Positions 1-56,932 of a stretch of DNA of 56,932 nucleotides are shown one piece after another. The translations under genes were made by a program, and so were the position numbers. The DNA is taken from assembly GCA_015228975.1 (NCBI GenBank), contig JADGCN010000009.1, positions 1-56,932 of the forward strand. The letters run 5' to 3'. The stretch comes from Magnetococcales bacterium. Its GTDB lineage: Bacteria; Pseudomonadota; Magnetococcia; Magnetococcales; UBA8363. The notes beneath the pieces were generated by a model, which did no database searches, was not told where the DNA came from, and was given only the letters and a program-made list of their open reading frames with translations. Within the stretch, counting starts at the first letter, position 1, and each line of letters starts with the position of its first letter.

Positions 1-68
1 GAAAGCGGGGATCCAGGGAGTCTACACACCTTCCCCTGACTTTCTGGATCCCCGCTTTCGCGGGGATG
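1..68. repeat. Dispersed palindromic intergenic repeat, left copy
   Basis: Positions 1-16 and 44-59 are a perfect 16-bp inverted repeat. Positions 50-65 form a further hairpin (CCCCGC, loop TTTC, GCGGGG). The 25 bases at 44-68 are repeated exactly at 56635-56659 near the right edge, and a shorter match (GGGGATCCAGGG) lies at 51455-51466. The element is intergenic and resembles the short GC-rich REP-like repeats common in proteobacteria. The left end of the window probably cuts it. Confidence 0.75.
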
Positions 69-100
69 ACAAGAACTGCGCATCCCAAGATAGCTGCGGT

Positions 101-1141
101 TTAAACCACCGAGGAGCGAAAAAAGGAGATTTCCCTTTGTAAAAAACAGGCCATACGCAGCATGGCAAAGGCGGCGGTTGCCCCGGTACCTTCCCCCATG
201 CTGATATCAAGGTGTAACAATGGGGTGACATCCATGGCGCGGATGACGGGCAACTGTCCGGGCTCTGCGGAACGGTGGCCAAAGAACAGCCATTCCTTGA
301 CCGAAGGGTGCAGGGATACGGCGACCAGGGCAGCGGTTGAGGCGGTCAGGCCATCGACCAGGGCGGGTATTCCCATCTGTCCGCAGGCGATGAAAGCCCC
401 GGCCAGTGCGGCGATGTCGAAGCCGCCCAGGCGACGAACCGTCTGCAAAGCGCCACTCAGGCCGGGTAAATGCAGGTTGAGGGCTTGGTTGATAACCTGG
501 GCTTTTCTGGCCATTCCTTCGGCATCCAGACCGGAGCCGGGTCCGGCGACCGAATCGGGGGCAACCCCCAGTAACGCTGCGGCGACGGAGGCCGCTACGG
601 TGCTTTTGCCGACGCCGATTTCTCCACCGATGATCATATGCATTCCGGCAGCAACGGCTCGTTGTACGGCATCCCTTCCGGCAGCCATGGCGTTGGCCAG
701 TTGTTCCTCATCCATGGCGGGGCGGAAACGTATGTCGTTGGTCCCGGGACCCGCCGGTTGGTTGATCAATCCGTGGGCAGGGGCTGGTTCGTCAACCAAG
801 CCGACGTTGATGATTTCCAGTTCCACACCGAGATGGCGCGCCATGACGGCAATGGCGCTTTGCCCCTGCAAGGCACTCTGAACCATGGTCATCGACATGT
901 GTTGCGGGTAAGGCGAAACATGGGCTGCGGCAACGCCGTGATCGGCTGCAAAAATCAAGATGCGTGCCGGGTCGGGATTGGGTTCCTGGGTGGCGTACAA
1001 CCCCGCCAGCCGAATGACGGTCTCTTCGAGCAGTCCGAGGGCCCCCAAAGGCTTTTCCATGGTTTCCAGATGTTTCCGGGCCGCTTCTTGATCAGCGTGC
1101 GAACAGGGACGGATAGGGTGATTGAGCCAGGATGCCGCCAC
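101..1141 (-). CDS. cobT: Nicotinate-nucleotide--dimethylbenzimidazole phosphoribosyltransferase
   Basis: CobT transfers ribose phosphate from nicotinate mononucleotide to the lower-ligand base (5,6-dimethylbenzimidazole), giving alpha-ribazole phosphate for the cobalamin nucleotide loop. The 346 residues match the usual family length. Visible family signatures are AADHGV (65-70), the Gly-rich GEIGVGKST stretch (173-181) and SMGEGTGA with Glu317, the position of the catalytic base in the Salmonella enzyme. In well-known CobTs the second motif reads GEMGIGNTT, so GKST is a variant that superficially resembles a P-loop. The start is GTG at 1141 with AGGAG seven bases upstream; an ATG just upstream is out of frame. 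No other cobalamin gene and no obvious cobalamin riboswitch sits next to it. It follows the cbpA-like gene on the same strand after 154 bases. Confidence 0.95.
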   Translation of the reverse strand: MAASWLNHPIRPCSHADQEAARKHLETMEKPLGALGLLEETVIRLAGLYATQEPNPDPARILIFAADHGVAAAHVSPYPQHMSMTMVQSALQGQSAIAVMARHLGVELEIINVGLVDEPAPAHGLINQPAGPGTNDIRFRPAMDEEQLANAMAAGRDAVQRAVAAGMHMIIGGEIGVGKSTVAASVAAALLGVAPDSVAGPGSGLDAEGMARKAQVINQALNLHLPGLSGALQTVRRLGGFDIAALAGAFIACGQMGIPALVDGLTASTAALVAVSLHPSVKEWLFFGHRSAEPGQLPVIRAMDVTPLLHLDISMGEGTGATAAFAMLRMACFLQREISFFRSSVV

Positions 1142-1295
1142 GGCATTACTCCTACTTGAGCGTAAGTCACATGAAAAAATGCGGGCATTCTAGATTGCTT
1201 TTGATCCGTCATCAACCCTGGCCGGTAATTGTCATGGGACAGGGGGTTGGAACGGGATGGTTCCATCTAGGGATCAGAAGGGATCGGTGTTGATC

Positions 1296-2297
1296 CTATC
1301 CCCATTGTTCCGGGCGCGGATTGAAGGTGAATTCTTTGGCAAAGCGTTGATAGGCTTCGATTTCATGGGCAGTATTCGCCCCAGGGGTGACGATACGGAG
1401 CAATACGGTCTGGTTGCCGGGGGGATTGCCGGGCAGACCTTTGCCCTTGAGGGAGAGTCGTTGTCCCGATTGGCTTCCAGGGGGAATGCGCAGACGGACT
1501 TGCCCTCCCATGGTGGGGACCGTGAGCTGGCACCCGAGCGCCGCTTCCCAGGGAGTGAGTGGCAGATCCAGTTCGCAATCGCGTTCGTTAAGCCGGAACC
1601 AACGATGGGGGCTGATTTTAACTGTGATCAATCGTTCAGGTTCCTGTTTATTGGGACCGCCGCCGATGCGGATGGTTTGGCCATCGGTTATGCCTGCGGG
1701 CAGGGTGACCACGATTTGTTTGACCCCCTGGGGTGAGCGCCATTCCAGGGAACGCTTGCATCCCTCGAAGGCTTCTTCCAGACTGATCTCCACTTGGGCA
1801 TCGGGCTTGGCGGGACGGGGCTCCGGGTTGTGGCTCATTTGACTGCCACGACGATGCCCGGCGGGCTCGGAAAAATTTGGGTTGCCAAAGAACGGGAATC
1901 CACCCGAACGGGATCGGGCAAAAGGATTATTAGCGGCTGTCTGGCCAAATAATCGGTTGAAAATTTCTTCGATATCAGGGGAATTGCCGGCGCTGAAATC
2001 AAAACTGAAGCCTTGGCCCGACGCGTCTCCGGCCCTGGCTTGCGGGCGGGATCGGCTGCCAGGGTTTTGCATGTATTGGTAGAGGATGTCGTATTCCCGG
2101 CGCTTTTCTTCGTCTTCCAAAATGTCGTGGGCGGCCGATATTTCCTTGAAACGCACCTCACTGTCTGGATTTTTATTGACATCGGGATGGTATTTCTGTG
2201 CCAATTTCCGGAAATTTTTTTTTATCTCCCCCTGGCCGGCGCTCGGTGAAACACCAAGAATCTTATAATAATCTTTGAATTGCGATGGATCCATCAT
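1296..2297 (-). CDS. cbpA: DnaJ-class co-chaperone, CbpA-like
   Basis: A 333-residue J-domain protein. The N-terminal J domain (about residues 8-75) carries the HPD tripeptide that stimulates DnaK ATPase. A Gly/Phe/Ser-rich linker follows (about 75-160), then two C-terminal substrate-binding beta domains (about 165-325). There is no CxxCxGxG zinc-finger block, which separates it from DnaJ and places it with the CbpA type. The start is the first of two tandem ATGs (2297), with GGGAG nine bases upstream. It is divergent from the diguanylate cyclase gene. The CbpA name rests on domain layout and length, so the ortholog assignment is less sure than the family. Confidence 0.88.
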   Translation of the reverse strand: MMDPSQFKDYYKILGVSPSAGQGEIKKNFRKLAQKYHPDVNKNPDSEVRFKEISAAHDILEDEEKRREYDILYQYMQNPGSRSRPQARAGDASGQGFSFDFSAGNSPDIEEIFNRLFGQTAANNPFARSRSGGFPFFGNPNFSEPAGHRRGSQMSHNPEPRPAKPDAQVEISLEEAFEGCKRSLEWRSPQGVKQIVVTLPAGITDGQTIRIGGGPNKQEPERLITVKISPHRWFRLNERDCELDLPLTPWEAALGCQLTVPTMGGQVRLRIPPGSQSGQRLSLKGKGLPGNPPGNQTVLLRIVTPGANTAHEIEAYQRFAKEFTFNPRPEQWG

Positions 2298-2663
2298 GGT
2301 ATTCAGCTCCCAAACGCTCGTGGTCGTTCACGGTGTTTTAGCGCATCATTGGCAGATTTCTTGCGGCCATTTTGTGTTGACTATCGGTTGTTGCATCGCT
2401 CACGTCTGCCTGTTTCATGGGTTGTCACTCGAAATTCCGTTTCGTTTACGCTATAAAAATGGACTTGTGAAATTCCATTGTGATGCACATGGTGTCTGAT
2501 TGCCACTGTTTCAAGGGTGCGGATAAAAAAAAAGTTGATCGTTTTGTCCTGTCGATTGTTGGGGTATGCGGTCCTGTTGACCTGGAACAACGTCAACACC
2601 CTTGCATGTTTGTGATTTTGTGTTGAATCGGTATGACAGATTTTCTTGCGGAAGGAGGGCCCA
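2298..2663. other. Divergent intergenic region, 366 bases
   Basis: This stretch separates the divergent cbpA-like and diguanylate cyclase genes and must hold both promoters. It is less GC-rich than its flanks and contains short A/T runs (for example at 2526-2535). I see no convincing ORF, RNA fold or operator. The reverse-frame ORFs here are not supported by any family resemblance. Confidence 0.5.
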
Positions 2664-3617
2664 ATGGACCCGTTTGAGACGGCAGTCGCCGTGTCGCAAA
2701 TGTTCCATGATATTGACCGGGATATTTTTATTGATGAATTGCGAGCCTGTCCGCGGCGCTCGCTCGGTAACAATGAAGTCTTGATTCGTCCTGGCCAGGA
2801 GAATCATTCGGTCTATTTCCTTATTGACGGTTCCCTCTCCATTCACTTGGAAAAGCCCAAGAGTCAGCCAATACGCATTGTCCATCCGGGTGAAACCGTA
2901 GGGGAGTTGTCCATTATTGCCGCCACCCAGTCATCAGCCTACGTTTTAGGTTTGGGCCAGGCTGAAATGGTGGTCATGGACCAATCGTTGTTGTGGGAAC
3001 TGGTGGAGCGGGAGCCGAAAATTGCCCGTAATCTTCTCCTGGTTTTGTCGGGTTGGGTGGTCAAAAGCAACAAGCATACCGGGCAACAGTTGCGCACCTT
3101 GGAAACGTTGCAAGGTTTGGCGCGCATGGACGGTCTTACCGGAATTTACAATCGCCGATCTTTTGATGACATGTTGCATCGTTTTTTACAGCGGAGTCAG
3201 CGTACCGGGCACCCTATGGCTTTGGCCATGTTGGATGTTGACTTTTTTAAGCGTTATAATGACGGTCATGGGCATCAGGCGGGAGATCAAGCCTTGATCG
3301 CCCTGGCCAAGGTTTTGGGTCGTGCCATCCGTCCCTCCGATTTTGCCGCCCGGTACGGTGGCGAAGAGTTTGCGTTTCTCCTGTCCGATGCATCTCTGGA
3401 GGAGGCGGTTGTCATTGCGGAACGGGTGCGTTTGGCCGTCATGGAGCAAAAAATTTTCAGCCAGGATGGACACCCCTTGCCGAGTATCACCGTATCCATG
3501 GGTTTGGCCCTTTCCGATGCCCAATCCAATCCCGAAAGCCTGATTGCCAAAGCGGACCGTAATCTTTATCATGCCAAACAAAATGGGCGTAACCAATGTT
3601 GTTACCAGCAGGATTGA
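2664..3617 (+). CDS. Diguanylate cyclase with N-terminal cyclic-nucleotide-binding domain
   Basis: A soluble 317-residue protein predicted to make c-di-GMP from GTP under control of a ligand-binding domain. Residues about 27-130 look like a CRP/cNMP-binding beta barrel (GELSIIA phosphate-binding-cassette-like stretch at 80-86). Residues about 150-315 are a GGDEF domain with an intact GGEEF active site (232-236) and the metal-binding Asp in LDVDFF. The RPSD sequence (223-226), five residues before GGEEF, is a classical product-inhibition I-site, so the enzyme is probably feedback-regulated. I chose ATG 2664 because AAGGAGG lies five bases upstream; an in-frame TTG at 2646 has no such site. The EamA gene follows after 18 bases. 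Confidence 0.92.
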   Translation: MDPFETAVAVSQMFHDIDRDIFIDELRACPRRSLGNNEVLIRPGQENHSVYFLIDGSLSIHLEKPKSQPIRIVHPGETVGELSIIAATQSSAYVLGLGQAEMVVMDQSLLWELVEREPKIARNLLLVLSGWVVKSNKHTGQQLRTLETLQGLARMDGLTGIYNRRSFDDMLHRFLQRSQRTGHPMALAMLDVDFFKRYNDGHGHQAGDQALIALAKVLGRAIRPSDFAARYGGEEFAFLLSDASLEEAVVIAERVRLAVMEQKIFSQDGHPLPSITVSMGLALSDAQSNPESLIAKADRNLYHAKQNGRNQCCYQQD

Positions 3618-3635
3618 CGGGTACGTCCCCCCTCC

Positions 3636-4493
3636 ATGAACTCATTCAAGGCAAATCGCCTGCTGGCGGTTGGATTGGTTCTGGTGGCGGGGTTCGGTTT
3701 TTCCATCGTCGCGGCGGTGGTCAAAGCGGTTAGCGCCGATCAGCACCCTTTCCAGCTCGTTTTTTTGCGTTCTTTTTTCGGCTTGCTGTGGGTGACGCCC
3801 TTTTTGTTGCGCAAGGGGTCCCGTTTCACCCTCTCCTCAGGGCATGTGGGCATGCATTTGTTGCGCACCATGGCCGGAATCCTGGCCATGGGGAGCGCTT
3901 TTTATGCCTATTCAACACTTCCCCTGGCCTTGGTCATCAGCATCAGCTTTTCGACCCCGTTGTGGATGATTGGTCTGGCTTGGTATTTTTTACAGGAACG
4001 TCCCGGGTGGTCGGCGATTTTGGCCACGTTGGTTGGATTTGCCGGTGTGTTGCTCATGTGTCGCGCCGAGTGGACCGCTTTCGATGCCGGCTGGGTTGCG
4101 GCGTTGTCGAGCCCGTTTTTTGAGGCTTTGGTGCTGGTCCTTTTGAAACGGATGACGGAGACCGAACCCATTTTGACGATTATTGCCACCTACGGCATTC
4201 TGGCGTCGTTGTTTTGGCTGCCGGTGGCGGTATGGGTATGGCATCCCATGAGCGATGAAAATCTTTTCTGGATGGTTGTGGTGGCTGGTGTTGCCTCCCT
4301 TTCCCAGGCGGCTACTGTCAACGCCTATGCCATGGCCCCGGCGACCGTTGTGACCCCTTTGTATTATGTCCGCTTGATTTTCATCGTGACCATAGGGTAT
4401 CTCTTCTTCCAGGAAGTACCGACCTGGACGACGTGTCTGGGGGCTGTTACCGTTATCGGAAGCAATCTTTTCATTATCAAAAGTAAAGGATAA
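3636..4493 (+). CDS. EamA/DMT-superfamily transporter
   Basis: A 285-residue inner-membrane protein with about ten hydrophobic helices arranged as two EamA repeats. Typical family features are the N-terminal helix followed by an aromatic, basic loop (HPFQLVFLRS) and the C-terminal Pro/Tyr-rich segment (ATVVTPLYYVRLIF). The family exports metabolites such as amino acids or nucleotide derivatives; no substrate can be inferred here. The start ATG has no strong ribosome-binding site, so translation may be coupled to the diguanylate cyclase gene 18 bases upstream. The metallopeptidase gene follows after only five bases. Confidence 0.87.
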   Translation: MNSFKANRLLAVGLVLVAGFGFSIVAAVVKAVSADQHPFQLVFLRSFFGLLWVTPFLLRKGSRFTLSSGHVGMHLLRTMAGILAMGSAFYAYSTLPLALVISISFSTPLWMIGLAWYFLQERPGWSAILATLVGFAGVLLMCRAEWTAFDAGWVAALSSPFFEALVLVLLKRMTETEPILTIIATYGILASLFWLPVAVWVWHPMSDENLFWMVVVAGVASLSQAATVNAYAMAPATVVTPLYYVRLIFIVTIGYLFFQEVPTWTTCLGAVTVIGSNLFIIKSKG

Positions 4494-4498
4494 GGGAC

Positions 4499-5308
4499 TT
4501 GTTTCGCTTCTCAAAGTCGCTTCGGTTGCCCGCTGGTCGCCTGATGCCGTTGGTACTGGCTCTTGGGCTTTGGGTGATTCTGACCCCCGGACAGGCTCGT
4601 TGCGTGGAATCCGAGGGACGTTTTTTGTTGGTTATGGACGCGCCAGGCCATTCGTCTTCGGCGTGGGATATGCTGAAAAAAACCAACTGGGTGGAGGGGG
4701 TGGTCAAAAATTTACAGGCCAGTTTTTCCTTGCCGCGCTCGTTAATCATCCACTTTGGCGATGGTCCGGGTCCCCGGTATAGCCCCGAGCGCGTGGAGAT
4801 CGGCATCCCTTACGCTTTTGTCGAAGAGGTCGCCAAACTGTTGGCCGATCGCAATGCCCACCCGGACGCCACCCGGTTACAGAACGACACCCTGGATGTG
4901 GTGGAATGGGTGCTGTATCACGAATTGGCGCATGCGTTCATTGATTTGTACAACTTACCGGTCCTGGGTCGGGAGGAGGATGCCGCCGATGCCTTGGCTA
5001 CCCTTCTCGTGATCAGGTTGGTGGAAAACGGGGGTCACATGGCCCTGACGGCAGCCGATTTGCTGGCGCGCATCGCCGCCAACCTGCCCCATGCCGCCAA
5101 GACATCCTTTTGGAGCGAACATACCCTGGACCAGCAACGTTTCGCCCAAGTGGTTTGCTGGGTGTATGGCAGTGATACCGCCACTTTCGCCCCCTTGATC
5201 GCTTCGGGGGCGCTGCCCCAACGCCAAGCCTGGCGTTGTCCCGATGTTTTCGCTGTCATGGCGCAAGGTTGGCTGCGCTTGTTGGACCGCCATATCAAAC
5301 CGGCATAA
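4499..5308 (+). CDS. DUF4344 family putative metallopeptidase, exported
   Basis: A 269-residue protein with an N-terminal signal sequence: basic N-region, then a hydrophobic stretch near residues 16-32. The mature part matches the DUF4344 family. It has a zinc-site motif HELAH (about residues 141-145) and the following GREEDAAD stretch, whose acidic residues supply the expected third ligand. It should act in the periplasm or at the membrane; the substrate is unknown. The start is TTG at 4499, with AAGGA about eight bases upstream. An internal ATG at residue 16 would remove the basic region of the signal peptide. It probably forms a short operon with the EamA gene. Confidence 0.85.
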   Translation: MFRFSKSLRLPAGRLMPLVLALGLWVILTPGQARCVESEGRFLLVMDAPGHSSSAWDMLKKTNWVEGVVKNLQASFSLPRSLIIHFGDGPGPRYSPERVEIGIPYAFVEEVAKLLADRNAHPDATRLQNDTLDVVEWVLYHELAHAFIDLYNLPVLGREEDAADALATLLVIRLVENGGHMALTAADLLARIAANLPHAAKTSFWSEHTLDQQRFAQVVCWVYGSDTATFAPLIASGALPQRQAWRCPDVFAVMAQGWLRLLDRHIKPA

Positions 5309-5474
5309 AATGTTGCAGCTTTTTTCCTGGAAATCCGGTTAAACCAAGCCAAGACTTTGGATTGTTGGAAAATTGTCTGTATCCGTTGTAAGGAATGGTG
5401 ATAGCGGGTATAGTGCCCTTGTAGGTGATGTGGTGATTGCATGTATCCATCCTTAAATAAACAGAGACGGCAGA

Positions 5475-8400
5475 ATGAAATTTTCCGGATATCCCAACAA
5501 AACCGGCCTCTACGATCCTCAGTTTGAACACGATGCCTGCGGCATTGGTTTTGTCGCCCAGATCAACGGCGAAAAGTCCCACCAGATCATCAAGACAGGT
5601 CTTGAAGTCCTGATCAACATGACGCATCGAGGGGCTTCGGGATCGGATCCCCTTACCGGTGACGGTGCCGGCATCATGATTCAAATGCCGGATGCCTTCA
5701 TGCGGCAGGAGTGCGAGGAACTTGGCATTGCGCTGCCCCCCGAGGGGGATTATGGCGTTGGTACCATCTTCTTGCCCAAAGATACCGTGCTGCGGGAATC
5801 CTGTTGTCGTTTGGTTGAGAAAACCATCACCGAGGAGGGGCAGTTGTTTTTGGGCTGGCGCGATGTGCCGGCGAGTGTGGATGCCCGCATCGGTTATACG
5901 GCCAAGGCATCGGAGCCCTCGGTTCGCCAGATCATCATCGGTGCCCGCAATCGCCCGGTAGATGCCGACGATTTGTGGATGGAGCGCAAGCTTTTCATTA
6001 TTCGTCGCCGCATCGAGAAATTGGTGATGGGATACAGTGCCGAGGAGATCAAGGCTTTCCACATTTGTAGCCTCTCTTCCCGCACCCTGCTTTATAAGGG
6101 GATGTTTCTCGCCGATCAGTTGGGGGATTATTTCCCCGATCTGAAGGATCCCGCCATGGTCACCGCCTTTGCCATGGTACATCAACGCTATTCCACCAAT
6201 ACTTTTCCCACATGGCACTTGGCGCACCCGTTTCGCATGATATGCCACAACGGGGAGATCAATACGCTACGTGGCAACATCAACTGGATGCGTGCCCGCG
6301 AGGCGACCCTCTCCTCGCCGTTGTTCGGCAGTGATATCAGCAAACTCTACCCCATCATCCCCGAGGGGATTTCCGATTCCGCCTCCTTTGACAGGGCCGT
6401 GGAGTTTTTAACCATTTCGGGTCGTTCCCTGCCCCATGCCATGATGATGCTGATTCCCGAGGCATGGGAAAATCACAAACACATGGATCCGGATCGACGG
6501 GCATTCTATGAATTCAACGCCTCGATCATGGAACCTTGGGATGGGCCGGCAGCCGTGGCTTTCACGGATGGTCGCTATATCGGTGCCACCCTCGACCGCA
6601 ATGGACTCAGACCGGCGCGCTATATCGTGACCAAGGGGGGGATTTGTGTCATGGCCTCGGAGGCCGGCACCGTCACCGTCCCCCCGGAAGAGCAGCTTTA
6701 CAGTTGGCGTCTGCAACCGGGGCGCATGTTTGTCATTGATCTGAAAAAAGGGTGCATCATTGAAGATCATGAAATCAAGGCGGAGATAGTCGGGTCCAAG
6801 CCATACCGCAAGTGGGTTGAGGAGGGGTTGGTACGCTTGGAAACGCTGCCGCCGGGCTCTGAGGAAGCCCGGGAGAGCGAACCATTGCACCTCAGGCAGG
6901 TTGTCTTCGGCTATAGCGAGGAGGATATCAACGTCCTCATCGCCCCCATGGGATTGAATGGCGAGGAACCCACCGGTTCCATGGGCAACGATGCGGCTTT
7001 GGCGGTACTTTCTGACCGTCCGATCTCGCTGTTCAATTATTTCAAACAATTGTTCGCCCAGGTTACCAACCCGGCCATTGACCCGATCCGTGAAGAGTTG
7101 GTCATGAGCCTGAACATGCAGCTTGGACCGGTCGGCAATTTGTTGGATGAATCTCCCAGGCATGTCATGCGTATTGCGCTGGCACAGCCCATCCTGACCA
7201 ATGCCGATCTGGAGAAGATCCGTGCTGTCGCCACCAGCGGCTTGAAGGCGGCAACGTTTTCGACCCTTTTTCCCAAGAGTCAGGGCACCGGGGGTATGCG
7301 GCGCGCCCTGTCCGATTTGTTCACGCAGATTTCCCAGGCGCTGACCCAGGGTGTCAACCTGATCATTTTGAGCGACCGGGGTGTCAATGCCGAAAAGGTT
7401 CCCATTCCCATACTGTTGGCCACTTCGGCGGTACATCACAATTTGATTCGTTCCGGGGACCGTACCAAGGCCAGTATCCTGGTTGAGACCGGCGAGGCGC
7501 GGGAGGTCAATCATTTCGCCCTTTTGGTGGGTTACGGCGCCAACGCCGTCAATCCTTATCTGGTGTTTGAAACCATTGGCAAATTGTGTGATGACAAGCT
7601 GTTTTTTGGCGAGATGCCAGCCAAGACGGTGCAATACAACTACGTCAAGGCGATCAACAAGGGCATGTTGAAGGTATTCTCCAAAATGGGGATTTCCACG
7701 CTGTTCAGTTATTGTGGCGCCCAGATTTTTGAGGCCATCGGCTTGGATCATTATGTGGTGGAACGGTATTTCACCGGGACGGTTTCCCGCATTCAGGGGA
7801 TCACCCTGGACCAGATTGCCGAAGAGAGCATTCGCCGACATCAGATGGCCTATGGGGATCGGGTGTTGCCGGGGCAAACCCTGGATATTGGCGGTGACTA
7901 CAAATATCGCCAGGGGGGGGAGCGGCACCTGTGGAATCCGGAAACGTTGACCAAATTGCAGCATGCCACCCGCAGCAATGATTATCGTACCTTCAAGGAA
8001 TTTTCCCGGCTGATCGACGAACAGGCGGAAGAGTTGTGTACGTTGCGTGGCTTGTTTCTGCTCAAGAAGGCCCATACACCGATTCCATTGGAGCAGGTGG
8101 AACCGGCGGCGGAGATTGTCAAACGTTTTGTCACCGGGGCCATGTCTTATGGGTCGATCTCCAAGGAGGCCCACGAAACGTTGGCGATTGCCATGAATCG
8201 CATTGGCGGGCAATCCAACACCGGTGAGGGGGGAGAGGATCCGGAGCGGTTTTCCCCCCGTCCCAATGGCGACATGGCCCGCAGTGCCATCAAGCAGGTT
8301 GCCTCCGGGCGTTTTGGCGTCAGCAGCCATTACCTGGTCAACAGTACCGAAATGCAGATCAAGATCGCCCAGGGGGCGAAGCCGGGTGAAGGGGGGCAGT

Positions 8401-10010
8401 TGCCCGGGTACAAGGTCAATGATGTCATTGCCAAGGTGCGCAACACCACCCCCGGGGTGACGTTGATTTCACCCCCGCCGCATCACGATATTTATTCCAT
8501 CGAAGATTTGGCGCAATTGATCTTTGACCTGAAAAACGTAAACGCTTCGGCCCGTGTTTCGGTCAAGCTGGTGGCGGAAGTGGGTGTGGGAACGGTGGCC
8601 GCCGGGGTTTCCAAGGCGCACGCCGACATGGTGCTGATCTCCGGGGGGGATGGTGGTACCGGGGCCAGCCCTTTGAGTTCCATCAAACATGCGGGGATTC
8701 CCTGGGAGTTGGGTTTGGCCGAGGCGCAACAAACATTGGTGTTGAACGATTTGCGGGGCCGTATACGCTTGCAGGTGGATGGCCAGTTTCGGACTGGTCG
8801 CGATGTGGCCATTGCCGCGTTGCTCGGGGCTGAGGAGTATGGTTTTGCCACGGCACCCCTGGTGGTGGAAGGGTGTGTCATGATGCGCAAGTGCCATTTG
8901 GGAACCTGCCCGGTGGGGATTGCGACCCAGGAGATGGAACTGCGCAAAAAGTTTACCGGCAAGCCCGAATATCTGGTTAATTATTTCTTCTTCGTCGCCA
9001 ATGAGTTGCGCGAAATCATGGCGGAGATGGGGTTCAAGCGTCTGGATGATATGATTGGCCGCGTGGATCGTATCCAAACCAATCGCGCCATCGAACATTG
9101 GAAAGCCAAAGGTTTGGATTTTTCCGCAATTTTGAAAAAACCCGATGTCCCGTCCAACATTGCCACGCGCAAGGTGCAGGATCAGGATCATGGGATCAGG
9201 AATGTGCTGGATCACAAGTTGGTGGATCTGGCGTATCGGGCTTTTGATACGGGCGAGCCACTGGAGATCCGCCTTCCCATCCGCAACACCGATCGCACGG
9301 TGGGTGCCATGTTGGGTGGGGAGATATCCAAACGCTTTGGCCTGAATGGGTTGCCGGAGAACACCATCAACATTCAGTTCAATGGTGTCGCCGGGCAAAG
9401 TTTTGGCGCCTTCAATGTACGCGGTGTTTCTTTGAACCTTGAGGGATCGGCCAACGATTATGTTGGCAAGGGGATGTCGGGCGGTCGCATCAGCATCCGC
9501 TTCCACCCCAAGGCGCAGTTGGTCCCCGAAGATAACATCATTGCCGGGAATACCATCCTCTATGGGGCCACCGGTGGCGAGGCCTATTTCAGTGGTGTGG
9601 TTGGCGAACGGTTCGCGGTGCGTAACTCTGGAGCGGTTGCGGTGGTGGAAGGGTTGGGGGATCACGGCTGCGAATACATGACCGGCGGGATCGTCGTGGT
9701 GTTGGGCCGGACAGGTCGCAACTTTGCGGCTGGTATGAGTGGTGGTGTCGCTTATGTCCTGGATGCGGAAGGGCAATTCAAGGCTTTGTGCAACACCTCC
9801 ATGGTGGCCCTGGAGCGTTTGGAGGAAAAGGATGATGACGTGGTGCGAACGTTGATTACGAATCATCAACAACACACTTCGAGTCGGTTGGCGGGTCGTC
9901 TTTTAGCCGATTGGCATAATGTGCGCGAGCAATTCGTCAAGGTGATGCCCCATGAATACCGAAGGGTCCTTGAGGAAATAAAAAAGAAGGAGGCCGTTGG
10001 TCATGGGTAA
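5475..10010 (+). CDS. gltB: Glutamate synthase, large (alpha) subunit
   Basis: The 1511 residues are the full length for NADPH-GOGAT alpha. With GltD it converts glutamine plus 2-oxoglutarate to two glutamates. The glutaminase nucleophile is Cys22 in DACGIGF, so a 21-residue propeptide must be removed. The class II amidotransferase domain runs to about residue 430, then come the central domain, the FMN-binding synthase domain (GGDGGTGASPLSS near 1060) and the 3Fe-4S cysteines (CVMMRKCHLGTCP near 1134). The C-terminal GxGxG beta-helix domain occupies about 1250-1480. The ribosome-binding site is weak (GAGAC). A 166-base leader precedes it with no fold I could identify. The stop overlaps the gltD start. 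Confidence 0.98.
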   Translation: MKFSGYPNKTGLYDPQFEHDACGIGFVAQINGEKSHQIIKTGLEVLINMTHRGASGSDPLTGDGAGIMIQMPDAFMRQECEELGIALPPEGDYGVGTIFLPKDTVLRESCCRLVEKTITEEGQLFLGWRDVPASVDARIGYTAKASEPSVRQIIIGARNRPVDADDLWMERKLFIIRRRIEKLVMGYSAEEIKAFHICSLSSRTLLYKGMFLADQLGDYFPDLKDPAMVTAFAMVHQRYSTNTFPTWHLAHPFRMICHNGEINTLRGNINWMRAREATLSSPLFGSDISKLYPIIPEGISDSASFDRAVEFLTISGRSLPHAMMMLIPEAWENHKHMDPDRRAFYEFNASIMEPWDGPAAVAFTDGRYIGATLDRNGLRPARYIVTKGGICVMASEAGTVTVPPEEQLYSWRLQPGRMFVIDLKKGCIIEDHEIKAEIVGSKPYRKWVEEGLVRLETLPPGSEEARESEPLHLRQVVFGYSEEDINVLIAPMGLNGEEPTGSMGNDAALAVLSDRPISLFNYFKQLFAQVTNPAIDPIREELVMSLNMQLGPVGNLLDESPRHVMRIALAQPILTNADLEKIRAVATSGLKAATFSTLFPKSQGTGGMRRALSDLFTQISQALTQGVNLIILSDRGVNAEKVPIPILLATSAVHHNLIRSGDRTKASILVETGEAREVNHFALLVGYGANAVNPYLVFETIGKLCDDKLFFGEMPAKTVQYNYVKAINKGMLKVFSKMGISTLFSYCGAQIFEAIGLDHYVVERYFTGTVSRIQGITLDQIAEESIRRHQMAYGDRVLPGQTLDIGGDYKYRQGGERHLWNPETLTKLQHATRSNDYRTFKEFSRLIDEQAEELCTLRGLFLLKKAHTPIPLEQVEPAAEIVKRFVTGAMSYGSISKEAHETLAIAMNRIGGQSNTGEGGEDPERFSPRPNGDMARSAIKQVASGRFGVSSHYLVNSTEMQIKIAQGAKPGEGGQLPGYKVNDVIAKVRNTTPGVTLISPPPHHDIYSIEDLAQLIFDLKNVNASARVSVKLVAEVGVGTVAAGVSKAHADMVLISGGDGGTGASPLSSIKHAGIPWELGLAEAQQTLVLNDLRGRIRLQVDGQFRTGRDVAIAALLGAEEYGFATAPLVVEGCVMMRKCHLGTCPVGIATQEMELRKKFTGKPEYLVNYFFFVANELREIMAEMGFKRLDDMIGRVDRIQTNRAIEHWKAKGLDFSAILKKPDVPSNIATRKVQDQDHGIRNVLDHKLVDLAYRAFDTGEPLEIRLPIRNTDRTVGAMLGGEISKRFGLNGLPENTINIQFNGVAGQSFGAFNVRGVSLNLEGSANDYVGKGMSGGRISIRFHPKAQLVPEDNIIAGNTILYGATGGEAYFSGVVGERFAVRNSGAVAVVEGLGDHGCEYMTGGIVVVLGRTGRNFAAGMSGGVAYVLDAEGQFKALCNTSMVALERLEEKDDDVVRTLITNHQQHTSSRLAGRLLADWHNVREQFVKVMPHEYRRVLEEIKKKEAVGHG

Positions 10011-11433
10011 GGCAACGGGGTTTATGGAGATTAATCGGGAAACGCCCGAGGAACGGGATGTCCAGGAGCGTATTCGCGACTATAAGGAGTTGTATCTCCC
10101 CTTTTCCAACGAAAAGTTGCAGGAACAGGCGGCCCGCTGCATGGATTGCGGGGTGCCGTTTTGCCATTCCGGGTGTTCGCTGAACAATATCATTCCCCAG
10201 TGGAATGATTGGGTTTATCGGGGACGTTGGGACTTGGCGGTGGAAACGATGCACCGTACCAATAATTTTCCCGAATTCACCGGTCGGGTGTGCCCGGCCC
10301 CATGTGAGAGTTCCTGTGTGGTGGCAATCAATCGCGAACCCGTGTCGATTCGTGAAATTGAGCGGGTCATTGCCGAAGAGGGATGGAAGCGTGGCTTGAT
10401 CGTCCCGGTTCCCCCCCGGAAAAAGACCGGCAAGCGTGTCGTGATTGTTGGTTCGGGACCTGCCGGTTTGGCGGCGGCGCAACAATTGGCGCGACTGGGT
10501 CACGATTGCACCGTTTTGGAAAAAAATGAACAGGCGGGTGGATTGCTGCGTTTCGGCATCCCCGATTTTAAACTGGATAAATCGGTTATCGATCGCCGCT
10601 TGGGCCAATTGGTCGCTGAAGGGGTGACGATCAGGACCGGGGTGACCGCAGGTCGTGACCCCACGTTTGCACAACTGCGTCGTGATTATGATGCGCTGTT
10701 GTTGTGTGGTGGGTCGGAGGTGCCGCGTGACTTACCTTTGCCGGGACGGGAGTTGCGAGGAATCCACTTTGCAATGGACTTTCTAACCCAGCAAAATCGC
10801 CGCATTGCGGGATCCCCTCTCGGGCAGGGGCCGGAAATTGTGGCGACGGGCAAACATGTGGTGGTGGTGGGTGGCGGCGATACCGGTTCCGATTGTGTGG
10901 GGACTTCGGTGCGCCAGGGGGCGTTGAGTGTTACGCAAATCGAACTCCTTCCCAAACCCCCGGCGGCACGGGCACCGGAAACACCATGGCCGCTGTGGCC
11001 CTATCAGTTGCGCACATCCTCTTCGCATCGCGAGGGGTGTACGCGTCTGTGGAGTATTCAAAGCAAAGGTTTTACCGGGGAATCGGGTCAGGTGCGGCAA
11101 TTGGAGTGTGTTCGTCTGCTGTGGGAGCAAAAGGTGGATGGTGGGCAGTTGACGATGAAAGAAGCGCCGGAGAGTTCGTTCTCCTTGAAGGCGGACCTTG
11201 TCCTCCTGGCCATGGGTTTTGTCCACCCGGAACGGGGGGGACTGTTGCAGGATGTTGCCCTCGATTCCAGAGGCAATGTGGTGATCGACAAGAATCACAT
11301 GACCAGCGTGGCCGGGGTGTTTGCCGCCGGCGACATGGCTACCGGGCAGTCGCTCGTGCTGAAAGCCATTGCCGGGGGACGCAGTGCGGCGCGGGGTGTG
11401 GACGCATGGTTGCGGCAGGAGGCGAACGTTTAA
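10003..11433 (+). CDS. gltD: Glutamate synthase, small (beta) subunit
   Basis: A 476-residue NADPH-oxidising flavoprotein that feeds electrons to GltB. The N-terminal part carries two sets of cysteines for the 4Fe-4S centres (CMDCGVPFC and CPAPCESSC). A first dinucleotide fold (VVIVGSGPAGLAAAQQL) binds FAD and a second (VVVVGGGDTGSDCVG) binds NADPH. A C-terminal GDMATGQSLV motif completes the FAD site. I start at ATG 10003, with AAGGAGG ending about ten bases upstream; it overlaps the end of gltB by eight bases, implying translational coupling. An in-frame TTG at 9997 is too close to that site. Confidence 0.97.
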   Translation: MGKATGFMEINRETPEERDVQERIRDYKELYLPFSNEKLQEQAARCMDCGVPFCHSGCSLNNIIPQWNDWVYRGRWDLAVETMHRTNNFPEFTGRVCPAPCESSCVVAINREPVSIREIERVIAEEGWKRGLIVPVPPRKKTGKRVVIVGSGPAGLAAAQQLARLGHDCTVLEKNEQAGGLLRFGIPDFKLDKSVIDRRLGQLVAEGVTIRTGVTAGRDPTFAQLRRDYDALLLCGGSEVPRDLPLPGRELRGIHFAMDFLTQQNRRIAGSPLGQGPEIVATGKHVVVVGGGDTGSDCVGTSVRQGALSVTQIELLPKPPAARAPETPWPLWPYQLRTSSSHREGCTRLWSIQSKGFTGESGQVRQLECVRLLWEQKVDGGQLTMKEAPESSFSLKADLVLLAMGFVHPERGGLLQDVALDSRGNVVIDKNHMTSVAGVFAAGDMATGQSLVLKAIAGGRSAARGVDAWLRQEANV

Positions 11434-11532
11434 CGAAGAAACTTTTAGGTCATGGGTTGATGTTTGTCTCTGACTTTCATAAACTGTTGCCTACTGAAAT
11501 GTTAACAATCTGAAATATTGGAGATGACGCTC

Positions 11533-11820
11533 ATGGAAGAACATGGATCAAATGCGTCAGGTCGGGGTAACTTACAGGACCTGTTGACCCAGTTGGAAAA
11601 TCGCTGGGGAAGGATGGTGGAACTCGTTGGCAGGTTGCGTGAGGAGAATACCTTTCTTCAGGAGCAGTTGCGTGATCGTGAGGAGAGGTCGGTTCAGCTT
11701 GAGGGCCAGCATCAGGAAGCGCAACGTAGGCTTGAGGATTTGCTCCGGGAAAAAGACCAATTGGCCGTGCGTCTTGAAACATTGTTGGCCCAGATGAACA
11801 CTTTTGAAAACACTCACTAG
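11533..11820 (+). CDS. Small coiled-coil protein upstream of zapA (ZapB-like)
   Basis: A 95-residue hydrophilic protein made almost entirely of heptad-type coiled coil (about residues 12-90, rich in Leu, Glu, Arg and Gln). Its position directly before zapA, with the two reading frames 25 bases apart, matches the small coiled-coil genes (ZapB/DUF904-like) seen next to zapA in many alphaproteobacteria. A role in divisome assembly is therefore inferred from context. ATG 11533 is preferred over ATG 11524 because GGAG lies nine bases before 11533 but abuts 11524. Confidence 0.7.
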   Translation: MEEHGSNASGRGNLQDLLTQLENRWGRMVELVGRLREENTFLQEQLRDREERSVQLEGQHQEAQRRLEDLLREKDQLAVRLETLLAQMNTFENTH

Positions 11821-11845
11821 GGACAACGGCAGCGTTGCTAGGGCC

Positions 11846-12157
11846 ATGTTGGATACTGTGGAAGTGCGCGTTCATGGCCAAGTTTTCAAGATGCGCGCCA
11901 ACTATGAGGAAGGCTATATCGAGCGGATTGCCGAGTACGTGGATGGGATCCTGGCTCAGTTATCGCGCAGCTTTGGCAGTCAGCCCGGTCATCGATTGGC
12001 CGTCATGGCGGCGATACAAATAGCCGACACGCTTTTTCAGGAAAAGGCAAAAAATGACGCCCGAAGCGTGCGTCAGGAAGAAACTGAAGAAGTTGAGGCG
12101 ATACTGTCCCGATTGATCGTGGACAGTGACCGTCTCTTGGGACAAGATAACAAGTAA
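11846..12157 (+). CDS. zapA: Cell division protein ZapA
   Basis: A 103-residue protein of ZapA size and pattern. The N-terminal beta-rich segment reads VEVRVHGQVFKMRANYEEGY and continues into the family motif around ERIAEYVD. A long C-terminal coiled-coil helix mediates dimer and tetramer formation. ZapA bundles FtsZ filaments at the Z-ring. ATG 11846 is chosen because the family begins just before the VEVRVHG strand; an upstream in-frame TTG (11804) would add 14 unrelated residues overlapping the previous gene. It lies immediately before the 6S RNA gene, a conserved arrangement in proteobacteria. Confidence 0.93.
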   Translation: MLDTVEVRVHGQVFKMRANYEEGYIERIAEYVDGILAQLSRSFGSQPGHRLAVMAAIQIADTLFQEKAKNDARSVRQEETEEVEAILSRLIVDSDRLLGQDNK

Positions 12158-12326
12158 CCCCCTGCGGTGTTCGAGAGGACTGTCTTCCTCCTGAGCCGAT
12201 AACTACGAGCCCTGGGATCCTGCGCTGTCCGTGGAGAGTCTGCTGTATTGCTGACCGGAAGCGGTTATCGGGAGCCCACTTAATCCAAGGGTTCAGAGAG
12301 AGCGCGTCTAACGGCACATGTGGGGG
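12156..12326 (+). ncRNA. ssrS: 6S RNA
   Basis: This approximately 170-base interval between zapA and fau holds the hallmarks of 6S RNA, the sigma70-holoenzyme-binding regulator. The left arm contains CCTGAGCCGATA (12190-12201), nearly identical to the E. coli left-arm segment. The right arm contains CCAAGGGTTCA (12284-12294), again conserved. The ends are complementary (CCCCC near 12158-12163 with GGGGG near 12321-12327), closing the long rod with a central bubble. The position next to fau (ygfA) is the classical one. The exact 5' and 3' ends are estimates. It may be processed from a zapA transcript or have its own promoter inside zapA. Confidence 0.9.
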
Positions 12327-12333
12327 GGTTCCG

Positions 12334-12960
12334 GTGTACCAGGACAAAAAGGTATTGCGTCGCCTGTTGCGTGAACGGCGCCAAGCCCTTTCCAGTCAGG
12401 AGCGCACCCGGTTGAGTACGGCTATCTGCCGTATTTGCCTGGAGCTTCCTTCCTATGTGTGCGCCAGATCCATAGGTATCTACAGTCCCACCGATCATGA
12501 AGTTGATCCGGCCATTCTGATGGGCCACGCCATGGGGGTGGGCAAACGGGTCGCCCTGCCGGTGACTCAACCGGACCAGAGGCGGATGGATTTTGTTGTG
12601 TGGCGTGGTGCTTGGGAGGTCGGACCATGGGGTATTTTGCAACCCAAATGGTCGGGAAGGGCAGAGGATACGATTGCCCTGTTGGAACTGGATGTACTGT
12701 TCGTCCCCTTGGTTGGTTTTGATCGTTTGGGATATCGACTGGGGTACGGGGGCGGCTATTTTGATCGCTTTCTCGCCGGCACCCCGGGGGATCGACCCTG
12801 TTTGATCGGGTTGGCTTATGGTTGTCAAGAGGTGGATGGCGTGCCTGTGGAACCCCATGATCTCAGGTTGCATCAGGTCGTGACCGAAGACGGGGTGCTT
12901 TCCATGGGGCTTGAAGCTGGTTGGGATGGATTGTGTCAATCATCCACAAAAATAAGTTGA
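12334..12960 (+). CDS. fau: 5-formyltetrahydrofolate cyclo-ligase
   Basis: A 208-residue enzyme that converts 5-formyl-THF to 5,10-methenyl-THF using ATP. Family signatures are the N-terminal KKVLRRLLRERRQAL helix, the central VPLVGFD segment and the strongly conserved RLGYGGGYFDRFL phosphate/folate-binding loop (about residues 134-146). The start is GTG at 12334. The gene directly follows 6S RNA, as ygfA does in E. coli, and is probably co-transcribed with it. Confidence 0.95.
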   Translation: MYQDKKVLRRLLRERRQALSSQERTRLSTAICRICLELPSYVCARSIGIYSPTDHEVDPAILMGHAMGVGKRVALPVTQPDQRRMDFVVWRGAWEVGPWGILQPKWSGRAEDTIALLELDVLFVPLVGFDRLGYRLGYGGGYFDRFLAGTPGDRPCLIGLAYGCQEVDGVPVEPHDLRLHQVVTEDGVLSMGLEAGWDGLCQSSTKIS

Positions 12961-13095
12961 TATTTTAAAATTAAACTTTTGTCCATTTTCCTGCCAATGG
13001 GTTTTGGTTTTTCGCCATAGGCATGACATGGTTAACCTGCAACGATCGCCGGATTCCGCACAATTGGGGAGGGGGCGGTTTGGAGAGTGAAGGCT

Positions 13096-14655
13096 ATGAG
13101 TATATCCGCCCTTTTGGTCGGGTTGCTGTTGGGGGCGGCCGTATCTTTTGCGGTTGTTTTTTTCCGCCAGCGCGCCGTGCAACAAGCTGTTCGCCAGCGG
13201 GAAGAAAAAGCAGAGTTGCTGATCAAGGCTGCCGAGGAAAAAGCGGCCCATGTCGCCGGCGAGATTGAACTGCGCAACAAGGCGGAGCGTCTGAAGATAG
13301 AAGAGGAGACGCGGAGTAAATACCAGACCCTTGAGGATGAGCTGGCCAAGCAAAAGGGGCGCATGGACAAGCGCGAAGAACAATTGGATCGCAAGTTTGA
13401 TCAGCTTGACCAGAGGGAACGGGAACAGGAGAAACGCCGCAAACAGTTGGATGATCTGGCACAGTCGATTGGCCAGCAAAAGAAACAGCATGACGAATTG
13501 GTGCAGCAGGCCCAGAACCGTTTGGAGCAGGTTGCCGGCATGACGGGGGAAGAGGCCCGTTCACGGTTGATGGCCATGTTTGAGGACGAGGCGCGCAATG
13601 CCTCGGCCAGATTGTTCAAACAATTGGAGACCGAAACACGCGAAACTGCGGATCGCAAGGCGCGGGAGGTGATTGCCACGTCGATTCAACGCTTGGCGGG
13701 GGAATTCGTCTCGGAACAGACGGTATCGGTGGTCGCCTTGCCTTCGGAGGAGATGAAAGGGCGGATCATCGGGCGTGAGGGTCGCAATATTCGCGCCCTG
13801 GAGACGGCAACCGGATGCGATTTGATCATCGACGATACTCCGGAAGCCGTGGTGATCTCCGGCTTTAACCCGGTACGGCGTCAGATAGCGCGGCAGGCAT
13901 TGGAAGAATTGATCAGCGATGGCCGGATTCATCCGGCACGTATCGAGAGCGTCGTCAAAAAAGCCACCATCAATGTCCAGAATGAGATCAAAGAAGCGGG
14001 TGAAAAAGCCGTTTTTGAAGTTGGTCTGACCGATATCCATCCAGAAATTGTCAAACTTTTGGGTACGTTGAAGTTTCGGACCTCCTATACGCAAAATGTG
14101 CTGTCGCACTCTGTTGAAGTGGCCTTTATCTGTGGTGCCATGGCCGAGGAGTTGGGATTGAACGGTGCTATTGCCAGACGGTGTGGTTTGCTGCACGACA
14201 TTGGCAAGGCGGTTGACCATGAAATGCAGGGATCGCATGCGGTCATTGGTGGCCAGTTGGCGAAAAAATATCGGGAAAAGCCGATTGTGGTCAATTCCAT
14301 CTGGTCGCATCATTTTGATATCGAACCGACATCTGTCTACGGTCCCTTGACCAATGCCGGGGATGCGCTGTCTGCGGCGCGACCCGGTGCCAGGCGTGAA
14401 AATGTGGAAATCTATTTAAAACGTCTGGAACAATTGGAGGAGATTGCCACCAGTTTCCATGGTGTTGAAAAAGCTTTTGCCATCCAGGCGGGCCGAGAGG
14501 TCCGTGTTGTCGTCCAGTATGACAAGGTCAGTGACGAGGGTTCCATGATGTTGGCGCGGGACATCGCCACCAAGGTGGAGAATGAGATGACCTATCCCGG
14601 GCAGATCAAGATCACCGTCATTCGCGAGATGCGCACGACCCACGTTGCCAATTGA
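13096..14655 (+). CDS. rny: Ribonuclease Y
   Basis: A 519-residue membrane-anchored endoribonuclease that starts mRNA decay. It has one N-terminal transmembrane helix (about residues 3-25), a long charged coiled coil (about 30-170), a KH RNA-binding domain ([15 protein letters not shown]) and an HD domain with the catalytic HDIGKA motif. ATG 13096 has GGAG ten bases upstream; an in-frame GTG at 13087 would add three residues. RNase Y is typical of Firmicutes and scattered elsewhere, so its presence is informative about lineage. The last 38 bases overlap the 3' end of the Gx-transporter gene on the other strand. Confidence 0.96.
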
Positions 14656-15205
14656 CCTTTCCCTGCTCCTGGCTGTTGGCGAGCCCGCCACGTTCAAGTC
14701 GTTGCAGGATGAAACAGGCAACCAAGCCATTAAAGAGCCCGGTTATCCAGGAGCCTATCAAAAACCAGGGCAACGCGGTAAACACCCCGGGGTGGCCGAT
14801 AATGAGTTCCTGCGCGACGAAAACCTGGGCCGTCATATGTGCCAGGGAAGCGGGGATGGACAACCCCACCGGGCCAATCCGTAGCCTGGTGAGCCCAAGC
14901 ACACCCATGGTGAGCAGTGCCGCCAATGCCCCTGACAAACCAAGAAAAAATGTGGGTGAAAAAAATGTTCCCATAATTAAGGATGAGGCGAAAACCCGCA
15001 GAAGCGCTACGCCGATGGCGGCACGCCAACCCAACTGCATCCAGGCTACCAATACAAAGATGTTGGCCAATCCGGGTTTGAACCAGGGACCGGGATAGGG
15101 CAAGCCGCTTTCCAATAGATGTGCCGTTACTGCGGCTGCGGACCAGTAGACCACCTGGAGTTCCGGGCGCACTGTCAGCGGTAGTGTTTCCGAATCCGGG
15201 TTCAT
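14618..15205 (-). CDS. Gx transporter family membrane protein (heptaprenyl diphosphate synthase component I-like)
   Basis: A 195-residue membrane protein with about five or six helices. It resembles the Gx-transporter/Hpre_diP_synt_I family, including the early [16 protein letters not shown] segment (compare PGxKxGLANI in the family). Relatives resemble the substrate-binding S components of ECF transporters and commonly neighbour a NusG_II protein and ApbE, suggesting a part in moving a flavin-related or isoprenoid substrate. The true substrate is unknown. Its ATG overlaps the stop of the NusG_II gene (ATGA), so the two are coupled. The final 38 bases run convergently into rny. Confidence 0.8.
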
Positions 15206-15612
15206 CGGATAATCCCGTCATACGTATCCTGGGCGGGCGTCATTTTTTCAGCCTTGTTGCCTTTGATTTGGATGACTATCCCGCAAGGAATGCAAGCTGT
15301 GACTTGGCCAGCTCTGTGTATCCAACCGGTCATGGTACCAACCAGTCTCGGGCTACGGTATTCCAATAATCGCACACGCCTGTCACGTACTTCCACCTGA
15401 ACCGGTCCCAATTTACCTTGAACCTGCGTCACCGTATCACGGCCAAGTGGCCATAGGGTTTCCTTCGCTTGTGCATCCCGTATGACGACAATTTCTTCCC
15501 CGGAATCCCCCAGCGTCTCAATGCATGCGCCAATGACCAACAGGGCGCACAGGAGTGCCAGCCATCGATCTGCACCATGGGTACAGCGAGTCCACGTCTC
15601 CAAGGCCGTCAT
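15202..15612 (-). CDS. NusG domain II-containing protein
   Basis: A 136-residue protein with one N-terminal membrane or signal helix (about residues 16-33) and a small beta-rich domain. That domain ends with the pattern TGWIHRAGQVTACIP, typical of the NusG_II family (TGWIxxPGQxIxCLP). The family occurs beside ApbE and Gx transporters in Rnf and flavin-export neighbourhoods; its biochemical role is not established. I place the start at ATG 15612, because GGAGG lies just upstream and it overlaps the apbE stop by four bases (ATGA). An in-frame ATG at 15627 would put that ribosome-binding site inside the gene. Confidence 0.85.
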   Translation of the reverse strand: MTALETWTRCTHGADRWLALLCALLVIGACIETLGDSGEEIVVIRDAQAKETLWPLGRDTVTQVQGKLGPVQVEVRDRRVRLLEYRSPRLVGTMTGWIHRAGQVTACIPCGIVIQIKGNKAEKMTPAQDTYDGIIR

Positions 15613-16664
15613 GAACCCTCCAGCCATTGTCCTTTGAATCCGGGACTTTTCCAGCGCTCTCCATTTTCATGGACCAACATCCCTTCGACCCCATCGAGTT
15701 TTTCAATGAGCGCTTTTCCCTTGGCCATTCCCAGGACAAAAACCGCCGTACTCAAGGCATCGGCCTGGATGGATTTTGCGGTTTGAATGGATACGGATAT
15801 CAAACCCGAACGGGAAGGTCGTCCGGTTTTGGGGTCAAGGATGTGGTGTTGTCGCTCCCCATGGGCCATGAAGAAGCGTTCATAATCTCCCGAAGTCGAC
15901 ATGGCCATATCTCCGGTAATTTCGGCAAAAGCCATGACTTTATCGTGTTCTCTGGGATGTTGAATGCCAATTCGCCAAGGGGTGCCGCCCTTGGAACCGG
16001 CAATGATCATGTCGCCGCCAGCGACGATAAGGGCATTGGCAATTCCGGAACGTTTCAGGCTTTCCATGGCCAGATCCATGGCATACCCTTTGGCAATGCC
16101 GCCCAAATCCAATTCGTAGGAAAAGCCTCCCCATTGGATCGCCTGATTGCCATGGGTGGATTGGACCCATTGGATGCCAAAGTCAGGCTGCTTGTTCCGT
16201 GTGTCCAGCCAGGCGGAAATTTTTTCAGTTTCCGGAATTTTGGCCTCTTCCGCGACACCATTGCCGAATCCCCACAGGTCCAGGAGATAGCCAAGTCCGG
16301 GATCAAAAGCCCCGTCAGAGAGATGTCTTATTTCCAGCGCCGCTTTGACAACGGTGACCCATTCCTCCGGAACATCCCACACCGTCCCTTTTTGGGCATG
16401 GTTGATCCTGGAGACCAGGCTTGATGGAATCTGTTTGCTGGCCCAGGATTCCACCGCATTGATCTTGGCAAATACCAGGTTGACCCCATTATCATCTTCA
16501 GAGGCTGTGGTTCCCCATGTGGATACTTTCACCAGGGTTCCCATGGCCAAACGGGTGGTTGTGTGCAGTTCCTGATGGGATGGCCTTTTCCATACCAGCC
16601 AAAAGCACAGAAAGGCCAGCAACATCAGCAGAGGAATAGTTTTTTTCAAGTGAAGACCTCGCAT
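15609..16664 (-). CDS. apbE: FAD:protein FMN transferase
   Basis: A 351-residue membrane-anchored or periplasmic flavin transferase that attaches FMN covalently to Thr/Ser of target proteins. Visible motifs are AMGTLVKVSTWG after the N-terminal hydrophobic anchor, DLGGIAKGYAMD, and the metal/FAD-binding ADALSTAVFVLG near the C-terminus. Its obvious clients are RnfD and RnfG, encoded upstream in the same run of genes. Start 16664 is preferred: AAGG and GGAG lie just upstream and a signal-type helix follows. The longer in-frame ATG at 16703 would overlap the ecfT-like gene by 25 bases. Confidence 0.95.
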   Translation of the reverse strand: MRGLHLKKTIPLLMLLAFLCFWLVWKRPSHQELHTTTRLAMGTLVKVSTWGTTASEDDNGVNLVFAKINAVESWASKQIPSSLVSRINHAQKGTVWDVPEEWVTVVKAALEIRHLSDGAFDPGLGYLLDLWGFGNGVAEEAKIPETEKISAWLDTRNKQPDFGIQWVQSTHGNQAIQWGGFSYELDLGGIAKGYAMDLAMESLKRSGIANALIVAGGDMIIAGSKGGTPWRIGIQHPREHDKVMAFAEITGDMAMSTSGDYERFFMAHGERQHHILDPKTGRPSRSGLISVSIQTAKSIQADALSTAVFVLGMAKGKALIEKLDGVEGMLVHENGERWKSPGFKGQWLEGS

Positions 16665-16678
16665 GACTCCGTAACCTT

Positions 16679-17473
16679 TCAGTGTACAAGGGTGCTGATC
16701 CATGGAACCATAAGCAGACAGGACGGATACGCCATGAGGACGATATCACGCCATCCGGGATGAAAGGCAATGGGTTTGGGAAGTGGCAGTCCGGTGAGGA
16801 CCCCCTGTTTGCAGAGTTGACGTTCCTGAAACGCCATGTCGGCCATCATGTCGGTAATGAACGAACTGGCCCGCTGCGTTAACAGGGTGATGGTCTGCGA
16901 CCAGTGGGGTTTTTCTAAGTTATTGGCTGGATTGTCCCTTGTGGCATCGGCCAACGTGAGCAGGCGACCCACGCATGTCAGGGTCCATGACAGCAAGGTG
17001 GCCCATTTCAAGACGGGAATACCCCATTTGCCGAGAAAACCAAACAGCCCGGATAATCCCGCTATCAATTCATCCGTGGAGGACACCTGAACCAAGACAA
17101 TGGCAAGGCAAGCCATGAGTCCCAATCGGATCGCTTGATGGGCACCTACGATCAATCCTTCTGTACTGAGCCATTGGGTGTAGGGCAGGAGTGCGCTTCC
17201 AGGGACGAAAAAACCATGCAAGAGCAATAAAAAAAGAAAGAACAGGCGCATTCTCCAAAGCGGCAACAAAAAATCACGCCAGCTCATTCCCGCTATCCAA
17301 GGCAAAAACAACACGATCAGGGCAACATACCACCAGAGTGTTGATGTTGCCTGGCCGACACGGGCAATAATGAGCGAAGCAATGATAAAGGCCGCCATGC
17401 GGCTGCGCGGATCACAACGATTGAGAAAACAATGGTTGGCAATTGGCGGCGAGGTCTCTGTTTTCCCAAGCAT
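16679..17473 (-). CDS. EcfT/CbiQ-like transmembrane protein
   Basis: A 264-residue protein with five or six predicted membrane helices and a C-terminal amphipathic region (about 180-225), resembling the T component of energy-coupling factor transporters. T components link an S protein to two ABC ATPases. No ECF ATPase gene lies in this window, although a Gx-type (S-like) protein is encoded three genes downstream. The coupling-helix motifs are not textbook, so the assignment is by overall pattern. It sits between the rseC-like gene and apbE in the rnf run. Confidence 0.65.
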   Translation of the reverse strand: MLGKTETSPPIANHCFLNRCDPRSRMAAFIIASLIIARVGQATSTLWWYVALIVLFLPWIAGMSWRDFLLPLWRMRLFFLFLLLLHGFFVPGSALLPYTQWLSTEGLIVGAHQAIRLGLMACLAIVLVQVSSTDELIAGLSGLFGFLGKWGIPVLKWATLLSWTLTCVGRLLTLADATRDNPANNLEKPHWSQTITLLTQRASSFITDMMADMAFQERQLCKQGVLTGLPLPKPIAFHPGWRDIVLMAYPSCLLMVPWISTLVH

Positions 17474-17501
17474 CTTATAAACGTTGCCAGGATTTTGGGT
17501 A

Positions 17502-17990
17502 TTAAATCTGTTCAGGTCCAGACTGTGAAGCTTCTTCGGGACACCCTGAAACGACTTCGGTAATGATCGGCAGTCCCAAACCTGTGCGTTCCATTTGCCG
17601 GTTGCGCCATTTCAGCCAAAAAAAGACGAGCAACAGGGAAGAAGCACCTGCGGCTCCTCCCAACCCTTCCGCGGCATCACTGGAGAGACCCCACGCACGT
17701 CCAAGATTTTGAAATAAAAACCCAAAAAAGAAAAGCACCAATATTGGAACGATATAGACCAGGAAAGAAGATCGCAGGAATTGCGAGTCGGAAAGCTCGA
17801 TGACGACCATATCGCCAACTTTGGCACCGATTCGGTTTTCTGCCCGTACATGCACCTCTCTGTTGCCCCCTCCCATGGAGAGTGTTGTGCATCCCGCTTC
17901 TGCATGACAGGAACCGCAGCCGCTCTTCTTTTTCCCAACCACCAAAGCTTGGTCACCTTCCAGACCCATAACCAAAGCGTGTTCGCGCAT
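17502..17990 (-). CDS. rseC: RseC/MucC family protein (SoxR-reducing-system RseC-like)
   Basis: A 162-residue membrane protein. The N-terminal part has the family Cys cluster CGSCHAEAGC, followed by a small beta domain (VGDMVVIELSDSQF) and two transmembrane helices (about 83-105 and 117-135). In E. coli RseC acts with Rsx (Rnf) to keep SoxR reduced, which fits its place in this operon. Start 17990 is chosen because the family begins a few residues before the Cys cluster and AGGAG lies about nine bases upstream. The frame stays open further upstream (possible ATG 18110, adding a Cys-containing stretch I do not recognise), so the true start is uncertain. Confidence 0.83.
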   Translation of the reverse strand: MREHALVMGLEGDQALVVGKKKSGCGSCHAEAGCTTLSMGGGNREVHVRAENRIGAKVGDMVVIELSDSQFLRSSFLVYIVPILVLFFFGFLFQNLGRAWGLSSDAAEGLGGAAGASSLLLVFFWLKWRNRQMERTGLGLPIITEVVSGCPEEASQSGPEQI

Positions 17991-18138
17991 GATCCTGAGC
18001 TCCTGATTCTGGTAAAACCATTCAAAGAGAGCAACGGTGCCCATCGCCAATTCGACCAAGCAACGACACGTTCCCGTTGCGGGAACACATGACTTGGTAG
18101 GAAGGTCCATCTGGAACTCTTGCTTAAGAAGATGATTC

Positions 18139-18423
18139 TCAGGAATCCTCTTCGGGTGCCGCACCTTTTGCGGCGCGTTCTTTTTTAGGGGGTTTACCCA
18201 ACGCAGGCCGATAGATTTCCACCCGATCTCCTGCAACAAGGGTGTGGTTCGGCTCAACGATTTTGCTGAAGATGCCCAGCTTACAGTTTTCCAGTTGGAT
18301 ATGTGGAAATTTTCTTAAGATTCCTGAATGCTGCACCGCTTCCGCTGCGGTGATGCCATCCTTGGCTTCAAACTCAACGACACTTTGTTTCTGTGCTTCT
18401 GCATAGGCTACCGCGACTTTCAT
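18139..18423 (-). CDS. rnfH: RnfH family ubiquitin-like protein
   Basis: A 94-residue protein with the beta-grasp pattern of RnfH. It starts with strand MKVAVAYA, has a Gly-Ile-rich helix region, then CKLGIFSKIVEPNHTLVAGDRVEIYRPAL, which is close to the family consensus. The tail is basic and disordered. RnfH is often linked to rnf operons or to ratA; its role is unclear. ATG 18423 has TGGAG nine bases upstream; the in-frame GTG at 18438 overlaps that site and is less likely. Confidence 0.87.
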   Translation of the reverse strand: MKVAVAYAEAQKQSVVEFEAKDGITAAEAVQHSGILRKFPHIQLENCKLGIFSKIVEPNHTLVAGDRVEIYRPALGKPPKKERAAKGAAPEEDS

Positions 18424-18505
18424 CGAAAAACGCTCCACAAAGGGTTAGGCATCGTGGTCTCTGGGTGGACGGGTCAATGCACACGATGTATCCGTGTTGT
18501 GCCGG

Positions 18506-19144
18506 TCAGGGCAAAGCGCAGTGTGAACTAGGCGGAGAGACTTGCTGCTTGGCCCGCTTAAGATTGAACCATCTGACCGTCATCAAAATAAAACCCAGAA
18601 CGATGAAGGCACCGGGAGGCAAGATAAAGCCAATAGCGGGATGGTACGAAGATCCCATGACATCCATATCAAACCATTTGCCCGATCCCAGCAATTCGCG
18701 TACAGAGCCCAGGATGACCAAAGCCAAGGTAAATCCGAGACCGGTTGCCAAGCCATCATACGCGGAAGCCAAGGCGTTATTTTTGCACGCGAATGCCTCT
18801 GCCCTGCCCAGGATGGCACAGTTGACCACGATGAGCGGAATGAAGATGCCCAGGACATGATGCAAATCGATGAAAAAGGCATTCATCAACAGGTCGATCA
18901 TGGTTACGAAGCTGGCGATGACAATGACGTAGGCCGGGATGCGGATATCATTGGGAATGAAGTTGCGAATCCAGGAAACCACGATATTGGAGCCAACCAG
19001 GACGAAGGTCGTTGCCAATCCCATCCCAATGCCATTGATGGCATTGGTGGAGACGCCCAGCAACGGGCACATGCCCAACAATTGGACAAAGATGACATTA
19101 TTGTCCCAAAGACCGTTTTTTATGATGGTACCTGTCTCACTCAT
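18506..19144 (-). CDS. rnfE: Rnf electron transport complex subunit E
   Basis: A 212-residue inner-membrane subunit with six helices, homologous to RnfA with inverted topology. Conserved pieces include the QLLGMCPLLGVST segment with the Cys involved in the membrane-embedded iron-sulfur centre shared with RnfA, and ILGRAEAFA in the middle. Its ATG overlaps the rnfG stop by four bases, and GGAGG stands just upstream inside rnfG. The complex couples ferredoxin:NAD+ electron transfer to ion translocation. Confidence 0.96.
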   Translation of the reverse strand: MSETGTIIKNGLWDNNVIFVQLLGMCPLLGVSTNAINGIGMGLATTFVLVGSNIVVSWIRNFIPNDIRIPAYVIVIASFVTMIDLLMNAFFIDLHHVLGIFIPLIVVNCAILGRAEAFACKNNALASAYDGLATGLGFTLALVILGSVRELLGSGKWFDMDVMGSSYHPAIGFILPPGAFIVLGFILMTVRWFNLKRAKQQVSPPSSHCALP

Positions 19145-19770
19145 GGCTTCACCTCCTTGGCCACTTTTTCCACAGGAGCTGCCTGTGCGAAGAGTGTCTT
19201 TTCGTTTTCCACAAAATACTCCAATCCTCGTTTAACCGCTCCGACGATGGCGCGAGGGGTGATGGTTGCACCGGCAAACTGATCAAAATCGCCGGAATCT
19301 TTTTTCACACCCCATTTGATGTTATTCAAGGTCTTGCCTTTGAAGGCATCGGGCCAACGGGTTGTCACGATCTTGTCACCCAGCCCGGGGGTTTCCTTAT
19401 GGGATAAAACCTGGATGCTGGTGATTGTTCCGCCCGTAGCCACGCCCATCATGATGGTGATGTCACCCGAATATCCATCGGGGGCCACCACGGTATAGGC
19501 GGCACCAAGATTGGTTGCCCCCTTGCGCCCACGGTAAATGGTAGTGGGAGCCCCTTGTTTTTCCAAACGCTTGTCGTTGACAACAATAAAATCCCGATCT
19601 GGTTCATTGTCGAATCCTTCAGGCAAAACCTGGCGCAACGCCTTTAACAGTTCCTGCCTTTTGGCTTCGGCGATGGGACCGCTCGTTACAGCGTCCGTCC
19701 CAGCGAGCATGGCAGTGGCAACGGCACCAACCACCATGAGAATCAGACCCATTCTGAAAAGATCAGACAT
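19141..19770 (-). CDS. rnfG: Rnf electron transport complex subunit G
   Basis: A 209-residue subunit with one N-terminal membrane helix and a periplasmic flavin domain. The FMN-attachment sequence is seen as DQFAGATIT (about 172-180), where the second Thr of the GATxT pattern is the expected phosphoester site for ApbE-dependent flavinylation. HKETPGLGDKI is another RnfG/NqrC signature. ATG 19770 has AGGAG seven bases upstream; the in-frame TTG at 19776 is unlikely. It is translationally coupled to rnfE. Confidence 0.95.
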   Translation of the reverse strand: MSDLFRMGLILMVVGAVATAMLAGTDAVTSGPIAEAKRQELLKALRQVLPEGFDNEPDRDFIVVNDKRLEKQGAPTTIYRGRKGATNLGAAYTVVAPDGYSGDITIMMGVATGGTITSIQVLSHKETPGLGDKIVTTRWPDAFKGKTLNNIKWGVKKDSGDFDQFAGATITPRAIVGAVKRGLEYFVENEKTLFAQAAPVEKVAKEVKP

Positions 19771-19793
19771 TACCAAACTCCTGGACGTTCATC

Positions 19794-20864
19794 TTAAACG
19801 TTTTTCTTGGCTTTTCCATAGACCACCGGATGGGTATATTGATCCAATAGTGGGACTGTGGCGTTCATAATGACAATGGCAAAGGAGACACCCTCGGGAT
19901 ACCCCCCCCAGGTGCGAATGATGTAAGTCAATAACCCGCACCCTGCACCAAAAATGATCTGTCCCAATGGCGTTACCGGGGAGGTGACCATATCGGTGGC
20001 CATGAAAAAGGCACCCAGAATCAAGCCGCCTGTGAGCAGGTGAAACAGCGGATCGGGATATTTGGAGCCATTCAAAATCCAGAAAATAGTGGCTGGAATC
20101 AAGATTCCCGCGAACATGGAGACGGGAATGTGCCAGGAGATGATACGCTTTCTGATGAGGTAGACCCCACCCAAGGCCAGGGCTATGGCCGAAGTTTCTC
20201 CCAGCGAACCATTGATGAAACCGGTGAAAGCGGAGATGTAGCTGAATGCATAATCCCCCCCCAGGGCTTCGTGTACTGTTTTACCCATACCCACAACCAC
20301 GTGGTACTGACCCAAGGGCGTGGCGGCGCTGATGGCATCCGCCAACTTGCCCGAGGCGAGATGACCGGTGGTGATGAGGGAGAGCGAATCCATGAAGGAG
20401 AGGGCCTGTTGACCGAACAAGCCTGTGGGTTGTGGCCAGGATGTCAGTTCAACGGGGAAGGAGATCAGGAGGAAGACGCGGGCGATGAGCGCCGGATTGA
20501 ACATATTGAAGCCCAATCCCCCATAGACGAATTTACCCAGCAAAATGGCGAAAACACCACCCACGACACAGACCCACCATGGCGTGTGCGGCGGCAAGGT
20601 CAACGCCAGCAAGATTCCGGTTAAAGCTGCCGACATGTCGCCAAGAGGCGAAGGCCGGTTCCTGATTTTCATCATCAGGTATTCGGTGAGCATGGCGGTG
20701 GCGGTCGTGATGACAAGGATCAGCAGAGCCGGCCAACCAAAAATCAGCACCGACATCAGGGTGGCGGGCATTAATGCCAGGATCACCGTGTGCATGATCC
20801 GGGGGATGGAATCTCCCGCATGGATGTGAGGAGAGGACGTGAACAACAGGCTTGATGGACTCAT
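19794..20864 (-). CDS. rnfD: Rnf electron transport complex subunit D
   Basis: A 356-residue polytopic membrane subunit (about nine or ten helices). Family markers are SPHIHAGDSIPRIM at the start, the GGLGFNMFNPALIARVF segment, the covalent-FMN Thr region SAATPLGQ (about 184-191) and ATDMVTSPVTPLGQ near the C-terminus. With RnfG it carries covalent flavins placed by ApbE and forms part of the electron route across the membrane. A GGAAAGG ribosome-binding site precedes the ATG. Confidence 0.96.
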   Translation of the reverse strand: MSPSSLLFTSSPHIHAGDSIPRIMHTVILALMPATLMSVLIFGWPALLILVITTATAMLTEYLMMKIRNRPSPLGDMSAALTGILLALTLPPHTPWWVCVVGGVFAILLGKFVYGGLGFNMFNPALIARVFLLISFPVELTSWPQPTGLFGQQALSFMDSLSLITTGHLASGKLADAISAATPLGQYHVVVGMGKTVHEALGGDYAFSYISAFTGFINGSLGETSAIALALGGVYLIRKRIISWHIPVSMFAGILIPATIFWILNGSKYPDPLFHLLTGGLILGAFFMATDMVTSPVTPLGQIIFGAGCGLLTYIIRTWGGYPEGVSFAIVIMNATVPLLDQYTHPVVYGKAKKNV

Positions 20865-20975
20865 TGACCTTTCCGTTTCAGTTCCATAGTCTTTTGTGTG
20901 CGAATGACGCGTAAGTAGATGAACGCTGCTTTCTTGCCGCTCTCATCGAATACCAGTGTACTTTCTTCCAATGTG

Positions 20976-22514
20976 TTATGCCTGCGCCTCGTTACCGGAT
21001 TCAGCCGCAGGATTTTGTTTGTCGGCCTCTTTGCCAGATTTCTTCTTGGCGGCCATTTTCGCCTTCATTTCTTCTTTTTTACGTTCTTTTTCCTCTTTTT
21101 CCCTGGCCAATCTTTCTTCCCGGAGTTTGCTTCTCTGTATGGTCAATTCCCGTTTTTTCTCTTCCCGATCCTTGGATTGAAGGGCGAGTTTCCCATAACG
21201 AAAATAATGGACCAGGGGAACATTGGCAGGGCACACATAAGCACAGGAGCCACATTCGATGCAATCGAACAAGTCTGCTTTGGAGAGTTGGTCCAACTGT
21301 TCGGTTTTGGCAAACCATGCCATGCTACAGGGAACCAGTTGAATGGGGCAGGCATTGACGCAACTGCCACACCGAATACAGGAATGCTCGGGTTTTTCAG
21401 AGGATTCGCCCCGGGTCAAGGCCAGAATACCGGAACACCCTTTGACTACCGGGACATTGGTCTGGTGCAGGGCGAGACCCATCATGGGTCCCCCCATGAC
21501 CACTTTATGGATATCGGGCTTCAATCCGCCACAATGCGCAATGATATCATCGACCTGGGTGCCAATTAAAACTTCTATGTTGGCGGGACGGTTGATGCCT
21601 TTTCCCGTAACCGTAACAATCCGCGAAACCAATGGGTGGCCAAAGCAAACAGCATCACGAACCGCTACTGCGGTAGCCACATTATGAACGATGACACCAA
21701 TGTCGATGGGAAGTTTTCTGGAAGGGACCTGACGTCCGGTGACCACTTCGATCAACTGTTTCTCGGAACCCTGGGGATACATGACCGGAAGGACGACGAC
21801 ACGTATGGCGGCGGCGCTTTGGGATGCTTCCGCAGCCACGGCGTTTTGCATGGCGGCGATGGCCTTTGGTTTGTTGTCCTCGATACCGATGACGCATTCC
21901 TTGGTTTGCAATGCGTGCAGCATGATGCGGATTCCCTCAATGACATCCTTGGGGCGTTCCTCCATCAAACGGGCATCGCAGGTCAGGTAAGGTTCGCATT
22001 CCACGGCATTGATCAAAAGGAGATCCACAACCTTGTCGCGTGGCGGGGACAATTTTACAAAACTTGGGAAGGTGGCGCCTCCCAGGCCGACGACACCCGC
22101 GTTTTTGACCAGGTCGCGAACGGCGACCGGTTCCAGGGACAGGGGATTGTCCACCCCTTTGAGCTGGGGATTCCATTGATCCTTGCCGTCGGGTTCGATG
22201 ATGGCGCACAACATGGTCAGCCCGGAAGGATGACCCACCACATGTTCCTCGATGGCGACGATGGTCCCGGAGGTTGGCGCATGAACCGTTGCGGAGATAC
22301 CACCAGCGGCACCGCCAAGCAGGTCGCCTTTGAATACGGTATCGCCCACTTTGACGACCGGTTCGCTGGGTGCCCCCAAATGTTGATGAAACGGTACGAC
22401 AAGCCGTTTGGGCAAGGGCATCGGCTCGATGGCACAATGTTCGGAAAGATCCTTGTGCCCGGGAGGATGAACACCCCCATGAAATTTCTTTAAGACGGAA
22501 GCTACGATACCCAT
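20976..22514 (-). CDS. rnfC: Rnf electron transport complex subunit C
   Basis: A 512-residue peripheral subunit that carries the NADH/FMN site and two 4Fe-4S clusters. The N-terminal FHGGVHPPGHKDLS and the Gly-rich flavin/NAD segments (GGATFPSFVKL) are standard. The clusters are CIRCGSCVNACP and CIECGSCAYVCP (about residues 380-430). After the conserved domain there is a highly charged Lys/Glu helix of about 60 residues, then an Ala-rich end; such variable tails are known in RnfC. The gap to rnfD is 111 bases with no recognised gene. Confidence 0.96.
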   Translation of the reverse strand: MGIVASVLKKFHGGVHPPGHKDLSEHCAIEPMPLPKRLVVPFHQHLGAPSEPVVKVGDTVFKGDLLGGAAGGISATVHAPTSGTIVAIEEHVVGHPSGLTMLCAIIEPDGKDQWNPQLKGVDNPLSLEPVAVRDLVKNAGVVGLGGATFPSFVKLSPPRDKVVDLLLINAVECEPYLTCDARLMEERPKDVIEGIRIMLHALQTKECVIGIEDNKPKAIAAMQNAVAAEASQSAAAIRVVVLPVMYPQGSEKQLIEVVTGRQVPSRKLPIDIGVIVHNVATAVAVRDAVCFGHPLVSRIVTVTGKGINRPANIEVLIGTQVDDIIAHCGGLKPDIHKVVMGGPMMGLALHQTNVPVVKGCSGILALTRGESSEKPEHSCIRCGSCVNACPIQLVPCSMAWFAKTEQLDQLSKADLFDCIECGSCAYVCPANVPLVHYFRYGKLALQSKDREEKKRELTIQRSKLREERLAREKEEKERKKEEMKAKMAAKKKSGKEADKQNPAAESGNEAQA

Positions 22515-22576
22515 ACCAAGATCCCCTTGGAATTAAGCATTCTGATTACAATGACATGGCCCAATCGTTACGCGTG

Positions 22577-23107
22577 TCAGTGCAAAACTTCCGGTTTATT
22601 CCACGTCCAGGAATACACGGTTGTCGGCACCGCAACCATTTCGATGCAATCCACAGGACAGGGCTCGATACAGGCCTTGCATGCGGTACACATCTCTGCC
22701 ACAACGGTATGCGACTGTTTATTGGCCCCTATGATGGCGTCCACCGGACAAACCTTGATGCAGGCGGTGCAGCCAATGCAATCCTCTTCACGGACAAAGG
22801 CCACTTTGGGGCCGGTATCCACTTCCATTTCCACCGGTTCGACGCCCAGCAATGCGGCGATTTTTTCCATGACTTCGACGCCGCCCGGGGCACAAAGTCC
22901 GATATTGGTTTCCCCTTGCTCGGCAATGGCCTCGGCGTAGGGGCGGCAACCGGGAAATCCGCAGTTTCCGCAATTGGTAGCGGGCAGCAACGCCGTCAGG
23001 TTATCCACCTGGGGGTTGCCTTCCACATGGAATTTTTTGGCTGCGAATCCGAGCCCCAAACCAGCAGCCAATGCCAGACCACCCATACTGAGCACAGCCT
23101 CGATCAT
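22577..23107 (-). CDS. rnfB: Rnf electron transport complex subunit B
   Basis: A 176-residue ferredoxin-type subunit. It has one N-terminal membrane helix, the CGNCGFPGC cluster-binding segment with a further Cys near 73 (4Fe-4S domain) and two bacterial ferredoxin motifs, CIGCTACIKVCP and CTACKACIEPCP. It accepts electrons from ferredoxin. AAGGAAAG lies just before the ATG. The 48-base gap to rnfA and 62-base gap to rnfC are ordinary for the operon. Confidence 0.96.
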   Translation of the reverse strand: MIEAVLSMGGLALAAGLGLGFAAKKFHVEGNPQVDNLTALLPATNCGNCGFPGCRPYAEAIAEQGETNIGLCAPGGVEVMEKIAALLGVEPVEMEVDTGPKVAFVREEDCIGCTACIKVCPVDAIIGANKQSHTVVAEMCTACKACIEPCPVDCIEMVAVPTTVYSWTWNKPEVLH

Positions 23108-23154
23108 AATCTTTCCTTATCTATGGTAGATTTGAGAGACGATCAAACACGGCC

Positions 23155-23733
23155 TTATTTAACGATGCCTGAAAAGCCCATGAAAGCCAATGACAGCAAG
23201 CCGGCACTGATCAGAGAGATAGGCGATCCCTTGAGGAGTGCGGGAACATCGGAAAGATCGATCCGTTCCCGCATGCCGGCGAACAGGATGAGTACCAATC
23301 CGAACCCAAGTCCCGCACCACATCCGTAAACGGATGCTTCAAGAAAGGAGTGTCCTTTCTGTATGTTCAGGATGGCCACCCCGAGGACGCAGCAGTTGGT
23401 GGTGATGAGGGGCAGGTAGATGCCCAATGCTGCGTACAATACCGGGCTGGCCTTGTGAATGACCATTTCGGTGAATTGAACCAGGGCGGCGATGATGAGA
23501 ATGAAACAGATGGTCCGCAAGTATTGAAGCCCCAGAGGTTCCAACATCCACCGCTCGGCGATCCAGGAAATCCCCGATGCCAAGGTCATCACGAACACCA
23601 CCGCATAGGCCATCCCCAGAGCTGTTTCAACCTTCTTAGACACTCCGAGGAAGGGACAAATTCCCAAAAATTTTGTCAGGACAAAATTATTGACAAAAAC
23701 GGTGCTAACAATAACAAGCATAATATCTATCAT
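23155..23733 (-). CDS. rnfA: Rnf electron transport complex subunit A
   Basis: A 192-residue six-helix membrane subunit and the first gene of the rnf run. Conserved segments are [17 protein letters not shown] near the N-terminus, with the Cys that with RnfE holds a membrane iron-sulfur centre, and [12 protein letters not shown] in the middle. The promoter for the whole run should lie in the AT-rich 553-base region shared with pntA. Confidence 0.96.
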
Positions 23734-24286
23734 GTTTTAACCCGTTTAATGTGTTTTGAACACTTAAACAACTTTTCCAACAAGGTCTGGAAGATCATCT
23801 ATGTCAATCTACATCAGTGAACGTGATTTTACCATCCCAGAAAATGTTGTGCAATGAGGCAATATCGGCAATAAAAAAAAAGATGGATGGTGACCCGTTG
23901 AGATAATAGTCAAGAAAATACAATTATTTGCAACTACATTGACACGGATGTTTGTTTGTAACTAATTGAATTTTATAAAGTATTAATATAAGGTAAAGAA
24001 GGATTTAATAAAAAATCATTGGGTTACGTCATGTTGAAATAATATTCAAGCAGATACAGTGCTTTAATAAAAGGTTATCGCAAATGTATATTTGTAACTT
24101 GTTGATTTTTCATGTGTGTAAATTTTGTATAAAGTAGCCTTTATCATGGTTTATCATTTGAAATCAAAATCGAACCTGTTAGACTTCAAAACCAACCTTG
24201 CGAAGACGAGCAACCAGGGCTTGTATGCAAGTGGACTAACCACAAGAAGCTTGGATCACAACAGCATCTAGGAGGATATTGAGGTT
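23734..24286. promoter_or_regulatory. rnfA-pntA divergent regulatory region
   Basis: A 553-base AT-rich region between two divergent bioenergetic operons, with no plausible ORF. It must hold both promoters. A possible -35 TTGACA occurs at 23939-23944, but the following -10 is weak (CTAATT with 17-base spacing), so I do not assign it to a gene. An imperfect duplication with 136-base period is annotated separately. The pntA ribosome-binding site AGGAGG is at 24270-24275. Confidence 0.6.
23897..24110. repeat. Imperfect direct duplication, period 136 bases
   Basis: Bases 23897-23922 and 24033-24058 match at 22 of 26 positions. Bases 23948-23974 and 24084-24110 match at about 22 of 27. Both pairs have exactly the same offset of 136, while the bases between them are only weakly similar. 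This is the pattern of an old duplication in which two blocks per copy, for example regulator-binding sites, have been retained. I compared these by eye. Confidence 0.6.
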
Positions 24287-25864
24287 ATGAAAATCGGTAT
24301 TCCCAGGGAGGTGTACCCAGCAGAAAACCGGGTCGCCGCGAGCCCTGATTCGGTACGCCTGTTAATCAAATTGGGTTTTTCGGTCATTGTGGAGTCGGGG
24401 GCGGGTAGCGAATCCCAATTCCTGGATGCCCACTACCAGGAGGCGGGGGCGGAAATCATGCCCGATGCCGCCAGTGTTTGGGGAACTGCGGACATCATTT
24501 TCAAGGTCCGTGCCCCCATGGTACATCCAATAACCAATAAAAATGAAGCGGAATTGTTGCGGAAAGGGACCACTTTGGTCAGTTTTATCTGGCCCGCGCA
24601 AAACAAGGAATTGATGGACCTTTTGGCCAGCAAGGGGGTCAATGTCCTGGCCATGGATTCGGTGCCGCGTATTTCCCGGGCGCAAAAATTGGACGCCTTG
24701 TCGTCCATGGCCAACATTGCCGGTTATCGCGCCGTGGTGGAAGCGGCCCATGCCTTCGGACGGTTTTTCACCGGCCAGGTCACGGCAGCCGGTAAGGTGC
24801 CTCCCGCCAAGGTCTTTGTCATCGGCGCGGGTGTCGCCGGTCTGGCCGCTATCGGTGCCGCTTCCGGCTTGGGTGCCATCGTCCGTGCCTCGGATACCCG
24901 CCCTGAAGTGAAAGATCAGGTTAAGAGCATGGGGGCGGAATTCGTTCAGCCCCAGTATGAAGAAGAAGGAACGGGTGTTGGTGGCTACGCCAAAGTCATG
25001 AGCGAAGCCTATCAAAAGGCCCAGTTGGAAATGTTTGCCAAGCAGGCGTTGGACGTGGATATCATTATCACCACGGCGCTGATCCCCGGCAAGCCGGCCC
25101 CCAAGCTGATCACCAAAGCCATGGTGGAAAGCATGAAACCGGGTAGCGTCATCGTCGACCTGGCCGCGGAACAGGGTGGCAACTGCGAGTTCACCGTCCC
25201 GGGGCAAAAGGTGGTGCATAACAATGTCACCATCATCGGTTACACCGACCTCCCCTCCCGTCTGGCCCGTCAGGCATCCAACCTGTATTCCACCAACCTG
25301 GTGCGTTTGACCGAAGAGTTGTGCAAAACCAAGGATGGTGTGATCAATATCAACTTTGATGATGAAGTCATTCGCGGTACCACCGTCATCAAGGAAGGGG
25401 AAATCACTTGGCCGCCGCCGCCTCCCAGGTTGTCTGCCGCCCCGGCCAAGCCGGCTCAGGCTGCCGCCCCGGTTCCTGAAGCCAAGAAAGGTGGACATGG
25501 TCATGGACCGGGTGCCCCCGCCTCAGCCCTGGCCGTCACGGTCCAAGGTTTGGTCATGGCCGCCATTTTCGGTTTGGTCGGTTATGGTGCCCCGACCTCT
25601 TTCCTGAATCATTTCACCGTGTTCGTCCTGGCCTGTTTCATCGGCTACATGGTGATCTGGAACGTGACCCCTGCCTTGCATACGCCGCTCATGAGCGTTA
25701 CCAATGCCATCAGTAGCATCATCGTCATTGGTGCCCTGATCCAGATATCCTCTCCCGGATTCGTCATTACCCTGTTGGCGGGATTGGCCGTTGCGCTCAC
25801 CGCCGTGAACATGTTTGGTGGATTTTGGGTGACTCAACGCATGCTGCGCATGTTCCAGAAATAA
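24287..25864 (+). CDS. pntA: Re/Si-specific NAD(P)+ transhydrogenase, alpha subunit
   Basis: A 525-residue fused alpha subunit. Residues about 1-375 are the NAD-binding domain I ([19 protein letters not shown] at the start, then [17 protein letters not shown]). A Pro/Ala linker with a [10 protein letters not shown] stretch (about 385-420) joins it to three or four membrane helices of domain II. With PntB it uses the proton gradient to reduce NADP+ with NADH. Many alphaproteobacteria split this protein into PntAA and PntAB; here it is fused as in E. coli. The ribosome-binding site is AGGAGG at 24270. pntB follows after 14 bases. Confidence 0.97.
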
Positions 25865-25878
25865 GAGGGAGAGACGCA

Positions 25879-27297
25879 ATGAAAGTAGAAATGATGACGG
25901 TCGCCTATATCGGCGCGACCATTCTGTTCATCCTCAGCCTTGGCGGTTTGAGTAATCCAGAAACCTCCCGACGGGGTAACCTGTTTGGTATTATCGGCAT
26001 GACCATCGCCGTTGTGGCAACCTTGATGGGGCCGAAAATTACTGGTGTTGGTAACTTTGTTAACATCATGATCGCCATGGGTATCGGGGCGACGGTGGGT
26101 ATCATCGCCGCCATGCGCGTCCAAATGACGCAAATGCCGGAACTCGTTGCCCTGATGCACAGCCTTGTCGGCCTGGCCGCCTGCCTGGTGGGCTTCGCCA
26201 ACTTCATCGACCCTTCCCCCACCACCTTCTCGGCTGCTGAGAAGACCATCCATGAGGTGGAGATTTATGTGGGTATCCTCATTGGTGCCATTACCTTTTC
26301 CGGGTCGCTCATCGCTTTCGGTAAGCTGTCCGGTAAGATCGGGGGGTCCCCATTGTTACTTCCGGCGCGCCATTTCCTCAACCTCCTGCTCCTGATTGGC
26401 GTCATCTGGGTCGGTCGCTGGTTTTTGCATGCGGAATCGATTTCGGCGGGTATGGTTCCCCTGCTGATCATGACGGTTCTCGCCCTGCTGTTCGGCGTCC
26501 ATATGGTTATGGCCATTGGTGGTGCCGACATGCCGGTGGTGGTCTCCATGCTCAACAGCTATTCAGGTTGGGCTGCGTCAGCGACCGGGTTCATGCTGTC
26601 CAATGACCTGCTGATCGTGGTGGGTGCCTTGGTGGGTTCTTCGGGTGCCATCCTGTCGTATATCATGTGTCGTGCCATGAATCGCCACTTTGTTTCGGTG
26701 ATCGCGGGTGGTTTTGGTACCGGTACCGGCAAGTCGCCCGCCAAAGGTGATGCGGCTGGTCCCCAGGGTGAAGTGCAACCGATCAGTGCTGCGGAAACCG
26801 CGGAACTGTTGCGCAATTCGGAAAGTGTCATCATCGTTCCCGGGTATGGTATGGCGGTGGCGCAGGCGCAACATACCGTGTGTGAAATCACCAAACTATT
26901 GCGTGACAAGGGCATCAAGGTGCGCTTTGGCATTCACCCGGTGGCCGGACGGATGCCGGGTCATATGAATGTGTTGCTCGCCGAAGCCAGAGTCCCTTAT
27001 GACATCGTGTTTGAAATGGATGAGTTGAACGACGATTTCCCCAATACGGACGTTTCCATGGTGATCGGTGCCAACGACATCGTCAATCCGGCGGCCCAGG
27101 ACGATCCCGACAGTCCCATCGCTGGAATGCCAGTGTTGGAAGTCTGGAAAGCCAAAACCTCCATCGTCATGAAGAGGTCCATGGCTTCGGGGTATGCCGG
27201 TGTGGACAATCCCTTGTTCTACAAAGAGAACAATAAAATGTTGTTCGGTGATGCCAAGAAAATGCTCGATGAGGTGTTGATCAACCTGTCCAAGTAG
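25879..27297 (+). CDS. pntB: NAD(P)+ transhydrogenase, beta subunit
   Basis: A 472-residue subunit with about eight or nine membrane helices (residues 1-265), then the NADP(H)-binding domain III. The domain III signatures are [33 protein letters not shown] and the [14 protein letters not shown] loop. ATG 25879 has a purine-rich AGAGGGAGAG just upstream; the frame is open further upstream but only as overlap with pntA. An intrinsic terminator follows 36 bases after the stop. Confidence 0.97.
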
Positions 27298-27332
27298 ATG
27301 TTTTTGGGAAGACTTGTCCCATAGCGTTTGTT

Positions 27333-27365
27333 ACCGGGGGGTGTCCTGCCTCCCGGTTTTTTTTT
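27333..27365 (+). terminator. Intrinsic terminator of pntAB
   Basis: A nine-pair stem (27333-27341 with 27349-27357, one G-T wobble) encloses a seven-base loop and is followed by nine T residues (27357-27365). It lies 36 bases after the pntB stop on the same strand. Confidence 0.92.
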
Positions 27366-27457
27366 CATTCCCTGGTTTTCGGGACAACTCTTCCGGGGGA
27401 TCCAAAGATGCAACCACCTTACTATAAATATGTGTTTGCAGTAATGCTTTGATTTTG

Positions 27458-27781
27458 TTAGTTTTTGGCAAGGACGTTAATTGCAGATATTACTACAGGA
27501 TTACGATTTGGAAATTCGGCGACGAGATGTAGTTTCCCACCCATGGCTTCAACATAGGAACTCATCGTTGAGATAAACAAGTCGCTACGCCTTTCCATTC
27601 TTGACACGCCATCTTGTGAAATATGCAGGGCTTCGGCAATGTGTTTTTGCGTAAAACCATAGGCCTTGCGCAAATCGCGTAGCGTCATTTCCTGGTTAAT
27701 GAGCTGCGTTGCTTGTACTTCGATTTCTTGCTGCTGGTCGAGCGGCAATTTATTGATCAGATCATTTAATATTTTTGTCAT
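27458..27781 (-). CDS. XRE-family antitoxin-like regulator (HigA type)
   Basis: A 107-residue DNA-binding protein. A helix-turn-helix occupies about residues 32-62 (LRKAYGFTQKHIAEALHISQDGVSRME). The C-terminal part (MSSYVEAMGGKLHLVAEF) is typical of small HigA-like antitoxins whose toxin gene lies upstream. ATG 27781 has AGGAAA seven bases upstream; the frame is open further upstream but that sequence encodes the toxin remnant in another frame. Since the toxin is truncated, this is an orphan antitoxin or a free-standing regulator. Confidence 0.85.
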   Translation of the reverse strand: MTKILNDLINKLPLDQQQEIEVQATQLINQEMTLRDLRKAYGFTQKHIAEALHISQDGVSRMERRSDLFISTMSSYVEAMGGKLHLVAEFPNRNPVVISAINVLAKN

Positions 27782-27908
27782 GATTATTTTCCTTTTTTTG
27801 TTGCTCCAAATAGTCATCAAATCTTTTGTCAGCCGTCGTGATGAGTGAGCGGTAAAATCGCTTTTCACTTTGGCCAGACTTATCGCCAGCAACAAGTATA
27901 AAATAAAT
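27762..27908 (-). pseudogene. Truncated HigB/RelE-family toxin remnant
   Basis: Read on the minus strand, this open segment encodes 48 residues beginning IYFILVAGDKSGQSEKRFYR and ending in DDYLEQQKK before a TGA. It overlaps the antitoxin start, as toxin and antitoxin genes normally do. The AGDKSG and TTADKRFDDYL pieces match the C-terminal half of HigB-type toxins of the RelE/ParE superfamily. A stop codon (27909-27911) and the end of the integrase-like gene (27918) directly precede it, so the N-terminal half and start are missing. Confidence 0.75.
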
Positions 27909-27917
27909 TTAGATTCC

Positions 27918-28907
27918 TTATCTTGAAAATTTCCTGGGCTGGCCAAAGGCGCCACCCGTTCTTCTGGAAACGGGTTTGCGTTCCGGTGTCGTCACGGGCT
28001 CTTCGACGGGGATCGTTTTTTCAATCGTTGGCAATGCGGTTTCTGGCCAGACGGCATCCAATCTTTCCAGCAAACGTTCCAATTGGTATTCGGGGGCTCT
28101 GCGGGAAATTTTCACCTGCTTGGAACCGGTGATCGCCGCGATTTCCCCTTCTGACAATCCGGCTTCCCGCATCATGGACATGGCTTCGGCACGTAAATCG
28201 TCAAAGGCAATGCGTTTTAACCGGGCATTGGCCAGCACCTTTTTAAAAACCCGATCCAAGGCATACGGTTTACGATCCCCGAAGCGACTCGGATCCCCAT
28301 AAAAGAGCCAATCGGTATCGCTGGGACGATCCTCCAGGTTCAGCGTCCGCTTGAACAGCTTGACAGCCGTTTTCGTCAACGGTACCCGGCGTGGATCGTT
28401 GAGTTGAATGCGTGGCACCGTACACACCCGTTGGGACACATCGACATCCTGGCATTTCAACAACAGGAGTTCGTTTTTGCGCAGGCCGGTCTCCAGCACA
28501 ATGCGCACAACCAAGCCGAGGATGGGATTTTTATAATGATCGCAAGCCGCAACCAGGCGCAAGCGTTCCCCTGGTGCCAATCCAGAACTCCGACCCAAGG
28601 TTGATACAGGGTCCGTCAGGGCATTGGCAGGATTTCCCGCCATGGTTACTCCCCACTGCGTCATCGCGACGCGAAACAAATCCTTCAACAATTCCAGATC
28701 TTTTTTGACGGTGGACAGGCTTGCTTCCTTCAGGCGCCCATCGCGGTAGCGACCCAATACCAAGGGGCTGACATCCTCCAGGGGTTGTGTCGCTTCCAAG
28801 CGATCCAGGATAATGCGTGCCAGGCGCACATCCCGATCATGCCCTTGGGAAGATTTCTTCAGGGAAACTTCCGTTATATAACGATTGATCGCCTCTTCAA
28901 GAGTCAT
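27918..28907 (-). CDS. Tyrosine-recombinase-like protein with altered catalytic residues
   Basis: A 329-residue protein with a SAM-like N-terminal core-binding domain (about 1-95) and a phage-integrase-type catalytic fold (about 110-290). The first catalytic Arg is present (ETGLRKNELLLLK), and the DLR Arg of box II is present. The usual His before DLR is Asp (DDLRAEA), the usual GH after it is GS (ITGSKQ), and the Tyr motif is loose (RRAPEYQLE). The last 40 residues are Pro/Arg-rich and unlike the family. Recombinase activity is therefore doubtful; it may be a domesticated DNA-binding derivative. It begins at ATG 28907 and ends ten bases before the toxin remnant. Confidence 0.8.
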   Translation of the reverse strand: MTLEEAINRYITEVSLKKSSQGHDRDVRLARIILDRLEATQPLEDVSPLVLGRYRDGRLKEASLSTVKKDLELLKDLFRVAMTQWGVTMAGNPANALTDPVSTLGRSSGLAPGERLRLVAACDHYKNPILGLVVRIVLETGLRKNELLLLKCQDVDVSQRVCTVPRIQLNDPRRVPLTKTAVKLFKRTLNLEDRPSDTDWLFYGDPSRFGDRKPYALDRVFKKVLANARLKRIAFDDLRAEAMSMMREAGLSEGEIAAITGSKQVKISRRAPEYQLERLLERLDAVWPETALPTIEKTIPVEEPVTTPERKPVSRRTGGAFGQPRKFSR

Positions 28908-29023
28908 CGTTAGGGATCCTCATGCAAAACGCTTGAAAACGATTGGCTAATGCGACGTTATTGTTTAGTCTAGGGTGATTTCAGTCTGCCAGACCATTCG
29001 CCGTTGGCGCAACCTTATCCACG

Positions 29024-29737
29024 ATGATGGCTCCTTCCATGCGACCAAATCGATTTTCTCCCCGGGTGGGGGGATTTACATTATTGGAAATGGCCATGGT
29101 GTTATTAATCATGGGACTGCTCCTGGGTGGTTTTCTGGGTCCGTTGTCGGTTCGTCAGGAGGCCAACAAACGTCAGGAGGCGGATGCATTATTGCACACG
29201 ATTCACGACAGTCTCATGGGATTTGCCATTACCCGTGGATACCTTCCGTGTCCCGACCTTGATGGTGATGGGCGGGAAGATCGTAATGGCAACCAATGTG
29301 TCGGTTGGCAGGACAACCAAGCCGTCCGTGTCGGGCAGTTGCCATACGTAACCTTGGGTGCGGGTCGTTTGGATCCCTGGAACAATCGGTTGACCTATGC
29401 CGTGGATACCGCCTTTACCGACAGTGGCTCGACGCCGCTTCCCAGGTTTACCTCAAGCGCATTTGGACGCATTGTTGTCAAAAACGGTATCGACCATACG
29501 CCGGCGTTGGTTTTGAGCCATGGGGCCAATGGTTTGGGGGCGGTTAACGCCATCAACCAACGGCAACAAAGCGCAACCAGTGCTTCGGAACGGGAAAATG
29601 CGGACGGCAACGCCACTTTCATCCTGGATGATTATCGCGATTCGATCGACAATCCGTTTGACGACAGGATGACCTGGATTGCCCCCAACGTGCTGGCCTT
29701 GCGCCTGTTGCAGGCCGGTAAGCCCTTATTGCCTTGA
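29024..29737 (+). CDS. Prepilin/pseudopilin-like protein with type IV N-methylation motif
   Basis: A 237-residue protein with the class III signal G|FTLLEMAMVLLIMGLLLGG at about residues 17-36. The prepilin peptidase would cut after the Gly pair, leaving N-methyl-Phe and Glu at +5. The globular part has a Cys pair (YLPCPDLDGDG and NQCVGW) and resembles minor pseudopilins of type II secretion or type IV pilus systems. No other secretion or pilus gene is nearby, so it probably works with machinery encoded elsewhere. There is no good ribosome-binding site before the tandem ATGs. Confidence 0.82.
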   Translation: MMAPSMRPNRFSPRVGGFTLLEMAMVLLIMGLLLGGFLGPLSVRQEANKRQEADALLHTIHDSLMGFAITRGYLPCPDLDGDGREDRNGNQCVGWQDNQAVRVGQLPYVTLGAGRLDPWNNRLTYAVDTAFTDSGSTPLPRFTSSAFGRIVVKNGIDHTPALVLSHGANGLGAVNAINQRQQSATSASERENADGNATFILDDYRDSIDNPFDDRMTWIAPNVLALRLLQAGKPLLP

Positions 29738-29780
29738 TGGTGTTGTCGTAGTCGGCCCTGTTGTGTCGTTGGGGTGGCTT

Positions 29781-30971
29781 TTAAGGGTTTTCCCGGGTGA
29801 ATGCGACGGTGAAATGGAACGTGCTGCCCTGGCCTTCCACGCTTTCCACCCAAATTTCCCCGCCCATCAGGGGAACGAAGCGTTTACAAATCGTCAAACC
29901 CAATCCCAACCCGCCATGGGTGCGCTGAAACGCTTTTTCCAGTTGGGTGAATTCTTGAAAGATAAACTCTTGCTTTTCCCTGGGGATACCGACGCCGGTG
30001 TCTTGCACCGAAAAGTGGATTATGTCGGTCGTGTCCGTCTGGGTTTTTCTGGCAACCGTTACGATGATTTCTCCCTGATTAGTAAAATTAATGGCATTTT
30101 TCAACAAATGCCGCAACACCTGTTGCAATCGGCGATTATCGCCGGTGACCATGTCGGGGAGTTCCGCTTGGAAAACGGTGACCAGACGCAAATTTTTCCC
30201 ATCAGCTATGGGGGTGAACTCGTGGATCAAGGCATCCAAAAGCTGTCTCAAGTGAAACGGTTCCACTTGCAGTTGAACGGCACTCGCTTCAACCTTGGCC
30301 AGCTCAATCATTTCGTTGATCAAGTTTAAAAGCGACATGGAAGCGGAGTTGATGATTTCCAGGTATTGCTCCCGCTCGTTTTGTGGCAGGTCGGGTTCGC
30401 CAAGAAAGGAGGAGAACCCGATGATGCTGTTCAAGGGATTGCGCAACTCATCGCTGATGACTGCAAGGAATTCATTCTTGGCGCGAATTCCCCCTTCGGC
30501 GGCCTCTTTGCGGGATTCGGCAACATTTCTGGCTTCAATCAACTCTTGGGTGCGTTCTGTGACCAATTCTTCCAGTTGGTCGCGATGACGCTTGAGCTCC
30601 AGGTGAATGGCAACACGTTGCAGGACGATACTGGCGTTGAATGGTTTGGTGATGTAGTCGACGGCTCCCAATTTTAACCCTTTGGATTCGTCGGACACTT
30701 CTCGTTTGGCGGTAACGAAAATAACGGGGATGTTCTGGGTGGCGGCATCCTCTTTCAATGCGGCGCATACCTCGTAGCCGTCCATTTCTGGCATCATGAT
30801 GTCCAGCAGGATCAAGTCAGGCGGTTTTTTCGAGTGGGCCACCTTGAGGGCTTGTGGGCCATTCATCGCTATGGCCCGGTCGTACTCATGGAGGATATCT
30901 TTCAGGACATCAATATTGGAGCGTTGATCGTCCACAATCAGGATTCGGGCCGGGGCTTTGGTTTGTGTCAT
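29781..30971 (-). CDS. Response regulator-histidine kinase hybrid lacking the phosphoacceptor His
   Basis: A soluble 396-residue protein: receiver domain (about 8-125, phosphoacceptor Asp57 in ILLDIMMPEMDG), a coiled coil (125-160), a HisKA-type dimerisation helix pair (about 163-230) and an HATPase domain (about 270-392) with the N box (LLKNAINF), G1 (QDTGVGIP) and G2 (GGLGLGLTI). In the H box the expected SHELR reads SDELR, so Asp174 (codon 30450-30452, GAT) replaces the phosphorylated His. The receiver and ATP site look intact. The gene is coupled to the larger hybrid kinase by an ATGA overlap, so it may act as a partner or regulator of that kinase. Confidence 0.9.
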   Translation of the reverse strand: MTQTKAPARILIVDDQRSNIDVLKDILHEYDRAIAMNGPQALKVAHSKKPPDLILLDIMMPEMDGYEVCAALKEDAATQNIPVIFVTAKREVSDESKGLKLGAVDYITKPFNASIVLQRVAIHLELKRHRDQLEELVTERTQELIEARNVAESRKEAAEGGIRAKNEFLAVISDELRNPLNSIIGFSSFLGEPDLPQNEREQYLEIINSASMSLLNLINEMIELAKVEASAVQLQVEPFHLRQLLDALIHEFTPIADGKNLRLVTVFQAELPDMVTGDNRRLQQVLRHLLKNAINFTNQGEIIVTVARKTQTDTTDIIHFSVQDTGVGIPREKQEFIFQEFTQLEKAFQRTHGGLGLGLTICKRFVPLMGGEIWVESVEGQGSTFHFTVAFTRENP

Positions 30972-33900
30972 GATGATTTTCCGTTCAAGGCATGGCCCAC
31001 CTGTCGTGCCAAATCCTGTAGCATAGCCATGGCTTTGTCAAAATTATAGTCTTCGACCTCGCTTTCAATGGCTTTTAACGTTTTCTTGCACGAAGCACTG
31101 GGTAACAAAGTGTGCAAGTGACCCAGGCATGATGCAATTTCGATGCTGTTGGCATCCAACAACTCTTCCATTTCATGCAACACTGCCGCAACGGCTTCGG
31201 CATCCTGGGTCGCGACACAATCGGTGTTGGGTGGCGGAATGGAGTCGTCCTCTTTCGATGTTTCTTTTATGGTCATGTTTTCCAATACCTGCAGCCCTTC
31301 AAGGACGGGTGAAAGTTCTGCAATGAAGCGTTCCACCGGTTCCCGCCAGTCCTGGACGGTTTTGTTACCGAGGAAGGATTCCAACTCCCGGGCAACATGG
31401 GATAATTTTTCGGCGCCAATATTGCCGGCCACACCGATGGTGGCGTGTGCCAGTCGGGCGGCTTCCAGGCGATTGCCACTTTTAACGGTGCTGCGCAACT
31501 CTTCCGCGAGATGGAGTTGATCTTTGCGAAAGCGTAACAAGATACGGAAATAGAGTTTGGCGTTGCCTCCCAGACGTTCCAGGCCATCTTTCATGTTGAT
31601 GCCGGAAACGGTGGGCAGGGTCAGTTGATTGTGTTTTATGTTGGCGGCATCCGGTAGAACCTTGAGAGGTCCAATGACCTTTGTCAGGACACCATACATC
31701 CGTTCGGGGCGGATGGGCTTGGCGATATGGCCATTCATGCCGATTTCGATGCATCGTTTGCGTTCTGTTTCCAAGGCATGGGCGGTCATGGCGATGATCG
31801 GCAGGTTTTTAAACCGATCATCGTTGCGCAAAATCGTCGTGGCTTCAAAACCATCCATATCGGGCATCTGCAAATCCATCAGTACGGCATCGTAGGAGAA
31901 ATGTTCAATTTTATCAAGTGCTTCTCGTCCATTGTTGGCGATTTCCACCATCAATCCCACGCGTTCAAGCAATTCCCGAGCCACTTGCTGGTTGATCGCG
32001 TTGTCCTCCACCAGCAGAATACGTGCCCCGCCGATCACTTCAGCAGTTTCATAATCCTGGGCCAAGACCTTGGTGACCCGCCGTTCATTTCGCGGTTGTT
32101 CCTTGCCAAAGGCTGCCGAGATGGCTTGTACCAGACGATTGTTGGTAATCGGCTTGTCCAGGCAAACATCGATACCTGCTTCATGGCTTTGTTGTTTAAA
32201 CTTGTCTTCGCCAAAGGATGTTAGAAGGATAATCTTGGGAATTCTCGGTGGGGGCGTGGTTTCCCGAAGGGTCGAGATGATTTGATTGGTGATGGTGATG
32301 CCATCCATGTCGTTCAGGCTCCAATCGATCATCAACAATTCGAAGGGATCCTTGCCATAGTTGGCTTTGAGCAGCAATGCCAACGCCTCTTCCATGGAAC
32401 GCACCCCTTGCCCTTTGAGGGAGAGGCGTTCCAGCATGGATGGTACGATTTCCAGAATTAAATCATTGTCATCGAGTACCAGCGCTCGTTTACCGAACAA
32501 GTCCCCTGGCACCACCACTTTTTTGCGTCGATTCTTGGCGGCCACGGTTGCCATGACGTTGAAGGAGAAGACGCTACCCTGTCCGGGTGTACTGGTCACC
32601 CAAATGCGGCCATCCATTCGTTCGACCAAGCGCTTGCTGATGGTGAGTCCGAGCCCGGTTCCGCCATATTTTCGCGTGGTGGAACCGTCGGCCTGGACAA
32701 AGGGATTGAACAGTTTGGCGAGTCGGTCAGGGTCGATGCCAATCCCGGTATCACGGATACTGAAGGTTAATTGAACCTTGTTGTCCTCTTGTTCTTCGAT
32801 GGTGGCATGGACGACGATGGTTCCTTCATGGGTGAATTTGATGGCATTGCGGATCAGGTTGATCAACACTTGTTCGATACGCAGGACATCGCCGAAAAGG
32901 ACCGAGTCGTATTCCACGGGTGGCATCAGGATGAGTTCCAGCCCCCGGTCAGACACTTGTTTGCTGAACAGATCGGCCAGGCGGTCAAACAGATCGGAGA
33001 TATCGAAGCGCACCGGATCCAGATCCATCTGGCCCGCTTCAATTTTGGAAAAATCGAGAATGTCGTTAATGATACCCATCAACGAGTGCGAGGCGCCTTC
33101 GACTTTTTCCAGGTAATCGCGAATTTTGGGAGACAAGTCGCTTTTCAGGGCCAGGTCGGTGAACCCCATGACGGCATTCATGGGGGTACGAATTTCATGG
33201 CTCATGTTGGCAATGAATTCGCTTTTGGCCTTGTTGGCGGATTCGGCTGCCCGCAGGGTTTCTTCAAGGGAACGTAACAATTGTTTACGGTCGGTGATAT
33301 CCTGCAGGAAGGCGGTAAAGGTCAAATCGTCTTTGAGTCGGACCGAGGTTAAAGCAACCTGGAGATCGACGATTTCGCCATTGGAACGTTTGCCGGGAAT
33401 TTCAAAGCGTTTGCGCAGACCGCTGCTTTGACCGCTCAAAATGTTTGCCACATGATCGGACATTCCTTGCAGATGTTGAACTTTCAATTCGGGAGGAATG
33501 ATGAAATCAGTCAAATGACCGCCAACCACTTCCCGGAAAGTGTAGCCGAACAAGGTTTCGGCTGCCGGGTTGAAATCGAGGATATCGCCGGTCGCATTGG
33601 TGGTGATAATGGCGTCCAGGGCATTTTCCAATACGGATGTGTGGCGCTTGACCAGTTTTTCCAGTTCTTGATGGCGTTCAATGATTTCAATATTTTGCGT
33701 GACCCGGCACAGCAATTCTTCATTTTCGAAAGGTTTCACCAAAAAATCGTTGGCTCCCGCCTTGATGAACTGTACCGACAGGTCGCCATCGGCTACTGAA
33801 GAGAGTCCGATGACCGCCAGTTCGTCGCGGCTGTGGAAGGCGCGTACTTTTTTTAACAATTGAATGCCATCCAGACGGGGCATCTGGTAATCGGTGATGA

Positions 33901-34438
33901 CCAGATGGACCTGTTCCCTTTCCAAAATCTCCAATGCTTTCTGTCCATCTTCCGCCTGGAGTACTTCAAAGCCGTAGCGCTTGAGGAAGGTGACCAGCAT
34001 GGAGCGAACGCTGCGGGAATCGTCGACGGCGAGAATACGAATTTGTTTGTTTTTGCGGAAACGGCGAATGAAGTGGATGACGCCATCGATGACGCCAATG
34101 TTATCCTTGACGAAATAATCCAGGATCCCCTTGGCCATGATGCTGTCCTGCAAATCTTTTTTGTACATGCCGGTCAGGACGATGGCGGGAATTCCTTTTT
34201 TTCGGATGAAGTCGACGATTTCGCCATTGGGGGCCCCGGGGATGTACAGGTCGAGGATGGCCAGCAGAAAGGGGGTTTTGGTTGCTTCGACGACCTTGAC
34301 GGCTTCCTCATAACTTTTGGCCAGGGTGACCGGGTGTTCCAATTGTTGGCGGATGGTTCCCAAGAGCAGGGATGCAAAGCTTCGGGAGTCTTCGACAACC
34401 AAGAGTGGTTCCAGGGATTCCTGAGTTGATCGGGTCAT
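30968..34438 (-). CDS. Multidomain hybrid sensor histidine kinase (REC-REC-PAS-HisKA-HATPase-REC-REC-HPt)
   Basis: A soluble 1156-residue phosphorelay protein. In order: receiver 1 (Asp63), receiver 2 (Asp183), PAS (about 265-385), HisKA with SHEIRTPMN (His414), HATPase (about 510-630; GGTGLGLTI), receiver 3 (Asp705 in MIDWSLND), receiver 4 (Asp855 in LMDLQMPD), an HPt domain with AHATIGVAGNIGA (His998), then about 100 further residues of helical sequence. There is no membrane helix, so sensing is cytoplasmic, through PAS or the N-terminal receivers. The complete internal relay (His-Asp-His) suggests a downstream receiver, plausibly that of the overlapping second gene. Confidence 0.95.
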   Translation of the reverse strand: MTRSTQESLEPLLVVEDSRSFASLLLGTIRQQLEHPVTLAKSYEEAVKVVEATKTPFLLAILDLYIPGAPNGEIVDFIRKKGIPAIVLTGMYKKDLQDSIMAKGILDYFVKDNIGVIDGVIHFIRRFRKNKQIRILAVDDSRSVRSMLVTFLKRYGFEVLQAEDGQKALEILEREQVHLVITDYQMPRLDGIQLLKKVRAFHSRDELAVIGLSSVADGDLSVQFIKAGANDFLVKPFENEELLCRVTQNIEIIERHQELEKLVKRHTSVLENALDAIITTNATGDILDFNPAAETLFGYTFREVVGGHLTDFIIPPELKVQHLQGMSDHVANILSGQSSGLRKRFEIPGKRSNGEIVDLQVALTSVRLKDDLTFTAFLQDITDRKQLLRSLEETLRAAESANKAKSEFIANMSHEIRTPMNAVMGFTDLALKSDLSPKIRDYLEKVEGASHSLMGIINDILDFSKIEAGQMDLDPVRFDISDLFDRLADLFSKQVSDRGLELILMPPVEYDSVLFGDVLRIEQVLINLIRNAIKFTHEGTIVVHATIEEQEDNKVQLTFSIRDTGIGIDPDRLAKLFNPFVQADGSTTRKYGGTGLGLTISKRLVERMDGRIWVTSTPGQGSVFSFNVMATVAAKNRRKKVVVPGDLFGKRALVLDDNDLILEIVPSMLERLSLKGQGVRSMEEALALLLKANYGKDPFELLMIDWSLNDMDGITITNQIISTLRETTPPPRIPKIILLTSFGEDKFKQQSHEAGIDVCLDKPITNNRLVQAISAAFGKEQPRNERRVTKVLAQDYETAEVIGGARILLVEDNAINQQVARELLERVGLMVEIANNGREALDKIEHFSYDAVLMDLQMPDMDGFEATTILRNDDRFKNLPIIAMTAHALETERKRCIEIGMNGHIAKPIRPERMYGVLTKVIGPLKVLPDAANIKHNQLTLPTVSGINMKDGLERLGGNAKLYFRILLRFRKDQLHLAEELRSTVKSGNRLEAARLAHATIGVAGNIGAEKLSHVARELESFLGNKTVQDWREPVERFIAELSPVLEGLQVLENMTIKETSKEDDSIPPPNTDCVATQDAEAVAAVLHEMEELLDANSIEIASCLGHLHTLLPSASCKKTLKAIESEVEDYNFDKAMAMLQDLARQVGHALNGKSS

Positions 34439-34888
34439 GAGGGAGTCCGTTTGGCGTTTGCGAGCGTTCCTCTTTACAGGATGATGCCATGATCATCACC
34501 CTCTTTTCAATTGTGCAAAATACCCTGTTTTCCGCTGGGACACACGTAAAATCGCAAGGTTGTGTGCTTGAAGCGGGCTGTGTGGTTGGGGCGGGGTGGC
34601 GAACCGGGAAAAAGGGGGAGGGGTTGGAGGGATGGACGCAGATTGAGTGCGGATGGAGGGGTGGGTTTGCGTGCGGTAACGATTGCGGCAAATTTTTCCC
34701 CCGTCGAAGGAATACTTTTGCCTAGTGGCGTCTTTTCTGCCTTGCCGTTTTGCGCGTAACAATCGACCCAATATTTTGTAACGTATTGTTCTACAGTCGA
34801 TATATTTTTTCCACCAATCTGGCAATCCGTTTGCGTTAGCAATGTTGCACGCGCTGGAATCTTCAACTGACTACTACGGAGCAAGGAA
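34439..34888. other. Intergenic region with G-rich tract, 450 bases
   Basis: This separates the divergent hybrid kinase and ankyrin genes and should hold both promoters. No convincing gene is seen. The plus strand at 34588-34632 has six runs of three to five G with short spacers, a possible G-quadruplex. Confidence 0.5.
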
Positions 34889-35287
34889 ATGAAAATTCCC
34901 GGATTGGCGATGGTAATACCTGGCATCATGTTTTCCAGCATTATTGATATTTCCAGTACGGACATCGCACCGGAACAAGGCAAGCAGGATGGACAGGCTG
35001 CGACTGTGCATCATTGCGATGCTGTGGTACGTAACCCGGAAATCATGACCACATTACTTCTTCAAAATCGTCATCTCGATATTATGGATCTTCAGGGTCG
35101 CACAACACTCATGTGGGCAGCCGAGAATGGTGAGACCGAACTCGTAAAAAAATTGCTGGCATCGGGGGTTGACGTCAACGCCTCGGACTGGTGGGGACGG
35201 ACGGCTTTGAGCCTGGCGTTGGAAAAAGATTATCGCAAGATTATTGCCCTCTTGATTGAACATGGTGCCCATATCAGTGCTGGTTGA
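34889..35287 (+). CDS. Small ankyrin-repeat protein
   Basis: A 132-residue protein with two clear ankyrin repeats (about residues 68-100 and 101-132: GRTTLMWAAENGETELVKKL and GRTALSLALEKDYRKIIALL) and probably a degenerate one before them. The first 20 residues are hydrophobic but not a clean signal peptide. Ankyrin repeats mediate protein contacts; no partner is evident. An AAGGA site precedes the ATG. Confidence 0.82.
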   Translation: MKIPGLAMVIPGIMFSSIIDISSTDIAPEQGKQDGQAATVHHCDAVVRNPEIMTTLLLQNRHLDIMDLQGRTTLMWAAENGETELVKKLLASGVDVNASDWWGRTALSLALEKDYRKIIALLIEHGAHISAG

Positions 35288-35644
35288 TGTGTCCCGTGCG
35301 TCTGCTGATTGGTTGAGCTTGTTTGGTTGACCTTGTCCTGACCGCCTGTTCCTTACCCCGACCTGCCAGCCCTTTCCTTCTCTCTCCTTGTGAGAGGGCT
35401 TCAGGTGGGGTGGGGAGGGGGCAGGGCACTGACGAAAAAATTCCCCCGCTTTCTCCTCTTGATACATTTGCATGTCAACCTGCTTGGATCCCTGCGAACC
35501 CCATACCCCGTGTATCAAGGCTGGTAAAGAGGGGCAACCTGGGGTAAGGTGTGGGGGTGGTTTCCCCAGTGCCTAATAAGAGTTGTTTTAATAAGTGACG
35601 GCGCTTACCGTTGGTTCTTGAGCCGTTGAAAGTTCGAGGAACAC
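35288..35644. other. Intergenic region with guanine tracts, 357 bases
   Basis: No gene seen. The plus strand has an almost ideal G-quadruplex pattern at 35407-35426 (runs of 4, 4, 5 and 3 G with loops of 1, 1 and 2). Just before it is a short inverted repeat of the CTCTC...GAGAG type (around 35380-35398). Such sequences often belong to dispersed intergenic repeats. Confidence 0.5.
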
Positions 35645-36103
35645 ATGTCCCTGACCATCCATCCCGATTCCATTGAGCAAGCCCATGAACTCATCGATAT
35701 CCTCTATAATAATCTGGAGGACGGTACCATCAAGATGCAGGAAGCGGAGGATTTGGTGCAGGCCAACAAACGGGTAACCGAACTTTTGCTGCAATCGGTG
35801 GAAAATATTTTGGGTACCATCGGCCAGATCAAGAAAGTTGCCAGTCAGACCAAACTGTTGGCCATAAACGCCGGTATTGAGGCGGCCCAGGCCGGCGATG
35901 CGGGACGCGGTTTCCTGGTGGTGGCCGAGGAGGTCAAGGAACTCTCCAGGCAAACATCCGCCGCAACCACCAACATCATTCGGGAAATTCAAGAAATTCA
36001 GGGCACTACCGACGAAGCGGCCATCAGTCTCAAGACGATGATCAAGAAAATTGATGAGGTCAAGCTGGCCAATCACCATGTGTTGTCGATCATTGGCCGA
36101 TGA
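35645..36103 (+). CDS. Minimal soluble methyl-accepting chemotaxis-type signalling protein
   Basis: A 152-residue, wholly helical protein with no membrane segment, HAMP or ligand domain. Residues about 50-125 match the chemoreceptor hairpin: the tip reads QTKLLAINAGIEAAQAGDAG and continues into GRGFLVVAEEVKELS, the region that binds CheW and CheA. The flanking helices are short, so it lacks most of the methylation bundle. It could modulate a chemosensory array or work as a small adaptor. GAGGAA precedes the ATG. No che gene is nearby; the methyltransferase gene follows after 19 bases. Confidence 0.85.
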   Translation: MSLTIHPDSIEQAHELIDILYNNLEDGTIKMQEAEDLVQANKRVTELLLQSVENILGTIGQIKKVASQTKLLAINAGIEAAQAGDAGRGFLVVAEEVKELSRQTSAATTNIIREIQEIQGTTDEAAISLKTMIKKIDEVKLANHHVLSIIGR

Positions 36104-36122
36104 AAGGAAATAGGTACTTGTA

Positions 36123-38336
36123 TTGCCCATAGAAGATCAATTTGATGTTCCCTTCATAGCCCGAATGGCGTTGAAGGAGAAGCAAGTTCAACAGAACTAC
36201 CGACCCATCATTGCCGTACATAAATGGTTTGCGCGCCGTCCTGGGACCCTCTTTCGTGGCCTTCTGCTCAGTGAATTTGGTGAGGGACCGGTTGCCGATG
36301 CCTTCTTTCGTTCCCACACCTTTCCAGGCATCAAGGTGGCCGATCCGTTTATGGGTGGTGGAACACCCCTGTTGGAAGCCAATCGCATCGGGTGCGATGT
36401 TATCGGATTCGATATCAACCCCATGTCCGCTTGGATCGTGCATGAAGAGATTGAGCCTCTCGACTTATCAGCCTACCATTCTACTGCCGAAGCCTTATTG
36501 CGCTTCTTGGACCAGAAGGTCGGCGGTCTGCAAACGACTTGTTGTACGCTTTGCGGCCACGCTTCAGCCTCTGCCAAAAGCTATCTGTGGGTCAAGACAC
36601 TACCCTGTGAGGAATGTGGAAGGGATGTCAACCTTTTTCCAGGTTTCCTGGTAGCGAAGGATCGACGTCACACAAAAAATGTTCTGCTTTGCCCGCAATG
36701 CGGAGAACTCTGCGAAGTTGACGATTTATCCGATCCGGGTTCTTGCCATGTTTGTCATGGTGTTTTAAGCCTGGAAGGCGTTGCCAGGAAGGGGCATTGC
36801 AATTGTCATCATTGTGGACGGAGAAACACCTATCCCCGACCTGATGCAGGACCACCTGAACACCGGATGTTCGCCATTGAGTACCATTGCCACCATTGCA
36901 AGGTGGGGCACAAAGGGCGGTTCTTTAAAAAGCCCGATCCAGGGGATCTGGAAGCGTATGCTTTGGCGGAACGTCAGTGGCAGGCGATGGAGGCCCGGTT
37001 TGTGCCTGTGGAAGACATCCCTTTGGGAGACGAGACGGGCCGGTTGCATCGGTGGGGTTATCGGCGCTACCGGGATATGTTCAATGCCCGGCAATTGCTG
37101 GGTTTGGAATGGAGCGCCCGGTTTATTGAAAAGGTGGGTGACGCACGTATTCGGCGTGCTTTGGCTACAAATCTGTCGGATCTGCTGCGCTACCAGAACA
37201 TGCTTTGCCGTTATGATGTTATGGCGCTGAAGGCCTTGGACATCTTTTCCATTCACGGTTTCCCCGTGGGGTTGGTCCAGTGTGAATCCAACCTGCTTGG
37301 AATAGCGAATGGCCGGGGTGTCAACGTGGGCAGCGGTGGATGGCGGAACATCATCGACAAGTATTCTAAGGCCAAGGCGTATTGCGATCACCCATTTGAA
37401 GTGGACCATCGCGGATCTCGTAAGGTCCAGATTCCCATTCATGGGGAGTGGATTGGCGAAGCCCGACTCAACGGCAAGGCGTTTTCTCCACGCCAAGTTC
37501 AGTTGCAGTGCCAAAGCGCCACAACTGCTGATCTGCCGGAAAACAGCCTGGATGCGGTTTTTACCGATCCCCCTTATTTCGGTAATGTGCAGTACGGCGA
37601 ATTGATGGATTTTTGTTTCGTCTGGTTGAAGCGTCTGGCCAGGGACGATTTGGTAAGGTGGGGTGGGGATACATCCAAGCATGCCGATGAGCTTACGGGC
37701 AATGCAACCCAGGCGCGAGGCCTTGAACATTTTACCACTGGGTTGTCCGTGGTCTATTCCAGGATGGCCAAGGCGCTGAAACCCGGCGCTCCTCTAGCCT
37801 TCACCTATCATCATAACCGGCTGGAGGCCTATGGTGCGGTCGGCGTGGCTATCCTTGATGCTGGTTTGACCTGCTCGACTTCTATTCCCTGTCCTGCGGA
37901 AATGGGTGGCTCTATTCACATCCATGGAACAGGTTCATCCATCGTGGACACGGTCTTCGTTTGCCGTAAGCATGGCCATGTGGATGCCCGGCAATTGTTC
38001 TACGATACCGAACAGTTGCTTGATATTGTTGACAGGGACCTCGAAGCTTTACGTCTGGGAGGTGTCCAGCCAACATTGGGCGATATTCGCTGTATCCTGT
38101 TCGGTCATTTGACGCGCATGGGCGTTTGGAACCTGCGGAAAACGTGGGAGCCTGGCCTGCCCGTCGAACAAAAGCTGCATAGATTTACTCAGGCACTTCA
38201 ATGGCTCCCTGATTTTTCCAGAGTTCTTGACCGGGCTGGTAAGGAGCAAGATGATGATCGGCATCTCGGCGGTCTGTTTGCTGGTCGTCCTTTTCGTTCA
38301 TCATCCCTGGAGGGCAATCATGCCGTTTCCTTTTGA
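36123..38336 (+). CDS. Zinc-ribbon adenine-specific-type DNA methyltransferase (COG1743-like)
   Basis: A 737-residue predicted DNA N6-adenine or N4-cytosine methyltransferase. Motifs: HKWFARRPG (33-41), the SAM-binding DPFMGGGTPLLEA (74-86) with the acidic FDINP (96-100), and the catalytic TDPPYFGNVQYGEL (481-494). Between them (about 140-265) are at least six Cys pairs (CTLC, CEEC, CPQC, CHVC, CHHC, CHHC), i.e. several zinc ribbons likely to bind DNA. The only usable start is TTG at 36123, after an in-frame stop at 36111; the TAGG before it is a weak ribosome-binding site. Its end overlaps the nuclease gene by 17 bases. The pairing suggests restriction-modification or another defence use. 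Confidence 0.88.
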   Translation: MPIEDQFDVPFIARMALKEKQVQQNYRPIIAVHKWFARRPGTLFRGLLLSEFGEGPVADAFFRSHTFPGIKVADPFMGGGTPLLEANRIGCDVIGFDINPMSAWIVHEEIEPLDLSAYHSTAEALLRFLDQKVGGLQTTCCTLCGHASASAKSYLWVKTLPCEECGRDVNLFPGFLVAKDRRHTKNVLLCPQCGELCEVDDLSDPGSCHVCHGVLSLEGVARKGHCNCHHCGRRNTYPRPDAGPPEHRMFAIEYHCHHCKVGHKGRFFKKPDPGDLEAYALAERQWQAMEARFVPVEDIPLGDETGRLHRWGYRRYRDMFNARQLLGLEWSARFIEKVGDARIRRALATNLSDLLRYQNMLCRYDVMALKALDIFSIHGFPVGLVQCESNLLGIANGRGVNVGSGGWRNIIDKYSKAKAYCDHPFEVDHRGSRKVQIPIHGEWIGEARLNGKAFSPRQVQLQCQSATTADLPENSLDAVFTDPPYFGNVQYGELMDFCFVWLKRLARDDLVRWGGDTSKHADELTGNATQARGLEHFTTGLSVVYSRMAKALKPGAPLAFTYHHNRLEAYGAVGVAILDAGLTCSTSIPCPAEMGGSIHIHGTGSSIVDTVFVCRKHGHVDARQLFYDTEQLLDIVDRDLEALRLGGVQPTLGDIRCILFGHLTRMGVWNLRKTWEPGLPVEQKLHRFTQALQWLPDFSRVLDRAGKEQDDDRHLGGLFAGRPFRSSSLEGNHAVSF

Positions 38337-39372
38337 GATCCCTTTCGAAGAAGTTCGGGGAAATTTGGATCATTATGTTGATGAAGTCTTCGGTTGCCTC
38401 CAGTCGGAATTTCTCGTATTGCCCAAAGGGCCAGGATTCGTTGAATACCCGCTTTTCGAGGAGGGATTTGAGGCACTGAAGAAGGCGACTGGGAATTTCC
38501 ATGATTTTTCCCCCGAACGGGTTTATCATGTCGTTGTGACATACCCTATGGCTTTGATTCTTCTCCGCTGCATGTTGGGTTTTACACCGCCGGAGTGGGC
38601 CTATGTGGCGACCCAAAGAACGGGGGTTGAAGTGACCCAGGGGGCTGTTCGTTCCCTGGATCGAAAGATCCGCATGAATCCTCGTGTTCCTCTTGCTGGG
38701 ATACGAGGCGGACTGACCATGCAACGGGTGCAAGCCCTGGTTGAAACAGCCTGCGTCTTGTTGGTGGAAGGCGCACCGTCGGTTCCAGACGACAAGCTAC
38801 ACCGTCTGAACAAGGCCGATACCATGGCTGGCTTGGTAGGTCTGCGGTCCATGGTCAATCTGGGTGTTCCCTATCCTGTTTTGCTTTATGAACGATTTTT
38901 GGGACGTCCTTTCGCGGGACACCGAGACTCGGTGAGTGAATTGGTTGGTGATATGCTGGAAAACGCCATTGAGGAAGTTCTGCACCGGGCGGGCATCAGC
39001 TTCCGCAAGACCAAACGGGCACAACGTCTGCCAGGGTTTGATCAAGCGCCCGATTTTATTATACCCAATGAGTTCAACCCGAAGGTGATCATCGAAGCCA
39101 AACTGACGGAGGATGATGGCACGGCTCGGGTTAAGGTGACCCGGGTACAGCATTTGAGTCAATTGAGTTTGGAGGGTCAGTCCCTAAATTCTCCGAAGTA
39201 TGAGGTGATCGCTTGTATTGCCGGACGCGGATTCGGTGTACGGCGGGAAGATATGAAAAAGTTACTCTTGGCTACCCGTGGCAAGGTGTTCACCCTACAG
39301 AATATGAACCAGCTGATCGATAAATCCTCATTGAAATGTTTTCGTACTTTGAACTTACCAGAATCCTTATAG
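38320..39372 (+). CDS. Putative PD-(D/E)XK restriction-type endonuclease
   Basis: A 350-residue protein not assigned to a named family. Near the C-terminus it has APDFIIP then KVIIEAKL (residues 243-262), which fits a PD-(D/E)XK catalytic core: Asp245, Glu259, Lys261. An upstream helix with Glu217/Glu218 may complete the site. The N-terminal 200 residues show no recognised domain. The start at ATG 38320 has GGAGGG six bases upstream and overlaps the methyltransferase gene; a longer in-frame start (38227) would add a spurious hydrophobic stretch. Overlap with the methyltransferase implies coupled production of a cognate nuclease. Confidence 0.7.
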   Translation: MPFPFEIPFEEVRGNLDHYVDEVFGCLQSEFLVLPKGPGFVEYPLFEEGFEALKKATGNFHDFSPERVYHVVVTYPMALILLRCMLGFTPPEWAYVATQRTGVEVTQGAVRSLDRKIRMNPRVPLAGIRGGLTMQRVQALVETACVLLVEGAPSVPDDKLHRLNKADTMAGLVGLRSMVNLGVPYPVLLYERFLGRPFAGHRDSVSELVGDMLENAIEEVLHRAGISFRKTKRAQRLPGFDQAPDFIIPNEFNPKVIIEAKLTEDDGTARVKVTRVQHLSQLSLEGQSLNSPKYEVIACIAGRGFGVRREDMKKLLLATRGKVFTLQNMNQLIDKSSLKCFRTLNLPESL

Positions 39373-39381
39373 GAATATGAA

Positions 39382-39765
39382 TTGAAAATAGTTTCTATAT
39401 TCAATAATAAGGGTGGCGTTGGAAAGACAACGCTGACTTTTCATTTGGCACATGCCCTGGCGGTGATGGGGCACAAAACACTGCTTATCGACCTGGATCT
39501 GCAGTGTAATTTAACTGTTCACGGTTTAGAACAGGAGGAGTTACATGATATATGTAAATCTGAGGATAAATTTAATGTTGTCGATAACTTCTGCGAGAGT
39601 GTTTATTGTACCATTGCACAACATGTGTTGGTCGTTACTCTCTGGGACGAAGTGACCACCTGCGTGAAGAGGAGTCGGTTACCAAATGTCCAGGGAGTAC
39701 CCATGATCGAAAATAACGAAGGGGTGAGGTTCGTTCCGGGTCATGATCGATTGTGGGAATATTAG
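39382..39765 (+). pseudogene. Truncated ParA/Soj-type ATPase
   Basis: A 127-residue fragment beginning [20 protein letters not shown], with a deviant Walker A (KGGVGKTT) typical of ParA, and then [12 protein letters not shown] (canonical DxDPQ, here Pro replaced by Leu). ParA-type ATPases are usually 200-300 residues. The catalytic Asp of the later DTSP/DxxP region and the C-terminal half are absent. The end reads [13 protein letters not shown], followed by TAG, and only 24 bases separate it from the end of the Rpn gene. The start is TTG 39382 with AGGA eight bases upstream. It is lower in GC than its neighbours. It may be a relic, or a short form with a new role. Confidence 0.75.
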
Positions 39766-39789
39766 CGATATTTCCTTGAGAAATTGATG

Positions 39790-40848
39790 TCACGTTTTGT
39801 CTGAGAAAACATCATCCAGGGATTGAGCGTCCAGAATGCGGTCGGTCCATGTCTCGATTTTTTCCAAGGAAGCAACCTTCAGTTTTTCTTCCACCAAGTT
39901 TGGGAGTTTGGGACCGAGTTTTTTTTGGAGGAGACGGAGAAAGGTGCGAGTGGCTTCTTCCCGAAGCCCTTCCCGAAGTCCTTCCCGAAGCCCTTCCTGC
40001 CGTCCTTCCTGCCGTCCTTCCTGTCGCCCTTCCTGTCGCCCTTCCTGCCGCTCTCTCTGCAGCACTATCTGTGTCCATTTGTTATCTTTATTGGCAATAA
40101 CATCTCGTGCAAATTGTGACATCATGTTTTCCTCCTCCTCCGGTCGAACTTGCCGGATAATTTCTCGGATGGTTTGTTCGTCGTAGCTTCCATAGGTCTC
40201 AACGATGTAGCGAATGATGACGTATTGCTCTTCCGGCACTTCCAAAAGAGCCTCGACCAGCAACTCTTTGATCTCCCCTTGCCGACCTTCCCGAGTCGCA
40301 TATTTTACCGCCAGTAACCAAGCTCTCAGTCGGGGGTGTCTGGACAACATCCGATCTTCGATCTTGCCAAGATCCATGACTACGAAGCGAAGGTTCAGAA
40401 GCCATGGTTTCCAACCTGCCTCAGTATCTACCAAAGCCAGAAATTCATCAGGGATACGCCACTCCGATGCCCCATGATAAAAGACAAAGGGGACGATAGG
40501 TGGCATTATTTCCCAATCGGGATTGTCGCGTTCCCACTGTTTCCACCATTCGACCGTGTACTTGACAACTTGCCATCCTACCCGACGGTCTGGAAAGCTC
40601 TTATGCTCAATCAGAACATACAAAAGCGCTGTCCGACCTGTGATTGTTTTTGCCTGAAAAAGCCGATCAGTCAGATGACTGCGCAATTCCTCATCAACGA
40701 AAGATCCATTCACCAGAATCGGAGGTTCAGGTGACAATAACGCGGATATTTCCTTTGGCAAGCGTTCGTGCAGCAGGTCTCCAGCTTTTCCTGGATCGGA
40801 AAGCAGAGCTTTTACAAATCGGTCATGCGGTTGCGCGATATCGGTCAT
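39790..40848 (-). CDS. Rpn family recombination-promoting nuclease / putative transposase (YhgA-like)
   Basis: A 352-residue protein of the Rpn/YhgA group. The N-terminal nuclease-like domain includes PHDRFVKALLSDP and a PD-(D/E)XK-type core (DRLFQAKT then VLIEHKS, residues 61 and 81-83). A C-terminal DUF4351-like region (about 290-350) follows a low-complexity linker of five RQEG and two LREG units. Rpn proteins promote RecA-independent recombination in E. coli and vary at such repeats. ATG 40848 is preferred to the in-frame TTG at 40854. It is convergent with the ParA remnant. Confidence 0.88.
   Translation of the reverse strand: MTDIAQPHDRFVKALLSDPGKAGDLLHERLPKEISALLSPEPPILVNGSFVDEELRSHLTDRLFQAKTITGRTALLYVLIEHKSFPDRRVGWQVVKYTVEWWKQWERDNPDWEIMPPIVPFVFYHGASEWRIPDEFLALVDTEAGWKPWLLNLRFVVMDLGKIEDRMLSRHPRLRAWLLAVKYATREGRQGEIKELLVEALLEVPEEQYVIIRYIVETYGSYDEQTIREIIRQVRPEEEENMMSQFARDVIANKDNKWTQIVLQRERQEGRQEGRQEGRQEGRQEGLREGLREGLREEATRTFLRLLQKKLGPKLPNLVEEKLKVASLEKIETWTDRILDAQSLDDVFSDKT
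39967..40050 (-). repeat. Seven tandem 12-bp units inside the Rpn gene
   Basis: Seven consecutive 12-base units of the form CCCTTCCTGCCG (plus-strand reading, with CCGAAG and TGTCG variants) encode the RQEG/LREG repeats of the linker. The unit is a multiple of three, so copy-number changes would lengthen or shorten the linker without shifting frame. Confidence 0.9.
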
Positions 40849-41020
40849 TAACAAAGCCCTGGGATCAAGGCATTCAAGAAATCATTATTTAAGCCTATGG
40901 CCATTTTTTGCATCGATCTGTTGCACAGTCGTGCCCCGGACGAAATTGTCCCCGATTTTTCGGCTGTCGTCCACTGGAATCGTCCTGAGCCATTTTGTTG
41001 GATCTTCCCTTGAAGATGGG
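40849..41020. other. Short intergenic region between the Rpn gene and the Anbu cluster
   Basis: 172 bases downstream of the DUF2126 gene and upstream of the Rpn gene, both on the minus strand. A small inverted repeat (CCGA...TCGG, near 40953-40964) is present without a T-run suited to termination. I see no gene. Confidence 0.4.
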
Positions 41021-44000
41021 TTATTGCTTGATGGAACCTGTTTTTCCCATGGGAAAGATGCGTCGCAGATCCAATGTTGTCGATAACTCCCGTGTGGTGG
41101 TCAGGGGGTCGTCGCGCAGTAAGAGCTGACCACTCCCTTCCGGGACGAAGCGGCCACTGGCGGGTGGGGGTGGGGTGGTTTGCCAGGTTCCCAGGGTGTG
41201 CCCATGTTCCCAAAAGCGGCTGAAACGCCGGGATTCCGCTTCCAGACCATTGATGGGGAAGGTGTCGTAGTGCCGTCCACCCGGATGAGCGACATGATAG
41301 CTGCATCCGCCAATGGCGCGTTGATTCCACAGGTCGATGACGTCAAAAACCAGGGGAGAGTGGACCGGCATCAGCGGATGGAGCCCCGATGGTGGTTGCC
41401 AGGCCTTGAAACGGACTCCGGCAACGTATTCCCCGTTGATACCTGTGGAGCGCAACGGTAACCGGTAGCCGTTGCAGCTTACCCCATGCCGCTCCGGGAC
41501 AATTCCCGAAACTTTCACCTGTAACCGTTCCACGGAAGAATCGACGAAACGGGCGGTCCCTTGCCGGGTCGTTTCCTCACCCAAAACATGCCAAGGTTCC
41601 AAAGCTTGCCGCAATTCCAGGGTGACGGTCCCGTACTGAACCGATCCCAGAGTGGGAAAGCGAAAGGATAAAAACGGGTCGAGCCAGGATGGATCGAACG
41701 GATAGCCGGCTTGGTTCATCTCCTCGACCACGTGACGCAAATCGGATTCAACAAAGAAAGGGAGCATGAATTGATCATGCAAGGCACTGCCCCAGCGGAT
41801 CAGGGGGTGACGATACGGTTGCCGCCAAAACCAGGCGACAAAAATTCTGAGCATCAAGGCTTGTACCAGACTCATGTAAGCGTGCGGCGGCATTTCAAAG
41901 GCGCGCAATTCCAACAAACCCAAACGACCCGCATAGCCTTCGGGGGAATAGAGTTTGTCGATACAAAATTCGGCGCGATGGGTATTGCCGGTGAGATCGA
42001 CCAGGAGGTGCCTGAGCAGGCGATCCGCCAGCCAAGGGCGAGAAACCATCCCTTCGGGAATTTGGCTCAAGGCGATTTCAAGTTCATGCAAACTGTCCAG
42101 GCGCGCCTCATCGACCCGGGGGGCTTGGCTGGTTGGACCGATGAACAGCCCGGAAAAGAGGTAGGACAAGCCCGGATGATGTTGCCACCAGGTAATCAGG
42201 CTGGCCAACAGGTCGGGGCGTCGCAACAGCGGACTCAAAGAGGGATTGGGGCCGCCAATGGTCATGTGATTACCCCCACCGGTGCCGGTATGTCGGCCAT
42301 CGACAAGAAATTTTTCGGTTCCCAGGCGTGACAGTTTCGCCTCTTCGTACAGGGCAATGGTTTTGTCTTTCAGGGTATCCCACGTGAGGGACGGATGGAT
42401 GTTGACTTCGATGACCCCCGGATCGGGTGTTATGAAAAATCGTTGCAGGCGAACATCTTCGGGTGGCGCATACCCCTCCAGAATCGGGTCGATGCCGGTA
42501 GTGCTGGCGGCGGTTTCGATAGCCTGGATGAGTGCGATGAAACTTTCCAGGCGCACCAAAGGGGGGAGGAACAAGAATAACTTGCCGTCTCGGGGTTCCA
42601 TGGTCAGGGCGGTGCGGACAAATCCCTGGCGATGGCGTCCAACAGGGGGGCGATGGGGCAGGGGAACCTCGGGTGACAATGGGCAACGTTCGGCATCGAC
42701 CGGACTCAGGCCGTGCTGATTCAGGCTATCCAAAGGCAAGCGCAATCCCATGGGCGAGTCGCCGGGGAGCAAAAAAATCTCTTTTTGCCGCACCACCCAG
42801 GGACCGCTGATCCATTCATCCGTATCCACATCGTGATCCAGGGGGAGGAGATACCCCACGGGTTGCCCCAATCCCTGGTGTAACAACCGCGCCAAGCGTC
42901 GTCGTTCCAACGGATCCTTCAGGTTTGCGGTCATGGGATCGCAATCGGCAGGCAAGGTGGCTTCTTTCCAAAGGTGGTAGAACGGGTCTTCGTAAGCCGG
43001 CCTGATAAAGCGATCAATCCCCCCCAACGCTCTTCCCAGTTCGCTCAGAAATCGTTGGGCGGCAGTGGCATCGAGCGATTTTTCCGGCCCGTTGAACAGA
43101 TAGGGCCGGTTCCAAAGGGGGATGCCATCGGTACGGAAGAAACAGCCGTAGCGCCAACGCGGCAACTCTTCCCCCGGATACCATTTGCCTTGGCCCAGAT
43201 GGAGCAATCCCCCCGGGGCGAAACGGTTCCGCAGTCGCTGCAACAGATCCAGGGCCAGGGTACGTTTGTGCAAACCGTCTGCCGCTACGGTCCACTCCGG
43301 GGCGTCCATGTCATCGATGGACACGAAGGTGGGTTCGCCCCCCATCGACAGATGGACTTCTCCCGCCGTCAATTCATCATCCACCTGGTGGCCCAAACAA
43401 TCGATGGCTTGCCATTGTTCCTCGGTGTAGGGTTTGGTGGTTCGCGGAGTTTCCCGAATACGGGTCACCGTGTTTTTAAATTTTAATTCAGTCCGACACG
43501 GATCGGTCAAGCCACTGACCGGGGCGGCACTCGCATAGTGGGGGGTGCAGGCGAGAGGGATGTGTCCCTCTCCGGCGAACAATCCCGAAGTGGGATCCAG
43601 ACCCAACCAACCCGCCCCGGGGACATAGACCTCGCACCAGGCATGCAGATCGGTAAAATCCTGGGAGGGTCCGGAGGGTCCATCCAAGGATTTTTCATCG
43701 GCGGTCAATTGGATCAGGTATCCCGAAACAAAGCGTGCCGCCAAGCCCAGGCGCCGCATCGCCTGCACCAAGGTCCAAGCGCTGTCGCGGCAGGAGCCGG
43801 TTTTTTTACGCAACGTCTCCTCGGTTGTTTGCACCCCGGGTTCCAAGCGGATGGTGTAGCCGATTTCCTGCCACAGGCGGCGATTGATCGCGACTAAAAA
43901 GTCGATGGTGTTGATGTCCTTTTCAAGTTTGATCTCCTTCAGCCAACGTTCCAACAGGGGGCTTTTTTCATCGATGACCAGGTAGGGTGCCAATTCTTCC

Positions 44001-44332
44001 CGCAATTCGGCCGCATAAGAAAAGGGAAAGGTTCGTGCCTCCTCTTCGAGGAAAAAATCGAAGGGATTGATGGTGATCATGGAGACCTTGATTTCCACAT
44101 CCACGATGAGTTCCCGACATTTTTCGGGAAATACCAGACGGGCGTTGTAGTTGCCGAACGGATCCTGGAGCCAGTTCATGAAATGGTTTTCGGGTTGCAC
44201 CTTGATGGAAAAGGCTTCCAGAGGGGTACGGCAATGGGGTGCGGGTCGCAGGCGCAGTACATGGGGCGACAGGGTAATGAAACGGTCGTAGCGATAGTGG
44301 GTGTGATGGTGGATGATAACGCCGATGCTCAT
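41021..44332 (-). CDS. Transglutaminase-like protein fused to DUF2126
   Basis: A 1103-residue protein. Residues about 1-290 are a bacterial transglutaminase-like N-terminal domain plus a papain-like core with the full triad: Cys181 (GSCRDSAW), His230 (LHAW) and Asp246 (GLDPTSG). The remaining 800 residues are DUF2126, with segments such as SMGGEPTFVSIDDMD and GGGNHMTIGG typical of that family. Proteins of this layout are encoded beside Anbu, alpha-E and ATP-grasp genes and are thought to process or ligate peptide tags. Its ATG overlaps the stop of the Anbu gene by four bases. Confidence 0.92.
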   Translation of the reverse strand: MSIGVIIHHHTHYRYDRFITLSPHVLRLRPAPHCRTPLEAFSIKVQPENHFMNWLQDPFGNYNARLVFPEKCRELIVDVEIKVSMITINPFDFFLEEEARTFPFSYAAELREELAPYLVIDEKSPLLERWLKEIKLEKDINTIDFLVAINRRLWQEIGYTIRLEPGVQTTEETLRKKTGSCRDSAWTLVQAMRRLGLAARFVSGYLIQLTADEKSLDGPSGPSQDFTDLHAWCEVYVPGAGWLGLDPTSGLFAGEGHIPLACTPHYASAAPVSGLTDPCRTELKFKNTVTRIRETPRTTKPYTEEQWQAIDCLGHQVDDELTAGEVHLSMGGEPTFVSIDDMDAPEWTVAADGLHKRTLALDLLQRLRNRFAPGGLLHLGQGKWYPGEELPRWRYGCFFRTDGIPLWNRPYLFNGPEKSLDATAAQRFLSELGRALGGIDRFIRPAYEDPFYHLWKEATLPADCDPMTANLKDPLERRRLARLLHQGLGQPVGYLLPLDHDVDTDEWISGPWVVRQKEIFLLPGDSPMGLRLPLDSLNQHGLSPVDAERCPLSPEVPLPHRPPVGRHRQGFVRTALTMEPRDGKLFLFLPPLVRLESFIALIQAIETAASTTGIDPILEGYAPPEDVRLQRFFITPDPGVIEVNIHPSLTWDTLKDKTIALYEEAKLSRLGTEKFLVDGRHTGTGGGNHMTIGGPNPSLSPLLRRPDLLASLITWWQHHPGLSYLFSGLFIGPTSQAPRVDEARLDSLHELEIALSQIPEGMVSRPWLADRLLRHLLVDLTGNTHRAEFCIDKLYSPEGYAGRLGLLELRAFEMPPHAYMSLVQALMLRIFVAWFWRQPYRHPLIRWGSALHDQFMLPFFVESDLRHVVEEMNQAGYPFDPSWLDPFLSFRFPTLGSVQYGTVTLELRQALEPWHVLGEETTRQGTARFVDSSVERLQVKVSGIVPERHGVSCNGYRLPLRSTGINGEYVAGVRFKAWQPPSGLHPLMPVHSPLVFDVIDLWNQRAIGGCSYHVAHPGGRHYDTFPINGLEAESRRFSRFWEHGHTLGTWQTTPPPPASGRFVPEGSGQLLLRDDPLTTTRELSTTLDLRRIFPMGKTGSIKQ

Positions 44333-45102
44333 GCCGGTTCTCCCGTGGTGTCGACTCTGTGACGGTTTGCTTGTTCCCAGGTGAACTCGGGAAGCCTTTG
44401 GAACAGGCGTTTCAGGCCGTTATTCCAGCTTTTGCGCAAGGCGATCAGATAGGGGGTGTTTGCATCGAAGCGGGCATGGATGCCCCCATCGATCTGATTT
44501 TTGCGATACACCATCAGGTCCAGGGGGAGGCCGACGGACAAGTTGGATCGCATGGCGGAATCCATGGAGACCAGGGCGCAACGGGCGGCATTTTCCAAGG
44601 AGGTTTCGTGGGTTATGATACGATCCAGGATGGGTTTGCCATATTTGGTTTCGCCAATCTGCAAGAAGGGATTGTAAGGTGAGGGGGTGATGGGATTACC
44701 CTCGGGATAGATCAGGTAGAGCTGCGGAGCCTGACCGGTGATTTGCCCTCCCAGAATAAAGGTGGCATCGAAACGTGCATCGGAATGAGCCTTGCTTGTA
44801 TACTGTTCCTGAATGGCTATACTCAATCGACCGATGTGATGGGCCGCTTCTTCCATATTGTCGACGTTGGCCAGAGAAGGGGTGTGACTGTCGTTGAGTT
44901 GCGCCTCGCGTTGCAAATGGCTGACCACCGCCTGGGTTGTTGCCAGATTGCCGGATGACAGCAGGGCCATATGGCGCTCGTTGGCCCAGGTGAAGGCATG
45001 GGTTTTGGTATAACAGGCTATTTGGTCGACGCCGGCATTGGTACGTGAATCAGAAGCCAGAACGATGCCGTCATCCAGTAAAATTCCAACGCAATAGGTC
45101 AT
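44329..45102 (-). CDS. Anbu (bacterial proteasome-related) peptidase
   Basis: A 257-residue Ntn-hydrolase of the Anbu/proteasome-like family. After removal of Met1 the N-terminal nucleophile would be Thr2 (M-T-Y-C-V-G). Other signatures are DDGIVLASDSRTNAGVD (about 9-25), which includes the conserved Asp and the Ser-Arg-Thr-Asn-Ala-Gly loop, and FILGGQITG. It should assemble into a self-compartmentalised ring. The open frame continues far upstream, but the family start is ATG 45102 with AAGGAAAG before it. Only 29 bases separate it from the divergent ATP-grasp/alpha-E gene. Confidence 0.93.
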   Translation of the reverse strand: MTYCVGILLDDGIVLASDSRTNAGVDQIACYTKTHAFTWANERHMALLSSGNLATTQAVVSHLQREAQLNDSHTPSLANVDNMEEAAHHIGRLSIAIQEQYTSKAHSDARFDATFILGGQITGQAPQLYLIYPEGNPITPSPYNPFLQIGETKYGKPILDRIITHETSLENAARCALVSMDSAMRSNLSVGLPLDLMVYRKNQIDGGIHARFDANTPYLIALRKSWNNGLKRLFQRLPEFTWEQANRHRVDTTGEPA

Positions 45103-45131
45103 GATACTTTCCTTGATGAGGAGTTGCATGG

Positions 45132-47684
45132 GTGACAGGTATGTCTGAACCCGGTTCGGCAAGCTACGATGAGGCTTTTGCCGCGCCAGCGGAACCGAGG
45201 GGCCACTGGCGTCAGTTTTTTGATCATCTGTATGCGGGTGGACCCGATCGACCGGGGCGCCTTTGGGATGAGGCCCGGCATCTGCTCCGGGAGTCGGGGG
45301 CGGTGTATGCTGTCGCCGCTGGTACCACCACGCAACGCCGTCCTTGGCCGTTTGACCCCATTCCCTTGATACTGGATGGTTCGGAATGGCAGCGCCTGGA
45401 AGCGGGTTTGATCCAGCGCCACCATTTGTTGAACCTGCTGTTGCGTGATTTGTATGGCATGCAGCGGGTGTTGGCCGAGGGGATTTTGCCCACCGAATTG
45501 ATTTATGGCAGTGATGCTTTTTTGTTTCCCCTGTGGGGTGGCATGGCGCGCAAGGTGACTTTGTCGCTTTACGCAGCCGATTTGGTACGCATGCCGGATG
45601 GGCGTTTTCATGTGGTATCGGATCGTACCCAGGCCCCTTCGGGTCACGGCTATGCCCTGCAAAACCGGCGATTGTCGAATCGGTTGTATCCATCCCGCGC
45701 ATCCTTTGGTCCGGTACAACCGTTGCAGCCGTTTTATCGCGGTCTGCGCAATGCCCTGACCAGTCTGACGCCGCAGACGGCGCAGACGGCGCACATCGTT
45801 CTGATGACCCCGGGACCGGCCAACGAAACCCATTTTGAACATACCCTCCTGGCCCATTCCATGGGGTTGACCTTGGCGCAGGGCAACGACATGACGGTGC
45901 GTAATGGCCGTTTGTGCCTGAAAACGTTGGGGGGATTGTTGCCAGTGGATGTGGTGTTGCGTCGGGTCGATGAAGCTTGGTGTGATCCCCTGGAATTGCG
46001 CGAGGACTCCCTTTTGGGGGTGGTTGGTATGGTGCAGGTGGTGCGCGAGGGGCATACCGTCATGGCCAACCCCCTGGGGAGTGGCATCCTGGAAAACCTG
46101 GGATTGCATCCTTTCATGCCGCAGCTTTGTCGTTTTTTTCTGGGTGAAACTCTTCATCTGGAGAATCCTGAAACGTTATGGTTGGGCCATGCCCCTTCAT
46201 TGCGTCGCGTCCTGGATTCGTGGCATGACAACCACTCGCCCTGGGCCATATTACCGCTGCAACCCGATTATTCCCTGCCGGTGAACGGCTTGGCGCACGA
46301 TCAAGCCTTGCGTGCGCAACTTGCAACCCATCCGTCCCGTTTTGTGGCCCGTTCCCTGGTGCAACCTTCGCAGGTACCGGGGATTGATGCCCAGGGAATG
46401 TGCCGTCGTCACCTGTTGCTCCGGGCTTTTCTCCATCACGACGGCAACAATTCCCTGGTCATGCCCGGGGGCTTGGCCCGGGTATCTCCTTCAGCAGGTA
46501 GCGATGCGCTCTCCTCCCAGGGTGATCGCTATCCCTTTTCCCCCGCTCAGGGGGGGTCAACCAAAGACGTCTGGATCCTGGGTGCCAAGGAACAACCTTT
46601 CAGTGAATCCTCTTCGGGCACTTTGACCCAGGATTTGGCAGCGCATGCCGGCCTGCCCAGCCGCGTTGCCGAAAATTTGTTTTGGATGGGGCGCTATGCG
46701 GAACGTTCTGAAAGTGTCATCCGACTGTTTCGCGAAGCCACCACCCAGAGGGAAGAGGAGGAGTTCGGCCTCAACCCCGAACAACGTCGGTATTGCCGCA
46801 ACCGACTGTTGACCACTTTGACCCACGTTACCGGTACCTATCCAGGGTTTACCGGTGCTGATGCCCAACTGCTCTTGACCAATCCCGATCATGAATTGCG
46901 TTCGGTGTTGCTTGACTTAAACCGGGTTGGTTCCCTGGCTTTTTCGCTGCAAGCCTTGATTCAGGCTGGTTTTTCCCTGCGCGACCGCCTTTCTTCCGAC
47001 ACCTGGGGGATCCTTGACAACATCAGTACCCACCTGGGGCGTTGGCAGCGGCATCGAACCGATCCCATCAATCATCTTTTGTGGGATCTGGGCCCGCTGT
47101 TACAGGGATTGACCGCCCTGGCCGGGTTAACCTGGGAAAACATGATTCGCGACCAGGGATGGTTGTTCCTTGACCTGGGGCGGCGTCTGGAGCGGGCCAT
47201 GTTTCTGGCGCAACTCCTGGAAAGTTGCCTGGGGGATGCGGCACCACATGCCGATGAAATGGCCATGTTGGAGCGTCTCCTGGCCCTGAACGATGGATTG
47301 GAAAGTTTTCGCTTGCATTTTCAAACCCGTTTGGAGATTGAAGCGGTGTTGGCCAAATTGCTTCAGGATGATACCGATCCGCGTTCGCTGGTCTTTCAGT
47401 TGACCCTGATGGAGGCGCATGCCCGGCAAACGCCCCGTTCCCCGGGACAGACGCTGTATCGCACCGCGTTGGGTCGCACGGTCTTTGAAAGCCTGGCCGC
47501 CGTTCGTCTGGCTGACGCGGACACGTTGGCCCGGGTCAATCCTGAAACACGCCGTCGCGATCACCTGATGCAATTGACCGAGCGCATTCGCAATCTTTTG
47601 CCCATGTTTTCCGAAACGGCGAGCAACAATTATTTCCGACATGCCGACTCTCCCTACCACCTTTTTACCGTTCGTAACTCATAA
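45132..47684 (+). CDS. Circularly permuted ATP-grasp protein fused to an alpha-E domain
   Basis: An 850-residue protein. Residues about 20-490 match the circularly permuted type 2 ATP-grasp family (WPFDPIPLILDGSEWQRLEAGLIQR near 75-100, and GGSTKDVWILG near 475-485). From about residue 507 (GLPSRVAENLFWMGRYAERS) the chain is an alpha-E (DUF403) domain. Each half has a stand-alone relative in the opposite arm of the cluster (49.6-51.0 kb and 48.5-49.6 kb). The family is predicted to form amide or peptide bonds. GTG 45132 has GAGGAG ten bases upstream; ATG 45141 is an alternative. Confidence 0.9.
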   Translation: MTGMSEPGSASYDEAFAAPAEPRGHWRQFFDHLYAGGPDRPGRLWDEARHLLRESGAVYAVAAGTTTQRRPWPFDPIPLILDGSEWQRLEAGLIQRHHLLNLLLRDLYGMQRVLAEGILPTELIYGSDAFLFPLWGGMARKVTLSLYAADLVRMPDGRFHVVSDRTQAPSGHGYALQNRRLSNRLYPSRASFGPVQPLQPFYRGLRNALTSLTPQTAQTAHIVLMTPGPANETHFEHTLLAHSMGLTLAQGNDMTVRNGRLCLKTLGGLLPVDVVLRRVDEAWCDPLELREDSLLGVVGMVQVVREGHTVMANPLGSGILENLGLHPFMPQLCRFFLGETLHLENPETLWLGHAPSLRRVLDSWHDNHSPWAILPLQPDYSLPVNGLAHDQALRAQLATHPSRFVARSLVQPSQVPGIDAQGMCRRHLLLRAFLHHDGNNSLVMPGGLARVSPSAGSDALSSQGDRYPFSPAQGGSTKDVWILGAKEQPFSESSSGTLTQDLAAHAGLPSRVAENLFWMGRYAERSESVIRLFREATTQREEEEFGLNPEQRRYCRNRLLTTLTHVTGTYPGFTGADAQLLLTNPDHELRSVLLDLNRVGSLAFSLQALIQAGFSLRDRLSSDTWGILDNISTHLGRWQRHRTDPINHLLWDLGPLLQGLTALAGLTWENMIRDQGWLFLDLGRRLERAMFLAQLLESCLGDAAPHADEMAMLERLLALNDGLESFRLHFQTRLEIEAVLAKLLQDDTDPRSLVFQLTLMEAHARQTPRSPGQTLYRTALGRTVFESLAAVRLADADTLARVNPETRRRDHLMQLTERIRNLLPMFSETASNNYFRHADSPYHLFTVRNS

Positions 47685-47693
47685 AGGTCACGC

Positions 47694-48626
47694 ATGCGTT
47701 ACCTGATTCGTCATACCACCCGCTACCATTACCCGGAAGCGGTCACTTTGTGTCACAACCGGGTGATGTTGCAGCCGGCTGAGCGGGATGACCAACATTG
47801 CCAGGGGTTTCACCTGCAAGTGGACCCCGAACCCAATATCATTCGTTCTTTTCAAGATTTTTTCGGTAATTCCATTCATTATTTTGAAATCCACAGGGCC
47901 CACTCCAAGTTGGAAATCACCGCTACGAGCGAGGTGATTCGTCATGTTGATCCGGGGTATACCCTGCCCATGTCACCCCCGTGGGAGGAGGTTCAGGCCA
48001 ATCTGACCGGAGCCGATGCCCTCCTGGAGATTCGGCGCCAAACCTTGTTTGCCATGCCCTCACCTTTGGTTGCGTTACATCCCGAGCTACAGGTTTTGGC
48101 GGACCGGGTATTGACGCCACATCGTCCCTTGTTGGAGGCGGTGTTGGATTTAACCTTACAAATCCACCAATCTTTTGCGTATGCCCCGGGATCCACCTCC
48201 GTTTCCACGCCGCTGGTCCAGGTACTGACCCAAAAGGCGGGTGTTTGTCAGGATTTTGCCCATGTTGCCATCTCCGTTCTCCGCTCCAAGGGTCTTGCGG
48301 CACGGTATGTCAGTGGTTACCTGGAGACCCAACCGCCACCAGGTCAACCCAGGCTGCAAGGGGCCGATGCCTCGCATGCCTGGTTTGAGGTTTTGCTGCC
48401 CGGTGTCGGTTGGATCGGTTTTGATCCCACCAATGCCACGCTGGCCCGGCATCGTCACGTCATCCTGGCGGTGGGACGCGACTATGCCGACGTACCGCCC
48501 GTGAAAGGTGTTGTAACCGGTGGTCGCAAACATCGGCTGAGTGTGGCGGTGGATGTCATCCCGTTGGACGAAGCGCCACTTTCCGCCCCAGCCGAAGGTG
48601 CGGGGGGTGTTTTTTTGACCTCCTGA
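47694..48626 (+). CDS. Transglutaminase-like cysteine peptidase family protein
   Basis: A 310-residue protein with the bacterial transglutaminase-like N-terminal domain (MRYLIRHTTRYHYPEAV) and a core with Cys185 (AGVCQDFAH), His228 (ASHAWFE) and Asp244 (GFDPTN). In this genomic context it probably hydrolyses or transfers a gamma-glutamyl-type peptide made by the ATP-grasp protein. It follows the ATP-grasp/alpha-E gene by nine bases. Its last 145 bases are convergently overlapped by the alpha-E gene. Confidence 0.93.
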   Translation: MRYLIRHTTRYHYPEAVTLCHNRVMLQPAERDDQHCQGFHLQVDPEPNIIRSFQDFFGNSIHYFEIHRAHSKLEITATSEVIRHVDPGYTLPMSPPWEEVQANLTGADALLEIRRQTLFAMPSPLVALHPELQVLADRVLTPHRPLLEAVLDLTLQIHQSFAYAPGSTSVSTPLVQVLTQKAGVCQDFAHVAISVLRSKGLAARYVSGYLETQPPPGQPRLQGADASHAWFEVLLPGVGWIGFDPTNATLARHRHVILAVGRDYADVPPVKGVVTGGRKHRLSVAVDVIPLDEAPLSAPAEGAGGVFLTS

Positions 48627-49558
48627 TCAAAGTAGGTCCGGGTGATTGTCTGATGCAGTTCGCCCAGAAGTATTTGCAGCCCGTCCAGGAAATCGTGCAA
48701 TCCGGTATTGTCGGCCAGCCGGGTGATATCGGCCAGGTAGAGGCGATCCTCGATGCGGGCGATGATCCCCTGGGCCATGTCGGCCCCCCCTATGAGTTCC
48801 AAACATTGGGCGACTCCCGTGACCCCATAGCGAAACGCCCGGGGGAAGGCTTTGTCCTTGAGTAAAAAGGCCAGTACGTCCACACCACGGATGCGTGGTC
48901 GCACGCGTCTGCGATACATCTGGTCGCCCGACAAGGACTTGAGTACCGTCAACCATAGGGCGTTACGAATGGGACGATCCACGACATCTTCCCGGGTTAG
49001 CATCAAAGCCCCGCGAACATCCAGGATACGGGTGACCATATCGGCCCGTTCCAGATAGCGCCCTAGGCGAAACATGCTGAAGGTTTCGTCGCGAACCATG
49101 GTCGAATCCAAAAGGCCGATGATCATAAGGCATTCGTTGATGACCATTTCCAAAAATTCCAGGCGATTGGCCGGGTCAATATCCTGGGTGCAGGCGGATC
49201 GTGTTTTCAAGAACAGACGATTGAGAAATTCCCATCCTTCCCGGGGGAACATTTCCCGCGTCGTGCGGAAATTTTCCCGGGCTTGCTGCAATCCCCGCAA
49301 GATGGAACCGGGATACTCTTCGTCCCGAATCAAGAAGCTGGTGATTTGCTGTTCATCCGCCGAAAGATGTCTTGCGAAAAACATCTCCCTGCTGCCGGTG
49401 ATTGCCAGGAGCTGTTCCCAATTCATCGGGCGGATACGGCTGACCGGCGCCATATCCAGCATGGCATGATGCGTCGCCAAAACCAGGCGTGCGGTATCTT
49501 CGACCCGTTCCAGATAACGGGCCATCCAGTAAATGTTTTCGGCAACACGCGAAAGCAT
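48482..49558 (-). CDS. Alpha-E domain protein (DUF403)
   Basis: A 358-residue, largely helical protein. It begins MLSRVAENIYWMARYLERVED, matching the start of the C-terminal half of the 850-residue fusion and the alpha-E family. The conserved region ends near residue 310; the following 45 residues (Pro, Ala, Ser and Thr rich) are encoded antisense to the end of the transglutaminase gene, so the tail is probably an extension acquired through loss of an earlier stop. The start overlaps the stop of the ATP-grasp gene by one base (TAATG). Confidence 0.92.
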   Translation of the reverse strand: MLSRVAENIYWMARYLERVEDTARLVLATHHAMLDMAPVSRIRPMNWEQLLAITGSREMFFARHLSADEQQITSFLIRDEEYPGSILRGLQQARENFRTTREMFPREGWEFLNRLFLKTRSACTQDIDPANRLEFLEMVINECLMIIGLLDSTMVRDETFSMFRLGRYLERADMVTRILDVRGALMLTREDVVDRPIRNALWLTVLKSLSGDQMYRRRVRPRIRGVDVLAFLLKDKAFPRAFRYGVTGVAQCLELIGGADMAQGIIARIEDRLYLADITRLADNTGLHDFLDGLQILLGELHQTITRTYFDQEVKKTPPAPSAGAESGASSNGMTSTATLSRCLRPPVTTPFTGGTSA

Positions 49559-51024
49559 TATTTTCCCCTGTCGTTGTCGGCAATGACCCAGGTATCTTTG
49601 CTACCGCCCCCTTGAGACGAATTGACCACGAATGATCCGCGCCGCAGGGCGACCCGGGTCAAGCCACCTGCGGTGACCCAGGAGCGTTCGCCGCTTAAAA
49701 TGAACGGACGCAAATCGACATGTCGGGGTTCAATTCTGCCATCCACCAGGGTTGGTACCGTTGAAGGCGTCAAGGTTTGCTGGCCGATGTAATTACGCGG
49801 GTTGGCCTCGATCAGCCCGACGAATTGATCGCGTTCTTGCTGTGTTGCGTGTGGCCCCATGAGCATGCCATAGCCCCCCGACTCGTTGGCGGGTTTGACC
49901 ACCAGTTTATCCAGATTGGCCAGGACATGTTTCCTCTCCTTGGGGATGTGGCAGCGCCAGGTCGGAACATTGGGAATAATGGGATCCTGATCGAGATAAT
50001 AGCGGATGATCTCCGGCATATAGCTGTAAACCACCTTGTCATCGGCCACCCCGGTTCCGGGGGCGTTGGCCAATCCGACCCGTCCGCGTCTCCAGGCCCG
50101 GATCAGACCCGGGACACCCAGCATGGAATCGGGTCGAAAGGCTTCGGGATCCAGGAAGTCGTCGTCGATGCGGCGATAGATCACATCCACCCGTTGCAGG
50201 CCATGAATGGTTTTCATGGACACGGTATCCTCCTCATCGACCACCAAATCTTTGGCCTCGACCAGATCGACACCCATTTGCTGGGCCAGATAGGCGTGTT
50301 CAAAGTAGGCGGAGTTGAAAATACCCGGGGTCAACACCACAACTCTGGCTTTGTCGCCCGCTCGCGGTGAGAGGGAGGCCAGCATGTCGTACAGTTGGCT
50401 GGGGTAGTCGTCTACCGGCAAAATACGTTGATTATGGAACAATTCCGGTAATATGCGTTTGGTCAACATCCGGTTTTCCATCATGTACGATACCCCGGAT
50501 GGTACCCGCAGGTTGTCTTCCAGGACGTACATGACCCCATCCTTGTCGCGCAGGAGGTCACTGCCGCAAATATGCGCCCAGGTATTGTATTTGGGCATCA
50601 TGCCGCACAATTCGGGGCGCCAGTTTTTGGATTTCAGGACGACCTCGCCGGGAAAGCGTCCATCTTTCAGTATTTTTTGCCCGTTATACAAATCATGGAT
50701 AAAGGCGTTGAGTGCCTGAGTCCTTTGTATGAGACCCGCCTCCAGGCGACGCCATTCCGATTCCGCCATGCAGCGGGGAATGATGTCGAACGGCCAAGCG
50801 CGATCGATGTTTTCTCCCTGGGAATAGATGGTGAAGGTGATGCCAAAGTTGACGATGGTCATCTCCGCCACGTCTTGGCGCCGGCTTAATTCGTCTTGAC
50901 CCAGGCGTTCCAGGTAGGACAAGAGCTGGCAAGACCCGGTCCCTCTCCGGGAGGAACTCATGTTGAGTTCGTCGTAAACCCCGTGGGTCAGATAGGAAAT
51001 CGGTGTGTTGGGTAGTGCCATCAT
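49558..51024 (-). CDS. Circularly permuted type 2 ATP-grasp protein
   Basis: A 488-residue protein with family signatures DRAWPFDIIPRCMAESEWRR (near 74-93), LEDNLRVPSGVSYMMENR (about 166-183), KPANESGGYGMLMGP (about 373-387) and GGGSKDTWVI close to the end. Relatives occur with alpha-E and transglutaminase genes and are predicted ATP-dependent peptide ligases. Two tandem ATGs (51024, 51021) compete as the start. It is translationally linked to the alpha-E gene, and the stop/start overlap suggests a stoichiometric complex. Confidence 0.93.
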   Translation of the reverse strand: MMALPNTPISYLTHGVYDELNMSSSRRGTGSCQLLSYLERLGQDELSRRQDVAEMTIVNFGITFTIYSQGENIDRAWPFDIIPRCMAESEWRRLEAGLIQRTQALNAFIHDLYNGQKILKDGRFPGEVVLKSKNWRPELCGMMPKYNTWAHICGSDLLRDKDGVMYVLEDNLRVPSGVSYMMENRMLTKRILPELFHNQRILPVDDYPSQLYDMLASLSPRAGDKARVVVLTPGIFNSAYFEHAYLAQQMGVDLVEAKDLVVDEEDTVSMKTIHGLQRVDVIYRRIDDDFLDPEAFRPDSMLGVPGLIRAWRRGRVGLANAPGTGVADDKVVYSYMPEIIRYYLDQDPIIPNVPTWRCHIPKERKHVLANLDKLVVKPANESGGYGMLMGPHATQQERDQFVGLIEANPRNYIGQQTLTPSTVPTLVDGRIEPRHVDLRPFILSGERSWVTAGGLTRVALRRGSFVVNSSQGGGSKDTWVIADNDRGK

Positions 51025-51661
51025 GTTGAAAATCCTCGCTTTTGGAATGCCGGCGTTGGAGCCTTTATCTTTTATGTGTAAGTTTCAAATGCCATCAGAC
51101 TGTTATCCGATGCGAACCAATGATCTGCACCTTCCATAGGCAATCAGCTCACTTAATACTCTATAGGCAGAATGGATACCAAATTGGGAAGGCGTCTTCC
51201 CCTCTCTCGGGAAATCCAAAGGGCAAATGATGTCTGTTAATTATAAAATATTGAATATATTAAAAATTTATTAACAATTCCCAATATGGAATGGCAATCC
51301 TTGCCGGTACGGGTGCGGGTATCAATGCCGCAAAGGGGGGGGAAATTAATGAAAATCATTCCCTTCTTTGCCCCCAAATGCTCCAGGCTGCCTATAAATC
51401 AGTCTTTCGCTGCCGATTAAAGAGGCAGGGGGAGAGCGTCTTTTTCAATAAATAGGGGATCCAGGGTGGTTGATTTTTATAAATAATATATAGAATCAAA
51501 TATTTAAACGTTAAAAGATCACTCTGGCCCCGATTTTGTTCTATATCCTGGCAGCGATCATTGCCGGGTCATGGTTGCTGGCAATTGCGTCCTTCAAGCG
51601 CGAATCGTGGTTACTCAGTGCATGAAAATAACGATAACAGGCACAACCTGGGAAAACGGCC
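51025..51661. other. Long divergent intergenic region, 637 bases
   Basis: This lies between the divergent ATP-grasp and korA genes. It is AT-rich around 51235-51290 and 51470-51520 and includes a G8 run at 51335-51342. A degenerate copy of the edge repeat lies at 51455-51466. A short ORF at 51042-51230 has no family resemblance and is not annotated. Two promoters must be here. Confidence 0.55.
51345..51363. promoter_or_regulatory. Possible Fur-like box
   Basis: The 19 bases centred on the palindrome AATGAAAATCATT match the Fur-box consensus at 14 of 19 positions. The site is about 300 bases before korA and could regulate that iron-sulfur enzyme. One such match in a long AT-rich gap can be chance. 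Confidence 0.3.
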
Positions 51662-53404
51662 ATGGAAAAAAACGATCTAGTCATCCGCATCGCTGGTCAT
51701 GGAGGTGAAGGGGTTATTTCAACAGGTGATTTCATTGCGTCAGCCTGTGCCAGAGCCGGACAGGAAGTCTATACCTTCAAAACATTCCCCGCAGAAATCA
51801 AGGGGGGGTACGCCATGTATCAAGTGCGCACTTCCCCGGACAGGATTTACAATCCTGGTGATTCCTTTGATATTTTATGTGCTTTCAACCAGGAAGCCTA
51901 TGATCTCAATCGTCATCTGTTGGTTCCAGGCACGGTGCTGGTTTATGACCAAACCGGGGATGATTTCGTCCCGGAAATTCCCCCGGGAGTGGTCGCTTAC
52001 CCGGTTCCCATGTCGAAAATGGCCAAGGAACTCAAGTCCTATCGCTCCAAAAACATGGTGGCCCTGGGGGCTTTGTCGGTCTTGTTTCGCATTAACGAAG
52101 AGACGTTGATCGCTGTTTTGAGCGATAAGTTCAAAAAGAAGGGTGAAGAGGTTTTGGCGTTCAATCTTCTGGCGTTTCACCGGGGCAAGGCCTTGGTGGC
52201 CGATTGTCCGAAGAAGGATCCTTGGTTCGTTCCCGAAGCCGGGGCACCCAAGGATGTCATTTTGATTTCTGGCAATGCGGGTGTTGGTCTGGGGGCGCTC
52301 CTGGGAAAGCTCGAATTTTTTTCCGCCTATCCCATTACCCCGGCAACGGAAATTGCCAAGTATGTTGCCACGCATCTGCCCAAGGTGGGTGGTGTGTTGA
52401 TTCAGGCTGAAGATGAAATCGCCTCATTGTCGCAGGTCCTGGGTGCGTCCTACGCCGGGAAACGGGCGATGACCGCCACCTCGGGTCCGGGATTGTCCCT
52501 GATGAGTGAAATGTTGGGGATGGCGGCCATGAGTGAAACGCCAGTGGTGGTTGTGGATGTGCAACGGGGTGGTCCGGCCACGGGTATGCCGACCAAGCAT
52601 GAACAATCGGATTTGTTCTTGGCGGTTCACGGCAGCCATGGTGACGCCCCGCGCATCGTGCTGTCGGTCGAGGATGTCAGCGATTGCATCCATAGAACCG
52701 TGGATGCCCTCAATTTGGCGGATCGTTATCAATGTCCGGTGATTTTGTTGTCGGATGGCTCCCTGGCTTTTTCCACGCAAACAGTGCCGACCCCCAAACC
52801 GGAGGAGATCGAGATCGTAGAACGCAAACGATGGGATGGCGAGGGTGAGTATCAGCGCTATCAATGGTCGGAGGATGGGATTTCACCCATGGCGGATCCC
52901 GGGACGCCAAAGGCCATGCACATGGCCACCGGCCTGGAACATGGACCAACGGGCGCCCCCAATTATGCCCCGGCGAACCATGATCGCATGCAACGCAAAC
53001 GGTTTGGCAAACTGGAAACAGTGGCCGATTTCATCGAGCCGGTGGAATGGGACGGCGAAGGTCCGGCTGATGTGGGCATCATCACCTGGGGCAGTACCAT
53101 CGGGGTGGTTCGCGAAGCAGTGGCACGATTGCGCAGGGAGGGCATTCAAGTCAAAGGATTCTACCCCAAATTGATGGTTCCCATGCCCGTGGAACACTAT
53201 GAGGCGTTTGCCAGCGATTGCAAAAAGATTTTAGTACCCGAAGTCAATTTTCAGGGGCAGCTCTCATACATGATTCGTGCTGAGACCACCATTACCCCGA
53301 TTCCGTTTACCCAATGCGGTGGTGTACCGTTTACACCGTTGCAAATTATGAACAAAGTCAAGGAGAACCTTGGATGGGATGTGTCATTGCCACAAAAAAA
53401 ATGA
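51662..53404 (+). CDS. korA: 2-oxoacid:ferredoxin oxidoreductase, fused gamma-alpha subunit
   Basis: A 580-residue subunit with the gamma domain at the N-terminus (RIAGHGGEGVISTG, residues 9-22, to about 190) followed by the alpha pyrimidine-binding domain (AYPITPATEIAKYV, QAEDEIASLSQVLGASYAG). With KorB it oxidatively decarboxylates a 2-oxoacid, most likely 2-oxoglutarate, to the acyl-CoA and reduces ferredoxin, or works in reverse. Substrate choice cannot be settled from motifs alone. The subunits overlap with the korB start. Reduced ferredoxin would feed the Rnf complex encoded upstream in the window. Confidence 0.93.
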   Translation: MEKNDLVIRIAGHGGEGVISTGDFIASACARAGQEVYTFKTFPAEIKGGYAMYQVRTSPDRIYNPGDSFDILCAFNQEAYDLNRHLLVPGTVLVYDQTGDDFVPEIPPGVVAYPVPMSKMAKELKSYRSKNMVALGALSVLFRINEETLIAVLSDKFKKKGEEVLAFNLLAFHRGKALVADCPKKDPWFVPEAGAPKDVILISGNAGVGLGALLGKLEFFSAYPITPATEIAKYVATHLPKVGGVLIQAEDEIASLSQVLGASYAGKRAMTATSGPGLSLMSEMLGMAAMSETPVVVVDVQRGGPATGMPTKHEQSDLFLAVHGSHGDAPRIVLSVEDVSDCIHRTVDALNLADRYQCPVILLSDGSLAFSTQTVPTPKPEEIEIVERKRWDGEGEYQRYQWSEDGISPMADPGTPKAMHMATGLEHGPTGAPNYAPANHDRMQRKRFGKLETVADFIEPVEWDGEGPADVGIITWGSTIGVVREAVARLRREGIQVKGFYPKLMVPMPVEHYEAFASDCKKILVPEVNFQGQLSYMIRAETTITPIPFTQCGGVPFTPLQIMNKVKENLGWDVSLPQKK

Positions 53405-54252
53405 TGAAGCCGAGGGATTATAAATCGGAGGTTCCCGTTGTTTGGTGTCCGGGTTGTGGACACTACGGTGTTTTGGATGCGATTTATCGTGCCCTGGCGG
53501 GGGCGGGCATTGAGCCCAGCCAATTGATTTCCATTTCCGGGATTGGTTGTTCTTCGCGGACGCCCTATTTTCTGCACTCTTACAAGATGCATACCCTGCA
53601 TGGCCGGGCTGGGGCGGTGGCAACGGGGGCGCAATTGGCGCGCCCCGATCTGACGGTCATGGTGTTCGGCGGGGATGGGGATGGGTTTTCCATCGGTGGT
53701 GGCCATATGCCGCACATGGCGCGTAAAAATGTTAATATGACCTATGTGCTTTTCGACAACGGCATCTATGGTTTGACCAAAGGGCAATATTCACCAACAT
53801 CGCCATCGGCGATGAAAGCTTATACCACACCGTATGGCAGCCCGGATGAACCGCTGAACCCGTTGCTCTACATGCTGACTTATGGGGCCACGTATGTTGC
53901 CCAGGGGTTTGCGGGCAAGCCAAGCGTGTGCGCCAAACTGATTCAGGATGGTTTGCAACACAAGGGCTTTTCTTACATTCACATACTGTCCCAATGCCCT
54001 TCTTTCAATACGGTGGATTCGGTGGAAACCTATCGGGAGGCGGTTGCAGCCATTCCCGATGGTCATGACACCTCGAACCTGGGCGATGCCATGACTTTGG
54101 CGCGGGATGGCGTGAACGGCGGCATACCCATGGGATTGCTGTACCAGATCACACGTCCAACACTCGATGAACGGATGCACGCCATTGTCCAGGGGGTGTC
54201 TGGACACAAGGGGTACGATCTGAATCGGATCATCACTCTGAGTCGACCATGA
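53374..54252 (+). CDS. korB: 2-oxoacid:ferredoxin oxidoreductase, beta subunit
   Basis: A 292-residue TPP-binding subunit. The 4Fe-4S cysteines are in WCPGCGHYG and GIGCSSR, with a further Cys near QCPSFNT. The thiamine diphosphate/Mg site is GDGDGFSIGG then DNGIYGLTKGQ. I choose ATG 53374 because AAGGAG lies eight bases upstream; it overlaps korA by 31 bases. The shorter start MMKPRD (53401), where the ATGA overlaps the korA stop, is possible but lacks a Shine-Dalgarno. No ferredoxin or delta subunit gene is adjacent. Confidence 0.93.
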   Translation: MGCVIATKKMMKPRDYKSEVPVVWCPGCGHYGVLDAIYRALAGAGIEPSQLISISGIGCSSRTPYFLHSYKMHTLHGRAGAVATGAQLARPDLTVMVFGGDGDGFSIGGGHMPHMARKNVNMTYVLFDNGIYGLTKGQYSPTSPSAMKAYTTPYGSPDEPLNPLLYMLTYGATYVAQGFAGKPSVCAKLIQDGLQHKGFSYIHILSQCPSFNTVDSVETYREAVAAIPDGHDTSNLGDAMTLARDGVNGGIPMGLLYQITRPTLDERMHAIVQGVSGHKGYDLNRIITLSRP

Positions 54253-54292
54253 TTTTCGTTGTTTTTTTTTGGATGCGTTCACGGAGGTTCGC

Positions 54293-55648
54293 ATGTCAGC
54301 TCTACGTAAGGAGTTACACTATAGCGAAAGAAGTGGTGGGCGGGCGGCTCGCTTGGTGGGTGAGTCGATGACTCGGCAAGATCGGTGGGCGGTGGGGCAT
54401 TTCGCGGGATGCCGGTTGACCGGGGCGCTACAACCCATTTATTGCCTGTCGCACAAGCGACCCGTTGGTTACGAAGGTTTGATCCGACCGACGAATGCCA
54501 CGGGTCGATCTTTTTCTCCCGGGGAGCTGTTTGGCAAGGCGGGGAATCCGGAACAGCTCATCCACCTGGACCGGCTGTGTCGGGCGGTGCATATCCATAA
54601 CTTTGTCACACTGGGATTGGAGTCGGGATGGTTATTCCTGAACTTGAACCCCAATCTGTTTTGGACCTTTAAACGTTCCCGGGTCGCTTTCACCCTGGAC
54701 CTGATGCATCATTTTGGCCTGGATCCCAGTCGGGTGGTGCTGGAAATCCTGGAAAAATCGATCCCAGACGAGGAATTGATGGGTGAGTTGGTGGATCAAT
54801 ACCACGCCATGGGTTGTCTGGTGGCCATTGATGATTTTGGTAGTGGTCAGGCCAATTTTGATCGTATTTGGCGTCTGCGGCCCGATATTGTCAAATTGGA
54901 TCGTTCTATTATCGCCAATGCGCTGCATAATGCGCATGCCAGACGCATCATTCCCGGATTGGTTTCCCTGTTGCATCAAGCGGGGGCCATGGTTCTCATC
55001 GAAGGGATTGAAACCCAGGATGAGGCCATGATCGCCTGGGATGCCGAGGCCGATTTCGTCCAAGGTTTTTTGTTCGGTGTTCCGGTAACCAACCTGGAAA
55101 CCATTCCGGCATTGACGGGGGAGACGGTTAAAAAAATGACCAAATCCTTTCGTCACCACTTGGTCGAGGAGGGGCAACGGCAATTTGGTGAGATTCGCCG
55201 CTATCTGGATATTTTGGAGGCATGGGTTGGCCGGGTTGCTTCTTTGGACGAATTGCGTCTCAAAGGGGGCGAGATGGTGGCGGTTGCCGGTGTGAAACGA
55301 TGTTTCATCCTGAATCAATGGGGTATTCAGGTTGGGCCGAATATTTCGGGCGAGAAAAGCCCTCATTTTGCCCATATCGCCGGTGGCGAAGGGGCGGACT
55401 GGTCACGCCGTACCTATTATCGGCGTGCCGTGGGGCGCCCGGGAGCCATCCAGGTTGTCGGGCCTTATTTTTCCCAACCCGATGCCGCCATGTGCATCAC
55501 CCTGTCCATCGCTTTGGAGATCAGGGGAGGGGGAACCTGGATTTTTTGCGCCGATGTGGAATGGAATGGTCCCGCCGACATGGTGGTTGGGGAAAACCGT
55601 TGCTTTTTGAGGGAGTATGCCCGGCCTTGCAACGGAATGTCTGCTTGA
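54293..55648 (+). CDS. EAL-domain c-di-GMP phosphodiesterase with C-terminal sensory-like domain
   Basis: A 451-residue soluble protein. The EAL domain (about 40-275) has the expected catalytic and metal residues: Glu61 (in EGL rather than EAL), Asn117 (LNLNP), Glu151, Asp180-Asp181 (IDDFGSG), Lys201 (KLDRS), Glu237 (IEGIE) and Gln257 (VQGFLFG). The C-terminal 150 residues resemble a Cache/PAS-type module (about 335-445: NQWGIQVG then RRTYYRRAVGRPGAIQVVGPYFS), probably a ligand sensor. ATG 54293 has GGAGG just upstream; the longer TTG start at 54269 is unlikely. Confidence 0.9.
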   Translation: MSALRKELHYSERSGGRAARLVGESMTRQDRWAVGHFAGCRLTGALQPIYCLSHKRPVGYEGLIRPTNATGRSFSPGELFGKAGNPEQLIHLDRLCRAVHIHNFVTLGLESGWLFLNLNPNLFWTFKRSRVAFTLDLMHHFGLDPSRVVLEILEKSIPDEELMGELVDQYHAMGCLVAIDDFGSGQANFDRIWRLRPDIVKLDRSIIANALHNAHARRIIPGLVSLLHQAGAMVLIEGIETQDEAMIAWDAEADFVQGFLFGVPVTNLETIPALTGETVKKMTKSFRHHLVEEGQRQFGEIRRYLDILEAWVGRVASLDELRLKGGEMVAVAGVKRCFILNQWGIQVGPNISGEKSPHFAHIAGGEGADWSRRTYYRRAVGRPGAIQVVGPYFSQPDAAMCITLSIALEIRGGGTWIFCADVEWNGPADMVVGENRCFLREYARPCNGMSA

Positions 55649-55708
55649 ATACTTGGAAACGAATGAGCTGCAATTGTTTCCGGAAGAAATAGGGTGTTCT
55701 ATCCGGGG

Positions 55709-55767
55709 GAGAGCTTTTTCCGGGGGTGGATGCTTGGTAGGCAACCCATCCCCGGATTGAAGCTCTC
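55709..55767. other. Long imperfect hairpin before the DUF3050 gene
   Basis: The outer arms GAGAGCTT (55709-55716) and AAGCTCTC (55760-55767) are perfectly complementary. CCGGGG (55720-55725) and CCCCGG (55750-55755) form an inner stem after small internal loops. There is no T-run, so it does not look like an intrinsic terminator. It ends 26 bases before the DUF3050 start and would lie in its 5' leader. Confidence 0.65.
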
Positions 55768-55793
55768 ATAACCAGATGGTCGGGAGAAGCGTG

Positions 55794-56573
55794 ATGAACC
55801 TTGGGGTATCCTTGGAATCCATCCTGCCTTTGCGGGAGCAACTGAATCGGCACCCCGTGTATGCGGCGTTACACTCGTTGTCGGATCTCCGGCAATTCAT
55901 GGCGCATCATGTTTTTTCGGTTTGGGATTTCATGTCGTTGTTAAAGTTTTTGCAAGGTCGGCTGGCCCCGGTATCCATTCCGTGGGCGCCAGTCGGCGAC
56001 ACCTCGGTCCGGCGTTTCATCAACGACATTGTACTGGAGGAGGAGTCCGATATGGCTTTGCCTGATGCTTCGGGCAGGCCGTCCTATGCCAGTCATTTTG
56101 AACTTTATGTCCATGCCATGCGCGAGGTGGGCGCGGATTACGAACCGGCGATGCAATTTGCCGGGTTTGCGGCCAGCAACGGATTTTTGCAGGCATTGGC
56201 CAATCGGGGCGAGGACGTTCCTTCAGCGGCCAGGCATTTCATGATGCGTACCTTTGCTTTTATCGATACCGGCAAACCTCATATTGTCGCTGCGGCCTTT
56301 GCGTTGGGTCGCGAACATATCATTCCCCCGATGTTTCGATCCTTGTTACAAAAAATGGCGATCGACAAACATCAGGCCCCGACTTTTCATTATTATTTAC
56401 AGCGTCATATTCACCTGGATGAGGACCATCATGGCCCCCTTTCCATGCGTATGCTGAATATTCTGTGCCAAGGGGATGATCGATTGATCGCTGAGGCTGA
56501 GGAAGCTGCCAGGCAGGCGCTGGAGGCACGGATTGCATTTTGGGATGGGGTCCTGGTCGCTTTGACGAGCTAG
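55794..56573 (+). CDS. DUF3050 family protein (heme-oxygenase-like diiron fold)
   Basis: A 259-residue helical protein matching DUF3050. Candidate metal ligands are His and Glu in [15 protein letters not shown] and [10 protein letters not shown], the pattern of heme-oxygenase-like diiron oxidases. A specific reaction is unknown. The start is ATG 55794 with GGGAG eight bases upstream; an ATG at 55776 has no ribosome-binding site. It stands alone after the EAL gene, with a hairpin leader. Confidence 0.85.
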
Positions 56574-56634
56574 AGCCTGAATGCTTCCGTTAAACTACCT
56601 CTTAGTTCTACTTTGTCACATTAGAATATACGCC

Positions 56635-56659
56635 CTGGATCCCCGCTTTCGCGGGGATG
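56635..56659. repeat. Dispersed palindromic intergenic repeat, right copy
   Basis: Exactly the same 25 bases as at 44-68, including the CCCCGC/GCGGGG hairpin (56641-56656). It lies between the DUF3050 gene and the IS-like element. Confidence 0.8.
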
Positions 56660-56663
56660 CCCT

Positions 56664-56932
56664 CTGTGCCAATGAAAAGTGAGACACTGACCCCCTGATA
56701 AATTAGAGTAGGCGGAGGAGGTGTTGAAGCCATGGGTGTAGTCCAAGTCAAACATCAAAACCAAGCCAAAGATCAGTCAGTAATCGGTGTGCCTGAAACA
56801 TCCGAGGTACCCAATGTTATCGGATCCCGGCCAGATCCAGAGGTTCTGGAGAGGCCTTATCGCAGACAATTCTCAGCAACTTACAAGCTTGGAATCCTGG
56901 AAGAGGCTGATCGATGCGCAAATCCCGGTGAA
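56664..56932 (+). mobile_element. Left part of an IS-like element, cut by the window edge
   Basis: A transposase-like ORF starts at 56732 and is preceded by a non-coding stretch containing GAGACACTGACCCCC (56681-56695), of the kind found at IS ends. The exact terminal inverted repeat cannot be fixed because the other end is outside the window. The start coordinate is an estimate. Confidence 0.5.
56732..56932 (+). CDS. Transposase, IS3 OrfA-like, N-terminal part
   Basis: The first 67 residues are visible and the window ends inside the gene. ATG 56732 follows GGCGGAGGAGG (56711-56721). After a variable first 40 residues, the sequence YRRQFSATYKLGILEEADRC is typical of helix-turn-helix transposases of the IS3 OrfA type (compare RRxFSxExKLxILxEAD). 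Family assignment is provisional. Confidence 0.65.
   Translation, partial: MGVVQVKHQNQAKDQSVIGVPETSEVPNVIGSRPDPEVLERPYRRQFSATYKLGILEEADRCANPGE

Follow-up and report, generated by a model that had tools for sequence, protein, structure and literature searches.

The window, the whole 56,932-nucleotide stretch of DNA analyzed here, is a contig of a 3.75-Mb Magnetococcales draft genome (76% complete) and carries two overlapping genes, for a DNA amino-methyltransferase and a PD-(D/E)XK nuclease, which very probably form a two-gene restriction-modification system of Type II-like organization. In the mechanism we propose, the upstream methyltransferase, acting on N6-adenine or N4-cytosine, would protect the host's target site, and the downstream endonuclease, helped by its N-terminal helical part, would recognize the same site by itself and cut it when unmethylated, possibly in defense against phages. 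The gene overlap would couple translation, so that the methyltransferase would be made first. A first-pass annotation of this DNA had suggested a restriction- or defense-type pair with an unfamiliar nuclease, a suggestion that the present analysis supports; no searched model describes the nuclease.

The methyltransferase and nuclease genes

The methyltransferase gene (36123..38336, + strand) begins at a TTG codon and encodes a COG1743/DUF1156-like protein of 737 residues. Motif I, DPFMGGG (residues 74–80; 36342..36362, +), which we take to bind SAM, and motif IV, DPPY (residues 482–485; 37566..37577, +), presumably catalytic, were found as first annotated, with six cysteine pairs between them (residues 141–256). 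The Pfam models N6_N4_Mtase and D12 match around motif I, the former just above its cut-off, and further matches came from the PHROG DNA methyltransferase profile (E = 1.4e-88) and the PADLOC models DUF1156_MTase, HmaB, and PglXI. A DUF1156-like N-terminal segment (residues 12–50; 36156..36272, +) misses the Pfam cut-off, scoring 15.6 bits vs. 24 (E = 0.018). The segment VHKWFARRPG is mostly invariant across 78 aligned methyltransferase rows. A class I methyltransferase fold was predicted, of which VIA-align recovered the class I core only, and Foldseek returned no match to the model at E = 0.001. Plasmid relatives (the 20 listed of 125 plasmid records) share 27–31% identity over 80–90% of the query; several are annotated as DUF1156 or DNA methyltransferase, and by COG name we take them to be COG1743 proteins. 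COG1743/DUF1156 methyltransferases have in common with the window's protein a DUF1156-like start and, in plasmid relatives, the order motif I, insert, DPPY, with CxxC motifs in the insert. Motifs and predicted fold point to an amino-methyltransferase with SAM-binding and catalytic motifs, as a Type II system would have.

The nuclease gene (38320..39372, +) overlaps the methyltransferase gene by 17 bases (38320..38336, +) and encodes 350 residues from an ATG at 38320 that relatives conserve; the mechanically called ORF begins at 38227. Both the overlap and the PD…EAK core had been noted in the first-pass annotation and were confirmed. The putative catalytic core (39052..39102, +) comprises D245, located in an APDF motif, and E259-A-K261, with predicted strands at residues 246–248 and 256–262. 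D245, E259, and K261 are invariant in all 84 rows of the nuclease alignment (the window plus 83 of 85 related loci, with L031 and L076 omitted for an in-frame stop). Structure prediction, proposed earlier as a check on the nuclease assignment, returned a PD-(D/E)XK fold (pTM 0.57), for which the top Foldseek match reached only E = 2e-3. BsoBI and BstEII, Type IIP restriction endonucleases with the sites CYCGRG and GGTNACC, respectively, align with the model across the whole chain. The likeness is one of overall predicted fold, an N-terminal helical part plus a PD-(D/E)XK core, with 245–249 residues aligned at 10–11% identity in the structural alignment and no sequence-profile match. A profile search of PDB sequences found no restriction enzyme at E up to 10, none of Pfam's restriction endonuclease models matched at E up to 1, the one Pfam hit being to a TPD model below threshold (E = 0.006), and there was no match in NCBIfam or PADLOC at E = 1 or in PHROG at 0.1. 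Judged by its full-length predicted fold, the nuclease probably works like BsoBI and BstEII, without membership in their families by sequence profile; the model is consistent with a recognized nuclease fold and an intact active site, as in Type II systems.

Scanning genome contigs with the nuclease alignment gave at least 110 relatives, of which the best 80 were kept, so that the counts reported here apply to the closer members of the family; the same scan of viral contigs gave five, for a total of 85 loci. In 84 of these (L010–L093) the nuclease shares 54–97% identity with that of the window. The methyltransferase lies directly upstream in all 84 of these closer relatives (51–97% identity in the best segment, some copies being cut by contig ends), a co-occurrence that had been named beforehand as a test of the pair. 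The genes overlap by 17 or 20 nt in 71 of the 84 (43 and 28, respectively) and by 4, 14, 23, or 32 nt in seven more, and are separated by a gap in six, one of which has the gap behind a frame-broken methyltransferase. Divergence of the two proteins is correlated. The nearest named relative, the Magnetococcales MAG PEAK01000017.1 (L007), is 97% identical in both proteins, and comparison with it (NG86, overlap omitted) gave dN/dS values of 0.245 (methyltransferase) and 0.076 (nuclease), indicating that both are under purifying selection. Because all 84 closer relatives keep the gene order and the dN/dS values are low, a chance association is excluded. In one relative (L009, 3542–4859; genome G020) a frame break divides the nuclease, which stands beside an intact methyltransferase; in a few, such as L088, the methyltransferase rather than the nuclease is broken, which counts against a restriction-modification reading. 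One locus (L020, 8169–8830) has a second, partial methyltransferase copy about 1.1 kb downstream of the nuclease.

When the 833 ORFs from the 84 loci were clustered, only the methyltransferase and nuclease families were common; the next-commonest family occurred in seven loci, at variable positions and on both strands. These loci share no recurrent ATPase, helicase, or phosphatase family. Flanks of at least 2 kb on both sides were available for 47 of the 84 and are short in many, so a partner that is less frequent or lies farther off could have escaped notice. Positions 34438–41021 of the window contain no helicase, ATPase, or phosphatase-like partner except a ParA fragment. Across the flanks covered, the two linked genes would appear to need no other gene, as in a Type II system.

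Zinc ribbons, a second nuclease branch, and rival readings

The insert between motif I and DPPY includes a zinc-ribbon part (residues 141–259; 36543..36899, +) with CxxC pairs at residues 141, 162, 190, 208, 228, and 256. The methyltransferase alignment of 78 rows comprised the window and 77 loci; L024, L031, L063, L079, L083, L084, and L088 were omitted as cut, partial, or frame-broken, as was L094, which has another methyltransferase. Pairs 2–5 are invariant in this alignment. All six pairs are present in 57 rows, pairs 1 and 6 are not both complete in the other 21, and these two are kept or lost together in 78/78. The pattern suggests a pair of inner zinc sites plus an outer one, dispensable and formed by pairs 1 and 6. 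Their joint loss needs only two changes on the tree (sign test, p = 0.5), and the coupling is therefore weak. Five plasmid COG1743-like relatives with other neighbors have two to five CxxC motifs in the same interval, marking the ribbons, which the first-pass annotation had proposed may set target choice, as a family trait that is not special to this locus.

A second branch of the nuclease family is represented by Microbacterium sp. BDGP8 plasmid pMspBDGP8A (L006; 27% identity over 90% of the query, tblastn E = 1e-18) and by L094, a viral contig that also encodes a phage head protein and an integrase (tblastn E = 3e-20), their nucleases being 26–27% identical to the window's. In both, the nuclease gene directly follows that of a small methyltransferase that has SPPY ahead of DPFAGG and matches the window's by profile only around motif I. 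On pMspBDGP8A the nuclease gene touches a methyltransferase gene annotated under restriction-modification, a pairing like that of the window, but the methyltransferase has 308 residues and no zinc-ribbon insert, unlike the window's 737-residue protein. The solved structure nearest by sequence to the small methyltransferase of L094 is M.PvuII (E = 1.3e-21), the N4-cytosine methyltransferase of the PvuII restriction-modification system (site CAGCTG); the likeness concerns the methyltransferase only, and the window's methyltransferase has another architecture than M.PvuII. One nuclease family beside two methyltransferase builds is as expected for a restriction enzyme that needs a protector. An hhalign comparison of the two nuclease-branch alignments was rejected as circular, with L006 in both, so the independent support for a shared nuclease family is the tblastn match at E = 1e-18. 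Searching 249 genomes of the phylum with the second-branch nuclease returned no further second-branch member, only three of the first branch. Tentatively, and with more doubt than confidence, we suggest that the endonuclease is the conserved unit of a widespread restriction family that recruited two protector builds for the same or a closely related site. If true, the protector would be a zinc-ribbon COG1743 methyltransferase in loci bearing 17 phylum labels and, in the second branch, a small PvuII-type one.

The viral contig L094 (15–8624), with its phage head gene, serine-recombinase integrase, second-branch nuclease, and PvuII-like methyltransferase, carries an apparent phage-borne restriction-modification pair. 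On pMspBDGP8A a nuclease annotated as Shedu-family (L006, 7352–7747) lies two genes downstream of the pair. Another viral contig, L107, encodes a methyltransferase 49% identical to the window's, followed by 3 kb with an integrase and no detectable nuclease; this methyltransferase (region 4956–8755) stands two genes before the integrase, a PHROG integrase match that is tyrosine-type by eye. It is likely a phage self-protection gene, since a methyltransferase without a nuclease is as expected of a phage protecting its own DNA. In L105, L108, L109, and L111, viral contigs whose methyltransferases also match closely, the sequence ends too soon downstream to reveal a nuclease, and three with distant COG1743-like genes (L110, L112, and L114; 23–28%) gave no nuclease match.

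These comparisons bear on whether the nuclease acts by itself or complexed with the methyltransferase, the latter's zinc-ribbon insert recognizing the target, as in a Type I- or IIB-like two-subunit enzyme. Constant pairing, correlated divergence, and the holding of the ribbons within a long insert between motifs I and IV would all suit such a complex, but the nuclease aligns over its full length with stand-alone restriction endonucleases and its distant members sit beside a small methyltransferase resembling the window's only around motif I; we regard a joint enzyme as unlikely.

We give still less credence to the idea that a multi-gene COG1743 system (BREX-related, Hma, or DUF499/SNF2 type) is represented here by a fragment or a variant that works with distant partners. 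The three PADLOC matches and a below-cut-off match to NF042963 would be in keeping with such an origin, as would the plasmid COG1743-like relatives, which adjoin genes for DUF499, an alkaline-phosphatase-annotated protein, an ATPase, DUF262, and HEPN. The NF042963 score, however, is 95.8 bits, far under the cut-off of 1000, and the 84 loci, within the flanks covered, lack the recurring partner families that such a system would bring. The Hma system is composed of several further genes. Likewise, in the accessible parts of the sources, BREX-related and COG1743-DUF499-SNF2 systems with COG1743/DUF1156 methyltransferases carry several further genes (PMC12839542, PMC7641849). Against these several partner genes, only one nuclease gene recurs beside the window's methyltransferase. 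Least probable of all is a repair or homing endonuclease beside a solitary methyltransferase, like Vsr with Dcm: matches to such enzymes cover the core only, whereas BsoBI and BstEII align over the whole chain, and amino-methyltransferases are not known to create the deaminating base on which Vsr acts. An 8.2-kb Tabrizicola plasmid (L097, 2367–6936) carries a COG1743-like methyltransferase gene together with DUF262 and HEPN-like nuclease genes, a different set of partners.

As a two-gene restriction-modification system, the pair would follow standard logic and be of an ordinary kind, apart from its composition. It is undescribed in the searched model libraries and in the literature covered, which lay outside REBASE, bioRxiv, and most subscription papers, any of which may list it, and included the accessible parts of PMC7641849, PMC12839542, and PMC3710099; within those sources, the same holds for a zinc-ribbon COG1743 methyltransferase and this nuclease as a minimal two-gene unit. 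The pair would link a methyltransferase group that is poorly understood, and that those sources have so far treated within multi-gene defense systems, to a minimal form of two genes open to direct testing. It also offers a likely function for a nuclease family that the searched annotation and defense libraries leave unnamed though near copies exist in many phyla. The methyltransferase swap beside one nuclease family also allows asking which partner sets the recognized site.

Target site and distribution

The resemblance of the second methyltransferase to M.PvuII made CAGCTG an attractive lead. In 617,744 bases of flanking sequence from the 85 loci, CAGCTG ranked first by z among 64 six-base palindromes (75 seen vs. 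181 expected, ratio 0.41), with CTAG and some shorter or degenerate sites having stronger z among all 1432 sites; its ratio in three control sets was 0.69, 0.55, and 0.75. For six carriers pooled the ratio was 0.19 against 0.65, with mild depletion in G261 and G011. Whole-genome counts, which took in 48 carrier genomes and ignored kinship and GC content, gave p = 0.49 for four Magnetococcales carriers vs. 16 non-carriers, p = 0.025 for 21 window-branch carriers vs. 32 non-carriers, and p = 0.039 for 27 other carriers (median 146 sites per Mb). These counts do not support CAGCTG as the target site: the lead fails within the order, where some of the strongest depletion is seen in the non-carriers G003, G004, and G026, and this failure was counted against a restriction-modification reading. 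In these three Magnetococcales without the pair, CAGCTG and GTCGAC are both very rare genome-wide. The BsoBI site CYCGRG is mildly depleted in the pooled flanks (0.88) and the BstEII site GGTNACC is not (1.00).

The 80 genome loci (the best 80 of at least 110) bear 17 phylum labels, three loci being without one; the labels include Thermodesulfobacteriota, Myxococcota, Pseudomonadota, Verrucomicrobiota, Acidobacteriota, Nitrospirota, and the archaeal Methanobacteriota. They follow submitters' titles, with many "Deltaproteobacteria" records listed under Myxococcota, and most records are MAG contigs, so an individual label may be mistaken. Cultured carriers include Desulfocicer vacuolatum and Paracoccus aerius. 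Mapped onto the methyltransferase tree, the labels change 29 times, against a minimum of 15 and a mean of 48.9 after shuffling; they are clustered yet mixed, a pattern suggestive of transfer between phyla. The nuclease was found in four of 100 related genomes and a strong methyltransferase match in four of 61, the identical four genomes. Two of the eight genomes of the window's genus contain the pair, three of the eight being less than 80% complete. In one sister genome, G004, histidine-kinase, ankyrin, and MCP genes lie together and the pair is absent from the examined stretch, indicating that it is accessory.

The nuclease had no match in 50,697 phage records, and its sole match in 72,556 plasmid records was the distant Microbacterium one; the window's methyltransferase-nuclease combination is on none of these records, in sets that favor cultured hosts. 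Such absence is unusual for a mobile system and was counted against a restriction-modification reading. Downstream of the nuclease, one relative (G011; L008, 4253–6553) has a C-terminal piece of a serine recombinase and a Mutator-family transposase, and serine recombinases are also near the nuclease in L006 and L094, all of which fits movement by mobile elements.

Neighboring genes

The first-pass annotation had joined the pair with a truncated ParA, an Rpn nuclease, and a degenerate recombinase in one accessory module. The truncated ParA-like ATPase (39382..39765, +) and the Rpn/Transposase_31 family protein (39790..40854, −), both family matches, are indeed present and occupy most of 39372–41021. 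The recombinase did not turn up when the window was searched by tblastn (E = 1e-4) with four recombinase/integrase proteins of related loci, a search that would miss a very short or far-diverged remnant, with part of the window's ORFs scanned. Among 89 related loci, Rpn matches occur in L007/L010 (one sister genome) only, and a ParA-like frame stands right behind the nuclease only there and in L066; L086 also has a ParA-like match, not adjacent to its nuclease. The sister-genome ParA fragment is 66% identical to the window's, vs. 97% for the nuclease. With both neighbors rare and nothing besides the pair common in the flanks covered, the module was rejected and we place the ParA and Rpn genes outside the system. 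No defense island was evident around the pair, a point counted against a restriction-modification reading. The ParA-like frame of L066, from Desulfovibrio (4519–4695), is 47% identical over 59 residues.

Beside the pair, at 41021–51024, lies a cluster encoding DUF2126 amidoligase/transglutaminase, circularly permuted ATP-grasp, Alpha-E, and proteasome-like proteins. Elsewhere in the window is a 6S/SsrS RNA gene (12156–12330, +; 79.2 bits).
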